Of a stretch of 64,000 nucleotides of DNA, positions 1-64,000 are shown one piece after another. Under the pieces are notes generated by a model, which saw only the letters and a list, made by a program, of their open reading frames with translations, was not told where the DNA came from and made no database searches. The stretch is from Bolinopsis microptera (Eukaryota > Ctenophora > Tentaculata > Lobata > Bolinopsidae), in the NCBI RefSeq assembly GCF_026151205.1, contig NC_087080.1, forward strand, positions 7,109,096-7,173,095. The letters run 5' to 3'. Positions within the stretch are counted from its first letter, which is position 1, and each line of letters begins with the position of its first letter. The position numbers were made by a program, and so were the translations under genes.

Positions 1-46
1 GGGATGGTCATGACTCATGCTCCAATTCACAAACGATGTTATACCT

Positions 47-180
47 ATACCTTAGTCGGTAATATTATGGGGGGAGGGGGGAATTATGGGTGTTACAAAT
101 ATGGACTGTTATAAATATGGTTCTTTGGCCCAAAAAGGACCAAATTAGACCCCCCATGATAATATTACCGACTAAGGTAT
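47..180. mobile_element. Palindromic MITE-like element
   Basis: The two ends are inverted copies of each other over about 30 bases: ATACCTTAGTCGGTAATATT at the left and its complement at the right, flanking a short G-rich and C-rich centre. It has no coding capacity. This fits a foldback or MITE-type non-autonomous DNA element. No convincing target-site duplication could be fixed. Confidence 0.6.
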
Positions 181-655
181 TCCTCGAGACGATATAATTG
201 ATATAATACGCGCGCATAATTCTGTCGTACTAAAAACGCACTATGAAAAGTTGTGATTCAAAAGTTAATTGCGCGCCTTACATAAAAAGTTTCAGTAGAC
301 CCTTTTCAGTCCCTGTGGCTCATATGGATTTACATTTTCATTTTTAAATTCTTTGAAAATATCTGCTTCTTAAAAAATTGGCAACTTATCTCGTTCAAAT
401 TGTTTGAAAACCACTGCTCATGCTTCTGGCTTCGAACTACAATGTCCACGTTTGAAGGTTGGGTTGTACTACAAAATATAGAAGACTTACTTTGGGTAAG
501 ATGGTGCGCTGAATTGATGCAACTATTCAGTATTCGCAAATTGTCGCTGAAATAGAAAACTGTAGTGCGTCTGGTAAATTAAAAATGTATTTATTACTCT
601 GGATTCTACAGTTAAAGTTCACAACAAAATTTGATTTTCTGTGTTATTTAATTAC
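181..655. other. Non-coding stretch downstream of the FAM194-like gene
   Basis: AT-rich sequence lying 3' of the minus-strand FAM194-like gene. It probably includes that gene's 3' UTR. A 69-codon open frame on the minus strand shows no recognisable motif and is treated as chance. Confidence 0.4.
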
Positions 656-3600
656 TTACTTAATTTCTTTTCTCGTTTCAACCAAATCTTTGTTATACTG
701 GGTTAACTGCGGTTGTTCCAGTGGCTTTGCTGTGAGTTTCTGAAACAAAAAAACAATTTAAGTATCCAACGAGTAATTGTGATAAAGCTAAATAATTCTG
801 GTAGTCTACTCACTGTCAATAATTGAGTTTTTAGATGAGCTACCGAAACAAGGAAATGAGGAACTAACAAAAATATTAACCTTTGTTCGAGAGCCGACGC
901 AACATTTGAAGGTGTATCTCTTGTAATTGAAGACTAGAGTCTGTTGGTCCAAACTAACACATCTCATCGAAAAGTAAGGCGATATCTGAAGAAGATAAGA
1001 AACTTATTTAATTGTTCGTTTTAAATATAAAGCTAAAACGTTGGCAAAGAAATGTCAAAAAGATAAATTTTACTCCAATAACGATAAAATGTTATTATCA
1101 CGGATATGAAATAAGAAGAAGTAAGCACCTGGAAGTAGACAGGCTGGAAGGGAGGCGCGTGCACGTGCGGTGCAAACGCGTCCCACTCCCAGTGCTTGGT
1201 GCGCATCTCCCGCTTGTTGAACAGGTTTCCTTCGACTGGTGAGCATTGGTAATGAATCTGAAATATTTCAGTGAGCTTGTAATCACTTAATGTGTTATCA
1301 TTGTGAACTAACATACAGTTTTTATGGATGAAAAATATCTCAAAATAAAATCCACTAAGTATGATCGAACCGCACCACCCAAAAACCCCAAGATAAACAA
1401 AAGGTAAAAGTTGATAAAAAAGTGTTGGCTAAACTCGGGATAAGCCGTTTATAAAATGAACATACCGTCCCATTCGAGTGGAATACAGCTATACGACCAA
1501 GCTGGGAACACACGGCAAGAAGTTTCACATCAGAGTCACTATCATTTAACACATAATAACAGTAGATACCTGTAATATTGAGTGATAGCGATGTTTGGAA
1601 AGTTGGAAAGTTAGAATGTTTTGGTCTTAACGGGGATTTACAATTTTGGAGCCTCACGATTTATCCAAACTTACGGATGAGCTATCCTATCGAACACGAA
1701 ATCTAACCTCTTTTTAAATTACGAGTCAGTAAAAGAATAGAAACAACGTAAGTTTAATATCTATTGAATAATGAATAACCAATTTAAGTTATCAGAATCA
1801 TTTTTTAATACTGTGACGAACGATCATAATAATATTATGTTACCATTAACTTCATTGTGACTCGGTAAAATCTATGTAAAGTACTAAGTAAGAGTGAGTC
1901 TTGTGTGTTCCAACAGACAAATTGTTATTTGTCCCATCTAAATCTTTTCTCCTTTTTCTCTTTTCTCTTACTTCTCTTATTTCTCTTATTTCTCTCATCA
2001 AATCGACACAACCTATTGTTCAGCAACATCCTGCAGCAACATTTTTAATAACAATGCCGTTTTCCGTCTCTTTGACTTTATCCTCCTCCTCCTTACTCTC
2101 AAAACAGAGAGAAGGATGTTTCCTCCACTCGCTCCTCCGCCACGCAACAGCGACAAACACACTCGCCACCGCCACCGTCGCCACCCCACTATTCAGCAAC
2201 AGGAAGTTCCTCCATCTCCTCCCCCTTACTTCCCAGTAGTCTGGCCTGGTTTCGTCCACACTGGTAAACGCTGCACTCACAAGAGGAGCGATGAAGCCAG
2301 CAGTTTGACCAACTCCGTTGTGGACCCCAACTACCACTTTGCTGTGAGCTGGATCCAGCTCGAAGCTGACGGTCATGAGCCCTCCTGAGTACACAGTAGC
2401 TTCCATTACATTATGCAAGACTAACAGCGCGATGCAACCTTCTATACTCTTGATAAAAGGAATCACTGCAAAACATGCTCCACGTATAATCATGGGGACG
2501 GTTAAAATGAAAATCCTGCTTTTAAACCAGGACATTCTCTGATCAACGCAAGGAAGGATGGAACCCCAAATAAATGCAGAGAATGCAAGTGAGAGACACA
2601 TTGCAAGTGAGTAGAACGCCAAAAACTCAGTATCTTTACCGAACATTTCGTTAAGGTAGAAAGGCAGCATGGTTAAGACCGAATAGTAAAGAAAATTCCG
2701 GCAAATCTGATAAATAGAGAAACAATAAAGGAACCTTCGCTGGAACAGAGATTTGAGAGATATCGTGGTTTTGTTAGCTGGTTCAAGGTCCTCTCTCTGC
2801 TTCTTCTCTACAAACATTCCCCGCTCTTTGGACGACATGAACCTCGCATCCACTGGGTCATCAGGAACTAAAGCACACTGAATTAAGAATACTACAAGGA
2901 AAACACCTCCACTCAGATAATAAGCATATACCCATCCCACTGATTCGGCCAGGAGCCCAGCGATAAAAGGACCAGCACCAGTTCCAAAGTAGTTCATCAT
3001 TCCACAAAATGATATCACAAACTTTCCCTCGTTATTGAGCCCCCATTTACGTGCACACTCGAAATTCATCGTTATGAACAGCCCAGACACAAAGCCCCGG
3101 CACCCCTGAACAACTATAGCTAACACCGGGGAGAAGGATATCATAATGGGCGTGGTTAACTGAATCACAGCGCAGACGAACAAAGCAAGCCTGACACAAG
3201 TGTTAAAACCAGCTCTCGCCGCCAGATACGTGGACAACATCTGTAGACAGTATCCGTAGTAGAACACTCCCAGGAAGTTAGCCTGGAGTTGGTCAGACCA
3301 GCAGAAGTCACCGTGGTCCAGGGGGTCGGAACAGTTCTTCTTTACCATGCCCCCGATCATAGCAAGGGGAGGGATTGCACGAGATGCACTGTCGTGGAAT
3401 ATAAAAAAAGTACTGAGGAAGAAACTGATGTATCTGTAGGGGATCATATTGGGAACTGAAACTTGAATTCAGAGGGTAGAACTGCTGTTTAAATCAACAA
3501 AGTGGAGATATTGTATATGACAAGAAAACAATGACTTATGAATAAGCTCTCGTGATAGGACACGTAAATAATTGACTATCATAAAGTAGATTGACTGGAC

Positions 3601-6600
3601 CTTATTGCAGTGGTCGATCCTATAAAGTCACTTGACTCAGTTTGAGTTACCTTACTCTTTTACTACAGGAATATAATATGGTTGTATTATATAATTAAAG
3701 GCGCCTAAAATGGAGGTATATGAAATTGAGGCCTTATAAAACTGAACGTCGTGAAACTGAACGTCATAAAACTAAGGGACACGACATGAAATTAAAGTTG
3801 ACCTTAATTATATGAAATTATCTGCATCAGGTTGGCGATCTGAGTTATCATTTAAAAACCTCCTTCAGTATCAGTCATACCGATAAGATCGTGTGTGAAT
3901 CGTTTTAAAATAGAACTAATGATAACTTGCTTGCAAGAACTAAGAACTATACAAGTATGAAATCGCCCAGAACTTCAAAGTCAACGCTTACAAAACAGAG
4001 ACAAGTATGTTATTTACTTAACATCACGTACCGGAAGGATGGCAATGTATCATAAGTTAAATGTACGTTCAGAACAAAATATGAAGAAGTGGAGAATGTT
4101 CCACCTAATTGTTGAAACATAGACCGTACACATCGTACGACTTTGTTGGCGAAGGGCCAGTGGCGGAAGTAATCGAAAGCTTATATCGATCAAATTATTA
4201 AGTATAGCAAATTATTCGTAAATATTTTATCCAGGACAAATGATGACAGAGCAACAGATGTTTGTAAAACTATTGAGAAATCGGTAAGAATAACAATCAG
4301 CAGTCACGACATGGAAAAATTCCGAATTCCAGGCGATCCTTCTAAGTACAGACCATCAAGTTAGGATAAGATGATCGAGTAGAACGTTTTTCAACGTGCG
4401 GTACAAAAACTGGTTATTTTGATGGACTGAAGAATACCCAAGTTTCTTTGTTTGTCTAGAAAGCATTGTTTGTTCAGAAAGCATTCACCGCCAGAATATC
4501 AGGAATGCGCGATCTCCACTACTGGGATCGCCGGGTCTATCTATCTCTGATGTCTCTTCAACGAAGGCGGGAGCGATTCATCATTCTCCATATGTCAATT
4601 GTCAATGATCTGAACGTTCTATTTGTTTCACGCCCAAGGCTTGGAAACCTTGCAGTAATTCCATCAAAACGTAGAACCAGTTCAACAGCAAACCTCACCT
4701 TGTTTGACAACTCATTTGCAGTTCCTGGACCTAAATTGTGGAATGCAATCCCCTACCATCTGAATGTCATTCAAGATCTAGAGCACTTCAAAGATAAGCT
4801 CACAAAGTTCATGTTGTCTCCCTGATAAACCGCTGATCATGGGATATACTCCTCCAAATACGAACTCTCTGCTGTGCTGGCGCAACGAGCGAGATTTTAC
4901 TTCGCTATGGGGTGGTCAGAAGATGTGATGGCCCCGTCAAGTTTTGACGAATCTCAATATAGGTCACATAGGTAGCTTGTAGGTAGGTCTACAACTCACA
5001 TAACTTTCCTTTCTTATTTGCACTAATTATTCATTTTGTTTTTAAAATCATTTCATTGTAATATTTAGGAAATTGGGCTATGCTTACTGATGTATGTGAT
5101 TGATATGGGAGAGGCCGGAAAGAAAAAGACATTCCCAATAATTAATTAAGTTATCTTACCAACGAGTCGTTCAATATTTATAACTAGTTTATAACAAAGT
5201 CTGCATGCTGCACTACCGGTTTTTTGCCCATTATAAGACTTACCCAGTATAAGACTTACCCGGTTGCTCGAGAGAGATGACGATCGCTGGCGCCCCACTG
5301 GGGTAGTAACACGTTCCGGTGCCGTCAGGGAGCAGAGTGAGAAATACTGTACCGTTACGATAATATCTGAAATATTTACTGGTTGATAAGTGCAGGGAGC
5401 AGAGTGAGAAATACTGTACCGTTGCGATAATATCTGAAATATTGACTGGTTGATAAGTGCTGAAATGTTAACTGCTTGATAAGTAGTCTAGTGGATTCGT
5501 ATAATGTTATTGAGTCTCAGGATTTGATGTTTTTCTGAATAGACTCAGTGAAGACAGATTCTAAGGGAAATAAGAAGCTAAACAACATATCGAAATTTCT
5601 ACGTCATACTCATATTCTCGATAAATGTTATAGAGATTGGCTGATTTGTGGTGCTGTAATTAGTTTAATTGATAAGTGCTGAAATGTTAACTGGTTGATA
5701 AGTGCTGAAATGTCGGCTGACTGATAATATTGAAATACTAATTTGTTGATAAATCTGAAAGAGTGAAATGCTGACAGGTTGATTGAGGCTGACTGTGAGA
5801 TGCTGACTGTGAGTGCAACTTATTGATAACATTCGATAATTTGATTGGTTAATAAATCTGAAATGTTGACAAGATCTGTCATCTGTTCATTGACGTTGGT
5901 TGGCATGAAAAAAATGACCGTTGATCTGGCATAATTCAAACATAGATAGTATTAGCTCCTTTACTTATTTAGTGAGTTTTCCAGCGCTTTTAGTTGCACC
6001 CGGTCACAGCACCTAGTCTTTTGGGGTGAGGAGAAAGAAGATGTCCGACAAGAAACGTAAGTATACAAGATGCAACTCTAGCTCCGGGATCATCATCTAA
6101 TCGTACTCAGTAATAATTTATACTGATCATGTCAAAATGTTGATAATTGCTGTGATATTATATCTTGATAGCTGATACAGTTTATTAACTTAAAGTAATA
6201 AGTATATTTCGTGATCTTATAAGGATCAACTAAGTAAGTCTTTAACAAGGACTCCTGGTTATCAGAGCGATAATTAGTAGACACGTGACCAACTCAAGCC
6301 TATCCCAACCTTTAACTTTAACCCTTAAACCCTTACCTTATAGGCTGATAATATTTAAAATACTGATTGATAATGATAATTTCAGTTCAGTAATTATACT
6401 TTTCAATACGTTGTTGCTCGCTTATCTGTTAACTATCACTACGTTGATAAGACGTGCTTGTTTTACCGGTGGCGTGGTTTTGTGATGTATAAATCGGACA
6501 AATACAAGGCTTATAAGCTTGATGAAGTGAGAGATGATGGAGCTGAATGGATCCGGAGAACTCTTGGTAAACCCCCTTACAATAACTCAGTATTTTATAA

Positions 6601-8041
6601 AGGTCCACTATTAGCAATAAACCGATATAGTGTCGCAGCAACTTCTTTGCCGAGTCTCTTCAACAAAAGCAAAGGTGCATAAAAAACATGCTTATTGATC
6701 AGCAAAACGAGGGCATTGCAGACGAATGGCCTAACTTCATGTTATACAATATAACGGGACTAAGGAAATCAAAGCGCAACATTTTACAACATTTTGAAAT
6801 AGCTAGCTAGCTGTAGCTATGGGCCTGTTTCCACTCTTACAACTCAGAATGTACATTAACATGATAATTTCAACTTTAGAATCCTAAAGGCAATTATAAC
6901 CGTGCTCAGCTTTGCTCCATTTTAATAGTTTTTTAGTAGTTTCAACAATATCTAATCTCGTGTGAGTTTTTTTACTTTGAAAGTTTGAATAGATAAAACT
7001 TATTATATATATTTTTGAGTAAACATTGGCTGGTACTTCGGGCCGGTCCCCAACTAAATCTCACGCCCATAACGCTGAGAAAATGATAGCTAACATAACT
7101 TACACAGATTGCGTGCTTGGCACGCTGGCAACAGTTTATCAATGCGAGCACTCTTTGCGCTCCACATGGCAAGTATCTGGAATAATTCTGGATCAATGAT
7201 AGCATATACTGCTACTAGAGTAATAGGAATACAATCTACCATTAACCTTTTCTCAGATTCTCATGCTTCACTCAAAGCGCTTAACAGCACTAGCATTAGC
7301 TCCAGACTAGTGCTGGACATCGCTGACCAACTTAACACACTAGGTACCTCTCACCGAGTAGAACCTAGAGAGAAATTCCTCTGGAACTGTTTCTCAACAA
7401 ATTCAAATACATGAATCTTAATATTTCCGGAACTCACATCAGATGGCTAACATGGCTACTGTCAGGTCACAGCCCACTAGCTTACTTTCAGATTGGGGCA
7501 AACAATGTCAACTTTGAGACGCAAGACTGCGAAAATTGCCCAGGGGAAGCAAAAACTTCACAGCACTTCCTCTGTGAAAGCATCCAGCTGATGACTCTCA
7601 GATTGAGGATATTTGGTAAACATCTTCTAACAATGGAGGAAATTATCAACAGTAAACTCAACCACCTCATCAAATTTGAGGAACAGTCAAAAAGACTAGA
7701 AAGGGAAGATCTCTTTGGGTAACCTCCTAGGAGTTCACATCAGGAACTACTCTAAAACCCAACCCATCCAGGCCTACATCCCATAGAAACACCAATATCA
7801 GGAGATGACCTTGCTCGGAAGTCCCTTGTCTGCCCGCTAAAGTATTACAACGGAAGTAGGTTTGCTCTTAGCCAAGTACTACCTGGCAGGTAGTGACAGC
7901 TTTAAGACTCCAGAGGTCTGTTGCGTTGGTATTTATTTGTTTATGATTTCGTATATAGCATGTAGCTAGCAGGAGTTCCATTCTGTGGGCACGGTGATAA
8001 GGCTTCCCTATTAAAGTAGGAGGCCAGAAACCGTTGACCAG

Positions 8042-8096
<55 letters not shown>

Positions 8097-11000
8097 TTAG
8101 TTCTTTTACTATAATATTATTTGTATATTATATATACCGTCTAGACAACGATTAAACATATTCGAAATTTTGGTTGATGAATCTGAAATGTTGACAAAAT
8201 CTGTCATCTGAAACATCAACATTTAATTCGTTGTCATGAAAAATTCAAACATAGTAGCTTATTTACTTATTTAAGTTGTTTACCTATTTTAGTTGTCCAG
8301 CGCTTTAAGTTGCACTCAGTACACTAGTCACATCACCTAGTCTTTTGGGGTGAGGAGAAAGAAGATGTCCGACAAGAAACGTAAGTTTACAAGATGCAAC
8401 TCTGGGATCACCATGTAATCGTGCTTGAATAATTTATACTGATCATGTCAAAATGTTGATAATTGCTACATATTATAATATCTTGATAGCTGATACTGTT
8501 TATCAATAAGTATATTTCGTGATCTCATAAGGATCAACTAAGTAAGTCTTTAACAAGGATTCCTGGTTATCAGAGCGATAATTAGAAGACACGTGACCAA
8601 CTCAAGCCTATCCCAACCTTTAACTTTAACCCTTAACCCTTACCCTATAAGCATTTAATCATCAATTAGCTTTGGTTGATTATGTATTTCTGACGTTTTC
8701 TCCATTGTCCTATGAATTTGTATCGGTGCACTGTGCAATTATCATTTGTGAGTTAAATGTCACGATTTATGTTTCCGGTCACGTTTGTTCATCTTCCCAA
8801 TCCCTTCTCTTCGTTAACAAAACAACAGCTTGCCAGATTTTATCTTATTTCACCCTTATTTGGGCATGTTAGTACCCACGTGACCTACCTGTGAAACTCT
8901 GTGGTATTCTGTTGCCAGGGTACATTGAGCCCAGGTAGAGGGTGCATCTGGGTATCGTCCACAGTATCGTACAGCACAGGTTGGGGTGACTCTGGAGGGG
9001 GCTGGTAGTTGGTTACCGTCCATCCGTCCTCCATACACTTCCGGGAACTAAGTGCAAAGTTTATTGTCTTCATCTGCCGAGCATCTGAAATTAGTTAATT
9101 TTAAGAAATTAGTTGAATAATTAGTTAAGCGATCTTGTGCGTTGCAAGTGTTTTTTTGACGCCCTCGAATGCGGTTTTGGAAGGCCGGAACAAGTACTGA
9201 GCACGTGCAAAAGTAAACTGCACGTGCATATATGCACATAAACCACAGCTTGCCGTCACTACGCTGGAATGCAGTTTTCGGGCCAACGATCAAATTAGGT
9301 TCTGTTTAACTTTTTAACAATTATTATATTGAATAACCACAATCATCGATTACAGTTAATATATAAATTTCAAATCTCAGGGCTAAACGTTCATCAAAAT
9401 ACGAAGTTCGATAAATCTTCGTTAAATGTTTATTGCGGTTTACATATAAGAGATGAGCTAATTATCATCGTAAATGGGACAACCACATATTAGTATTATA
9501 CACAAGAAAAAAGTAAGCGAGTAATCGGTTAAATTGGTCAATACCTAATACAGTGACCATTATTTAGCAGCCATTACCGGCCAAACTAAGCCGGAACATG
9601 CACTGAACAAGTGCAAAAGATCTGATAAACTGCACGTGCATATGCGCACAAAGCACAGTTTGACATCACTACGCTGCTAGCTTCTTAGGAAGATGTTGCT
9701 AAATGTCTGGTTAGAATTTTTGGCACTCCGAAACGTGTAGCGTGCAACAATGTTCATTATTCTTGTCCCACCTTCACTGCTACCTAATTTCTTGGTATAT
9801 GGGGTCAACTGAATGCTTATATAATACTTTATTATATTTGACTAGATAAATTTGCATAGATATATTTTACTTTGCGTAGTAGAGATAATCAGATGGACCA
9901 AGATGCATGCACAATTGCATGCATGTCAAGAGACTTTTAATATCACAAAATGTGCAAAAATGTGTATTTTTAAATATTTTGGAATAGATTTTTCTGACGG
10001 TCGTGATATTCTGGAACAAGATTGAGAGTGTTCTTTAAAATATTTATTTATTGGTTAATTGGATAATTAATTGGTAGATTGGATTACCGAGGTAGTGGTC
10101 GGTAGAAACAATTGACAACATTGCCAATTTCGATCTATACCAATTACAAATGATAGATATTGTCAAGCGGCTTTATAAATTTCATCAACAGTGATTAGAC
10201 ATGAAATAATCTAATTGGATATAAAATTGGGTGTACATGATGTACTAGTGAAATGCAAAAAGCAATGATTTCCCAAAAATAGTTTCCTCCTTCGTTCGAT
10301 AAGATGAAAATATTCACTAACAGTTCAGTCGATTTTTAACTTCATTTAACTTAATTAATGTTAATACATAATTACTGTTGATACCCATATGTCAACCGTC
10401 ATATTACATATGAAGTGTCATATTACTTTTGTAGTTCCGCTTAATTGTTATGAAATTTGACCGATTACCATCAAATTATCGTCCATTATATTCGCACCTG
10501 CAGCTCTTTTAATTTCCGAGTCCAATAAGCCGGTTACTTGTCCAATAAAACAATTGATATGATAGTGATAATAATTCTCCAACAAATAACCTGCTGCCTG
10601 CAAAGTTAATGCTGCCCATTGTTAATTAAATGTTCTACAGTGCGTCGACAGACAGACACGTTATGGTCCATTGTTTTTACGAGAAGAGTACACGAGCGTA
10701 CTGCAGGTACCTCGCCAGGAAAACACGAGCCTACTGCTGAGATCCATCACAGATACCAGTTAATTGTATTAACCAAAATTATCCAGCCATTGCTTTACTC
10801 CAAAGCCCGTCGTTTGTCCCAGCCTTTGTCTAGCTCCTTTATCAAGGCAGAGTCTTATAGTGGCTGTATATGTTATAATGGAGCTATTCGGTCCGACAAA
10901 TAAAAGGCTGCTCCAGGACAAAAGCTTTGATTATTTAGTTAGTTTTCCAGCGCTTTTAGTTGCACCACGTTCTCCAGTCACATCACCTAGTCTTTTGGGG

Positions 11001-14000
11001 GTGAGGAGGAAAAAGATGTCCGACAAGAAACGTAAGTTTACAGAATGCAACTCCGGGGACCGGGATCACCATCGCTTCGTACTAAAGATTTTCGCCAAGG
11101 CGAAAATACAAATTTATTTCGAATCGATTTAATCCCTTTACTTTTTGTTAATCGATAGAATAGGTTATAAGATACCTCTTTGGAAATTCTTTTCACGGTT
11201 GTTTTAACCCGTCTAACCCTATAGTGGTGTCAAGACTCAAGAGACTAAAATAATTATTATCTATTTAATTCGCGTTTTTGACACCACTTGGGGGTCCAAA
11301 TTTTTGGGCACTAAAATTCTTATTCTTTGGCCAATTTTTATTTTTCATGATTGATTTAAAGACCATTAAAGCATTTTAACCAGTCAAAAAAGTTGTATAT
11401 CATTTACGGTTTTCGCGGAAAGTCGTGTTAAATTTGATGCTGTGGTGTCAGTAAAATACTGATATCTGGATATTATCCGGTTGGAAGAGACAAGGACAAG
11501 TGAAACAAGGAAGTTAGGAGTAAGGGCAAATTTTCGGCGTCAACGCCATCTTCAGGCTCAAATTATTTGTTATATAGTAGTGTTGAAAGTATTAAAGTTT
11601 TATGATTCAAGTTTTATGATAAAGTTTTATGATTTGGCAGCATTCTATGTCTACAGGCACAGTGCCGAAGTTCTACAAGACATCAAACATTGCTCCACTT
11701 CACAAGAAAGGCAGTCGTGCTATTGCGGGAAACTACAGACCTGTGTCGTTAACTTCTCATGTCATTAAGATCTATGAGCGAGTTCTACGAAAACAGATGG
11801 TGGCCCACCTCGAAGAAAACAACCTTCTCAATAGCAAACAGCATGGCTTCCGATCGGGGAAAAGTTGTCTCACTCAGCTGCTTCATCATTTTGATGACAT
11901 CATCGAGGCGTTATCAAATGGTGACGACATGGACGCTATATACTTGGATTATGCCAAGGCCTTTGATAAAGTAGATCATCAACTTCTTATCAAAAAACTG
12001 CAGCTATATGGTTTTCATCCCAAAATCATCATCTGGATCGAGTCATTTCTTACAAATAGAACTCAACAAGTTGTTGTAGATGGTCACATGTCTATCATTG
12101 CTCTTATTATGAGTGGTGTCCCCCAAGGAACAGTTTTAGGTCCCATACTGTTTTTAATATTCATTAATGACATTGCTAGCTGCGTGTTGCATTCAACGTT
12201 AAGATGTTTCGCTGACGACACAAGAATTTGCAGATCCATCAGTGATTCACATAATGTTACTGAGCTTCAGTCTGATCTTGACAAAGTCACTGAGTGGTCA
12301 TCAAGAAACAACATGGCACTACATGAGGATAAGTTTGAGTACATATGCCATCTTGCCAACAAACGTAATCCTCTCTATGAGCTTCCTTTTGTCCATGAAC
12401 AGTTCCAATACAGAACATCAACTGGTACTATACTCAGTCCTGTGGATCAGCTCCGTGATCTCGGTATAACAGTATCCAGTGATACGTCCTGGACATCACA
12501 CATACGATCTAGTTGTGATAAAGCGAGGAAGATGGCAGCATGGGTATTCAGTGTCTTCCACTCTCGCAATACTGGTGTTATGTTAACACTATACAAGTCA
12601 CTAGTCCGTAGCCACTTAGAGTATTGCTCTCCTCTGTGGAATCCGGCGAAAGTGTATGAAATTCAGGAGCTTGAAAGTGTACAAAGAACTTTCACTTCAA
12701 AGATCCATGGTTTACAGCATCTCCATTATTGGGATCGCCTAAAAACCCTGTCCCTCATGTCACTTCAGAGGCGCAGAGAACGTTACATTGTCATGCACAT
12801 GTGGAAAATCCTACATGGTTTCACATCCAACGACCTTGAAGTACAGTTCACAGTAAATCCACGATTGGGTACCCTTGCTAAGGTTCCAGCTGTCCGTACA
12901 AAAAGCTCAGCTGCTCACCAGACTCTATATGAAACATCATTTGGTGTAATGGGTCCCAGACTCTGGAACTGTATACCTTCGCACATACGTGCAGTCTCCA
13001 AACATGATGGCTTCAAGCATCATATGACGGCATTCATGCTTTCCTTGCCGGATAAACCGCCAATCCGGGGCTTCACATCACCGAACTCCAATTCTATACT
13101 GGACTGGCGTAACGATCGAGAGGCATCTTCTCTCTGGGGTGGTCAGCAACTCTGATGGCCTGTCGAGTTTCGACGAAGCAGATCAAAGGTATCAAAGGTA
13201 AGGTAATACTTTCAACACTACTATATAACAAATAATTTGAGCCTGAAGATGGCGTTGACGCCGAAAATTTGCCCTTACTCCTAACTTCCTTGTTTCACTT
13301 GTCCTTGTCTCTTCCAACCGGATAATATCCAGATATCAGTATTTCAATCATGAGACTAATAAACAGCGAACTACTCCGTTATTTGATATGTCAGTAAAAT
13401 TGAAAGTATTAAAGTTTTAATACTTTCAACACTACTATATAACAAATAATTTGAGCCTGAAGATGGCGTTGACGCCGAAAATTTGCCCTTACTCCTAACT
13501 TCCTTGTTTCACTTGTCCTTGTCTCTTCCAACCGGATAATATCCAGATATCAGTATTTCAATCATGAGACTAATAAACAGCGAACTACTCCGTTATTTGA
13601 TATGTCAGTAAAATGGTTCGGATATATAAACATATATATCGTGTCGCTTTATATATAGTAAGATATAGTAAGATTGAGCGACCCATCCAGAGGTTGAAGG
13701 CGAATATTTGTGTTTGCTAAGAACTGAACCGTGAAATAATTGACAATTGTACCATATTATGCTATTGAATTATTTCAAACAAATCGCTCCTTGAATGAAG
13801 TGAGTGGTCCTAAACCCAGTAATATTTCAGTAGTATTTGGTAAATGGAAGTACTCTCTCCTACTTCTCGTAGTTAACATTGTCTACATCTACCTTGGTTC
13901 TCTGGTATTCATCTACATTGAGGCAGCAGAGTGGGAAAAAGAGGACATATATCACAAGGAGTATCTGAACCATTTGAAGACCCATATGAAAAAACCTGAT

Positions 14001-17000
14001 GAAGTCCTGCCAAAGCTTCTTGAATTGCAGGTTAGACTTTATAGTTTATTAATTTTAATGCTTTTCAAACAAAGTTACAACGAATTCTTCATGTAGTGCA
14101 TCCTGGGTTATATTAAAATGCACTGTTACAGTCTGTACTATAGCTTGCTTGACGTAACTATCTGCCGTTTTTATCAAGTTACGGGTCTTAGTTTGGAAAT
14201 TATAAATCTTAATGAACTTTTCACCCAGAAAGAGATGTGTGTGAAAGATAACAATCTCAGCGAAGAAGAAAAATGGACTTTTACAGGATCGTTTACGTTC
14301 TGTCTTTCTATTCTCTCTACCATAGGGTACGGTAATTTTATTTCTAAATTCAGCTCAATCTCCAGATACCATTAGGAGACAATCAACCATATATTATATA
14401 ACACTGTATAATGAATTTCAAAAGATTATCGCCAATCACTTCGTTTAGTTTCCACATGTACGGGTTGGCCCAGAATTGAATATTTACCGTCGAAAATTCA
14501 GCGTAATTAACATTACGCTGTAAATACTGCTTAAAACTACAGTATCACGTGATGTTTCCACAAATCTCACATGAAGCCAATACTGGGCCTACATACTTAT
14601 TATCCATATCGTTCTGAATCAATAGACTCCAATTTGTACAATCAAACACCTTACATTCCCACAGGTATGGGGTGATGTCGCCGCATGATACTCTCTCCCG
14701 AGGGGTGACCATGCTCTACGCTCTGTTCGGTCTACCCATCTACGCAGTCTACCTTAATCAGGCGATGAAGGCACTCACTAAGTTCACCTCTGCATTGTCA
14801 CGCCTGGGGCTCTGGTTTTGCAGAAAAAGGAAGGAGGAGGAGGAGGAGAATGATGAGGAGAAGGAGGCGGGAGATGTATCAGATCATAAAACTTTGAACT
14901 GTGCACAATGGGAGGATACAACAGAGTCAATGAACATAAACAAGGGGAGCAAAGATGAAATGCAGCATGACAGCGAGTACAGGAAACTTTCCTCAGAAGA
15001 CTGTCTTGATCATTCCCCACACTTAGGCGAAACCCACAGCCACGAGGACCAGAATACTTTAACAGACTCCCTAGAGAGATTGAGAAATCCCGTCTATGCC
15101 GCAGAAACTACGGTGGAAACTTTATTAAGCAGCGGCAGTGGAAATTCGATCGAAAAGTTGTCCGATGTGATGCCAAGTTTGATGGCGTCAGAGGAAGATG
15201 GTCGAAACTGAACCAATTTCTGTGAACACTTCAACTTGTTCCTTCTACTTACTCAATCTGCTCATTACTTTCCTCCTCCTCATCTCATATTTCTGCATAT
15301 TGCTTATCTGGTGCCCAGTAGATTATGAAAATGAGACCTTGATGGATGAAATATACTGGCTTATGATGAGATTTACAACTATCGGATTTGGGGACGAATA
15401 CCGGGACATCGCGGGGAACCCGGGACTCTTACCAGGGAATGTAAACAATTTGATAGTGTCACTGGTGGTGCTACCTCTGGGTATAGCTATGGCATCTCGT
15501 ATGTTCTACTTGTATAGAAAGATAGCTGCAGAGAGGATCAGGCGAGCCAAGGATAGTACCGGCAAAGGGATCCGGGTCAAATTCCAGTGCGAATGTATAT
15601 ATACCAAATAGTTAAGCGATCTATAAATCTTGGACCTGTTGACACGTGGCAGTGATTCTGGGTTCGATTGGTCAATTCTGGAAGCTGATTAGTTAATCCC
15701 TGTCATGTGATTGGTCAATTCTGGAAGCTGATTAGTTAATCGCAGTCACGTGTCAGGACTATATAATGGTTCACCTCCCAGTCCCCGTCAGTGTACAGAT
15801 TGATTAATCCGTGGTTTCATAAACCGTCATTTTTATTGATCTATTTTTTGTTAATCCTAGTTCAGAAAATATGTGTTTGTCCCAATAAAGTTGTCGTTTA
15901 TTTACAGACACATTCGGAAATATTAATCAACTCAATGCATACCAATTAAATTAAACTAATATGACAATTTCTCTATTGATGAACTAATATTAAGTAACTC
16001 ACAACTGAATAGAGTAGTAGCACCACCCCCTCCTCTAGGAGGAGGTCCTCCCAGAGGCCTGACTTTCTCCAGCTCTCTTTCTCGTACCCTGAGATAAAGA
16101 CATGTTTCTGGTTTCAACAGGTCGTCAGCAGGGACAAAAGGAAATCGCGGCATGTACGGAATCGCGATTTTTCTCATTATTTGCGACAAATTTAATGTAT
16201 AGTTTAATATACCGCGAAATGTAATTCGCGGTATCGCGATTTTTGGCCAAAATAATCGCGAAATCCTTTTGTCCCTGGTCGTCAGAGTGGTTTAATTATG
16301 TTAAAATTTCTCATGTTCTTCGAAAGTTCATGGTAATGTGAACAATGGTTTGATGAAGACTGAAGAATGATAAAATTTGTTATAGATGAGAAGATGATTT
16401 GATATCAGTTTGTGCAGAAGCGACCAACTTAAATGTTACTTGCAAGAAAAACTGTTATCACTTTCCGATCTCCATCAGTAGTCAAGTCTTTAAGTATAAC
16501 ATGAATGCGTGGTCAAACTTTAAAATAATTTGTACAACTTAAGCATGTTACATTCATGGCGAGTTAGCTTCATATGCATATGCCAGAATAACTCGGTAAA
16601 TTGAAGATAGTAAGAGAAGATCAGCGTAAATAAAAGTTTATCAATTAAGAAGACATGCAAAACTATAAAATAAGGAATTCAGAGTTTTGAGTCAGTAAAT
16701 AACATCAGAAACTCAGGGTAACGTTAAAGAGCTATTATTCAAACTTCAAAGATAAAAAAGACACAAATCTAAGATTTAGAAGAAAAAGACACACAAAAAT
16801 TAGATACAGAAATTAGTACACAGATAACAGCGACACACGTAATCAGGTTAATTAAGTAATCATCATTTTCGGATTGAAATATTTCGATTGTTTGAATCCT
16901 TTACGTTTTTGTCCAATCCTGGAGCCTTTTAGCATCATGCCAACACAAATAGTGGCGATTGTCATCCAATGTCATTCTACAGTTGCATTGTACCTATAAC

Positions 17001-17477
17001 TTACAGTTGTAGTATCGGTGTAAGCCTTGGTTTAGGCTTAACGGGCTTCTTTGGCTTAGGCTTATCCACTTCAGCACTACAGTATTTAAGATAAATTACG
17101 TGTCAAATAAGCTCTTACCATACTTTATAGAATCCTCTGCCTCTCTACTCAGCAACATTTTCAGCTTAGAAAAACTTTTCAGCTAACTAAAAACCATATT
17201 ATCCTGAGCTTAAACACCACGTGTTATAAACCACGTGTTATGACACCACGTGTTATACACCACGTAAAAATTAATCCACATGTTAAAACCCGAACTATTT
17301 CCTTTCTCTCCAAGTGCACGGTAAATGGGTGTTTCACCGTATTTATAAAGTTAATTTTGAAATGAAGGATATTTTGAGGCTCACATACCTCTCATTAGCC
17401 CTATCTTTAGCAAGTTTTCTAGCAGCTTTGGAACCGAACGGAGGGTGTGGAGACACATCTATCTTTTTAACTTCCAT
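656..17477 (-). CDS. FAM194-domain (ERICH6-like) protein, nine exons
   Basis: Coding exons in transcript order: 17477-17389, 17076-17005, 16088-16003, 9084-8889, 5366-5260, 1569-1466, 1257-1129, 940-881, 739-656. Every junction has GT-AG borders and matching phase, and the sum is 927 nt (308 residues plus TAA). The N-terminal part is basic and proline/glycine-rich (KPKPKKPVKPKPR, PLGGPPPRGGGG). The C-terminal half has motifs typical of the FAM194 domain: YRNGTVFLTLLPDGTGTCYY then PSGAPAI, followed by G-x-YCYYV, LGRIAVFHSNGT and a KHWEWDAFAPHVHAP segment. FAM194/ERICH6 proteins are animal proteins of unclear function, often linked to cilia or testis. The start is the first ATG in exon 1, three bases after the acceptor, so a 5' UTR exon is expected. 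The introns contain an SLC17-like gene, LINE remnants and a K2P gene. The FAM194 assignment is from remembered motifs; the exon chain itself is strong. Confidence 0.75.
2020..3447 (-). CDS. SLC17-like major facilitator transporter, single exon
   Basis: An uninterrupted 475-residue frame with about 12 hydrophobic segments. Features fitting the SLC17 (sialin/vesicular anion) branch of the major facilitator superfamily are the FYYGYCLQMLSTYLAARAG segment after the first loop, the NYFGTGAGPFIAGLLAES glycine-rich helix followed by GWVYAYYLSGG, and a hydrophilic central loop (MSSKERGMFVEKKQREDLEP) before helix 7. The C-terminus is charged and cytosolic. Family members move organic anions such as sialic acid, glutamate or phosphate with H+ or Na+ across plasma or vesicle membranes; the substrate here cannot be told. 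The gene lies in the same orientation within the intron between exons 5 and 6 of the FAM194-like gene. It is intronless, so a retrocopy origin is possible. The first ATG gives a short N-terminus before helix 1. A CT-rich tract follows the stop. Confidence 0.82.
   Translation of the reverse strand: MIPYRYISFFLSTFFIFHDSASRAIPPLAMIGGMVKKNCSDPLDHGDFCWSDQLQANFLGVFYYGYCLQMLSTYLAARAGFNTCVRLALFVCAVIQLTTPIMISFSPVLAIVVQGCRGFVSGLFITMNFECARKWGLNNEGKFVISFCGMMNYFGTGAGPFIAGLLAESVGWVYAYYLSGGVFLVVFLIQCALVPDDPVDARFMSSKERGMFVEKKQREDLEPANKTTISLKSLFQRRFLYCFSIYQICRNFLYYSVLTMLPFYLNEMFGKDTEFLAFYSLAMCLSLAFSAFIWGSILPCVDQRMSWFKSRIFILTVPMIIRGACFAVIPFIKSIEGCIALLVLHNVMEATVYSGGLMTVSFELDPAHSKVVVGVHNGVGQTAGFIAPLVSAAFTSVDETRPDYWEVRGRRWRNFLLLNSGVATVAVASVFVAVAWRRSEWRKHPSLCFESKEEEDKVKETENGIVIKNVAAGCC
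3448..4440. other. Non-coding intron sequence
   Basis: AT-rich intron sequence of the FAM194-like gene and upstream region of the SLC17-like gene. Around 3725-3790 there is a short degenerate tandem of TGAAACTGAACGTC-like units. Nothing else was recognised. Confidence 0.4.
4441..4825 (+). pseudogene. LINE ORF2 C-terminal fragment
   Basis: A 119-codon open frame aligns by eye with the C-terminal end of the longer reverse transcriptase at 11629-13155. Shared landmarks are LHYWDR, LSLMSLQRRRER, HM, PRLG and a closing F-x-x-x-x-x-FMLS before the stop. It is a 5'-truncated copy of the same non-LTR family, with an internal deletion after the HM motif. Sequence downstream of the stop (about 4840-4925) also resembles the flank after the stop at 13155, including a CTGGCGCAACGA...GGGGTGGTCAG segment. 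No independent function is expected. Confidence 0.75.
5329..5462. repeat. Tandem duplication covering part of a coding exon
   Basis: A segment of about 65 bp containing GGGAGCAGAGTGAGAAATAC and its neighbours occurs twice head to tail. The first copy is the 5' part of the FAM194 exon at 5366-5260, with its splice acceptor. The second copy, next to it on the 5' side of the gene, repeats the acceptor and about 40 bases of exon with one or two changes. The spare copy offers a decoy acceptor. Confidence 0.7.
5367..5880. repeat. Degenerate minisatellite (TGAAATGTTRACTGGTTGATAAG)n
   Basis: Multiple imperfect units resembling CTGAAATGTTAACTGGTTGATAAGTG occur through this stretch, most densely at 5380-5480 and 5670-5870. 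It is intronic and non-coding. It grades into the dispersed repeat that begins near 5860. Confidence 0.6.
5860..6350 (+). repeat. Dispersed repeat, copy A, with exon-like start and splice donor
   Basis: About 490 bp that recurs at 8170-8660, with a shorter copy at 10930-11080. Near base 6041 it carries an ATG followed by codons for MSDKKR and then a GTAAGT donor-like site. The part before the ATG is equally conserved (CACCTAGTCTTTTGGGGTGA). It therefore resembles a duplicated first coding exon with its 5' UTR. No downstream exon was found. Confidence 0.7.
7105..7722 (+). pseudogene. LINE RNase H-domain remnant
   Basis: Two adjacent open frames (7109-7414 and 7411-7722) together look like the C-terminal part of an RNase H-bearing non-LTR retrotransposon. 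The first has the FSDSHASLKALNS motif typical of the RNase H DS(Q/H)A-x-x-A-L segment. The second has a GHSPLAYFQIG stretch, a C-x-x-C (ENCPGE) and a SQHFLCES...LRLRIFG pattern seen at the ends of such ORFs. The frame break near 7411 and the lack of reverse transcriptase upstream mark it as dead. Confidence 0.65.
8045..8093. repeat. (AG)n microsatellite
   Basis: An uninterrupted AG dinucleotide run of about 49 bases in intron sequence. Confidence 0.98.
8170..8660 (+). repeat. Dispersed repeat, copy B
   Basis: Nearly full-length second copy of the unit at 5860-6350. It includes the CACCTAGTCTTTTGGGGTGA block, the ATG-MSDKKR codons and the GTAAGT site, then about 250 bp of matching downstream sequence ending in a CCCTTAACCCTTACCCTATA-type tail. 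Most differences are small insertions or deletions. Confidence 0.75.
9184..9674. repeat. Direct repeat pair, about 85 bp
   Basis: Bases 9184-9268 and 9590-9674 share GCCGGAACA..., AACTGCACGTGCATAT, CACAGYTTG and TCACTACGCTG in the same order. Each contains a CACGTGCATATGCAC-like palindromic core. The roughly 320 bp between them hold nothing recognised. Confidence 0.6.
9675..10920. other. Non-coding intron sequence
   Basis: AT-rich sequence in the large intron of the FAM194-like gene. The short open frames here (for example 10619-10903) show no motif and end in repeat sequence. Confidence 0.4.
10930..11080 (+). repeat. Dispersed repeat, copy C (short)
   Basis: About 150 bp matching the central part of copies A and B, again with CACCTAGTCTTTTGGGG, ATG-MSDKKR codons and the GTAAGT site. 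Only the exon-like core and a few dozen bases on each side are shared, so the core is the most conserved part of the repeat. Confidence 0.7.
11218..11452 (+). repeat. Dispersed repeat, also present inverted near 56.2-56.5 kb
   Basis: Contains GTGGTGTCAAGACTC, then TTTTTGACACCACTTGGGGG and AATTTGATGC...GTGGTGTCAG. The same blocks appear in reverse order and complement at about 56209-56480. It is non-coding and likely a non-autonomous element. Confidence 0.65.
11454..11593 (+). repeat. Left arm of a 140-bp inverted repeat flanking a LINE ORF
   Basis: This 140-bp stretch is, by eye, an exact reverse complement of 13205-13344. It contains a hairpin-forming block, TTTCGGCGTCAACGCC followed by ATCTTCAGG. 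Confidence 0.85.
11629..13155 (+). CDS. Non-LTR reverse transcriptase, 5'-truncated
   Basis: A 508-residue open frame with reverse-transcriptase motifs in order: NYRPVSLTS, LNSKQHGFRSGKSC, YLDYAKAFDKVDH, SGVPQGTVLGPILF-LIFINDI, and the catalytic FADDT box, then the thumb and C-terminal region ending in FMLSLPDKPP. These match jockey/CR1-like non-LTR retrotransposons. The apurinic endonuclease domain and the first RT blocks are missing, so this is a truncated copy. The RT core itself has no stop or frameshift. The copy sits between 140-bp inverted repeats rather than ending in a poly(A) or simple repeat, which is unusual for a LINE. Whether the ORF is expressed is unknown. Confidence 0.88.
   Translation: MIWQHSMSTGTVPKFYKTSNIAPLHKKGSRAIAGNYRPVSLTSHVIKIYERVLRKQMVAHLEENNLLNSKQHGFRSGKSCLTQLLHHFDDIIEALSNGDDMDAIYLDYAKAFDKVDHQLLIKKLQLYGFHPKIIIWIESFLTNRTQQVVVDGHMSIIALIMSGVPQGTVLGPILFLIFINDIASCVLHSTLRCFADDTRICRSISDSHNVTELQSDLDKVTEWSSRNNMALHEDKFEYICHLANKRNPLYELPFVHEQFQYRTSTGTILSPVDQLRDLGITVSSDTSWTSHIRSSCDKARKMAAWVFSVFHSRNTGVMLTLYKSLVRSHLEYCSPLWNPAKVYEIQELESVQRTFTSKIHGLQHLHYWDRLKTLSLMSLQRRRERYIVMHMWKILHGFTSNDLEVQFTVNPRLGTLAKVPAVRTKSSAAHQTLYETSFGVMGPRLWNCIPSHIRAVSKHDGFKHHMTAFMLSLPDKPPIRGFTSPNSNSILDWRNDREASSLWGGQQL
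13205..13614. repeat. Right arm of inverted repeat, duplicated in tandem
   Basis: A 196-bp unit occurs at 13205-13400 and again, apparently identical, at 13419-13614, separated by 18 bp. The first 140 bp of each unit are the reverse complement of 11454-11593. Each unit ends in GTCAGTAAAAT, which also lies just outside the left arm (11446-11456). This looks like a target duplication or a composite terminus. Confidence 0.85.
13831..15611 (+). CDS. Two-pore-domain (K2P) potassium channel
   Basis: Pieces assemble into the K2P plan M1-P1-M2-M3-P2-M4. M1 and the start of the extracellular cap are in about 13831-14030. Pore 1 is in 14179-14326 plus 14665 onward; the TIGYG filter is split exactly by the intron (TIG in the upstream exon, YGVMSP downstream). 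M2 follows (MLYALFGLPIYAVYL). M3, pore 2 with TIGFGDE, and M4 (VVLPLGIAMASRMFYLY) lie in 15198-15611. K2P channels pass background K+ current at the plasma membrane. The M2-M3 cytosolic loop is long, about 150 residues, and rich in Glu/Asp. A frame change is needed near 15195-15210, meaning a sequence error, a small unseen intron, or decay. No in-frame ATG precedes M1, so a first exon is missing. The phase between the first two pieces is also uncertain (donor at 14030 or 14043). It is nested in an intron of the opposite-strand FAM194-like gene. Confidence 0.85.
15640..15800. promoter_or_regulatory. Promoter-like repeat with inverted CCAAT, E-box and TATA motifs
   Basis: GATTGGTCAATTCTGGAAGC appears twice in tandem, with CACGTGGCA upstream, CACGTGTCA downstream, and CTATATAATGG near 15757. 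Similar sequence recurs at 18820-18920. Motif content resembles a core promoter, but no transcript start could be tied to it, so a dispersed repeat is equally possible. Confidence 0.35.
15884..15889 (+). terminator. Polyadenylation signal AATAAA
   Basis: A canonical AATAAA lies about 270 bases after the K2P stop codon on the same strand. Confidence 0.5.
16129..16276. mobile_element. hAT-type MITE with 8-bp target duplication
   Basis: A 148-bp element beginning CAGGGACAAAAGGAAATCGCG and ending in the complementary CGCGAAATCCTTTTGTCCCTG. It is flanked on both sides by the 8-bp direct repeat GTCGTCAG (16121-16128 and 16277-16284). CAGGG-type ends with 8-bp duplications are the mark of hAT superfamily non-autonomous elements. 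It sits about 40 bp from an exon of the FAM194-like gene. Confidence 0.9.
16290..17000. other. Non-coding intron sequence
   Basis: AT-rich intron of the FAM194-like gene between its second and third coding exons. No repeat or open frame of note. Confidence 0.4.
17212..17275. repeat. Tandem CCACGTGTTAT units (E-box cluster)
   Basis: Four closely spaced CCACGT(G) motifs, three of them followed by TTAT, in the first intron of the FAM194-like gene. CACGTG is a bHLH-type E-box. The cluster may be regulatory or a small minisatellite. Confidence 0.5.
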
Positions 17478-17744
17478 CGCCTGATAAATTGGAATTATAA
17501 CGGTATGGGAGGGGGGCGGTTGGTTAGCGAATACCTAGTGCTGAACACAATTATAAAATTATTAGATTTATTACCACAGATATACTAAGTATCAATAAAA
17601 AATAATATAGGATCATACCAATATACGGGGAATTTTAACGAGATAGAATAGCAAGCGATGCAAATAATCAATATATAAACTCGCATTCGCCATTCAGTGC
17701 ATTGTCACGTGGAAATTTAGGCATTAAGTCCCTACCTCTAACCT

Positions 17745-17860
17745 CAACCCCCTCCCCCGGCCCCCTTAAGTCCTTACCTCAACCCCCCCCCCCCCCCCCG
17801 GCCCCCGGCCCCCTCCCCCAGCTCCCCTCACCCCCCCTTAAGTCCTTACCTCGCCCTCTT
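17745..17860. repeat. C-rich low-complexity tract
   Basis: Dense C-rich sequence with repeated CTTAAGTCC(C/T)TACCTC units and an uninterrupted C run near 17787. The proline-rich frame across it is an artefact of composition. Confidence 0.8.
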
Positions 17861-17899
17861 GATAGAAGGAATCGCGTCGTTCCATCCTGTTCTTGTTGA

Positions 17900-19620
17900 C
17901 TAAGTGCCAGTAATAATCTTCACAGCAGTACAGGTACCTAGAGACGTACCAACACTTAATTATTCGGTATTTGGTTTTAAAATTAATTTTGAGCTGCTGG
18001 GAAAAGAGCCAAAAAAAGCAAAAAATTTAATTAGTTTTTATTTGTTTCAAGGATTGAGGGATTCACTAAAGTCTTAATCATATTAATTATGACGATAGAA
18101 ACAACTGCCACGTTACAATAGAGTAATGAAATAAAATAATGTGCTTTTGTACCGCCCATATATATATAGATAGGAACTAACCATGTCAGAGCATTAAATT
18201 ATAATTAAAGTAATTGTAAACAGTGGTATCCACATCACATCAAACTTTATAGTATTGTAGATAATAATATAATTGTTTCCTTTGTTTTGGCTGATGTTGT
18301 GGCGAATGTTAAATTGTTTAGTTCCTGTGTAGTGTACATTACCGGGTTGATATTTGCCACTTGTAGTTCTGGTGTTGTTGATATCTATTATCTATTGAGT
18401 ATTGATACGTTCAAAGCTAAACTTTAAGCGCTGGTCAGGCTACTTTTGCAGAATGTAATTCTTTTTTAAAGGTTTTGACTGATAGTTCTCATAACTCAAG
18501 CACTATAGAATTCCATTCACATAAGAAAATTCAACGTTTTTTTGAGTTAAATTTTGCTCAACACTGTGATAAGTTGTGCCAGAATTCGTTCGGAAATAAT
18601 GTGATTTTGACGACAATGTAATTTTGACGACATACATTTACTATTCCTTAGACCTTAGTTCTAGTTAGTAGTCGGTACGTGATACGATAAGGCCAGACAA
18701 AAGTCCATATTACAGAAGATATAATTTGTCTAATTATCATTCAATTTAAAGCTGTTATAATCACAGCTATTACCACAATAGATCTGGACACTAATATGGC
18801 AGTGGACCATATTTGTTTTGGCACGTGACAGTTAGGCTTGCTTTTGATTGGTCAATACTCGAAGCTGATAGATTAATCATTGTCACTCGTCAGAAAACTA
18901 TGGTACACCTCCTGACCTGCCCACTTGTATCCAGATATATCATCATTAGTATTATAGTTGCCTCATTGTCTTGGTACACGCACAGAATTCCGACACCGCA
19001 TGGAATACCGCCTTACTCCACAACTTTATTACGCAGTCTTATGTAATGTCTACGCCTTACAGATATAATCAAACTTTTGCACTATTTGCTTTTGCTATAT
19101 TTTTTTTCTTATAATCACGTGCTGTGTTTCACATGATGCTTCAACCAGAAGTACATGTGAAGTTCATGTAGCAGTGATCAGTGCAAGTGTAGTGTATCTC
19201 CAAACATGGACCTAACTTTGCAACTAAGTAGGTTGAAATATTCCGATGAGTAGTTAACCTCTCTTACTAGGAATATTTCCGAATTGAAGCCCAGAACTCG
19301 GTATATTACGTGATGTTATACTATACAATTACGTGATGCTCTTCAGTCCGTTTATTTCAAAGTGATGCCCAAAATCTCCTCCTATTTCTGTTAACTATTA
19401 TATTGCTTTTAATAAGTCTTACGCAACTCAAAGACTTTGCACCTTTCTATAGCATAGGGTTCTCGTTCATTTCGCTTCAAAGTTTCTTGCAAGGTCGCAC
19501 TATCTGTGTAAAAAAACGATTACTTTTACTTTTATCGAACGTAGTCTTGAAATTAATAAAATTACTAAAACGACAAATTATAGCTTAACTCTGTTTCTTT
19601 GCTATTAATCTCCTCTTTGC
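17900..19620. other. Intergenic stretch
   Basis: AT-rich sequence between the FAM194-like gene and the first receptor gene. At 18820-18920 it holds a diverged copy of the CACGTG/GATTGGTCAAT repeat seen at 15640-15800. A CTCCTCTTTGCAG acceptor-like site near 19620 may begin the receptor's coding exon. Confidence 0.4.
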
Positions 19621-19680
19621 AGCAGCACAGCCACAAGAAACCAGCCACACGGCTACATTGACTCCGGGCGGACCACTAAC

Positions 19681-20750
19681 ATGAACACAACCAATTCTCC
19701 AACTCCACCCTACCTGGGATCAGCAACACAGCAGAGCGGTTCACCTGGGCTACATGGCTCATGGCAGTGTTCCTGGCTTCACTTATAGGGGACACCACCA
19801 TACTAATCGCTTCAATCAAGTACCAGGCCTTCAAACTTCATCCTGTTATCGTGATATTTATACAGCACATTGCAGTCTGTGATCTTATCATGTCGCTGGT
19901 GGTCGTGATGACTCAAAGCGTTTCTTTGATAGCTGGTAAATGGGTCTTTGGACCAGGAGTTTGTTATGTGAGACCCTACATCAGTTTCTACTGCACTGCA
20001 TTAAGCTTGCTACTGATATGTGCTATGACTGTGATTAAACTGATTATCGTGAAGAACCCTCAGAAATCTAAATGTTGGTCGGGAAAACATGCCCACACAC
20101 TTTGTGCGGTACTATGGACTTTGTCACTTTATGCTCCAGCAACATTCCTTCTGATAGATAGCGGAGATGTTCATTATGATAACAGATTGTACACCTGCTT
20201 CTATACCTTCACATCTACTGAGTGGAACTTGCTGAGACCCATTAGTTTGATAATATTCTCCCTAATACCTACCCTCATCACCATCACAGCGTCAGCTCTA
20301 TTGATAAAACACTTGTTGTTCGCTAGAAAAGTAGCCCGACTCTCACAAAGCCATGCTCCCTGGCAGGGTATCGTTACAGTGGTTCTCACAGCTGCAGTTT
20401 ACTGCCTGTCTTTCCTGCCTATTTCTGCCTATTTAGTGGTGAAACCCTTAGTGAAGGACGAACTGTCACGTGTTTATATCTCCAGAGTTACAGATACTTT
20501 GAAGTATCTTAATGTTGTGGCGAATATCTTCATATACACTCTTACTGTCGGGAGTTTTAGGGCCTTCTTAAGAACAAGAATGCAGATGGCAGCTGTCTTT
20601 ATTTCGCGTTTCTTCTCTAAAAATGGTGAGGAATCTTATTTATTTCATGGTCCATATTGGACATTACATTTCTTAAATGAGACGATCTGCTCAAATAACA
20701 TGCAGTTTAATGCAATTCGGTGTTTTAGTAATCATTTCTACATATCATAA
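19681..20750 (+). CDS. Rhodopsin-like orphan 7TM receptor
   Basis: The frame from 19761 to 20750 codes seven hydrophobic helices with class A landmarks. There is a cysteine at the top of helix 3 (GPGVCYVRP) and another in extracellular loop 2 (LYTCFYTF). Helix 6 has a CLSFLPISAY segment, and helix 7 has NVVANIFIYTL in place of NPxxY. The helix 3 DRY motif is replaced by VIKLIIVKNP. In the 19761 frame the first ATG is already inside helix 1. The open frame continues upstream without ATG and includes NTAERFTW and N-x-S/T sites. An ATG at 19681 with an MNTTNS start lies in another frame, so a one-base indel in sequence or genome would restore an ordinary N-terminus. The ligand cannot be inferred. 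A GTGAGG donor-like site after helix 8 could remove the last residues. Confidence 0.75.
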
Positions 20751-21590
20751 AGTATACATATTATGTACTCGCTAAAAATACAGCATGAGCATGTACATAA
20801 TATGTTGACTGTTGAGAGAGGTACACCATTTTCCACATGGCAAAACTCAGGAATTTTGTTGATAAATAGCTGGTGATCAGTTCCCCTAGACCCCATGTTA
20901 TTCAGTTTGATTATCAGGACAATCAGACGCAGTATCGCAAACAGAAAACCCCCGAGGATCAGGATGAACTCAGAACACTCACCAAACTGAGTGTTGATTC
21001 TCTGCCATGAGCTGACTGTAGCATGACGGCTATCAAGAGCACAGGGACACGATCACAAATTTTATAAAGTAACAAATTTGGATATGATTTGATACGTCAT
21101 TTAAATTTTAATATTAATCTATTATATCATTGAGTTTCAAAGAAATCTTTTCGGCTTGGAAATTAGTAAATAGATCATTTGTGCGCTCAGGCTTTAAATT
21201 TGGCCAACACCATTATTTAAATTTGAGAACATGTACAATCGTAATATAACGTGACTACTTATTCATTAAATTGCATCTAAAGATGTCTCCGTAAGACTAA
21301 TATAATAAGAGAAATTCTGAAATACAATGATGATAGTTGTAGTCGTAGAACTAAATATGAGTTTTCATGGCATTTGCTCGAAATCTGCTCGAAAAAAGTC
21401 ACAAGAACAAAAGATATCCAGCTATGAAATCCTCAAATACGGGTCAAATTTGATTATATACAATAAATATGAAGTTTTTGGAAAAATTAAGCCATGCCTA
21501 ACTTAGTTTGAAGGTGCTAAAAACTCTAATTAGCGCTAAAAACATTAGACGTCCACCACCTGCCAGGTTAACCCGGCTGCACCATCAGAG
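20751..21590. other. Intergenic stretch with a weak antisense exon candidate
   Basis: Mostly AT-rich. On the minus strand, 21050-20738 is open for about 100 codons, with a strongly hydrophobic segment near its middle (ILGGFLFAILRLIVLIIKL) and no upstream ATG. It overlaps the end of the receptor gene on the other strand and was not accepted as a gene. Confidence 0.3.
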
Positions 21591-21598
21591 TATAAATA
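21591..21598 (+). promoter_or_regulatory. TATA box of the cathepsin-like gene
   Basis: TATAAATA lies 49 bases before the start codon at 21647, a spacing that leaves a very short 5' UTR. It is followed by pyrimidine/adenine-rich sequence suited to an initiator. Confidence 0.7.
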
Positions 21599-21646
21599 CA
21601 CCCTACTCCTCAACTAATCCACCACTATTCGACACATCATCTCAAC

Positions 21647-24102
<2,456 letters not shown>

Positions 24103-24478
24103 AGAATCTGATAGAAGAAATTCAATGTGCCAATGAATTGTTTGATGTGAAACTTTAAACTTCCCATTATTAAATTTAATAAGCTGTTTGTTTTGTTTAT
24201 AAATTAATTCATATTCCAAGTAAAGACCCAGGGTTTTATCCGTAGGATCTTAGTTAATAATGATCACCATATTCTGTATGATGTATATGATATCTCTCCC
24301 GTTTATCAATCCAATAATACCCAATAATAGCTGTTCACATCACAGTACATATTTGAGCAAAAAGTGTGAATTCATCCAAACGTTTGTCGGGATCTACTAA
24401 ACAATTTTGACAGTTTGCTATGTTAAAAGTTAATGTGGCTTACTTTTTGGGAATGGCACCGTAGTAGTTAGTTATAGA
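24103..24478. other. 3' flank between convergent genes
   Basis: Contains the 3' UTR of the cathepsin-like gene, with ATTAAA near 24169 as a likely polyadenylation signal. It then meets the 3' end of the minus-strand gene that stops at 24479. Confidence 0.45.
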
Positions 24479-27186
24479 TCAATTTGAAGCGGAGGATAAT
24501 TCAGCCACTATAATGTCCCTGAGAGTTTGAAATAAAGTCAACGCTAGACTATAATAAATAGTTATTATTGAAATAGTATACCCATCGCAAGGTAGTTTGT
24601 CTTCTTCGTTCTCCTCAGGAAGCCCCAGGATTGGAGGAGGAGATTCCACAGAGAACACTGAAGTTCCTCCTAAATTTCCCTTCATCAATCCTGCTTCTCC
24701 TGATAACACCAGTCACGTTATAATAATTATATGATAATTGGATGGTAATTGGATGGTAATTAAAAGATAATTGGATGGCAGTTTTGTCGATTTATAGGCC
24801 ATTATATGAATATCAGATCAGTACTCAAAATTCACATGCTCGCCTGTATATAAAAGTTATGTTACCACGGCAACTATAATCTAATATTCTACACAGCTAT
24901 TTATGTTTCTTACCTTTCTCTGTGTCTTTAATGTGGTACGGAGGAGAAACTGACGCCTGTAAGGAAACATTACTGAGTTTAGAGTTGTGTGCATCAAAAA
25001 CGGAGTAATGATGATAGATTAATGAAAAGCTAATTGATGTTTAATTAGCTAATAAATAGTTAATTACCCTGACGGAAGGAGATTCAGTTTCATCGTCACT
25101 TCCATCAGAAAGTGGAGGTACAGGAAGGAGCTCCGTGTGACAGAAGGGACACATGTTGCTTCTTTCAATACTTGGGTCTACCATCGGGAACCTGCACAAA
25201 ATGGGGCTATCTATAGAATGGGGATATTTATAGAATGGGGCTATTTATAGAATGGGCCTATTTATAGACAGCTCAATCTCTGAGATTCACAAAGTATCGG
25301 GAGATTAAATTGTGTATTTGTATCGGAGACCTGAACAGTGTGTGTTAGTAACGAGCCCGATTGTGCAATGGAACTTAAGTTTTACTGAATTTTGTTGATG
25401 TGAGAATACGTGTGTTACTGCTCTGTATCTAGTTTTAGGGTCAGCTTCATCCAGCAACGTACAAATAGCTAGCATAGTTATAAGTGTTTTTCTGGTGTCA
25501 CTGTGCCATAATGTGATATGGAAATATGATGTTAGATAAAAGCGTAGCAGCACACCGTAATTTTTCTTCAATGAATAGAAAGTACAGAAAACCAAATGTA
25601 GCTGAAAACAAAAAAACTCACTGTTTCACGCGATAAAGAAATTTCCAAATATCTGTGACAAAAATCAAATAGTTTATTATTTACTAACTTACAATACAAG
25701 CAACAAATCAAATGCACTTTGTGCAAACCAACCACAATCTTACTATAAATTATAGAAACGAGATAAAAAGAAACCACTAACCGCTCGGAAAGAGGTTTAG
25801 GAGCGGGCACGGCTCTCTTTACTCGTGTACTCTCTTTGATGTACTGGAGTATTGTGGGGGGTCCCACCCCCTCCAGCTCTGATATAGCGCTGTAAGTAGA
25901 TACGGATTCCTGATCCTCGTCACTGGGGTTCAGGTCGGATCGGCTCTCGTCGTTCGTCACAACTAGGGAGTACAGTTAAAATAATAATTGGTTTTAATTG
26001 ATTTTTAGCAAATATTATTCGTGAGTCAATCTGACACAGTCACTAAATTGTTCAATAGTGATACATATTAGTGACTGTGAAACATCTTTGTAAGAAGCTA
26101 CACCATGAATTTTACATTTTAATGTTCAGTTCATACCTGACTCCTGACTGACAGCATGTAGTTTACAGTCACTGGTATTAGTCTTGATATCAGAGTCATT
26201 GAGTTTCTCTCCGCCCTTCAGCAAAGCTGGAGCTGTGGTGAAGATCAAATAGCATATAAGCATGTGATTTTGTAATGTAGTCAATAAATAAATAAGTCAA
26301 TAAACTCGTACATGCGTTTATTAATGTTAACTCACAATGACAATCTTTCCACGTTTATCAAAATTCTATAAGGTCAATAAAATCTGACCAGAAGGCCCAA
26401 TCTCTAAAAATGCTACAACAAAAGTGAGAGGCAAACCGCTGGTTGTTTCAATAACTGGAAGAGGAGGATAAGGTGAGATCTCCTCAGCAAATTGAGCAGG
26501 CCGGAAGGAGGAGATGTTACTCCCTGATAGCAATGTGATGTCCGTCTGGCACATTTTCTCCATAGCAGTCTGGTGTAGAGTGAAAAAAGCATAAAATTTA
26601 TACAATAGGATGACTCAAAAGAGGGGTTACAAAATAAACGGTAATTTTATTTGGTTCAATGATGCATTTTCAATGGTTGCATTAATGATGACAAAAAATC
26701 AATTCGGTGGCAGTATATATATTACTCTTGTCAAAACATTTATATAAGGCATTGTCAAATTAACTTGCCTTAGATATCAGTATATAAAATGTAACTTACA
26801 ATGGGTGAGATGGGAGGTAATATAGTCACACTTCTTGGTAGGTGTGTAATGTGATCAGGGGATGACTTTTTCTCTGGTTGTTTTTCTAGTTGTTCAGGTG
26901 TTTTCCTGGCTGTTTCAACTGATTCGACTGTTTCAACTGATTGGACTGTTTCAACTGATTGGACTGTTTCAACTGATTCGACTGGCTCTATGACATGTTC
27001 AGTTGACTTGATGTCAATATCAGTAGCTTCTGATGACATTATAACTTGCTCAATGGGGTCAACAGTTTGTTCTAACTTCTCGGCTTCTCCATCGGGCCCA
27101 CTTGCTTTATCAATAGCTTCATCAACAATATCTAAAATCTCTGAAGCAACCTCATGGTCTTCTCCATCGTTTGACTCAGGATCCAT
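24479..27186 (-). CDS. Unrecognised acidic, low-complexity protein, eight exons
   Basis: Exons in transcript order: 27186-26800, 26569-26437, 26232-26137, 25962-25782, 25191-25068, 24956-24914, 24699-24582, 24518-24479. All junctions are in phase and total 1122 nt (373 residues plus TGA). No family was recognised. The N-terminal third is acidic with a tandem VE(S/T)V(E/Q)TV-type repeat near residues 72-96. Later exons give a CPFCHTEL segment (C-x-x-C-H, too small for a full zinc finger), a basic RVKRAVPAPKPLSER stretch and several proline- and serine-rich acidic patches. There is no signal peptide or membrane helix, so it is probably intracellular and largely disordered. It converges on the cathepsin-like gene. 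The second donor (GTTTGC) is weak. The exon chain is convincing; the function is unknown. Confidence 0.75.
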
Positions 27187-27949
27187 TTAAGAAACTGGCC
27201 CTAGGATTGTGTAACAATTTAAAATACAAGTAATTTACTTTACAGGGCTGTAACAATGGCTATGATAGTAGTAATGCGGTCTGTTATTTATGCTGTCCAG
27301 TTTTAGGACTTTATAAAGACAAAGCCTTCAAATGAAAAAAATTAAAGAGCCACAACAGGTTCCAAAATATATCGGATGTAATAAAGCACATTCCACACAC
27401 TGACCATACTTCTACCAGCAAATTTAAAGACAGGTTGCAATGAATTAAAGACTGCGAAGCCTTTAAAATGATCAAAATTAAAGACACTGAAGCCTTCGCC
27501 AAAGTTAACCGTCTTTATATAACAAACTGAGTGTAATAATTTTCCTGTGTGTTGGTTATACAAAGATGGTAATAAATTGGATGGGATTGAATATCCAGGA
27601 TCATAAGCTCGATTATATGAATCACTCTACACCGCCACAAAACATCACTGACCGGTTCACTAGCCGGTTTCCTCTCTAAATCATACCAAATTTACTGCCA
27701 CAGCAAAAGCAATCTATGGGCGCAGAAACCGGGGGCAGGGGGCCATCCAGGGCGGTGCCTTTTTCAGCGGGGGCGCCAACAGGCAATGTTGCGCCATTGG
27801 GGCCATCGCCCCCCCCCCCCCCCCCTCCCCTCTCCATAAAATATTGACAAGGGGCGAGAATGGACTATATTTGGGTTTTATTTATTTGGCCTATCCGCCA
27901 TTATTAGCTGCAGTTGAGGTATCTGCAGTGCAGTTAAACTATCAGCATA
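27187..27949. other. Intergenic sequence with C-rich repeat
   Basis: 5' flank of the minus-strand gene. Around 27720-27840 is a GC-rich repeat with GGGGGCGCCAACAGGCAA and a long C run. The same GCGCCAACAGGCAA block recurs near 35680. Confidence 0.45.
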
Positions 27950-27953
27950 GTGT

Positions 27954-28089
27954 TGTCAGCCTATTTTATATACTGTAACTATCTAACGACATCCCCCTTT
28001 AGGTTATTCTATGTAATACAGTTCATTGTAAGTTGTTCCTCATTCATTACCTGGTTTCATTGAATAAGTGCAATTACAAGAACCTCACA
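27954..28089 (+). repeat. 5' long terminal repeat
   Basis: 136-bp LTR with TG...CA ends, apparently identical to the 3' copy. It is very short for a Ty3/gypsy element. Confidence 0.93.
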
Positions 28090-28139
28090 TAATAACCTCA
28101 AATTATTTTGTAACATCTATCCTACAGAAGTGTTGAGAT

Positions 28140-29144
28140 ATGGCACCAGTCAACGTTATTCCAGCGCTGATGCCGGGTCAGTCCATTCAAGATTGGGGAA
28201 GACTGTTTAAGCGAGCAACGGCACTATTTGCATCAGAGAAACAGAAAATTGACTCTCTTCCAGTTTACGTTTGCAGAAATGAAGGAGAAGTGGAGATTGC
28301 ATTACTGGTTGTAGAAGAAAATACTGATGATGATCTAGATAAAGCACTCAAAAGGTTGAGCGAGCTTGTAGATGGTAAACCATCACGGGTTCTAGCGGCT
28401 CAAAAGTTCTTTGATTGTCCTGTTACTGGGGAGCTCAAGACTACATTCTTCATCTTGAAGAAATTAGGGAAAGAAGCAGTATTTTCAAATGATGTTGTAC
28501 TGCTGAGATTCTTAAGTCTCATACCCTCAGGAGTTAAGTTTCATGAAGATAACAAGGCAAAGATAAAAGCGGATATGACGGATGCGGAATTACTGGAAAT
28601 GTTTGCGTTGCTACAGCCACAGCTAGACAAAGCCCAAAACCATACTAAGCAGGAGTTGCAGATTAACATAAAGCAAGAGAAAGAGGACGGTTTCGTCTTC
28701 GCAGCAGATTTGGAAGAGAATCAGAGACCCACAGACTACACCGGAGAGTTAGATGCCTTGAAAGGTGAATTGGACTCCATTAAGCACTACCTGTTAGACC
28801 AGCATGAAGAGAACTGGACAGAGGAAAGAGAATGGGATGAAACTGAAGAGGTGTATTATGGAACAGAGAACAGGCAAAGAAGCACAAGAAGATGCTATAC
28901 ATGTGACAGGCAAGGTCACATTGCCACTCAATGTTTTAAACGTAAATGCAAGGCATGTGGTAAGCTGGGTCACAGTACTCATGAATGTGAGAAGAAGAAG
29001 TCAGGAGGATACTCAGGAGGATACTCAGGATCAGGAGGATACTCGAGAGGATCCTCAAGCTCAATGGGACACCCAGAGGGGCAGTCTAGAGGAAACAAAC
29101 AACGTCCGCAGCAGAAAGACAATGGGAGAAGAGCAAACTTATGA
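28140..29144 (+). CDS. Retrotransposon Gag with two zinc knuckles
   Basis: A 334-residue frame. The C-terminal part carries two adjacent CCHC knuckles, CYTCDRQGHIATQC and CKACGKLGHSTHEC, followed by a Gly/Ser-rich GGYSGGYSG-type repeat and a basic tail. The N-terminal two thirds are helical and charged, as expected for capsid. It ends in a UGA (29142-29144) that is in the same frame as the following protease-pol frame, and the context is UGA-CUAG. That context is well known to allow stop-codon readthrough, so Gag-Pol is probably made that way. Confidence 0.88.
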   Translation: MAPVNVIPALMPGQSIQDWGRLFKRATALFASEKQKIDSLPVYVCRNEGEVEIALLVVEENTDDDLDKALKRLSELVDGKPSRVLAAQKFFDCPVTGELKTTFFILKKLGKEAVFSNDVVLLRFLSLIPSGVKFHEDNKAKIKADMTDAELLEMFALLQPQLDKAQNHTKQELQINIKQEKEDGFVFAADLEENQRPTDYTGELDALKGELDSIKHYLLDQHEENWTEEREWDETEEVYYGTENRQRSTRRCYTCDRQGHIATQCFKRKCKACGKLGHSTHECEKKKSGGYSGGYSGSGGYSRGSSSSMGHPEGQSRGNKQRPQQKDNGRRANL

Positions 29145-31637
29145 CTAGACGGACAGATTCAGTACAATGGTAAAATAGTTGCAGCGAGAATACTCCTGGA
29201 TAGTGGAGCAAACACATCTCTCATCAGTGCTGAATTGCTTCCTGAACTAGAAGATAAAATTAAAGATGGGGGCTCTATTAATGGGATTGGTGGTAAGCAG
29301 AAAACAGGGGACCCAGTGCAGTGTGATGTGATGTTTCACTCGGGATGGACCCAGACTCACTGGATGAAACCTACATTCTTACCCGCCCAGCCGGACTTGG
29401 TTATCCTTGGTATGGACTTTATGCAGAAGTTTGGGAAGACCGGATTTGATTGGGAAAAGGGTTGCGTTAAGCTGGGCGAACAGTGGGTATACTGCCTACT
29501 CAGCGAGGACAAACAACCTACATACAACATCAACCCGGAGCTTTCTAATGAAGAAGTAGGTAATCTTAAAAACGTGGTAGATGAATTCAAAAATGTTTTT
29601 GCATCTAACCCCAAAGCCCCTCGCAAATACAAGGGTCCTCAACACTATATTGTAAGTGAAACTAATAGAGTTAGCTTTGATAAGCCCAGGAGAGTCCCTG
29701 AAAAATGGATGGGACACATCAACCGCCAAATTGACGAAATGTTAGAGAATGGGATCATTGAACCGTCTGCATCGCCATACAACAGCAATGTAATCATAGT
29801 TGATAAAAAGGATGGGGATAAACGCTTTGTAATTGATTATCGTTCATTAAATAAGGGCACTATTAAAGACTCGTATCCTTTACCTAACATAGACGAGCTT
29901 ATAGACAAATGCCAAGGCGCAAAATACTTTACGCAACTTGACCTTGCGGCTGGTTACTGGTGTGTGCCTATCGCTGAAGAAGATAGACATAAAACAGCAT
30001 TTAGCGTGCCGCGTGGTAAATACCAATGTTTAAGAATGGCATTCGGACTCAAAAACTCAGGTCCTACTTTTCAGAGGAATATGGATGCTATTGTGAAGAG
30101 TGCTAAGAAGAACATGACTAAGGAGCAGACTCAAGATGGTTCTGGATTGGACGATTACTCTGACAACCTGATATTATTCTCCAGGAATCTGGAAGATCAT
30201 GTGAGTATGCTTAAGATCGTCATGAATGAATTGAGGAAAATGAACATGTCACTCAGAGTTGACAAATGCGAATTTGGCTACACTAAGATTGACTTCTTGG
30301 GATTTGTTATTGACGGAGTTAGTGTGGGTCCTTCTGAAGCTAATATAGATAAAGTCAAGCAGTTCCCTAAACCTAAAAACAAGAAAGAAATCCGGAACAA
30401 GATAATGAGATGGTTAAATGAACTCGAGGCTGTTGAGTATGAAGTTAGGTACATCCCTGGAGAATTGAATGGAGTAGCTGACAGTCTGAGCAGAATTGTG
30501 GTAAAGACTGACATTAAAACGGAAAGAAGCGATGCAGAAGCAGAAAGTCACATTTATGCTGAGTTGAGTAAAGATGGAGAGAATGACAGCTCATTGAAAA
30601 ATGCCCAAGAAAACGATGCCTGGATTAAGTGGACTACATCTAGAATACAGAGCAACAAGGTTATCTCTAGAGGACCTTATAAAAACACTAAATATCTAAG
30701 TGTTGACAGCTCAGGGCTGTTGTATAAGGGAAGACGTATTGTAGTGCCACCAAGCCTTCAAGATAAAATAATTCAGGAATACCACTGCCAAAGCCATCCC
30801 GGGCCAGAGATAACCGCAACCCAAATCAGGGCTAGGTTTTGGTGGAGAAGTTTATCTAAACAGGTAGATGCGTTCACCAAAGACTGTAGAACCTGTATTC
30901 AAGCCAAGAGTAGACCTGATAAGGCTGAAATGATAATCACTGATGTCCCTAAACCCCATGAGATGATTTCCTTTGATATAGGCTCAATGCCTAAATCGCC
31001 CAAAGGTAATTGTTGTTTCATACTGTGTGTCGACTTATGTACCAAGATGATAAACGCTACGGCTTTGCCCAATCAGACATCTAAGGTCCTCAAAGAAGTA
31101 TTTTGGGAGAAACATATTGCCTATTATGGAGTACCTAAGATTCTAGTCTCTGACCAAGGCCCTAATGTAGACAAATCAGCCATCAAAGAACTGTGTGATG
31201 AGCTTGGTATCGAGAAGCGCCACTCAAGCCCATACCACCCACAGGGGAATGGATCGGCTGAAAGATCAATTCAAACCGTTAAAGACAGACTGCGTGCTAT
31301 GATAATAGCTAGGCAGATACCTGTAACAGATTGGGATACCCTTCTTCCAGAAGCTGTGTTAGAGATGAACAGTCAAATGAACAAGTCGCTTAAGGCGTCA
31401 CCATTCTCATGTACTTTTGGTAAAGATGCTAGACTAGCAGTTGATAATTTCTTCCAACTACCAAGTATTACCAATGAGCTCAGTCAAGAAGAGATCTTAG
31501 TAGCAGCTAATCACAATCGGGACATGGCCAAGAAAGCATACAAGATTCAACATGACAAGAATGCCTCAAAGGAGAGTAAGGAGTGGAAGCAAGGAGACCG
31601 AGTGCTAATAAAGCGTACACATGGTAAACTTAATTAA
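29145..31637 (+). CDS. Retrotransposon Pol: protease, reverse transcriptase, integrase (defective)
   Basis: Open from the codon after the gag UGA. The aspartic protease motif LLDSGANTSLIS is at about 29195-29230. Reverse transcriptase follows, with VIDYRSLNK, FTQLDLAAGYW and AFGLKNSGPTFQR. The catalytic box reads YSDN instead of the usual Y-x-D-D. After PKPKNKKEIR the frame jumps to the end of an RNase H domain (YIPGELNGVADSLSRI), so about 250 residues appear to be missing. Integrase has the H-x3-H and C-x2-C zinc motif and the D, D, E catalytic positions (FDIGSM, VSDQGPN, GNGSAERS). The frame then ends inside an inserted LINE fragment. Pol normally copies and integrates the element; this copy should be inactive. 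Confidence 0.88.
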   Translation, partial: LDGQIQYNGKIVAARILLDSGANTSLISAELLPELEDKIKDGGSINGIGGKQKTGDPVQCDVMFHSGWTQTHWMKPTFLPAQPDLVILGMDFMQKFGKTGFDWEKGCVKLGEQWVYCLLSEDKQPTYNINPELSNEEVGNLKNVVDEFKNVFASNPKAPRKYKGPQHYIVSETNRVSFDKPRRVPEKWMGHINRQIDEMLENGIIEPSASPYNSNVIIVDKKDGDKRFVIDYRSLNKGTIKDSYPLPNIDELIDKCQGAKYFTQLDLAAGYWCVPIAEEDRHKTAFSVPRGKYQCLRMAFGLKNSGPTFQRNMDAIVKSAKKNMTKEQTQDGSGLDDYSDNLILFSRNLEDHVSMLKIVMNELRKMNMSLRVDKCEFGYTKIDFLGFVIDGVSVGPSEANIDKVKQFPKPKNKKEIRNKIMRWLNELEAVEYEVRYIPGELNGVADSLSRIVVKTDIKTERSDAEAESHIYAELSKDGENDSSLKNAQENDAWIKWTTSRIQSNKVISRGPYKNTKYLSVDSSGLLYKGRRIVVPPSLQDKIIQEYHCQSHPGPEITATQIRARFWWRSLSKQVDAFTKDCRTCIQAKSRPDKAEMIITDVPKPHEMISFDIGSMPKSPKGNCCFILCVDLCTKMINATALPNQTSKVLKEVFWEKHIAYYGVPKILVSDQGPNVDKSAIKELCDELGIEKRHSSPYHPQGNGSAERSIQTVKDRLRAMIIARQIPVTDWDTLLPEAVLEMNSQMNKSLKASPFSCTFGKDARLAVDNFFQLPSITNELSQEEILVAANHNRDMAKKAYKIQHDKNASKESKEWKQGDRVLIKRTHGKLN

Positions 31638-32275
31638 TTAATTAAAATTGAAATTTAAAAACACCACTATTAAGCGTACACTTTTACTCAGCAGTGTCAC
31701 TACAACTAGTTTACAAAAATACTTTTAAAACTATATATCAAAAGCAAAATAAAGTTCTATGTATAAATTCGTTCATAAAACTTCCAAAAAGCTAATATAA
31801 TTTAGATAAGTCAAAGAGAGGGTTAAAATTATTAATAAAACATTTTTGCTACCTCAGTGTCAGATAAAGTAAACAAATAAGTCTTCAGTGCGGACTTAAA
31901 CGCCTCAACAGAATAACATTGTTTAACTGAGTCTGGTAGTGCATTAAAAACTCGTGGACCAACCACACTAAAACTACGATCACCAAAACCCTTGGTTGAA
32001 CGATAAGGGACTATGAGCCTAACAGTGTGTCCATGGTGAGCATACTTAAACATATCTTGAAGGTACAGTGGCGCTATTCCATTAATAGCCTTAAAAGATA
32101 GGAGACATATTTTAAAAATCACTCTTTTAGGTATATTAAGCCAGTGCAATTTATCAAGATCATCGCCTAGGTGATCAAATTTATATTTTCCTAAACATAA
32201 AAAGATCTCGCCTAAATGGGTTGATGGACCATTCCACATTGTTAGGAAACTCAGCAATGTCAACTGGGAAATCAC
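31638..32275 (-). pseudogene. LINE fragment inserted in the retrotransposon pol
   Basis: On the minus strand, 32275-31832 codes the C-terminal end of a jockey/CR1-like reverse transcriptase (LHWLNIPKRVIFKICLLSFK, then RSFSVVGPRVFNALPDSVK and FKSALKTYLF). It interrupts pol between THGK and a DGPFHIVRKLSNVNW segment that resumes about 32231. The left edge is AT-rich with TTAATTAATTAATTAA, compatible with a LINE 3' tail. It belongs to a different LINE lineage from the copy at 11629-13155. Exact borders and target duplication are unclear. Confidence 0.75.
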
Positions 32276-32768
32276 AGATTCTAAGGGTAAACATAGAATT
32301 TATCACAGTAACCTGATGATGGACGCAGGCACCAGAAAAGAACCCGTTGCAAGCAGAACATCAACAGATACTGAAGAGGTGGAAGCAACAAACACACCAA
32401 GAATCCATGAGATCATCATGCCATCGTTACCCACTACCAGTACCATAAAGGCTCCGGATCCTACACTACTGATATCTACTACACCTACATCGCCGGTAGA
32501 AAACCTTTTGGATCAGACACTAATAGACACCCTTGATATGCGGAGATTTAGGGAACATGTTCTGTCAGAAAGCCCTGAAGCAATAGAGGATTGCCTAAGG
32601 GATCCTGAGGAAACCATTAATGAGACGGGGATCGCTACTGAGGAGAGTACCGAAACTACGGAAGAGGTCGCTACTGCAGAGGTTATACCTACTTCATCTA
32701 ATGCTACACGCTCAGGCAGAGTCTCTAAAGCTGTAATAGGTAATAGACTCATTGACCAGATTGAATAG
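32231..32768 (+). CDS. Resumed C-terminal part of retrotransposon Pol
   Basis: After the LINE insertion an open frame continues the integrase C-terminal domain (WEITDSKGKHRIYHSNLM) and then a Ser/Thr/Glu-rich tail, ending RSGRVSKAVIGNRLIDQIE before a stop at 32768. Its position before the purine tract and 3' LTR supports this. It is a separated fragment, not an independent gene. Confidence 0.7.
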
Positions 32769-33117
32769 ACTTTTGAATTTATAAACACTTTTTATTATGA
32801 CTGTAATCAATAGTGTTTAATGTTATTAATTGATACATTGATAGTTTTCTAAACCTGTTTGTACCGCCAGATTTATATGGTTTTTAGGGGAGATATTGAA
32901 TTATTTATGATTTTTATTGACCTATTTTGATATGGTTATTATCATTTTTACTATTATTTTTTCGATACCTTTAGGGTATTTGAAATTGACTCAAACAAAC
33001 CGATGCTATTTATCAATTCTTTTAATTTATTGAACATTGTTAACCTTATACGATTTTAGCTGGGCTTGAAATTTTCATATAGATTTGGGTTTTTCAACTT
33101 TTGAAGAGAGGGTGTGA

Positions 33118-33253
33118 TGTCAGCCTATTTTATATACTGTAACTATCTAACGACATCCCCCTTTAGGTTATTCTATGTAATACAGTTCATTGTAAGTTGT
33201 TCCTCATTCATTACCTGGTTTCATTGAATAAGTGCAATTACAAGAACCTCACA
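33118..33253 (+). repeat. 3' long terminal repeat
   Basis: 136-bp copy of the 5' LTR. It is preceded by a purine-rich tract and followed by the GTGT target duplication. Confidence 0.93.
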
Positions 33254-33457
33254 GTGTTAACTTCTTAATATTGTAGTCACCACTTGCAGTCCAAATTTAC
33301 ATTCATTGCTAGAATTCATTACTTCAAACAAGTTTCCAACAATCTTTCCAGGTTCTCCCTCGCACCTTTTTGAGACCAAATCCTGTGTGCAAGAATAATT
33401 AAGAATTTTCAGGACTTCACCCTCAAAACCTTAATGGATTTATCAATTGTTATGTTT

Positions 33458-33522
33458 ACTGGGCTGCGCTCAGCCTGTCATTCCGCCGAATGAATGAACA
33501 TAATAGCCTGAGGTCCCCAGGT
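33458..33522 (+). mobile_element. Very short GC-rich element, copy 1 (65 bp, 13-bp TSD)
   Basis: Starts ACTGGGCTGCGCTCAGCC, contains TGTCATTCCGCC, ends GAGGTCCCCAGGT. It is flanked by the exact 13-bp direct repeat AATTGTTATGTTT (33445-33457 and 33523-33535). This is the cleanest copy of a family seen at least five times in the window. Confidence 0.85.
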
Positions 33523-33705
33523 AATTGTTATGTTTGCTTGAGAAATAAGGACTTTATAAATACACTTTTATTAACCGTAGTTGGTAGTATTGATTAAAAG
33601 TAGTTTTGGGTTGTCGAACTGTTTGTGCGGGCAAAATCATAAAACATATTAAAAAAGATTGTTTTTATTTTAAAATGATTTTTAATAGCATATCAAAAAA
33701 TATTT

Positions 33706-33781
33706 ACTGGGCGGCGCTCAGCCTGTCATTCCGCCGAATCTTTATTTGGCGTGCTGAACATAATAGCCTGGGCCCCCAGGT
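33706..33781 (+). mobile_element. Very short GC-rich element, copy 2 (76 bp)
   Basis: ACTGGGCGGCGCTCAGCC start, TGTCATTCCGCC block, GGGCCCCCAGGT end. Flanked by AAAAAATATTT and AAAAAATATGT, a near-perfect 11-bp duplication. Confidence 0.8.
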
Positions 33782-33807
33782 AAAAAATATGTGCTTTATT
33801 TATTTTT

Positions 33808-33893
33808 ACCTGAGGACCCCAGTGCAGGCTATTATGTTTATTAACATAATAGAATAAAGATTTGGCGGAATGACAGGCTGAGCGCGGCCCAGT
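33808..33893 (-). mobile_element. Very short GC-rich element, copy 3 (inverted)
   Basis: Reverse orientation: ACCTGAGGACCCCAGT at the left, GGCGGAATGACAGGCTGAGC and CCAGT at the right. The flanks share a TATTTATTT word. It sits 26 bp from copy 2, head to tail-inverted. Confidence 0.78.
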
Positions 33894-34600
33894 AATATTT
33901 ATTTACGTCATTGTACTGCAAGCGCACTTGTTCACATTAAGCGCAATTAGAGCTTCAGTTAAAAACAAGGTAAAAATTGTCATACGTTGTATGACCCGCC
34001 GCGCACGAGTGCGCGGCTCCCGGCCCTGTATCGTTGAAACTCTACAGGGGTACTGTAGTGAAACGACAGTGTGGGTCACCACGTGATACAAGGTAAAAGC
34101 AGCCACGGCCACAAATTATTGCACATGACATAAGATTTTAATAAAATTTAGCAAATCCATGGATTTGCATTCGTGGATTTGCATTCTATTTGATTGACGA
34201 TGTCAATCCGTCGAGATCGTTGCTCTGCGAAGCAAGAATGCTAGTTCGCGCGGCGCGTCGAAGCGGCGAAGTCCTCCAACATTCTATGCACGAATATTTA
34301 ATATTTTGGTGGTTACACTTTTTTAAAAAGGTGTTCAAAATTAAATTTGGTATTTTGCGCGCACTTTATGTTTTGTATTTTAATTATTCCATGTCTGCAT
34401 CAGTCAGAAGCAATTTTTCCCAAATATAGGATTAATTTAAATGTATTTATTACAATTATAGTAATAATTATTTTAAAATAAAACTTAAATTTTAGGCGTG
34501 CCGCGCATATTTTCGTCAATTTATAATACATAATATAATTTTTCATATCAAGTATAATATAATTTTAATAACTTGGAAATATTGTTATAGACAACAACCA
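33894..34600. other. Non-coding stretch with octamer-like palindrome
   Basis: AT-rich flanks around a GC-rich block at 33990-34110. At 34152-34190 there is a GCAAATCCATGGATTTGC palindrome followed by a second GGATTTGCATT. ATTTGCAT is the POU octamer. No RNA gene was recognised downstream. Confidence 0.4.
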
Positions 34601-34601
34601 A

Positions 34602-34783
34602 ACCTATTATCTTTGCTTTGTTAGGTTTACTGGGCGGCGCTCAGCCTATCATTCCGCCAAATCTCTATTCGGAACATAAATATAATATAATAGCTTACCT
34701 GAGGACCCCAGGCTTTAATATTGTTAGGCGGAATGACAGGCTGAGCGCCGCCCAGTAAACCTAACAAAGCAAAGATAATAGGT
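34602..34783. mobile_element. Large palindrome made of two inverted short elements plus flank
   Basis: About 57 bp at 34602-34658 is repeated in inverse complement at 34727-34783 with about one mismatch. The arms include not only the element end (ACTGGGCGGCGCTCAGCC) but also 27 bp of neighbouring sequence (TTATCTTTGCTTTGTTAGG). An inverted element end (ACCTGAGGACCCCAG) lies inside. Shared flank in inverse orientation is not explained by simple insertion. Confidence 0.8.
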
Positions 34784-35954
34784 AAATAATAGCCTGGGCT
34801 GGGTCCCCATGTAATGAAAGGTCAGTTCTTAAATTGATAACCATTATAATTAACCAACCCCAGTTTAACAAATCTGATTACTTTTGTCTGCCCAGGAAAC
34901 CTTACTGGCTGGAGCCTAACTTTGAAAGTAAAAGAGATAGCGTCTTCCGGTTTTTTGCAAAATGTTCGTTTCGCAAAAATAACGTTTCCCCCCAGGGGGA
35001 AAATTGAAAACAACGTAGATTTTGAATTATCGCAAAAAGTCATATTTTAGGCCTTATAAAACTGCGTAGCTTTAACTTTGCAGATTGTTGTTCTCTGATT
35101 GGCTGAATCGTATCACGTGGTACGCGGTACAATTGCATTCTTGGAATATTTGAAGCGTGCAAATGCAATGAACTAGCGAGCGCGCGCGGAGTTCAACATG
35201 CTGTGAAAAGGCGATCACCCTGTAGTAATATCGCTAGCCAGTAAGGATTGCTGGGTGCACTGACAAGCTGTTAATGTGCTGTTACGAGCGTACTAAATCA
35301 CTTTACACATTACAGTCGATTTCGAGATTTTTCTGAAAGGGCCCCCGAGTCTTGTGTGTATCGAGTCGAGTGTATTATCATCCGTACAACTTAGGGCCCC
35401 GCAGACCCCGCTATGCGGGAGGCGCCGTACAAGGGGGGCGCAATTTTCCTGAATTTTAGGCCCTATCACTGAAAAAACGTTTGTGTATTTCCCTGTCCAA
35501 TTTAGCGTTCGGTCGACGCGAAAAAAATATTTGGGGTACCCTTTTTTGCTTCAGGGGGCGCAAAAAGCCTTAGGGGGGGGGGGGGGGGGCGAGAAAAAAG
35601 TACCCGACCTTTTTTTTTTTTTTTTTTAAACTTTTTTTAGGGACACAAAAAATTTTTGGGGGGCGCTTTTTGTCACTGAGCGGGGGGGGCGCCAACAGGC
35701 AAAGTTACGCCACTGCATCCGTACTGTTATTTTTGTTTTTACTTTTCGTTTAATTGTGTATATTGCATCGCATAATTAATGCCAAATAAACGAATGAAAA
35801 GACATGTTTAAATGCATTGATGATTGATAAATAAATGTCAAAACTGAAATTATCGTCGGTTGTTAAATTAATGAAATAGCCATACTGACGCGATTCCTAA
35901 TAACAATGTCCATCCCACAGAAATGTTTCTGAATTCTGATTAGCAATAATATCC
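34784..35954. other. Intergenic stretch with G-rich repeat
   Basis: Contains CCAAT-like CTGATTGGCTGAAT near 35094 next to CACGTGG, and a G-rich low-complexity repeat at 35390-35720 with runs of G and T and the GCGCCAACAGGCAA block shared with 27770. No gene seen. The 3' end of the ShKT gene follows. Confidence 0.4.
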
Positions 35955-37876
35955 TTAAATTACATTCTCCTCTTCTTCTTCTTCCTCTTCGCCACCTTCA
36001 CTGCCACTGTCACTGTCACTGCTACCACCACCTCCCGCTAAATAATAATAGAATGGTGATAGTATGAATTAGCCTTGAACTGAACTATGATATAATGTTA
36101 AATGTTAATGATTTGTCATCTAAAATTTCTTCATCTAGATGTTCGCTTTCAGTAAGATAATTGTTATTCAATTAATTTATAGAATCAACCAATTGCGTAC
36201 AGCTGTCTCCCTGTTAAAGCTCAACCTGAACCTGTTTAGCATATTAGCGTTTTGGACATTTCTATCTCTATCTCGACATTTCTAGGGTTGCTTGTTGATC
36301 GTTCAGTTCGTGGATCCATTGGAATCTTCCCTCTGACTGATTTTTACAATCATTCATATAGTGATAATGATATCAGACTGAATCATGCATCAGTAAAAAG
36401 AATTGAATAACACCATTACTTTTAAAAAGGTGCTTATAAAAGAGCTTTCAATTTTCAGCATTGAAGTTTCTTCGTGTAGATCTACTTACAAGGGCACAGG
36501 TTGCATGTTGCAGCACAGTGCGTGTAGGTGTAAGATATGTTGGATTCACATTCTCCCAGCGCAGCCCTTCTTGCACATTCTCCTTCCATTCCTGGACCAT
36601 CTGCACACTCTGAGAAAAGCTTTCAGTAACATTTTTGCCTGCAATTAGCGGCTTCTAAATCTTAGTTCCGATTGAATTAATCAATATTAAATTTTAATTA
36701 AAACTTCAAACTGCATTACCACAAATACCACAGGACCCAGGGCAGTGGGTAATCATCTTGTTGGTCTCAGTGGCACAGTTTCCTTGTGCTGCCCATTGCA
36801 CACACTGTAATGTGTTATCTCCACAATCTGGTATGAACTGGGTTAAGGACACTGAAAGCCACGATAATCGGAAAAAAGGTTTTTAAATAATTTTATCAAG
36901 ACCGAAAGTGGCAGAGAATGAAGCTTTTAACTTATCAGTTTAACCTCCACATAATTTGCAGGAGAGAGGACATTTGGTAACCATTAATTTGTCAGTAATG
37001 CATTGCCCTGCCGCTGCTTTTGTAGCACAGTTGTAACTGCTTTCATCTCTGCATCCTGACAATTTCAGTGTCATGATTGTTGAAATGAAAAGAAATGTAT
37101 TATTGTAATTAACAAATTAGTATGAACAGTGATGATGTTAGGCCGTAAACTTCCTCAACAGAAGAAATTAAAGGTTCACAGTTATTTTCACAACTTACCG
37201 CAGAACCCACATGTTGCCTTGCAGTTTCTTTCCATTTCCTGATAATTACTGAGACATTTTCCCTGATCTCTCAACATCACACACTCATCCTTCTTCAGTG
37301 CATCTGTACAAACTGGGCACATATTTGGTACATCAGAAAATATACATTTTTAATACAGCTAGAACGGTTGGTGTGACTGAGCTTTTGTGCCATAAAACAG
37401 TAGGAAAATGTTTCCAACCAAAAAATAAACATAAAGAAACACAATGTTAAAATATCGATTCCTCTGCAAGACTGTCTATATCTTTAAATTGGACTCACCG
37501 CAAGCACCACAAGAGAGTTGACACTGACTGTAGAAGTCGGGTTTCATGCAGGAGCCAATGAGCGCGTAACTCGCACAATACGACTGTTTGTCTTGACAAC
37601 CTGGAGATTATAAGGGTGATCAGTACTACTAGCCTACAGCCGGTAACTTGGTGAATAGACCGTTTGGAGGACTATATCTCCTAAAGATCCAGGCACTACA
37701 GAGGGTACTACACTGGCTTCGATTGCCTCCCTTTTCCCTGGGTTGTACTAAATGTGCATTTTGAGAAACAATCTTATAAATTACTATGTGCACAACACAA
37801 AATGATGATTTGAATGCTATGTAATACCTTGAGCAGCAGCCACAAAGAAGAAGGATGTCGCAAAAACAAACAACAT
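35955..37876 (-). CDS. Secreted protein with five ShKT domains
   Basis: Exons in transcript order: 37876-37828, 37600-37499, 37303-37199, 37055-36945, 36827-36720, 36609-36490, 36037-35955, in phase and totalling 678 nt (225 residues plus TAA). Exon 1 codes a signal peptide (MLFVFATSFFFVAAAQ). Exons 2-6 each code one six-cysteine ShKT module, for example beginning GCQDKQSYC and ending CQLSCGAC. The last exon codes a Gly/Ser/Asp stretch and a run of glutamates (EEEEEEEENV). All module exons are bounded by phase-1 introns, the classic pattern for exon shuffling. ShKT domains occur in secreted proteases, nematode and cnidarian extracellular proteins and in some channel-blocking peptides. A multi-domain form like this is more likely structural or regulatory; its role here is unknown. 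A TATAAA-type box lies about 80 bp upstream. Confidence 0.88.
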
Positions 37877-37952
37877 CTCAGCTGAGGAATCTCAAGATGT
37901 ATGTATCGGCTGAACGTTTGGGATAGTAAAGTCAGTACTAACAGTCGTGATG

Positions 37953-37960
37953 TTTTATAG
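37953..37960 (-). promoter_or_regulatory. TATA-like box of the ShKT gene
   Basis: CTATAAAA on the minus strand, about 80 bases before the start codon at 37876. Confidence 0.55.
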
Positions 37961-37969
37961 TTCCTACGG

Positions 37970-38940
37970 CAACTACTTAACATGATCCTCACGAAATCTG
38001 TAAACATGATGTAAAAAACATAAAACTAATTTTCTATCGTTGATTACCATTTTGCTGCTGAAAAAATCTTCTCCGAATAGAATTCACATTGCTCCTTGAA
38101 CATAGCCCGCGTTGATTTTACCATTGTGTTAAACCAAAGCTAAGTCTCAATGCTGGCTCACTAATAGCCGCTAAACACATTGCTCCTTCACAAAACGTAT
38201 TGTCCCTTTGTTTTAGCCACCTGTGAAGTTTAGTTGATGTTTAACAGTTCCTCTGAACAAGGACTCGTAAAATCGATTACAACCTCAAATAAAGCTGTAC
38301 TATATCCTTGCTAGGTGTTATATAGCTCTGTAGATTGGATTACTACTGCGAAATTCATTCTGTATTTATTCTGGACAAAAATTGAAAGATGAGTAAAATT
38401 ATTCTGAGATTACAGAATACAGATACTAGGGTTATGGGAATCCTTTTTTTGTATTTTCTTTATGAAAACGGATGTTTTTCGGGTTACCAAACAAGCTATT
38501 TCCTTTGGATCACAAATCCAACTTGGTGTTCATGAAATTATTGGATATTATCATTAATCATCTGTTGCAAATGGTTATCACTGATTTCTTGTTTTTAAAA
38601 GATAACGACTATGAGAGATAACACATTACACTTTACTACAGCAGGTAATGACAGTGTTAGCAGAGGTATGCACACCTCCACAAGTCAGACGAGTGGACAG
38701 ATACCAATCTATACTCGATTACCCGCTTTCTGTAAGACAATATTCAATATTTAATTAGTGTTTAATTAGTTAATTACTAATTAGTTAATCTGTGCTACTA
38801 GTTTTAATATATTTCAGCAATTTGAAGAAAACTGTTAATTTAATTCGAAGTGAGTGTTTATTTAAGTGTGAAAACTTCGGTGCAGTCTTATATTAATGTG
38901 ATCCTCATTGTAAAAGTAATATTATCATTTGTTTCTTCCA
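37970..38940. other. Intergenic stretch between divergent genes
   Basis: AT-rich sequence separating the minus-strand ShKT gene from the plus-strand gene starting at 38978. No motif beyond the TATA-like box was seen. Confidence 0.4.
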
Positions 38941-38977
38941 CTTTTTCCTCCTCTTTTTATACCACAGCTGATTGAGT

Positions 38978-41900
38978 ATGCTCCTTCAGAAAAACCGAGA
39001 TGAAAGACGAGCGGAGCACAAGTCTTCAAAGCAAATGTTTCCTCCTATAAAGGATGGAATGGTAGTGGAACTACCGTCCACTTCCCCTAGGAAATCTAAA
39101 TCATCAGGTGAGTTTACCTCACAATTATTAGTTCTATTTTAGCCGAATAACTATCTGGTTATGGAATGTAGTGAATGTAGTGGACCATGACCACTTGATC
39201 GGGTAATCAAATTATTTGTACCACTTTTTAATGTGTTTGTGAGGGTTATTGATCATGATTTGTTCATAGTTACTAGTGTATTATTACTATAGTTACTGAG
39301 AGTGTTATTATACATAGTTACTGAGAGTGTTACTACAGTTACTGAGAGTTTTACTATAGTTACTATAGTTACTTTAGTTACTGAGAATATTATCATCAGG
39401 AGCAAAGTCCCGGCCGAGTTCAGCTATATTTTTTGAAGCAGCTAAAACGTTCCACACTAGTAAAGGTCATAATAAAGAGCTACGACAGCGGCTGATGGAG
39501 TCTCACATGGTAAGATTATTTTACATACCTTAGTCCTTACATACCTTACATACCTAACATACCTAACATACCTAACATACCTAACATACCTAACATACCT
39601 AACATACCTAACATACCTAACATACCTAACATACCTAACATACCTTACATACCTTACATACCTTACATACCTTACATACCTTACATACCTTACATACCTT
39701 ACAATTTACATACCTAACATACCTAACATACCTAACATACCTAACATACCTTAAATACCTTACATACCTTACATACCTTACATACATACTATTCATACAT
39801 ACTATACAATATACATACATGCACATTGCACTGTTGACTTGTGAATCTAGAATTTAGGTCAATTTTCCAAGTCTCCTGTTGCAAGGTTGCTAGCTTGGTT
39901 ACTCCTTACAATTTAAGGTTATTTTTACTCGTGGTGTATAAATAGCGCACGGGTGGCGGTGACAGTAAGGCAACAATTGGGTTAAAAATTTAGTTAGAAA
40001 TAGTCAGCCACATTAACCGGGAATTCTACTCAGAAAATTCATTGAGGACCCGCTGAAAACCAACTTTATCTCGACTACTTATTAAATCTAGACTATAAGA
40101 CGCTTCTAAAGCGAGATTTTATATTAGCATATATATCTTAAAAGAAGGAAAATTAAACCGTTTATTTTGCTCGAAAAGTTTGTCACACCTAAAATTTGAT
40201 TGACTTGGTAAAAACCATTGTGATCTTTCAAAGGCTATCCATTTTGACGACTTCTTTTCGGTTTTCACCTGGCCACGTCAAAAGTCGCGACCTCTAAACC
40301 TCATTCCTTTGTTTAACTACGAAATATTCTCCGCACTAAACTCACCTGGCAAGCCCGGCTTTGTGGTGTTAATGGAATTTACTTTAAACTACTGTCAAAT
40401 CCAAACCCACCTGGCACAGCTAAAACAAGCTTTAAAACACCTCGCAATCTCACTATCTGACATTATTTCAACAATGATTTTGTTTCTGATTCTGATCGTC
40501 TCGGCTGCTGCCTTTGACAAAGCAGGACTTAAGTCCGGTCTTCAGTCAACTGAAGGACAACTCAGGCTGTTCCGACAGTGGACTGACAAAGAACACAGTG
40601 TCTACAGTGCTAAGGAAAAGAAATTCAGGTATGGGGATTTCTTTTAATAGTTTTGTATTATTATGGGAGACGTTTTCTTTTTGAAATATAGTAATACCCC
40701 GATTTACTGCGGAGTTTGAATGGAATATAAAATACTGTCACTTATTAAATAATGTTCGTATTCGGATAGTACACTCTCTATAAATGATTTAACTAATATT
40801 ATTAATCTAACAATGTCACACTGGTGCCAGGTTCCGAGTGTTCAGGAAACATCTCCAAGAGATAGTAGCTATTAACGATGCTCAGGATGACTACGAGTTG
40901 GATGTTAACTTCATGGCTGGTCTGACCGAGGAGGAACAGTCCCATTGGTAGGTGTTTAATTACATTCTTATAACCTCTGATACATTATTTGAGAGGCAAC
41001 AGATACTGGGATTGTGATGATGTGATTTTTCTATACGTACACTTTTCGTTTAACCAGAGAGGCCTGGTATGTAGAGCTTCTAGTCTTCTGCTGTAAAAAT
41101 ATACCAGCTATATTCAGACTATTAGTTCTTCAGAAATCCTCTGAAATTTCAAGTCATCCTTGATCATTGAACCTCAGGTACGGTATCAACATCACAGCTC
41201 TCCCCGCACCGGTACAAGAGGCTGACGACAGTGTGCTCCTATCTAACGGACCTACCGCTGGAAGTAAACTGTGGAGAGAGGAAGGTAATGATGATAAGTA
41301 CACGTGACACCGTTTTGTTGTGTAACTTTTCAATCAGAACTATAACTTTTCAATTAGAGCTATAACTATCTACAGACTACAAGTCCTATCTTATGATAAG
41401 TGATACCATGACGCTAATTTACACACAGCTGTCAGTATCTATGATATAACAAGTCATTCTTCTCAGGAAAAGTTACCGGAGTCAAAAACCAAAAAAGTTG
41501 TGGTTCATGCTGGACTTTCGGTGGAATGGTTGCTTTTGAGGGACACTACGCTATCAAAACTGGTGGTCTAAAGAATTTCGCTGAGCAGGAATTTCTGGAC
41601 TGTGTTTATGAGGGTTAGTAACTTTTTAGGTGTTATTTTCTAGAGCCTTCAATCTAGTTATAACACGTGGGCTATTTTGAGGAAATCATTGTTTACTATC
41701 ATAACATTATAACTTATCTAACCTTATAACGTCGTAATAATAATGATAATTTGATCGGCTGCAGTCAGGGAGCCCATTTCTTGTCTAATTGCTACAGCCC
41801 TTTTGCTACAGTTTTTCAAAGAGTCGCTACCATTCGCACCATACCATGGCTATGTAAGTATGTACATCATCCAGCAACATACTCTTGCCCATAATAAATC

Positions 41901-44900
41901 AATTAAACAATCCAATCAGGACAAAGAGATGGTTGTCAAGGAGGATGGTATTGGCTCGCTTTTGACATGATCAAGAAGACCCAGCATCTCTCTTTAACGA
42001 AGGACTACCCTTATGTAGCTCGGGATGGCAGGTGTCAGACCAAGAGTAAACCTAATGGTGAGAGCTTTTATCTTTTTCTCTTATCCTGCTCTCTTATCTT
42101 GTTCTCTTATCGAGTTTCAAAGTGGTTTTGTCTTATTTTGAGTATTGTTTTAGGGTCTGCCCACACTACGCCTCTATTCCCCGAGAGTTTCCACGCCAAC
42201 TGGCGGGAGCTCTGCCCACACTACGCGCCTCGTTGTGTGAATCCAGTTTTTTTAACCCACGCCATGTGGCCCGTCAAAACATGGCGTAGTGTGGGCAGAC
42301 ATTCGGGGAATAGAGGCGTAGTGTGGGCAGACCCTAAGAGGGCTTTCGACTATTCGCGTCTTTTAGATTTTGATACTTCAGTAGTTTACCGGTCATAGAA
42401 ACGTGGTGGCATGAATCTTTGCCGAATCTATCTCCCTCAATACATATGAGAGAAAAAATATCACACCTTTCAGGTATGAAGGCTGCTCAAGTGATTGAAA
42501 CAGTGCGACCTCGCCGATCTAGTGGGGACGGTAGTCTGGTACAGGCCTTGAACGAGGGACCCGTTGCCATGGCCTTCGAGATCAAGGGAGGATTCAGCTA
42601 CTACAAGACCGGAGTTCTGTCAGTGAGGAACTGTGGTAGCACACCTCATCACGCTATGGGAGTCACTGGATACACTCCTGAATTCTTCGAGATCAAGAAC
42701 AGTTGGGGCGCTCATTGGGGAGATGGAGGCTATGTTAGGTGAGTGTGGTTCTGGTTAATACAGGGTGTACCGCATGTAGTTAAGAGAAAATTTGTCTGCA
42801 GTTGCATTGTGGAGATAAAATAACAATATCTCTGTTTTCAGGTTCGACAGGAAGATTGAGAACATGTGTGGTATTTCAAACTGGCTGGCTTACCCCAGAC
42901 TCAAAAAGACTGGGGATGACTCTGATGATGTTGTCCCTACTGGTAAGCTAACCTCTCCCCTCACCCCTCATCCCTCCCCCTCCCCCCTCAAAAGATATGA
43001 TTAATACGATAATAATTCAACATTTTGAATCGGAGTCTGAAATTTCGAACTTTTAAATACTAAGTTATAATGATATTATCTCTCCCTCATCAGAGGATGA
43101 CGGTGGTGATGACGGTTGTGTAGACAAAAACGAAAGATGTGATGAGTGGGCTAAAAGGGGCGAGTGTAAGGATAACTACAGGTATATGGGACTCAACTGC
43201 CAAAAAGCTTGTGGAATCTGTGGTTGTAACGATGCCCCTTCCTTAGCTGAACGCTGTCCTGGGTAATTGTAACCGGCTTTGATTTGATTTATACCCCGGC
43301 TACGAAACTAAACATTGGCACCTGAATTTTGAACTTTTAATTTGAAGCTGAAGCTTTTTCTAGCCCAGTCCCACTTAATTTCTCGTAAAGTAAGATTAGT
43401 AATGTTAAATCTCAGTTAAATAAGGTTCTCAAACCAGGTGGAAGGATAAAAATTACTGTAAGGCTGGCTACGTAACCTTCATGAAGTATATGTGCAAGAA
43501 GACGTGTGGACACTGCGAAGGTGATGACGAAGGTGATGACAACAAGTGTCCTGAAGGTCTCAAGTTCTGTAATGGCGAGTGCCAGCATGAGCACTTATGC
43601 CATTAACTCACCACGTGTCATGACGTCACACACCACGTGTCATGACGTCACGCACCACGTGTCATGACGTCACGCACCACGTGTCATGACGTCAAAAACT
43701 ACGAGACGAATACCTCTGTGATTCAGTTCTCTTCAGTTTGACTATGATCTGTGAACTATAACTACGTGTTTTACTTGTATCTAAAATAATAAAATACTGT
43801 GATATGGAACTGTAAAGTCTCCCTTGCCAGTGTCTAGTATTCGCTAAATATGCCTAGTATTCGCTAAAATATGCCTTGTATTCGCTAAAATATGCCTAAA
43901 TAGTATAACTGTCGCTGCCACCTTCTTAACTTGAGCTGCTCAAGTAGTGTATACTTATAGTGCGCTGTACGGACAACAGTCTAACCACAAGTTACTGGGA
44001 ATATTGCGGAAAGAAATTCTTGTTGATTTACCAGAATTTTGGTATATTGACCCAGAAAACAAATTTGTTGTGTCAAATAAATGGTACCTAAATTGTAGTT
44101 AACTGTGCAGTGCTATAATAATCAAGGTTACAAATACGTCTGATTTTAAGCAAAAAATACGTATGCATTAAGTCCTGAAGAAAATACGCGCATTTTCTTT
44201 TAAAATACGTGACTGATCTCGTCTTAAACGTGACTCATGTAAAACACGCTTAAAATACGTGCGCGCGGCAATTGTTTCCAATAACGTGTGCTCAGACATG
44301 TTAATTTGGTCGAACATAACCTGTATATATTTTTTCTGCATAGAAATATCTGCTTAGAAGTATCCAGAATTAAAATGCGTCACTCCGATTGAATAAATAC
44401 ATATTGTATAATGTATTTTGTAATACGTATTAATAAAAATACAAAATTAACAACTTTGATAGTAATGTTAATTAAACCGACCAGGCAATATAACCTTAAA
44501 CTCAAGATCAGTCAAATTCCAAAAAAACCTAATTTGTATTATGTAACTGGTCCGGTTCTAATTTTGTACGATGTAGCGCATTCCTGATTCCGGGATTGAC
44601 TGAGAAGTTTCTAATTCTATGAAAGGTAATTTTCATCCTTTTTTCAGACGTTTATGAACTGGAGAGTGCCCGCTTCAAGGTCCGCTTCTGTCATGTCAAG
44701 TTAGTAATATTCAAATTAAAGTAGTTTATATTTCTAACATTAACAACACTTTGAGAATCGTTAGAATATCATGTAAGCCAGATTTTGGCAATTTTCCAAT
44801 TTAAAAACATGGTTATTGTGTAGTAGAAATTCCAAACCCCCTTCAGGCTAACTTACGTAATATGTGCAAGATCCCTCACTCCTTAGATATAAATCGTTGC

Positions 44901-47900
44901 CTTATATCGGTTTAATCTGACTTAAATTCAGAGTCCAGCTTATATCTTTATTCAAAAAGGACAAGGAGTGAAAATGTCCGTTCTTTTATTATTTAGTTAT
45001 TTCAATATTCATCCTAAAAAATTAGACCTGTATGACTATGACTATCAAGTATAGAGACGGTATGTTAGACAGCATCGTCAACTTTGCAAACCACACTAAA
45101 TTACGCTTAATGGTGCCAGACTGGTGTAACATAGCGACTACTTTAACGCCGTCTTAGTTCGCCTCTCTCTTCCATACTCAACCACCACTTAAAGGACCAG
45201 TTAGCTGAAAAAAAAGTTATCCTCATATTTTGACAGATTGTGACAAATAGCAAACTAAGCAACGAGTCGAAATTCCTAAATCTCTAACTGCTCTCTAACG
45301 CGTGTAAATAGCGTTTGTATTATTTTGGCGATGACGTCATAAAGTCCCTCCCGCGCGCAGAAGAGCTCGTGAGACTGTATTTTACAGGTAGAAAATGGAC
45401 ATAATACAATCTTTTCCTCCAAATAACTCGAAAAGTAAGTAATTTAGGGTACATGTTGCTTCATAAGTTGTATATAAACATGGCCATTCTGCACAATTTG
45501 CACACATTCAAAAACCTTTAGGGCCTTCATAGCCCAAGTTACCAGATACCCATAGTTTTGTATGATTTCTGGAACCGAAAATCAGTTTTTCGCCAATAAC
45601 TGAAAAAGTAAGCACTTGAAGGCATATGTTTGTTCGTAAGTCATATATTAATATGCTAATTGCGGTTCTTTTGCACCCTGTCTAAAGACTCTATCACGAT
45701 CCTATCGAAAATGGGCTCAGCACCACGCCCAAAATGGTTTTTGGCGAATTTCTCGAAAAGTAAGGATTTTAGGCCATGTGTTGCTCAATAACTCCTATAT
45801 AAACATGCATATGCGGCTTCGTTTAAGCCTATTTTGAAGCCTCTACGACCTTCAGAAGCAAGGGGTCGGTTACGTTATTGGGTCAATATGGGCGTGGCCT
45901 TCCTGGGTTTTCTCCACGGTCAAAAAAATGTCTCCAAACGAAAATCGTTTATTCATACCTTCAGGAAGGTCTGTGCAAAGTTTCGTGAGTATTTGAACAT
46001 TTGCAGGTTCATTTCCATAAATGTCCATAATAAATGACTGGAGTACACAACTTAAGAGTTAACTTTAGAGAAACTCATAAGTCATTTATCTCAAATTAAG
46101 CTGTTAGTGTCCATGATCAACCTGTGGCGACTATGTTTTACGTGAAATGTAAAAATCAGGAGTAATATTAAAAGTGTATTTTTAGATTAATGTGCTAGCT
46201 CATAGTTTTAGAATTGTATAGATTATAACGTTGGTCGTTTAGCCATCTAACAATTGATCGTGCCGTAATATATGGCCAGAGAATAGGGTCTTGGAAATTC
46301 TATAATTGTTCAGTGGGTCGATTGACTGAACACGTTTGCACTTGGTATTTAAACTTACCAGTAGTTTATTTATGTTATGTACCGATGATAATGCAATTAG
46401 GATAACAACTAGGTAAGCCGTAAGTCTAATTCAAAACACACTGCACACCGTACACTCCGAACAGTATTACTGTTTGGTAGACCCTAGACCGGGTATTTTG
46501 GCGGGAATTCTGTTCCCACGACACTGTTCTGATAGAAGCTACTTCTACTAATGGTCCCAGAGGAACGGCCGTAAAGTAGCCAGACTTCTTGTCTCCTGTA
46601 CTGGCTGACACATGCGGATTAAAGTTATAAATTTCGCTATATGCTATAAATATAATTGCTCTCGGAATTGAACAAACTCCTACTTAAATCTAGATCCTTT
46701 CTAAATTCGTTAGAGTTTCATGGACAAAAATAATCGGTACAGTCTCCCTAGCTGCTTGTGTAATTAAGCAATGAAAGCAATCCAAAATTATCACATATGA
46801 CATAAGTTGTAATAGCAGAAACTTTCTAACCGTACATTCACCCGCCACTGTTCAAGAACCTATATCACTGTTTAAAATCATGACGTGAGCACTGTACATC
46901 CAATCAGCTATTCCTTTAGTTAGAATGATAGCCAAAACTATAAGGATTTTGGAGAACTAGGGTAATAGTCATAATTCTAAAATTTGAGTGAGTTACATGT
47001 GTTTTATTGACGATGATAAACATTTGTAATGTAAATTACGCTATGCAAGCGCGCACTGAGGGACTTTATGACGTCACGAGGCCACAGCTTATTATTGCAA
47101 TAACACGCGTTACACGTACGATAGAGAGTTGGTTCTTTCGGCGATACGATTCTTTACCAGTTTGTCACAGCTGATTTAAATCTTAGCCAAATTGGAGACT
47201 ACAAATTTTTCAGTTAACTGGTCCTTTAAGCGTTCATCTATGACACACCCCACAACACTTACCATCATCCTTGATTTCACATCTTGATTCCACCGGCATC
47301 CTCCCACAGGACTGCCATACCCCAGAGGTAGGCAAAGCATCTATATGCTATCCTCTCGTGGGCCAACCAGGCCCAGCCTCTCTTTTTTTAAAAAATTTTA
47401 AAGAGAAAAAAAATACAGCATTCGTAGCTGTCCTTTCTAAACTTACCCACAATTTACAATATATTCGCTCGGATGAGCAGTGGAAATACTAATCTTGTCC
47501 TCTCCAGAACGAGTCCAATATATGATAAGAAGCTAAGACTGGTGATATTACATTAGTACCACTACCATAGATACCTGCACATTAGACAGCAGCTGTGCTC
47601 TTGTTACTGAATCTCCATAGTGAACCCTCAACTTAACTATAACTTTATTATCTTAACTATAACTTAATTAAGTTTTTTATTTACATTATCAGACACGCGT
47701 GTCATTGTTAATTATCAATTATATTCACATTACCTTAGTCTTATATCGTATGCGTTGCCCTGGCAACACGAAATATTTTAGTGGTCGAATATTTATTTAC
47801 ATGCTCCGTTGCTGAGTAACAAAGTGACTCTAATGCATGTATCTGGGTTTGGAGATTATATTACCTGTGAACAGTAATTGTAAACTAAGAGTTGAAGTAT

Positions 47901-50900
47901 GTTGAATATTGGGTTGACGGGGGAGCTAGGTTACATTGAATTAGAAGGTGTTATTGTTTGGTTCTAGAAGGTTCAGAGACAAAACTTGTTAGGTAGTTTA
48001 GTAGTTTAGTAGTGTAATTAGCGATTCCTGATGGAAACTCAGAGAGTGGTTACCGTGGTAACACGTTAAATCTGAGGAAATACGATTACATTTTTTTAAA
48101 TAACCCCATGAAAGAATTAATGTTCAGTTATTGATGAGTTTCTATCACAAATCATTACAAGCTTTAAAAATTAATGACAGCATATGGTGAGTCATCATTG
48201 ACTTAACAATATTGAATAATTGTTTATTACTTATTGACTAATTATTGACTAATTATCGAGTTTTTAACAGGTCGACCCGGTACATCTCTCCAAAGGTTAG
48301 ACGAAGCAAAGGCAGCTTCCAAAAAATCCCCATACACAAAAGAAGAAGTTCCTAAAGTCGAGTCGGAGAAACTCCTTGCTTCTCCTAAGGAGACTACACC
48401 CAGATCTGTGAGTATACAACTACGTGACGTCACTCTTCACGTGTCATGACGTCACTCTTCACGTGTCATGACGTCACTCTTCACGTGTCATGACGTCACA
48501 CTCCATGTGTCATGACGTCACATCCCACTTATGTTGAGTGTTTACGTTGTAATTCTACAGAGTAAGAAACCAGTGGAGTTACCAGAGAAGGAAAAAGCGA
48601 TTTTAAAAGACTGGTTACAGAAAGCCTCTGTCACAGGTACTGATATTTTCAAAGTATCTCAGATCTGTGTTTTCTTGTGTTCAAATTCTGTTTTCTTGTG
48701 CTCTACATTCTTTTGCTCTGCATTCTTGTGCTCTGAATTCCAGTATAATGTATTCCAGTGTAATGTATTCCTGTGTAATGTATTCTTGTGTAATGTATTC
48801 CTATGTAATGTATTCCTGTGTAATGTATTCCTGTGTAATGTATTCCTGTGTAATGTATTCGTGTGTTTTGTTTGTCACACGTATATTGAGGGACTATATA
48901 GGTGAATTAATCAGTCCGAGTCTTTTTGCTATATTACAACTAAGTAATTTTCTCTAGTATATCGAAAACAACGTGGCTATATTTCTATATTTCTATACCA
49001 ATTTACTGTATTATTAATAAACTACGATATTTCGAAATCTGTTGAGTCACGAGAAGTAGCTGTCTGAAATGAACAGCTTACTTTATGTTATAAGTTAACT
49101 TTGATGGAGTAGATCGTGGTCGGGGCGGCTGACTTTAAACGGAGAGGATTTTATTTTTATTGTTACTCGCTGAGTCAAAACCAAAATGGGAGGCTGTTTT
49201 GACTTTTGAATTCTGCTTGTTATTAGGAGGTCTGCACCATAATTATAAAGTTTTAAGTTCCGTTCAAGGAAGATCGGAAAACACTTTGTTGTTTTGACAT
49301 TATGTTAGTCGCGAACAGAATAAATTCAATAATAGTTGTGAATATCATAGATAGTTCGCATATCAGATAGAAAAAATGCTTGGTTCTGAGGAACACATAA
49401 CAGACTGAACACCATGATCACCGCTATTGGTATTACTAATAAATAGCAACTTATCGAGGACGGGAATTTTGTGCGTATTACTCCCAAAACTCAAAACCCA
49501 ATAACTATCGTCTGATAATGTGATTATTGTGTGTTTATAAACCCGGGTATTTGAAGGAGACCTCACATTCGAACATTTTGTTAACCATGTTGTACTTCTC
49601 AACTCTTCTCGCTATACTCGGACTACTCCTCGCTGCAGATTCATCTGTCGACTAGCCTGGACAAAGACTGGTAGAAAGACGCTACAGGGGATTAAAGTTT
49701 GGAGCGTCAAACCAGGACTATGTTCTCTTCAAGCCAAGAATGGAACCAGTACAGGAATCTTACTCGCTGTGCGGATGGGTAAAGAAGATACAGTCTGGTG
49801 ATGCTTGCTGGTTTGCTTACGGAACATCTAGTGATACCAATGAGATTACCTCAGCAGATAACGGATATTTCCTCACGTTGAGCACCTATGTAGATACAAG
49901 GAGCAAAGTAACTGACCAGCTAGGAACATGGAGACATGTGTGCTACACGTGGAGTCTCACTACTAGAGCAGCTAGTGTGTACTATGATGGGTTACTTCTC
50001 AGATCAAGCACAACCCCCTCTGGTAAGAAGCTTGGTTTAGACGGGTATATTGTACTGGGCAATGAGTTTGATACATATGGAGGAGGATTTGATGATGCTT
50101 TTGGTGGTGAACTGTTCAAGGTCAACATGTTTGACAAAGAACTGAGTGCTGCTGAAGTGAAAGAGATGACGGACGGTGGTCTCTGTTCCGAAGTAGAAGA
50201 GAAATATGGACGAAGTAGGTATCTGAAATGGGAAGACATGCTTCTTGGGGAGAAATCAGGAGATGTCACTGAGATCGATGTAGGCTGCACCCCTGAACCA
50301 AAAGAGAAAGATGAAGTGGTAGAAACCAACAGTACAGAGGACTGTGAATGTGAGCAGGGGAACGGAACAACATTCAGCCGCTGGGACCTGCTACGAGGAG
50401 AAAAGTTCTTCAACAAGACGGTCTCCGTGGAGTTAGTGGAGGAACTGAAACAGACATGGGACGTTCTTGGTAAGTTTTTAAATGTTTCAGTAGATTTATG
50501 TTTTTATGGGATGCACTGACTACATACATTTTTACAGAATTATTATATTTACACTTGTCTTCTAAGTTAAGCACACCCACAGGAGATTTTGAAGGTGCAA
50601 CAGTGACAGAAAGGTTTATTTCTCACTTCAAGTTTTTTCACGACGGGCAAACTTGCAGCTGATTGGACTGGATACTCTACAGTGTGTAACATGTAACTGC
50701 GATCGTAACTGTAAAGACGTACGAGAGTCTAACCTTTATTATCCGTTATTATCCGTTATCTGCTTTCTTTGTGAATTTCTTGTTGTCGCTTTAGGTAAAA
50801 AATTAACTTGCGGCACAAAGTTTGCGAACTTTTGCAACCTAATCCGAGATAGAGAAACTGTGTCGTTATATTTGTGATTAAGATTTTGTAAGGAATATGA

Positions 50901-52020
50901 TTTTCAAAATCCAAGTATTAATCTTTTCCGTTTTCTACCTACAATGATATTGTTCTTTAATTTGTACTTAAATCTGAAATTTCGGCTGTTTCAATTGTCC
51001 AGTCATTAGTTATTCAAGCCACTGAAAATGTAAAATGGTGTAAACAAGTAACCATCAATCTTCTTGTCAATGATCAGCACCAAGAAAATACTACGTCTTT
51101 TTACATGAAGTATTGCTAAATATAACCCAACTAAAAACCAACACTGTAGCGTTATCAAGTAGTAACACTACTAGTTTACTCTTTTACTGTTATCTCAACT
51201 AGGAGTTCATTAACCATTTTTACTGTACTTTCATATTTATCCATTCTCATGTAACATAGTTCTCGTATATGTTTGTTTGTTTGTTTATAGAACCCGTCCC
51301 AATCTCGTATCGGAAAATGAAGAAACTCAATTCTGAGTGTGAATACGGGTGGTACCTGCAAGAGTGTTCATTAAGCATTTAGAGTTCTGTAAAACTGCAG
51401 TTCTCGTATATATCAATATGTATATTACCTATATATTTTGGAAACGATCTGATATTTTTAGGCTCCTTTATAATTGTTGTACCATATGGTTACCCTTATC
51501 AACGAATCAAACACCATTTGGCGTGTTAACATCTTCCAAACACGTATTTTGTAACGTGAGTACAGGTGTTAGAAGATAAGTTGTTGCCAAGGTAACGGTC
51601 ACAGTTTTGTCATGACGACTATCTTCTTCTTTCAGATAAAGTTGTGATATCAGATCTAATCGAGTGTGCTGACAGACTTACTCTTACCTCCGTAAGTTCT
51701 TATTATTTTAATAAAATTTAAGAATTATGATTATAATTTGAGTCAAGTTTAAGTAATCAGTGAAGTGATTAAGTAATTATTAGACCTTGCGCGCTTTATT
51801 ATATTTCCCACCTTTTACGCTCTTCAAGGCTCTAACATAGCCTGATATTGGTTCACTAACTCAATTTCTAACAGTTTTCACGAATCAGTATACATGACAC
51901 AATTACTTGAATTGTAATAAATTAGAGCACCCACTGCATGTTACCAGGTAACGGGACGCAAGTTCAGACCAGGTCCAGCAGCTGCTATAAAACTCTGGCT
52001 AAAGAATGCTAACGATGCAG
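38978..52020 (+). CDS. Unrecognised basic protein, at least seven exons (host of nested genes)
   Basis: Exons 38978-39107, 39400-39509, 44648-44699, 48271-48407, 48561-48636, 51636-51691 and 51948-52020 join in continuous phase to 634 nt, about 211 codons. The first ATG follows a CCACAG acceptor, so a 5' UTR exon is expected. The protein is rich in Lys, Arg and Ser, with RPSSAIFFEAAK, SASVMSSRPGTSLQRLDEAK and EKLLASPKETTPRS. It has two related helical units, KDWLQKASVTDKVVISDLI and IKLWLKNANDA. There is no signal peptide or membrane helix. The style resembles cilium or sperm-tail proteins, but no family was recognised. Introns contain a papain-ShKT protease gene, a DNA transposon and a pentraxin-like gene, all on the same strand. 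It probably continues into 52517-59306, but the phase at that junction is not resolved. Confidence 0.65.
39521..39790. repeat. 9-bp minisatellite (ACATACCTA/T)n
   Basis: About 28 tandem copies of ACATACCTA or ACATACCTT in an intron. The minus-strand frame with a repeated VRY peptide is a product of this repeat. Confidence 0.95.
39830..40470. promoter_or_regulatory. Upstream region of the papain-ShKT gene
   Basis: Includes TATAAATA at 39937-39944, about 530 bp before the start at 40474. This is far for a core promoter unless an upstream non-coding exon exists. The frame upstream of 40474 is open but lacks protein-like sequence. Confidence 0.3.
40474..43606 (+). CDS. Papain-family protease fused to two ShKT domains
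   Basis: Nine exons (40474-40628, 40831-40947, 41178-41284, 41467-41613, 41920-42057, 42474-42738, 42842-42942, 43094-43262, 43438-43606) join in phase to 1368 nt (455 residues). Parts in order: signal peptide (MILFLILIVSAAA); I29-like propeptide; C1A domain with the active cysteine in KSCGSCWTFGG, histidine in HHAMGVTGY and asparagine in IKNSWGAHWGDGGY; an acidic linker (EDDGGDDG); two six-cysteine ShKT modules (one beginning CVDKNERC and ending CQKACGIC, the next ending CKKTCGHC); then a tail ending QHEHLCH. Catalytic residues are intact. The A-to-T change after the active Cys-Trp and the GG that follows are unusual. The tail resembles that of the protease at 21647-24102. The gene lies wholly within an intron of the 38978-52020 gene. 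Confidence 0.92.
42150..42336. mobile_element. Palindromic MITE in an intron of the papain-ShKT gene
   Basis: The ends are inverse complements over about 35 bp, starting TTAGGGTCTGCCCACACTAC. An internal direct copy of CTGCCCACACTACGC lies near 42214, and a partial complement near 42280. No coding capacity. Confidence 0.85.
43612..43694. repeat. 22-bp minisatellite carrying E-box and CRE, locus 1
   Basis: Four copies of CACGTGTCATGACGTCA spaced by 22 bp, starting six bases after the stop codon of the papain-ShKT gene, so in its 3' UTR. Each unit contains CACGTG (E-box) and TGACGTCA (cAMP-response-element type). The same unit and period recur at 48422-48520. Confidence 0.92.
43788..43793 (+). 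terminator. Polyadenylation signal AATAAA
   Basis: AATAAA about 180 bases after the stop of the papain-ShKT gene. Confidence 0.6.
45189..47229. mobile_element. Non-autonomous DNA transposon with TTAA ends, about 2 kb
   Basis: The left end reads TTAAAGGACCAGTTAGCTGA and the right end is its near complement (TCAGTTAACTGGTCCTTTAA). Further matching inverted sequence inside each end includes TGACGTCATAAAGTCCCTC. TTAA at both tips recalls piggyBac target sites, but no transposase frame is present. The left half (about 45420-45870) has three degenerate tandem units of about 170 bp that share CTCGAAAAGTAAG... and TATATAAACATG. It lies in an intron of the host gene at 38978-52020. Confidence 0.75.
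47230..48270. other. Intron sequence
   Basis: AT-rich intron of the host gene. Short degenerate TTAACTATAACTTTATTATC repeats at 47630-47670. Otherwise nothing recognised. Confidence 0.4.
48422..48520. repeat. 22-bp minisatellite carrying E-box and CRE, locus 2
   Basis: Five units, the first partial, of the same CACGTGTCATGACGTCA sequence and 22-bp spacing found at 43612-43694. It lies in the short intron between exons at 48407 and 48561. One unit has CATGTG instead of CACGTG. Confidence 0.92.
48735..48865. repeat. 15-bp minisatellite (TGTGTAATGTATTCC)n
   Basis: About eight tandem copies with few changes, just after the exon ending at 48636. The cysteine-rich peptide frames crossing it are compositional. 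Confidence 0.93.
49534..49541 (+). promoter_or_regulatory. TATA-like box of the pentraxin-like gene
   Basis: TTTATAAA about 46 bases before the ATG at 49587, at a spacing similar to that in the cathepsin-like gene. Confidence 0.5.
49587..50662 (+). CDS. Pentraxin-like secreted protein with an in-frame stop
   Basis: Exon 1 is 49587-50469 and exon 2 is 50583-50662 (TGA), in phase, nominally 320 residues. The N-terminus is a clear signal peptide (MLYFSTLLAILGLLLAA). Codon 23 is TAG (49653-49655), and the same frame then continues for nearly 300 codons. The body has the pentraxin signature H-x-C-x-[ST]-W-x-[ST] as RHVCYTWSL, followed by YYDG, GYIVLGNEFD and a GGGFDDAFGGELFKVNMFD stretch like the calcium-site region of pentraxins. 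A Cys-bearing acidic C-terminal extension follows (EDCECEQGNGT). Pentraxins are calcium-dependent pattern-recognition lectins. The stop could be a sequence error, a null allele, a recent pseudogene, or evidence that translation starts differently. No splice solution removes it. Confidence 0.8.
50663..51635. other. Intron sequence
   Basis: 3' flank of the pentraxin-like gene and intron of the host gene. No supported feature. Confidence 0.4.
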
Positions 52021-52516
52021 GTAATCTGAAATTTTTACAGTGAGAGTTCATATTTGGTCCTAAGTAACTCTAGGGGGTCTTGGTGTACAGTTGAATAGTT
52101 ATGTTATTCACAAGCTGGATAATTTAAAAGATGAGCAGCGGAAAAATGCAGTTTTTTATACGCAATCTTCCGATAATTAAATAACAACAGAGACAATTAT
52201 TATAATGTAAGGCGCGAACGACGAATCTTTTTATAATGATATAAGTATGGTGTCGTGATAGAAAAAACCTGCGTTGCGCGTTACGTACGTTCGTCGCGTT
52301 AATAAATTGTAATACACTGCGCGCTTCACATGTGTAGTTATATTCACGTTATATTGTAAATCATAGATAAGAGTTTACTTACTGACGGTGAATTGATGTT
52401 TTTATTTAACAAAATCTGGTGAAAATAAATCAAATCGAATAAACTGTTAAAATATTCTTCACTTCAATTTTGTTTGTTCACGGTCATCAATAAAGAATTA
52501 CATTAAAAACTTAAAG

Positions 52517-55500
52517 CAATTATTTTTCAACAACCGCCCCGATGTTCCACAAAAACCTGCCCTTCTCAGAAAAACAGATTGCAGAGAAGTTTCTAGACGA
52601 ATTAGAAGTGCTTGATCTGCTGGCTGGAGGTAAAGAGCCCAGTAACACCAGCCCACGTGGAGGATTTGGACCTCTCATGGATAGGTCACGTGATCTTGGA
52701 TACAGAGACGGAAAAACTGATAAGGATATTGATGCTCTCTTTGACTGTGTATCCAGGTTTGTTACTTTAAGTTTTTAAAGTTAAAGTTGCTCATTTTAAT
52801 ATGATTAACAAAGATGTTTTTAAAGTTATATGTTGCATGCTATTATGTACCCTGATATATGCTGCCAAAGTTTACAATATGCGCAACAAGCCAAACTATT
52901 AAAACCACCAACATGGTTAAACTAGTAAACATGTTAATGAGGTGTTTCATTTACAATTTTATCATAATAACAGACCATCAGACCATGAGAACAAATTAAA
53001 AAAGTCAATTTTTGGAACCTATTCAACTTTTTAATAAAAATTATTATTATCATCAAAAATATTTAACTTTTCAGTGAGTTGATGGTACCGATAAGTAAAC
53101 CGTTTGCTACCTCCCCACGCTACGCTCCTCATTTTGGACCTGACAGAACACCAGCAGCTCTGTGGCATCTTGATCAGGTAATTTTAGTGACCCAGCAGGA
53201 AAATAATTCATCCTGCTGCGAGGGTTATATATCTGCATTTATATCTGAGTATATGGACACGTTCATTTGAGTTTGAGGATATTGGTAAACAAAAATAATA
53301 GCGTTTTCGACAATAGTGGCTTAATTTTGACATCTATTAACCTAGCACGTTCAGAAGTTCTGAACATTAGCCACGTAACACATACTCCCATATGCACTGC
53401 TCAGAAAGAAAATCTATTGTTGTTAAGCACTATAATGTTTCAAATGTCACATTTTGTGTGACTTAGTTAACTGTAGTTGTCTAATTATCATTCCTTGGTC
53501 TGAAATATAGTAGATTAGGTCAATCTAACAATTATGATACAACATTGGTTAAAGGGCACGGATCGAACGGTTACAAGGCAATATTTGGGTAACTTTGTCA
53601 CAGTCAGAATACCATACCTCTATTCTACTGTGAGGTGTCCTCAAAACCCTTTTAACTCATTATTTGATGGTTGATGTACCCATCATAGCCCTAAAATATG
53701 TTGTTTTGAATAGTTAGCTAATACAGGCACTTGGTTATTGGGAAATGAGGTTAATTCTGTCACAATATATGGAATTTTAAATTTTGGGCGAATTATTTAT
53801 ATCTGATTTTGATTTGAAAGGCGGGAAAACTTTATATGATGACAATGCAGTTGATGCAAGTTAAGATCAGTTGATGTTTACATTGTCACAAAAAATGATA
53901 CGAAATCGTAAATAGGTTAAAAACAATGATTATAGAATGAAATAGTCTCTTATAATAACTCTTATAATAACTGATGTGACAAAGTAAACATTTCTTGCCC
54001 CTATTTTGAAGATCTATATATTCTGTAACTCTATTAGAATTCAACATTCTTTCAGAAAAAATTGGTAGAATATTGTCCAGAACATCAGAGCTCAAGTTTA
54101 ACAATTTTAGGTTAAATTTGTCAAAGTCACTAAAAATGTGACAAAATTAACTTTTCCTGCCCCAACAATTTCAAGATAGTGTGTAAAAATTAGCATAAGC
54201 TGCTTTATTACCTATATAAATCAATCCAAACTACAAAAGAATATATGTTAATGTGATGACGATTACCTAACTCTAATAATAACTGATGTGACAAAGTAAA
54301 CATGTCTTGCCCCTATTTTGGATATCTATAACTCTATTAGAATTCAACATTCTTTCAGAAACGATTGGTAGAATATTGTCCAGAACATCAGAGCTCAAGT
54401 TTAACAATTTTAGGTTAAATTTGTCAAAGTCACTGAAAATGTGACAAAATTAACTTTCCCTGCCCCAACAATATCAAGATAGTGTGTTAAAATTGGCATA
54501 GGATGCTTTATTGCCTATATTAATCGATCCAAACTACGAAAAAGATCTGTTAATGTGATGACGATTACCTAACTCTTATAATAACTGATGTGACAAAGTA
54601 AACATGTCTTGTCCCTATTTTGAAGAACTATACCTCTATTAAAATACTATGTAACTTTATCATCAAAACAATTTCGATAAACTAGTTATTTTGCCAGCAA
54701 GGAGCTAACAGAGTTATAATAATTTGTTTGTGACGAAATTACCCTATTTTTGACCATGTTGCGGTAGTTTAATTGTGACACTGTTAACATATTACACCCA
54801 ATAATGATTTATGTGACTGGCGCATGGTACTAGCAGTGTTGTTTGATCCATAGTACGTAATATAAGGGGTTTAAGCTGGTAAATCATTATTTGTTCAATT
54901 TCACACATGTTCAGATATCATCAAGATTATGTGACAAAGTAAACTTGTTTGTGCCTTCTGTGTTTTAATTCCTTACGACTATATGCAATATAATAACAAT
55001 TCCTAGCACTTCCAGGCCATCAAATAAACCTACACTACTCAGCATTGCTTATCAGGGTGCCCTAAACATTCTTCACATATTTTCTTAAATGTGTGACAGA
55101 GTAAACCTGAGTGCACCATCTAACGAAAAAAGTCGTCAAATATGTAGGTAATGGTCATATGTACCCATCCAATCAACTGGACACTCAAAAATTTGGTCAA
55201 AAACGGCAGCAAGGGGTCCATATTTACTCCGTCACATGTTTATAGTGTGACAATGTAACCATTTCCGTGCCGGCCGTATTTAAGCGATATCTTATCACCT
55301 GATTAAGATATCGTTATGTGACAAAGTTAGCCTAGAGGATGAGACGATTATCCTAACCATCAAGGGTTTGTGTAATTTCATAGTGTGACAAATTCAACTA
55401 CACTGTGCCTTTTAATAGGGTCACTTATATTTACCAATATCCTCAAACTCAAATGAACGTGTCCATATAATTGTCATTAAATTGCCAATTGAAGTTGAAC

Positions 55501-58500
55501 ACACTGATATCGTTCGTGTCCGTTTTTTATTTTAGATGTGAAAAATGATAATCATGTTTTATAAGGCTTAAATATCCCTGTGTAATAAGCTTTATAAGGC
55601 ATGATTGGCATTTGATCTCAGCAACCCGACTCCTTATTAATATGCAAGAATTCTGTTTGCCGGAACTAAATAATTGGCAGTCGGGTCGTCTGAATCGTAA
55701 CAAAAGGGGTAACACTATTTCTTTTTATTTCAAATTATCAAAATACGAAATACCTATTTTATCGGAAGAACATTCAAAAGGTTGCCCTCCTCTCCAAATG
55801 TTCGCAGCTTTGCCCTTTTCTTTGTCCCAATAAAATGCACCTTCGTCGGGGTAAAACCAGAACCTGTAGTTCTGGTTCACATCAGGGTGGTGAACAGTTC
55901 CCGTCCAGGGAGTTTGGGACATTTCCACTGTTCCGGAAGCGTCTGCACGGTCCCCGGCGAGATTCTTTAGGGTTACCAATCCTGACTCTTGGAATGTTAT
56001 ATCCCATTGGCCAGGAAATTTAAACTTTTGACAGCTTGGCCCTGAAAATATATAGATACAACAGTAAGCGCTATCTGATATATATGTATAATTAAAGGCA
56101 TTATTATGACTTACGTCTGCTGATACATTTTAAAGATATAATGTCTCTATCTTACTATATATAAAGCGAGACGATATATATATATATCTGTGCCATTTTA
56201 CTGACACCACGGCATCAAATTTAACGCGACTTTCTGCAAAAACCGTAAAATACAAAAAAAAAAAAAAAACGTAAAATACCGTAATACAACTGAAACTTTT
56301 TTGGCTGGGTCAAATTCTTTAATGGCCTCCAAATCAGTATGAAAAAATAAAAAATAGGCCAAGGAATAATGATTTTAGAGCCGAAAATTTGGACCCCCAA
56401 GTGGTGTCAAAAACGCTAATTAAATAGGTAATAATTATTTTAGTATCTTGAGTCTTGACACCGTTTAGGGTTATATTATACGGGTTCCTGCTATTAATAA
56501 TAATGTCTCTAAAGATTGATCGCTTCTCGTGTGCAGTGTGTAGACTAAAGAAAGAGGGAGTTTTTCCCGTTAAAGTAACTTTAAGCGATAAAATACCTTG
56601 ATTATTTGCCCCGACCCCACTCAAGAGTAAGGTCACCAACAAGATCAGCAGGAAATTCCTAAAGCGCATAGGGATCTTGCTTTGAGACCTATCCTCTTGC
56701 TTCTGGTTGGAACGTGACGAAAAATGATTTTTATACAGCATCATTTGTTCCATCATCAACTCAACTTTAGATGATCCCTAGCAAAGGAAGATAAGTAAAT
56801 TATTTTTTAAAACCACAGAAAAACCACATTTTGTGTTAACTGTTAACACACAAATCTACACGAGGGCTCAATTAGAGGCACCTTGAGACGACTACCTGAT
56901 AAAACTGGTTTGAAGATAACTAGATCTAGTTATCTTTAGAGTCAAAAGCCACCCTTGGGTATAAAGATTTCCAACATTATCACATTTAGGGGTGTACAGC
57001 ATAATTTCAAAGTCCTGTGACATTAGGACATTAGTTATGAGGCTGCACCTATTTGCACTATCGTGATAATAGCAATTACAGCACTTTATAATATGATTTC
57101 TCGGCTTCTGAAGAAGCTAAATGCTCAACTTGGAAATTTAAATTTTTAAATGATCACATTGAGTTGGGTAGAGCACAATGTCAAAGTAATTAGTCATCGG
57201 ATTGCTGAGTTATTAGGCTAAAACCCATTTTTACACTGTCGCGTGTTGCGACTACAGCACTTTAAATCAAAATAACTCGGTTTCTGATTATCGCTCGATC
57301 GACCGAGCGATAAGTCCGCGCGGCACCCGACTACTAAGAGCTTAAATTGGGCAGTGAAATGATCATACTGAGTGGGGTAAAGCCTATTTTCAACGTCCTC
57401 AGGCATCAGGCTGTCGAGTTAACAAACCAAAAGCTTGCAAATAGACCAGAGCTTGCAAATTTCACCATCTAGAAAAGCTAGTTTTTGTCAAAGCAACAGC
57501 TCCAAGTTGGCGTTTTCAATAATGCAACGCGAGTGATCTCGCTGCTAGGGTAGGCGAGGCTATGACATTATTATGCTAATTCCCTGGGGCCCATAGAAGG
57601 GTAGAAAACGTAAAGAGGGCGGTCAGCAATCTTCCTTGCCTTCAAACCTTTTGTTGCACACATTTCCTGGTCTCACGAGTTCTTGGATTAGCCTAGAACA
57701 CCAGATAATTTTGAACAATTTGGTGGCTCGTATACGGATCTCACAAGTTAAAACCACACTGAATATTCAACGCTCATTTTATTGGATCTAACTGGCGTCC
57801 TGGTGGATTTAATCGATCGCATTACCTTTAAAACTATTGTATCATAGCGGAGCGATATATCGCTCACAGGCTACCAGTACCACGTCTCGTGTAACCCAGG
57901 ATTTGGTTTCGGATCGGACACTCTTAACAATGATAGAGGAGCGGTCTACACGCTCAGTCGCTCACATGCTACCACGTCTCGTGTAACACCAGGATTTAAC
58001 ACGCTCACAGGCTACCACGTCTCGTGTAACAATGCGTCGATTGTGTCTGTGACACATATTATACTCAAACTTCAAACTTGTCTTTGTGTAGTGCCATATT
58101 GTTTCGTTCAGACCATTTTATGACACTATTCAAGTTGTTTTGTAAGACAGATAGTGATACGTCTTGTTCACATGTTATCGAAATCGAAACACGAGTGTCG
58201 TCTGCAAAGTATCTGATGAAGAATTCACTTATGCAATGCTCGATAGTTGAGAATTTACAATTTATCTCCTTCGGAAGCCGATATATCTTGTATAAAGTGC
58301 TGTAATTGCTAATCGCGAGAGTGTAAATAGGTGCGGGCAAATAATTCAACAAACTATCGTCTCAGGACTTTGAAATTATGCCTCATTCCCTATATATGTA
58401 TATAACACCATAGAATGGAATCTGTTAACAGTAACAAGAAATGCGGCCGCTTTTCTTTTGTGGATGGCCGCTCAATTTCCCGATCCGTGATGGCGTATAT

Positions 58501-59306
58501 TATCATATTCCATACCACCTGGGGACCCCAGTCTTTACTGTTTATAAGGATGCAGATATGGCGGAGTGACAGACCGAGCGCCGCCCAGTTAATATAATTC
58601 CATATTGAATTTGAAAATCGTGTATATTTCTATGTAACCATATGTTTTTGCTTACAATTTCTTAAATTACAGATAAAAATTAAGTTATACGGCAATTGAA
58701 TTCAATCACAAGTGTTTCCCTATTTAAAACATAATGTTCATATTATGAAGTGAGCTGATTAGGCCCTAGAGCTTGTAGTTGAAGTGAATGGAAATCTAGT
58801 GTCCGCCACAACAAAACAACGGGCGCAATTCTTGTTGTAATTTTGGGGAATGCCTTAGTGGATTTTGGAAATCCCTCATAATAGAGTCCCCCATAATACC
58901 CCAAAGTACTCGAAAAATACCCCTTGGCTTCCCCCCCCCCCCCCCCTATCTCCAGGACAACTGGATTTATAGTCGATGTTATAAACTCTAGTTCTGTCTG
59001 AGAAGAGCTCAGAAGAATTGTTTTAGGGGGGCGCTTAAAAGCGATATCTTTGTACGACATAAGTTTTTTTCTGTACTATAAAGCTGAAATAATTCAGCTA
59101 AAAGCAGGCTCACGCCGTATAAAGTACAAATTTTGTGACCATGTAAATGACCACACATTGTAAAAACACAGTGCTTACAGTTTTTATTTCAGAAAAGAGA
59201 CGTACGGTCCTTGGTGCCGAACAACACTTCAAGCTTCATCAACCCAAACAAAGACCGGGGAAGTCACTTTGACATTCACCCTGACTGGCCAAGTTACTAT
59301 AATTAG
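52517..59306 (+). CDS. C-terminal exons of the host gene, or a separate gene
   Basis: Exons about 52517-52756, 53075-53177 and 59193-59306 join in phase and end in TAG. Text includes NLPFSEKQIAEKFLDELEV, GFGPLMDRSRDLGYRDGKTD, KPFATSPRYAPHFGP and a closing SHFDIHPDWPSYYN. No family was recognised; it is soluble, without signal or membrane segments. The previous gene piece ends at 52020 in phase 1, while this first exon needs phase 2. So either an exon is hidden in 52021-52516, a base is wrong, or translation starts at the ATG at 52542. Composition and orientation favour one gene. The 6-kb last intron holds the TGTGACAAAG repeat field, a small secreted-protein gene on the other strand, and LINE remnants. 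Confidence 0.6.
53530..55400. repeat. Repeat field built on TGTGACAAAGTAAAC
   Basis: The word TGTGACAAA(G/A)T(T/A)AAC or close variants appears well over a dozen times. Within it, a unit of about 305 bp is tandemly repeated at roughly 53955-54270, 54277-54575 and, partly, from 54580. Stop-rich in all frames and intronic. Confidence 0.8.
55725..56669 (-). CDS. Small secreted protein of unknown family, two exons
   Basis: Exon 1 runs 56669-56597 and exon 2 56041-55725; they join in phase 1 to 390 nt (129 residues plus TAA). Exon 1 is a strong signal peptide (MRFRNFLLILLVTLLLSGV). The mature part has two cysteines (near its start in PSCQKF and near its end in QPFECSS), many aromatic residues and a FPGQWDITFQESG...YRFWFYPDEGAFYWD pattern. 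This suggests a small beta-sandwich or barrel, but no family was recognised. An upstream ATG at 56759 is in frame but would bury the signal peptide. The gene lies antisense within an intron of the 52517-59306 gene. Confidence 0.72.
56209..56480 (-). repeat. Inverted copy of the repeat at 11218-11452
   Basis: Begins CTGACACCACGGCATCAAAT and later has TTTGGACCCCCAAGTGGTGTC and AGTCTTGACACC, the complements of blocks at 11218-11452. It includes an internal A run and lies in the intron of the small secreted-protein gene. Confidence 0.65.
56770..57840. other. Intron sequence with repeated blocks
   Basis: Blocks resembling ATTACAGCACTTTATAAT...TCTCGGCTTCTGA occur near 57070, 57250 and, inverted, near 58300. 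A CGCTCGATCGACCGAGCG palindrome is at 57290. No gene seen. Confidence 0.4.
57845..58030. repeat. Threefold repeat of GCTACCACGTCTCGTGTAAC
   Basis: Three imperfect tandem units, each with CGCTCACA(G/T)GCTACCA...CGTCTCGTGTAAC, joined by CCAGGATTT. Confidence 0.75.
58065..58352 (-). pseudogene. LINE reverse-transcriptase fragment
   Basis: A minus-strand frame contains YFADDTRVSIS and VIKWSERNNMALHKDKFEV, matching the catalytic and following region of the reverse transcriptase at 11629-13155 (FADDTRICRSIS, EWSSRNNMALHEDKFEY). Truncated on both sides. Confidence 0.8.
58517..58589 (-). mobile_element. Very short GC-rich element, distant copy
   Basis: ACCTGGGGACCCCAGT at the left and GCGGAGTGACAGACCGAGCG with CCGCCCAGT at the right: an inverted copy of the family clustered at 33.4-34.8 kb. 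The flanks share ATTCCATA words. Confidence 0.75.
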
Positions 59307-59309
59307 TAC

Positions 59310-60170
59310 TAACAATTAGCAAAAATTTATTAATTGGCGATGATTTAAACCGGGCAAATCATCGCCAATTAGGTATTTAGCTTGAAATGAACAGCTGACT
59401 ATAAGTATAAGTATAACAAGAACTGCCGTGGATATTTATTGTTTATGATACTCTAGCACGTAATTGCGTTATTTACCTGGGCTTATCTAGTTTTAGAAAG
59501 TAAGTATTTTATGTCTTTCTTTCTCGTTGGTGGGTTTGTTGATTTATTGTTCAGATTTTCTTATCAGGGATCAAATATAATTTTAGGACGCTAATACAAA
59601 TGAATTATCTTGACTTCTGAGTTATGCAAAATAATAAACTTATGTCCTTCATTTAACTTTTATCACATTTTCCCTCGCAATGTTTCTCTTAAATTTCATA
59701 CTTTATTTCTTTTAACAAAGAAAAGTGATTTATCTTACGTACCTTCATTCTTATATTATAACCTTTTTGGTATACTTTTTCTTAAATCTGACTGATTTGA
59801 TAAGTTCAAAATTCTAATTCTAATGTATATAGACGGAAAACATTTTTAATTTAAATTGTTGCGTTTCAGTTATAAAAAAATTTCGCAAGGAACAAACTTT
59901 GCTTCTTCACAAATCAAAAGTCCTTTTAATTAAACTCCAAAAAATCTCATTAAAGTAAAATCAAAAACCCTTTTAAAGTTTCAACTTTCAAAGCAAAATC
60001 GAATTAGAATAAGAATTATATTATTTCAAATCATAAAGTAAAACCCTAAAATGTGATGAACGCCTAAAACTTCCCTAAAACTTCTTACGACTATACAACT
60101 CTCAGCTCTGCTTTCAATTCTAATCCTCAGTCTGAACCTCTCAAACATACCGACAAGTTACCTGTTGGAC
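59310..60170. other. Intergenic stretch between convergent genes
   Basis: AT-rich. A short palindrome, AATTGGCGATGATTT and its complement, is at 59331-59375. No gene seen. Confidence 0.4.
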
Positions 60171-60174
60171 CTCG

Positions 60175-60300
60175 AAAGTAACCCAAAAGTAACTCAAGAG
60201 TAACTCAAGAGTAACTCAAGAGTAACTCAAAAGTAACTCAAGAGTAACTCAAGAGTTACCCAAAAGTAAGTCGAAAGTTACCCAAAAGTTACCCGGAAGT
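60175..60300. repeat. 10-bp minisatellite (AGTAACTCAA)n
   Basis: About a dozen tandem AGTAACTCAA/G units grading into AAAGTTACCC units. The far end overlaps the last codons and stop of the SPAG8-like gene. Confidence 0.92.
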
Positions 60301-61774
60301 GACCTGTGTTCTCACGTCATCAAGGGGTGTTGAGAACTTGGCGTTCTTCCGGTACGGATTTCCAGAGTCACCTACAGCCGATAGACCTGAACAGTTATGC
60401 TCTGTTATTATCGGAATCATTTATTTATTGCTGTATAATAGATTGTAGGGGTATTTCAGTGTAAGTTATGTAACAACCGAAACTAAGCTCGAATAAAATA
60501 ATAATCTCGAATTCTCAAGATTTTAACAATTGTTGCACCTGTATATTAGTACAACTGACCCTATTTCCGGACCGGTAACAAAAGAACGAACTAGTAAACT
60601 GGTTAAATTTCACGAACCATTAGGGTAGTCTATATATAATATCTATTTAGCGAACCTGGCATAGCCTTGCCGGCGATCTGTTCGTGCCAGAAAGTAGCAG
60701 GCTGGTCGTTCAGGAAATTGTGCTTTCTGGTCACCTCGTGTTCTATCTCAGGATACTCGGGATGTCTGGGGGGGGGGGGGGGGGGTAGATCAGATTACGC
60801 GTGCTTTTTTATTTTCAATTACATTCATCACTAAAGCTTAAAACGTTTTCAAGGAATTGACTCGTGGATTACGACTCGGGCACATAAACTCAGTGTGATA
60901 ACTTTAGTTCACTTACAAGCTCTGGTAGTGCTGTTTAGTGGTGGTATAGTCAGTTGCATCTGGGGCCTTGTTGAGGTGAGCTTGCTCCTCTGCTACAACC
61001 TGAACACAGTACCCGGTGTCAATTATTAGCTGTGATTTGGTTACATATTATGATTTGTACATGATTGTACAGATTCGATTCCGGTAAAGTTCTTATACGA
61101 TCACACTTTAATTAAAACGAGGTTTTCAGATGAAGTTCACCTGATCATGAACTTGGAAGAGAAGTTCCGTTTTCTTGTTGTGAAGTCTGATTCCAGTGGT
61201 ACGGGGGTGGGGAGGCAACTTTGTGTACACCGCTGAATGGGGATTTTAGTTGAATTTACATGAACTAGCAATTAGCATGTATTTTTAAGATTGGACCAAA
61301 GTTTCCCCAAACTTTATATAGACTGATCACTGAACTAAACTAATTTCGTGCATTTTGGCGGTTTTAAAACAAAGATCCGATTTCGATGAGTGTTCTTCGA
61401 AACAAGTTGCTGAAAAATAGTTACATCATGCATTAAAAGTAACATCACTGCTTTGTATATACCAAAAAAAGCTGCTCAGCATTTAGAAAAAGTTAAAAGA
61501 GTTGAAAGCTCAGCGAATAAAAATAAAACCAACCTTTTGATATTGCCAGCGATTAACACAGTGCTTCACGATACAAAACGAGATACCAATAACCTTTGGT
61601 AGAAGACGTCGTCTCCTTAGAATCAGTCTCCTGCGACAGCAATCCCTTGTGCCCTTCTTTGCTGACTTTCTTAGAAGTAGTGTGACCAGCAGGTATATCC
61701 TCGTCTAAATGCTGGGTTGCCTGAGCTTCAACCCAGTCCCCTCGGAGCAGTTTACTTCCCTTGGAGTCAGTCAT
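60289..61774 (-). CDS. SPAG8-like ciliary/sperm-tail protein, four exons
   Basis: Exons 61774-61594, 60992-60917, 60765-60656 and 60371-60289 join in phase to 450 nt (149 residues plus TAA). The N-terminal half is hydrophilic and Lys/Ser/Thr-rich. The C-terminal half has HPEYPEIEHEVTRKHNFLND, QPATFWHEQ, an MPG turn, and NPYRKNAKFSTPLDD. The pattern F-W-x-E/H...PG...P(F/Y)RKN-x-x-F-S-T-P is what I recall of the SPAG8 C-terminus; SPAG8 is found in sperm and lies inside ciliary doublet microtubules. That match is from memory and should be tested. There is no signal peptide or membrane segment. For exon 2 an acceptor at TTGTAG keeps frame; the CAG seven bases upstream would not. The stop codon sits at the edge of a minisatellite. 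Confidence 0.7.
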
Positions 61775-61864
61775 GGCTACACGATTTATTATATAGTGCC
61801 CGTTTTTAAAGCAGTTAGAACCTAGAGGTACACTAATTGCTGTCAAATTGGAAAATTTTATCAA

Positions 61865-63261
61865 GGGAATAGAGTAAGCTTAGGTTTAACGTTCTCAAGC
61901 AAGCATCCCCGCAAATAGCAAACTAGCCAGAAGCCCACTAGATTATACGAAGTGGAGTATTACATGGCAGTCGGTATTGCAGTGTGCACTAATTAGAATC
62001 TCGTAAAACAAACCTATTCAGAGCGAGGAGCCTATTGGGAAACTTTGTAAATAAAGAAGTATTTCTCGTAAGTATTTGAAACAATACAGATCAAGAAGAG
62101 CGAAGCTACAACCTGCTTCACAAACAAGAATGAGACCCTCCATCAATGTAACAAACGAATTTGCGTGCAATTACTGCACTCTAATCGAAGTTTACTTCGA
62201 TCAATTGTGACGTACTTACGTTTGTTGATGCGCGGCTTCAGAACAAACCTATCGCTTAGCAACCAAGTAATTATAGCGCGAACTTATCGTAAAATTGCGT
62301 TAGCGCGTTACATAACCTACATTCTGCATGTGTGTCCGAAACTGGCAATAGAAGATTACGAATTTGCGATGATCCATTGATCATCAATAACCGATATTGT
62401 TAATTTAATCGATAAGATTGACGATTCAGTATTGTGGAATTTAGAATGTGCTCTTTCACCAAAGATGTAGGGCTACTACATTACTAATTACCAGTTAACT
62501 AATGACAACTCTTTGATGCTTAATTATTTGGAATGAATTGAAGATAAATGATATGCCTCCAGAGTCCATTCTGAAATCTTGGCTCAACATCCTAAGAAAG
62601 AATGTTTAAACAAAATTGAAGGCAGGCAAATCGATTTGCTGACAGGTCGTTGTCTTCAAATCGATGAATCACCTTTTTTACTCGACTGGAACAATAAGAA
62701 CATGTTATGGGTGGACAGACTTATAAGTGAGTGGTTACACACATACCCCAGCTGAGATTCCTACAATACTTTTCAAATGAATACCTGTGAGTCCTTTCAA
62801 CTTTCATATCAAAAACGAGGAAATGGGCGGTAAAACTAATAAAGATACCGCTCTGACAACTGTTCTGCGTCATAGTAAGGCATGAAATTGAAGGCATCAT
62901 ATTTCATTTCTTATCGTATGTCACATGAAATACCACGCTGGCAACATTCCTTTTTTCGTATACTTGCAATCTCTGTTTTTTTTGCATTTCCTTCTTAAAT
63001 GAACGATAAGAACTGATTCTGCTAATGCTGTTATGTTATGTTCACCACCAAAATGATTTATTCTACTTTCTGTAGCTCTATCATTACTGCTTTAGTTTGG
63101 CGATTATCACATCTTTTTGTTATTTCTTATATAAAAAATAATAATGATTTGCTTAAATTACGTTTTTGTGAAGAAAGTACTTTATTTTTGCATTCTAAAC
63201 GTTCAAATTTAGACTGTTAATCTATTATATCAAATTACTCATCAATAATACCAAAGTAAAC
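61865..63261. other. Intergenic stretch
   Basis: Shared upstream region of the divergent SPAG8-like and receptor genes. AT-rich, with no supported feature. Confidence 0.4.
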
Positions 63262-64000
63262 ATGACCATATTTGGAACGGGCAACTTAACGAGCAGTACG
63301 ATTGGTCACAACGGCACAACATTAGACCTATCAATGAACTATGTATACGGTACACTACTAGCAATCTCCTTCCCCATCTCCCTCCTTCTAAACCCAATTG
63401 TGTTCTACTACAACTACAAACAGAAACTATCTCTCGTCTCCGGGCTATTTCTCCTTCTCTCTGGAATGGACTTCCTCTTCTCATTCCGCTCCATGAACAC
63501 CGCTTACAACTTACTTAAACCGGAGCTGGAACCCCTCTACGACCCTGATCCTAGTGTTTACCAAAGATTCCAAGCTCTGCTAGGCTACACTGTTGGGTAC
63601 ACCTCCATGTTTACTACCCTGATGATGTGCATTGTACGGTACATTAAAATCAAGGCTCCGTTCTGGGCAATGAGCAACAAGAGCCTTGTGGCCTCTGTGG
63701 TGATTACCTCGATATCAGTAGATGTGCTGTATAGTTTTGCAGTCGGCTTTATAATGAGTTGTGTGTACAGTGATGCCTGGTTCAGTGTGATGCAGGGAAT
63801 GATTAGCACTGAAGGGACAGAATCTAATAATGAGATAGCTACTTATCTTACCATCATGGTTCCCTTCTACATCAAGATAGGATTCTCAGTTATCTTCTCG
63901 CTTCTTACTGTTATACACCTCAGATCGGAGAGCGGCCAGACTATACCGGAGATTAGGAGGAAAAGTGTTGTGATGATAGTGCTGCTAAACCTGGGGAACG
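63262..64000 (+). CDS. 7TM receptor, cut by the window end
   Basis: Open from ATG 63262 to the last base (246 codons and one base), with no stop. The N-terminus has N-linked glycosylation sites (NLTS, NGTT). At least five hydrophobic helices follow, then a charged loop (LRSESGQTIPEIRRKS) and the start of a sixth. The end of helix 3 reads MMCIVRYIKIKAPF, with VRY in place of the DRY motif of class A receptors. The long extracellular loop after helix 2 (LEPLYDPDPSVYQRF) and the odd motif suggest a lineage-specific receptor branch. The ligand is unknown. It is a single exon as far as can be seen. Confidence 0.75.
   Translation, partial: MTIFGTGNLTSSTIGHNGTTLDLSMNYVYGTLLAISFPISLLLNPIVFYYNYKQKLSLVSGLFLLLSGMDFLFSFRSMNTAYNLLKPELEPLYDPDPSVYQRFQALLGYTVGYTSMFTTLMMCIVRYIKIKAPFWAMSNKSLVASVVITSISVDVLYSFAVGFIMSCVYSDAWFSVMQGMISTEGTESNNEIATYLTIMVPFYIKIGFSVIFSLLTVIHLRSESGQTIPEIRRKSVVMIVLLNLGN

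What the first reader, a model, noticed from the sequence alone, without database searches (positions are those of the whole stretch)
33458..33893. A family of 65-90 bp GC-rich elements with 9-13 bp target duplications
At least five copies share ACTGGGCGGCGCTCAGCC, TGTCATTCCGCC and a G-C-rich end reading ...CCCCAGGT. Copy 1 is only 65 bp and has an exact 13-bp flanking duplication, so it moved as a unit. The length is far below ordinary SINEs. The duplication length suggests LINE-type or other target-primed insertion rather than a cut-and-paste MITE. There is no A tail or tRNA-like promoter. I know of no described family of this form.
Basis: partly seen in the sequence, partly recalled or inferred. 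Interest (0 to 1): 0.75.

Follow-up and report, generated by a model that had tools for sequence, protein, structure and literature searches.

The report
Tiny cut-and-paste transposons (MITE family)
These short repeats (mostly 64-104 bases) are miniature, gene-free DNA transposons that insert with an 8- or 9-base target duplication and probably borrow another transposon's enzyme; they look like a very small member of an ordinary kind, not a new sort of retroelement.

Summary
The repeats are real and mobile, but not a new target-primed retroelement. The window holds six copies; the genome has 988 exact left and 912 exact right 18-mers. Directly outside lies a duplication of 8 or 9 bp: exact in 51 of 89 copies (8 bp 29, 9 bp 20, 7 bp 2), with one mismatch in 17 (8 bp 13, 9 bp 4), not seen in 21; none is 10 bp or longer. 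The ends are imperfect inverted repeats, and empty sites carry one target copy. This is a miniature inverted-repeat transposable element (MITE). A 341-373 bp sibling shares both ends. No autonomous partner was found. A Mutator-like transposase is favoured but unproven: Mutator-like elements of this genome also leave 8 or 9 bp. A Penelope-like element with matching ends proved to be a nested insertion. Unusual: copies down to 65 bp with a perfect duplication, palindromic ends, and a hypervariable middle (49 different middles in 56 copies).

The parts
33456..33524 (+). Copy 1, 69 bp, TTACTGGGCTGC...CCCCAGGTAA
33447..33455 (.). Left 9-bp target duplication TTGTTATGT of copy 1
33525..33533 (.). 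Right 9-bp target duplication TTGTTATGT of copy 1
33704..33783 (+). Copy 2, 80 bp; flanked by AAAATAT (7 bp, in an A run, so possibly 8)
   Evidence: duplication 33697-33703 and 33784-33790
33806..33895 (-). Copy 3, 90 bp; flanked by 9 bp TATTTATTT (+ strand)
   Evidence: duplication 33797-33805 and 33896-33904
34627..34814 (+). Copy 4, interrupted: left part 34627-34694, right end about 34783-34814; flanks TGTTAGGT / TGAAAGGT (6 of 8 alike, by eye)
   Evidence: the automatic pairing gave this copy a wrong right end and no duplication
34695..34758 (-). Copy 5, 64 bp, inside copy 4 and followed by an inverted 24-bp copy (34759-34782) of copy 4's own left flank (34603-34626): a local inverted duplication, no target duplication of its own
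   Evidence: flank read by eye
58515..58591 (-). Copy 6, decayed, about 77 bp; possible old duplication TATGGAAT displaced by 5 bp on one side (by eye)

Best explanation
A family of very short non-autonomous DNA transposons (MITEs). A transposase made elsewhere recognises the two palindromic, inverted-repeat ends (TTAC-TGGGC... and TTACCTGGGG...), excises the element and joins it to a target cut with an 8- or 9-base stagger, whose repair gives the duplication. Shown: the termini, the 8/9-bp duplication, the inverted ends, empty sites with a single target copy, and a longer sibling with the same ends. Inferred: the cut-and-paste step and the transposase. A Mutator-like transposase is my preferred supplier (about 0.55 given that it is a DNA transposon), because Mutator-like elements leave 8 or 9 bp both in this genome and in a mosquito. 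The central part of the short element has no visible role and is unstable.
For: 988 exact left 18-mers (482/506 on the two strands) and 912 exact right 18-mers in the genome, reversed-pattern controls 0. In 89 copies: TT 82, AA 80; duplications exact 8 bp 29, 9 bp 20, 7 bp 2; one mismatch 8 bp 13, 9 bp 4; none seen 21; flanks shuffled among copies give about 0.3 exact and 0.3 one-mismatch per 89. Ends align as inverted repeats over about 26 bp, 0.0175 of 2000 shuffles as good. Of 68 joined-flank queries 17 have spanning hits; by eye five are clean empty sites (L065, L126, L134, and L142 and L031 with one mismatch in the target). A 341-373 bp sibling has the same ends. Four of eight Mutator-like loci read here show their own inverted repeats with 8- or 9-bp duplications; two with similar ends, L090 and L093, have 8 and 9. 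Mosquito Muta1: duplications of 8 or 9 bp and a palindromic terminal motif (PMC5225508).
Against: No element carrying a transposase between these ends was found: eight Mutator-like and six Merlin loci lack the pair of ends within the flanks read, and 20 of 43 unpaired long-sibling left ends lead to no transposase domain. Mutator-like TIRs do not resemble the family ends beyond chance (best 0.079 of shuffles). The inverted repeat is short and imperfect. 21 of 89 copies show no duplication, among them one mispaired copy (copy 4 of the window). The sample is enriched for well-kept ends, and four pairs of loci are duplicated genomic sites rather than independent insertions.
Confidence: 0.87

Rival explanations
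1. Same kind of element (MITE), but mobilised by a Merlin, hAT or other transposase with an 8-9 bp stagger rather than a Mutator-like one.
For: Merlin (58 matches) and hAT (150 matches scored of 366 candidates) transposases are also in this genome. Merlin duplications are 8-9 bp (recalled, no call). No shared termini tie the family to Mutator-like elements.
Against: hAT duplications are 8 bp (recalled), while 24 of the 68 visible duplications here are 9 bp. The six Merlin loci read do not have the family ends around the transposase within the flanks read, and no clear 8-9 bp Merlin duplications were established there. The P-type search was empty but so were its controls, so P is untested.
Confidence: 0.38
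2. One reading: a target-primed (LINE-type) short retroposon of 65-90 bp.
For: Dispersed short GC-rich units with duplications; some target duplications begin with A.
Against: Duplication length 7-9 bp only in 68 of 68 visible cases; inverted-repeat ends; no A tail; no Rfam match in the window. Of 18 loci chosen by the right end alone, 16 show a left end or its remnant within the stretch read (by eye; L052 and L067 do not), so there is no graded 5' truncation.
Confidence: 0.04
3. A non-autonomous partner of a Penelope-like retroelement: L049 is a 6.07-kb unit with exact family ends and a perfect 9-bp duplication that holds a reverse-transcriptase-like frame.
For: L049: family ends and GATATAAGG on both sides, long frames inside.
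Against: Of 14 loci with this retroelement or its relative, 13 lack the ends and one (L075) has an ordinary short copy nearby. In L049 the retroelement is a truncated copy, 98-100% identical to the others, lying between the two halves of an ordinary short copy.
Confidence: 0.01

Closest known systems
Non-autonomous derivatives of the Mutator-like element Muta1, Aedes aegypti (PMC5225508; passages and section 7)
   Same: Target duplications of 8 bp or 9 bp; a palindromic terminal motif; many non-coding derivatives sharing only the ends.
   Different: Muta1 has 145-bp TIRs with subterminal tandem repeats and a known 3.2-kb autonomous copy; here the TIR is about 26 bp and imperfect, elements are 64-104 bp, and no autonomous copy was found. 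The terminal sequences were not compared.
CMITEs of Acropora corals (PMC2872659; first quarter of the text, passages)
   Same: Very small MITEs (about 100 bp) in an animal genome, high copy number, partner transposon mostly not recognisable by sequence.
   Different: CMITEs have TTAA duplications (piggyBac type) and a conserved middle with variable ends; here the duplication is 8-9 bp, the ends are conserved and the middle varies.
SINEs (described in PMC8969392, passages)
   Same: Short, dispersed, non-coding, with target duplications.
   Different: SINEs are given as 80-500 nt with a Pol III promoter and LINE machinery, and LINE duplications vary in length; here ends are inverted repeats and the duplication is 8 or 9 bp.

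Membership tests
MITE (non-autonomous TIR DNA transposon) | Short, non-coding, multi-copy | tested here: met
   82 of 89 copies are 58-104 bp; about 1,000 exact ends of each kind
MITE (non-autonomous TIR DNA transposon) | Terminal inverted repeats | tested here: met
   TTAC(C)TGGG ends, imperfect over about 26 bp, 0.0175 of shuffles
MITE (non-autonomous TIR DNA transposon) | Target duplication of characteristic length | tested here: met
   8 or 9 bp in 66 of 68 visible cases, 7 in two
MITE (non-autonomous TIR DNA transposon) | Ends shared with an autonomous transposon | tested here: inconclusive
   a 341-373 bp non-coding sibling only; no coding partner found in what was read
Mutator-like elements (MULE) | 8-10 bp target duplication | tested here: met
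   definition in PMC5225508
Mutator-like elements (MULE) | Long TIRs (over 100 bp; typical, not universal: 2 of 14 mosquito families under 60 bp) | tested here: not met
   about 26 bp, imperfect
Mutator-like elements (MULE) | Ends shared with a MULE transposase gene | tested here: inconclusive
   8 loci of 88 MULE matches read, none with the pair of ends within the flanks read
hAT | 8-bp duplication only (recalled) | tested here: not met
   24 of 68 visible duplications are 9 bp
Merlin | 8-9 bp duplication (recalled) and ends shared with an IS1016-type transposase | tested here: inconclusive
   length fits; 6 loci of 58 matches read, none with the pair of ends within the flanks read
SINE / target-primed retroposon | Variable-length duplications | tested here: not met
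SINE / target-primed retroposon | Origin in a tRNA, 5S or other small RNA | tested here: not met
   no Rfam family reaches its gathering score in the window
Penelope-like element derivative | Ends shared with complete Penelope-like copies | tested here: not met

The most novel reading that the evidence does not exclude
The middle is remade at each round of transposition: a copy consists of two conserved palindromic ends joined through a new junction each time (by abortive gap repair or template switching between hairpins), so the heritable unit is the pair of ends rather than a fixed sequence. The 49 different middles in 56 copies with nearly uniform ends are compatible with this; so is ordinary slippage after insertion, which the duplicated sites L001/L009 and L063/L064 show does happen.
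Probability: 0.1. Interest if true: 0.6.

Novelty: new member of a known kind. Interest (0 to 1): 0.25.

Why it matters
It replaces a claimed new retroelement class by a defined MITE family. Copies of 65-69 bp with perfect duplications show how little DNA a transposase with an 8-9 bp stagger may need between two palindromic ends, and the hypervariable middle offers a way to ask how small palindromic elements lose and gain sequence.

Tried and rejected
Penelope-like origin: L049 looked decisive (same ends, perfect 9-bp duplication, reverse-transcriptase-like frame), but other copies of that retroelement lack the ends and in L049 it is nested in a short copy.

Autonomous partner: pairing the 100 left and 100 right ends listed for C1 gave no coding element bounded by the ends. 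L049, L085, L086 and L083/L084 hold copies interrupted by or next to other repeats; L087 has a sibling-type left end and a right end 1.2 kb apart without a matching duplication. All 74 left-internal and 46 right-internal exact sites of the long sibling were paired: 31 of 74 pair within 12 kb, 28 of them within 366 bp, three at 1.2, 1.4 and 11 kb. Twenty of the 43 unpaired left sites were read about 2.4 kb inward; frames of 120 codons or more were listed and ten of these frames, leaving out the plainly low-complexity ones, were compared with Pfam: no transposase domain. Some of these 20 are complete siblings whose right marker is mutated (for example L149, L150, L152, L154, L156). A transposase split into short exons would be missed. 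Positions of MULE, Merlin and hAT matches were compared by eye with the listed ends: none seen inside an element. The P-type search was empty, but so were its controls, so it says nothing.

Hairpin function: DNA and RNA folds of four window copies gave z about -2 to -2.5 in three and -0.4 to -0.5 in the fourth. In 56 copies the palindrome pairs of the right end change on one side only (G-T, A-C), with a single reversed C-G to G-C pair. So I do not claim an RNA or single-strand hairpin function.

Mutator-like TIRs as source of the ends: seven end sequences compared with both family ends, best 0.079 of shuffles; not significant.

Literature: three exact sequence pieces searched inside words gave two papers (listing only; by title unrelated). 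Searches on very small MITEs, sea-anemone MITEs, 8-9 bp superfamilies and variable middles (listings) showed no description of this family. Most subscription papers and all repeat libraries were out of reach.

Full report
What is there. The window holds six copies of the described repeat and one fragment: five in 33456-34814 and one at about 58515-58591. The genome in which it lies (264.65 Mb in 232 contigs, unnamed; a cnidarian is my guess from gene content, not tested) has 988 exact copies of the left 18-mer (482 forward, 506 reverse) and 912 of the right 18-mer, with none for the reversed patterns. In the first 23.4 Mb of contig C1, 100 left and 100 right exact ends were listed; 26 same-strand pairs lie 67-102 bp apart and five at 190-371 bp. 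If the two ends decay independently this implies roughly 320 copies there and 3,000-4,000 in the genome, a rough figure of mine.

True ends and duplication. Of 40 sites chosen only by the left 18-mer, 38 have TT before ACTGGG and 2 have AT. I then collected by script every place in all held sequence with both ends: 89 copies. TT starts 82 of 89 and AA ends 80 of 89. Outside these, the duplication is exact at 8 bp in 29, 9 bp in 20 and 7 bp in 2; with one mismatch at 8 bp in 13 and 9 bp in 4; not seen in 21. None is 10 bp or longer, although up to 15 bp was allowed. Pairing left and right flanks of different copies gives about 0.3 exact matches per 89. The sample is not random. By origin: 39 copies from 60 left-18-mer loci, 13 from 18 right-18-mer loci, 21 from 20 loci picked from the top of the DNA search with a window query (20 of these 21 exact), 6 in the window, 10 from other loci. 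In the other 21 of the 60 left-18-mer loci no right end was found in the stretch read; six of them are the long sibling, others are interrupted, decayed or an older relative. In the right-end sample 8 of 13 are exact and 1 has a mismatch. Four pairs of loci (L001/L009, L002/L008, L042/L048, L063/L064) are duplicated genomic sites, not independent insertions, and window copy 4 was mispaired by the script and counts among the 21.

Anatomy. 65 short copies with clean ends give an 82-bp consensus; their first 20 bases differ from the consensus by 2.9% on average and the last 20 by 4.6% (selected for clean ends). The left end and the reverse complement of the right end align over about 26 bp (0.0175 of 2000 shuffles as good). 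Each end is itself palindromic (CTGGGC-GGC-GCTCAG; CCTGGGG-T-CCCCAGG). At position 10, 28 of 56 copies have G, 26 C and 2 T, which suggests two main subtypes. The middle is strikingly variable: 49 different middles in 56 copies, total length 65-100 bp in that set. Duplicated copies of one insertion (L001/L009 and L063/L064) differ by several small insertions or deletions in the middle, while most of their flanks align with single-base changes and a few gaps, so at least part of the variation arises after insertion. The duplicated target has no strong base preference.

Mobility. Joining the flanks of 68 copies with one duplication copy and searching held sequence gave spanning hits for 17; many of these are gapped, weak or self-matches. 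By eye five are clean empty sites with the target present once: L065 (inside the long sibling), L126, L134, and, each with one mismatch in the target, L142 (inside another family member) and L031. The element therefore inserts as a unit, also into its own kind. The shortest copies with an exact duplication are 65, 68 and 69 bp.

The longer sibling and the missing partner. Elements of 341-373 bp share about the first 40 and last 40 bases; five of the 89 are of this kind, two of them duplicates of one site. Its internal left marker occurs 74 times and its right marker 46 times in the genome. Of the 74, 31 have a right marker within 12 kb, 28 of them within 366 bp; the three wider ones contain other repeats, among them L086, 1.46 kb with an 8-bp duplication CTATTTTT read by eye. 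Twenty of the 43 unpaired sites were read 2.4 kb inward without finding a transposase domain. MULE (88 matches), Merlin (58) and hAT (150 scored of 366 candidates) transposases are present. Eight MULE and six Merlin loci were read; in none does a pair of family ends enclose the transposase within the 1.5-2.5 kb of flank read. Four of the eight MULE loci show their own inverted repeats with duplications of 8, 9, 8 and 9 bp, and L090 (8) and L093 (9) have similar ends. That, and Muta1 of Aedes (8 or 9 bp and a palindromic terminal motif; PMC5225508), is why I favour a Mutator-like supplier at about 0.55. Membership is not claimed: the inverted repeat is short and no shared end was found.

A false lead told in full. 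L049 is a 6.07-kb unit with exact family ends and the 9-bp duplication GATATAAGG and holds long frames that I read as a Penelope-like reverse transcriptase (recalled motifs; Pfam gave no such hit). A complete related frame in L070 has a GIY-YIG domain near its start. But of 14 fetched loci with this retroelement or a relative, including four with an uninterrupted 924-codon frame (L069, L070, L071, L074) and three with 932 codons (L080-L082), 13 have no such ends and one (L075) has an ordinary short copy nearby. In L049 the retroelement is a truncated copy, 98-100% identical to the others, between the halves of a short copy.

Verdict. An ordinary mechanism (cut-and-paste MITE) in an unusually small element with palindromic ends and an unstable middle.

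Noticed in passing
L069-L074, L080-L082 (G000 C9, C7, C10, C8, C5, C1): Two families of Penelope-like retroelements (my reading) about 50% alike in protein, with many near-identical copies and long open frames (924 and 932 codons), an N-terminal GIY-YIG domain in one (PF01541, L070), many 5'-truncated copies and tandem arrays (three copies in L071)..
   Followed up: partly
L090, L091, L092, L093: Mutator-like elements of 1.6-3.3 kb with clear inverted repeats and 8- or 9-bp duplications, both lengths among two with similar ends.
   Followed up: partly
window 34603-34814: Copy 4 contains copy 5 plus an inverted 24-bp copy of copy 4's own left flank: a local inverted duplication, perhaps from template switching at the hairpins.
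   Followed up: partly
L008, about 180-300 in element orientation: A different insert of roughly 110-120 bp (begins TTTGCTCTAACC) sits inside a family copy between two AGCCTGGGG stretches, so another small element with a 9-bp duplication may exist; the same start recurs beside L051 and L055 (by eye).
   Followed up: no
L014, L015, L020, L035, L036; L046, L047: An older relative: TTACTGGGCGGCGCTCAGCCTGTGCC...CCCAGTTAA, in inverted pairs next to a (ATGGTTATGAC)n-like satellite.
   Followed up: no
window 33960-34260: A GC-rich repeat (GACCCGCCGCGCACGAGTGCGCGGCTCC and neighbours) that also occurs in L031, L044 and L065 and serves as a target of the family.
   Followed up: no
window 2020-3447 (-), 11629-13155, 15198-15611, 19761-20750, 29235-31637, 49740-50519: Pfam matches: MFS transporter, reverse transcriptase, ion channel, rhodopsin-type receptor, retroelement pol with reverse transcriptase and integrase, pentaxin/laminin-G.
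   Followed up: no
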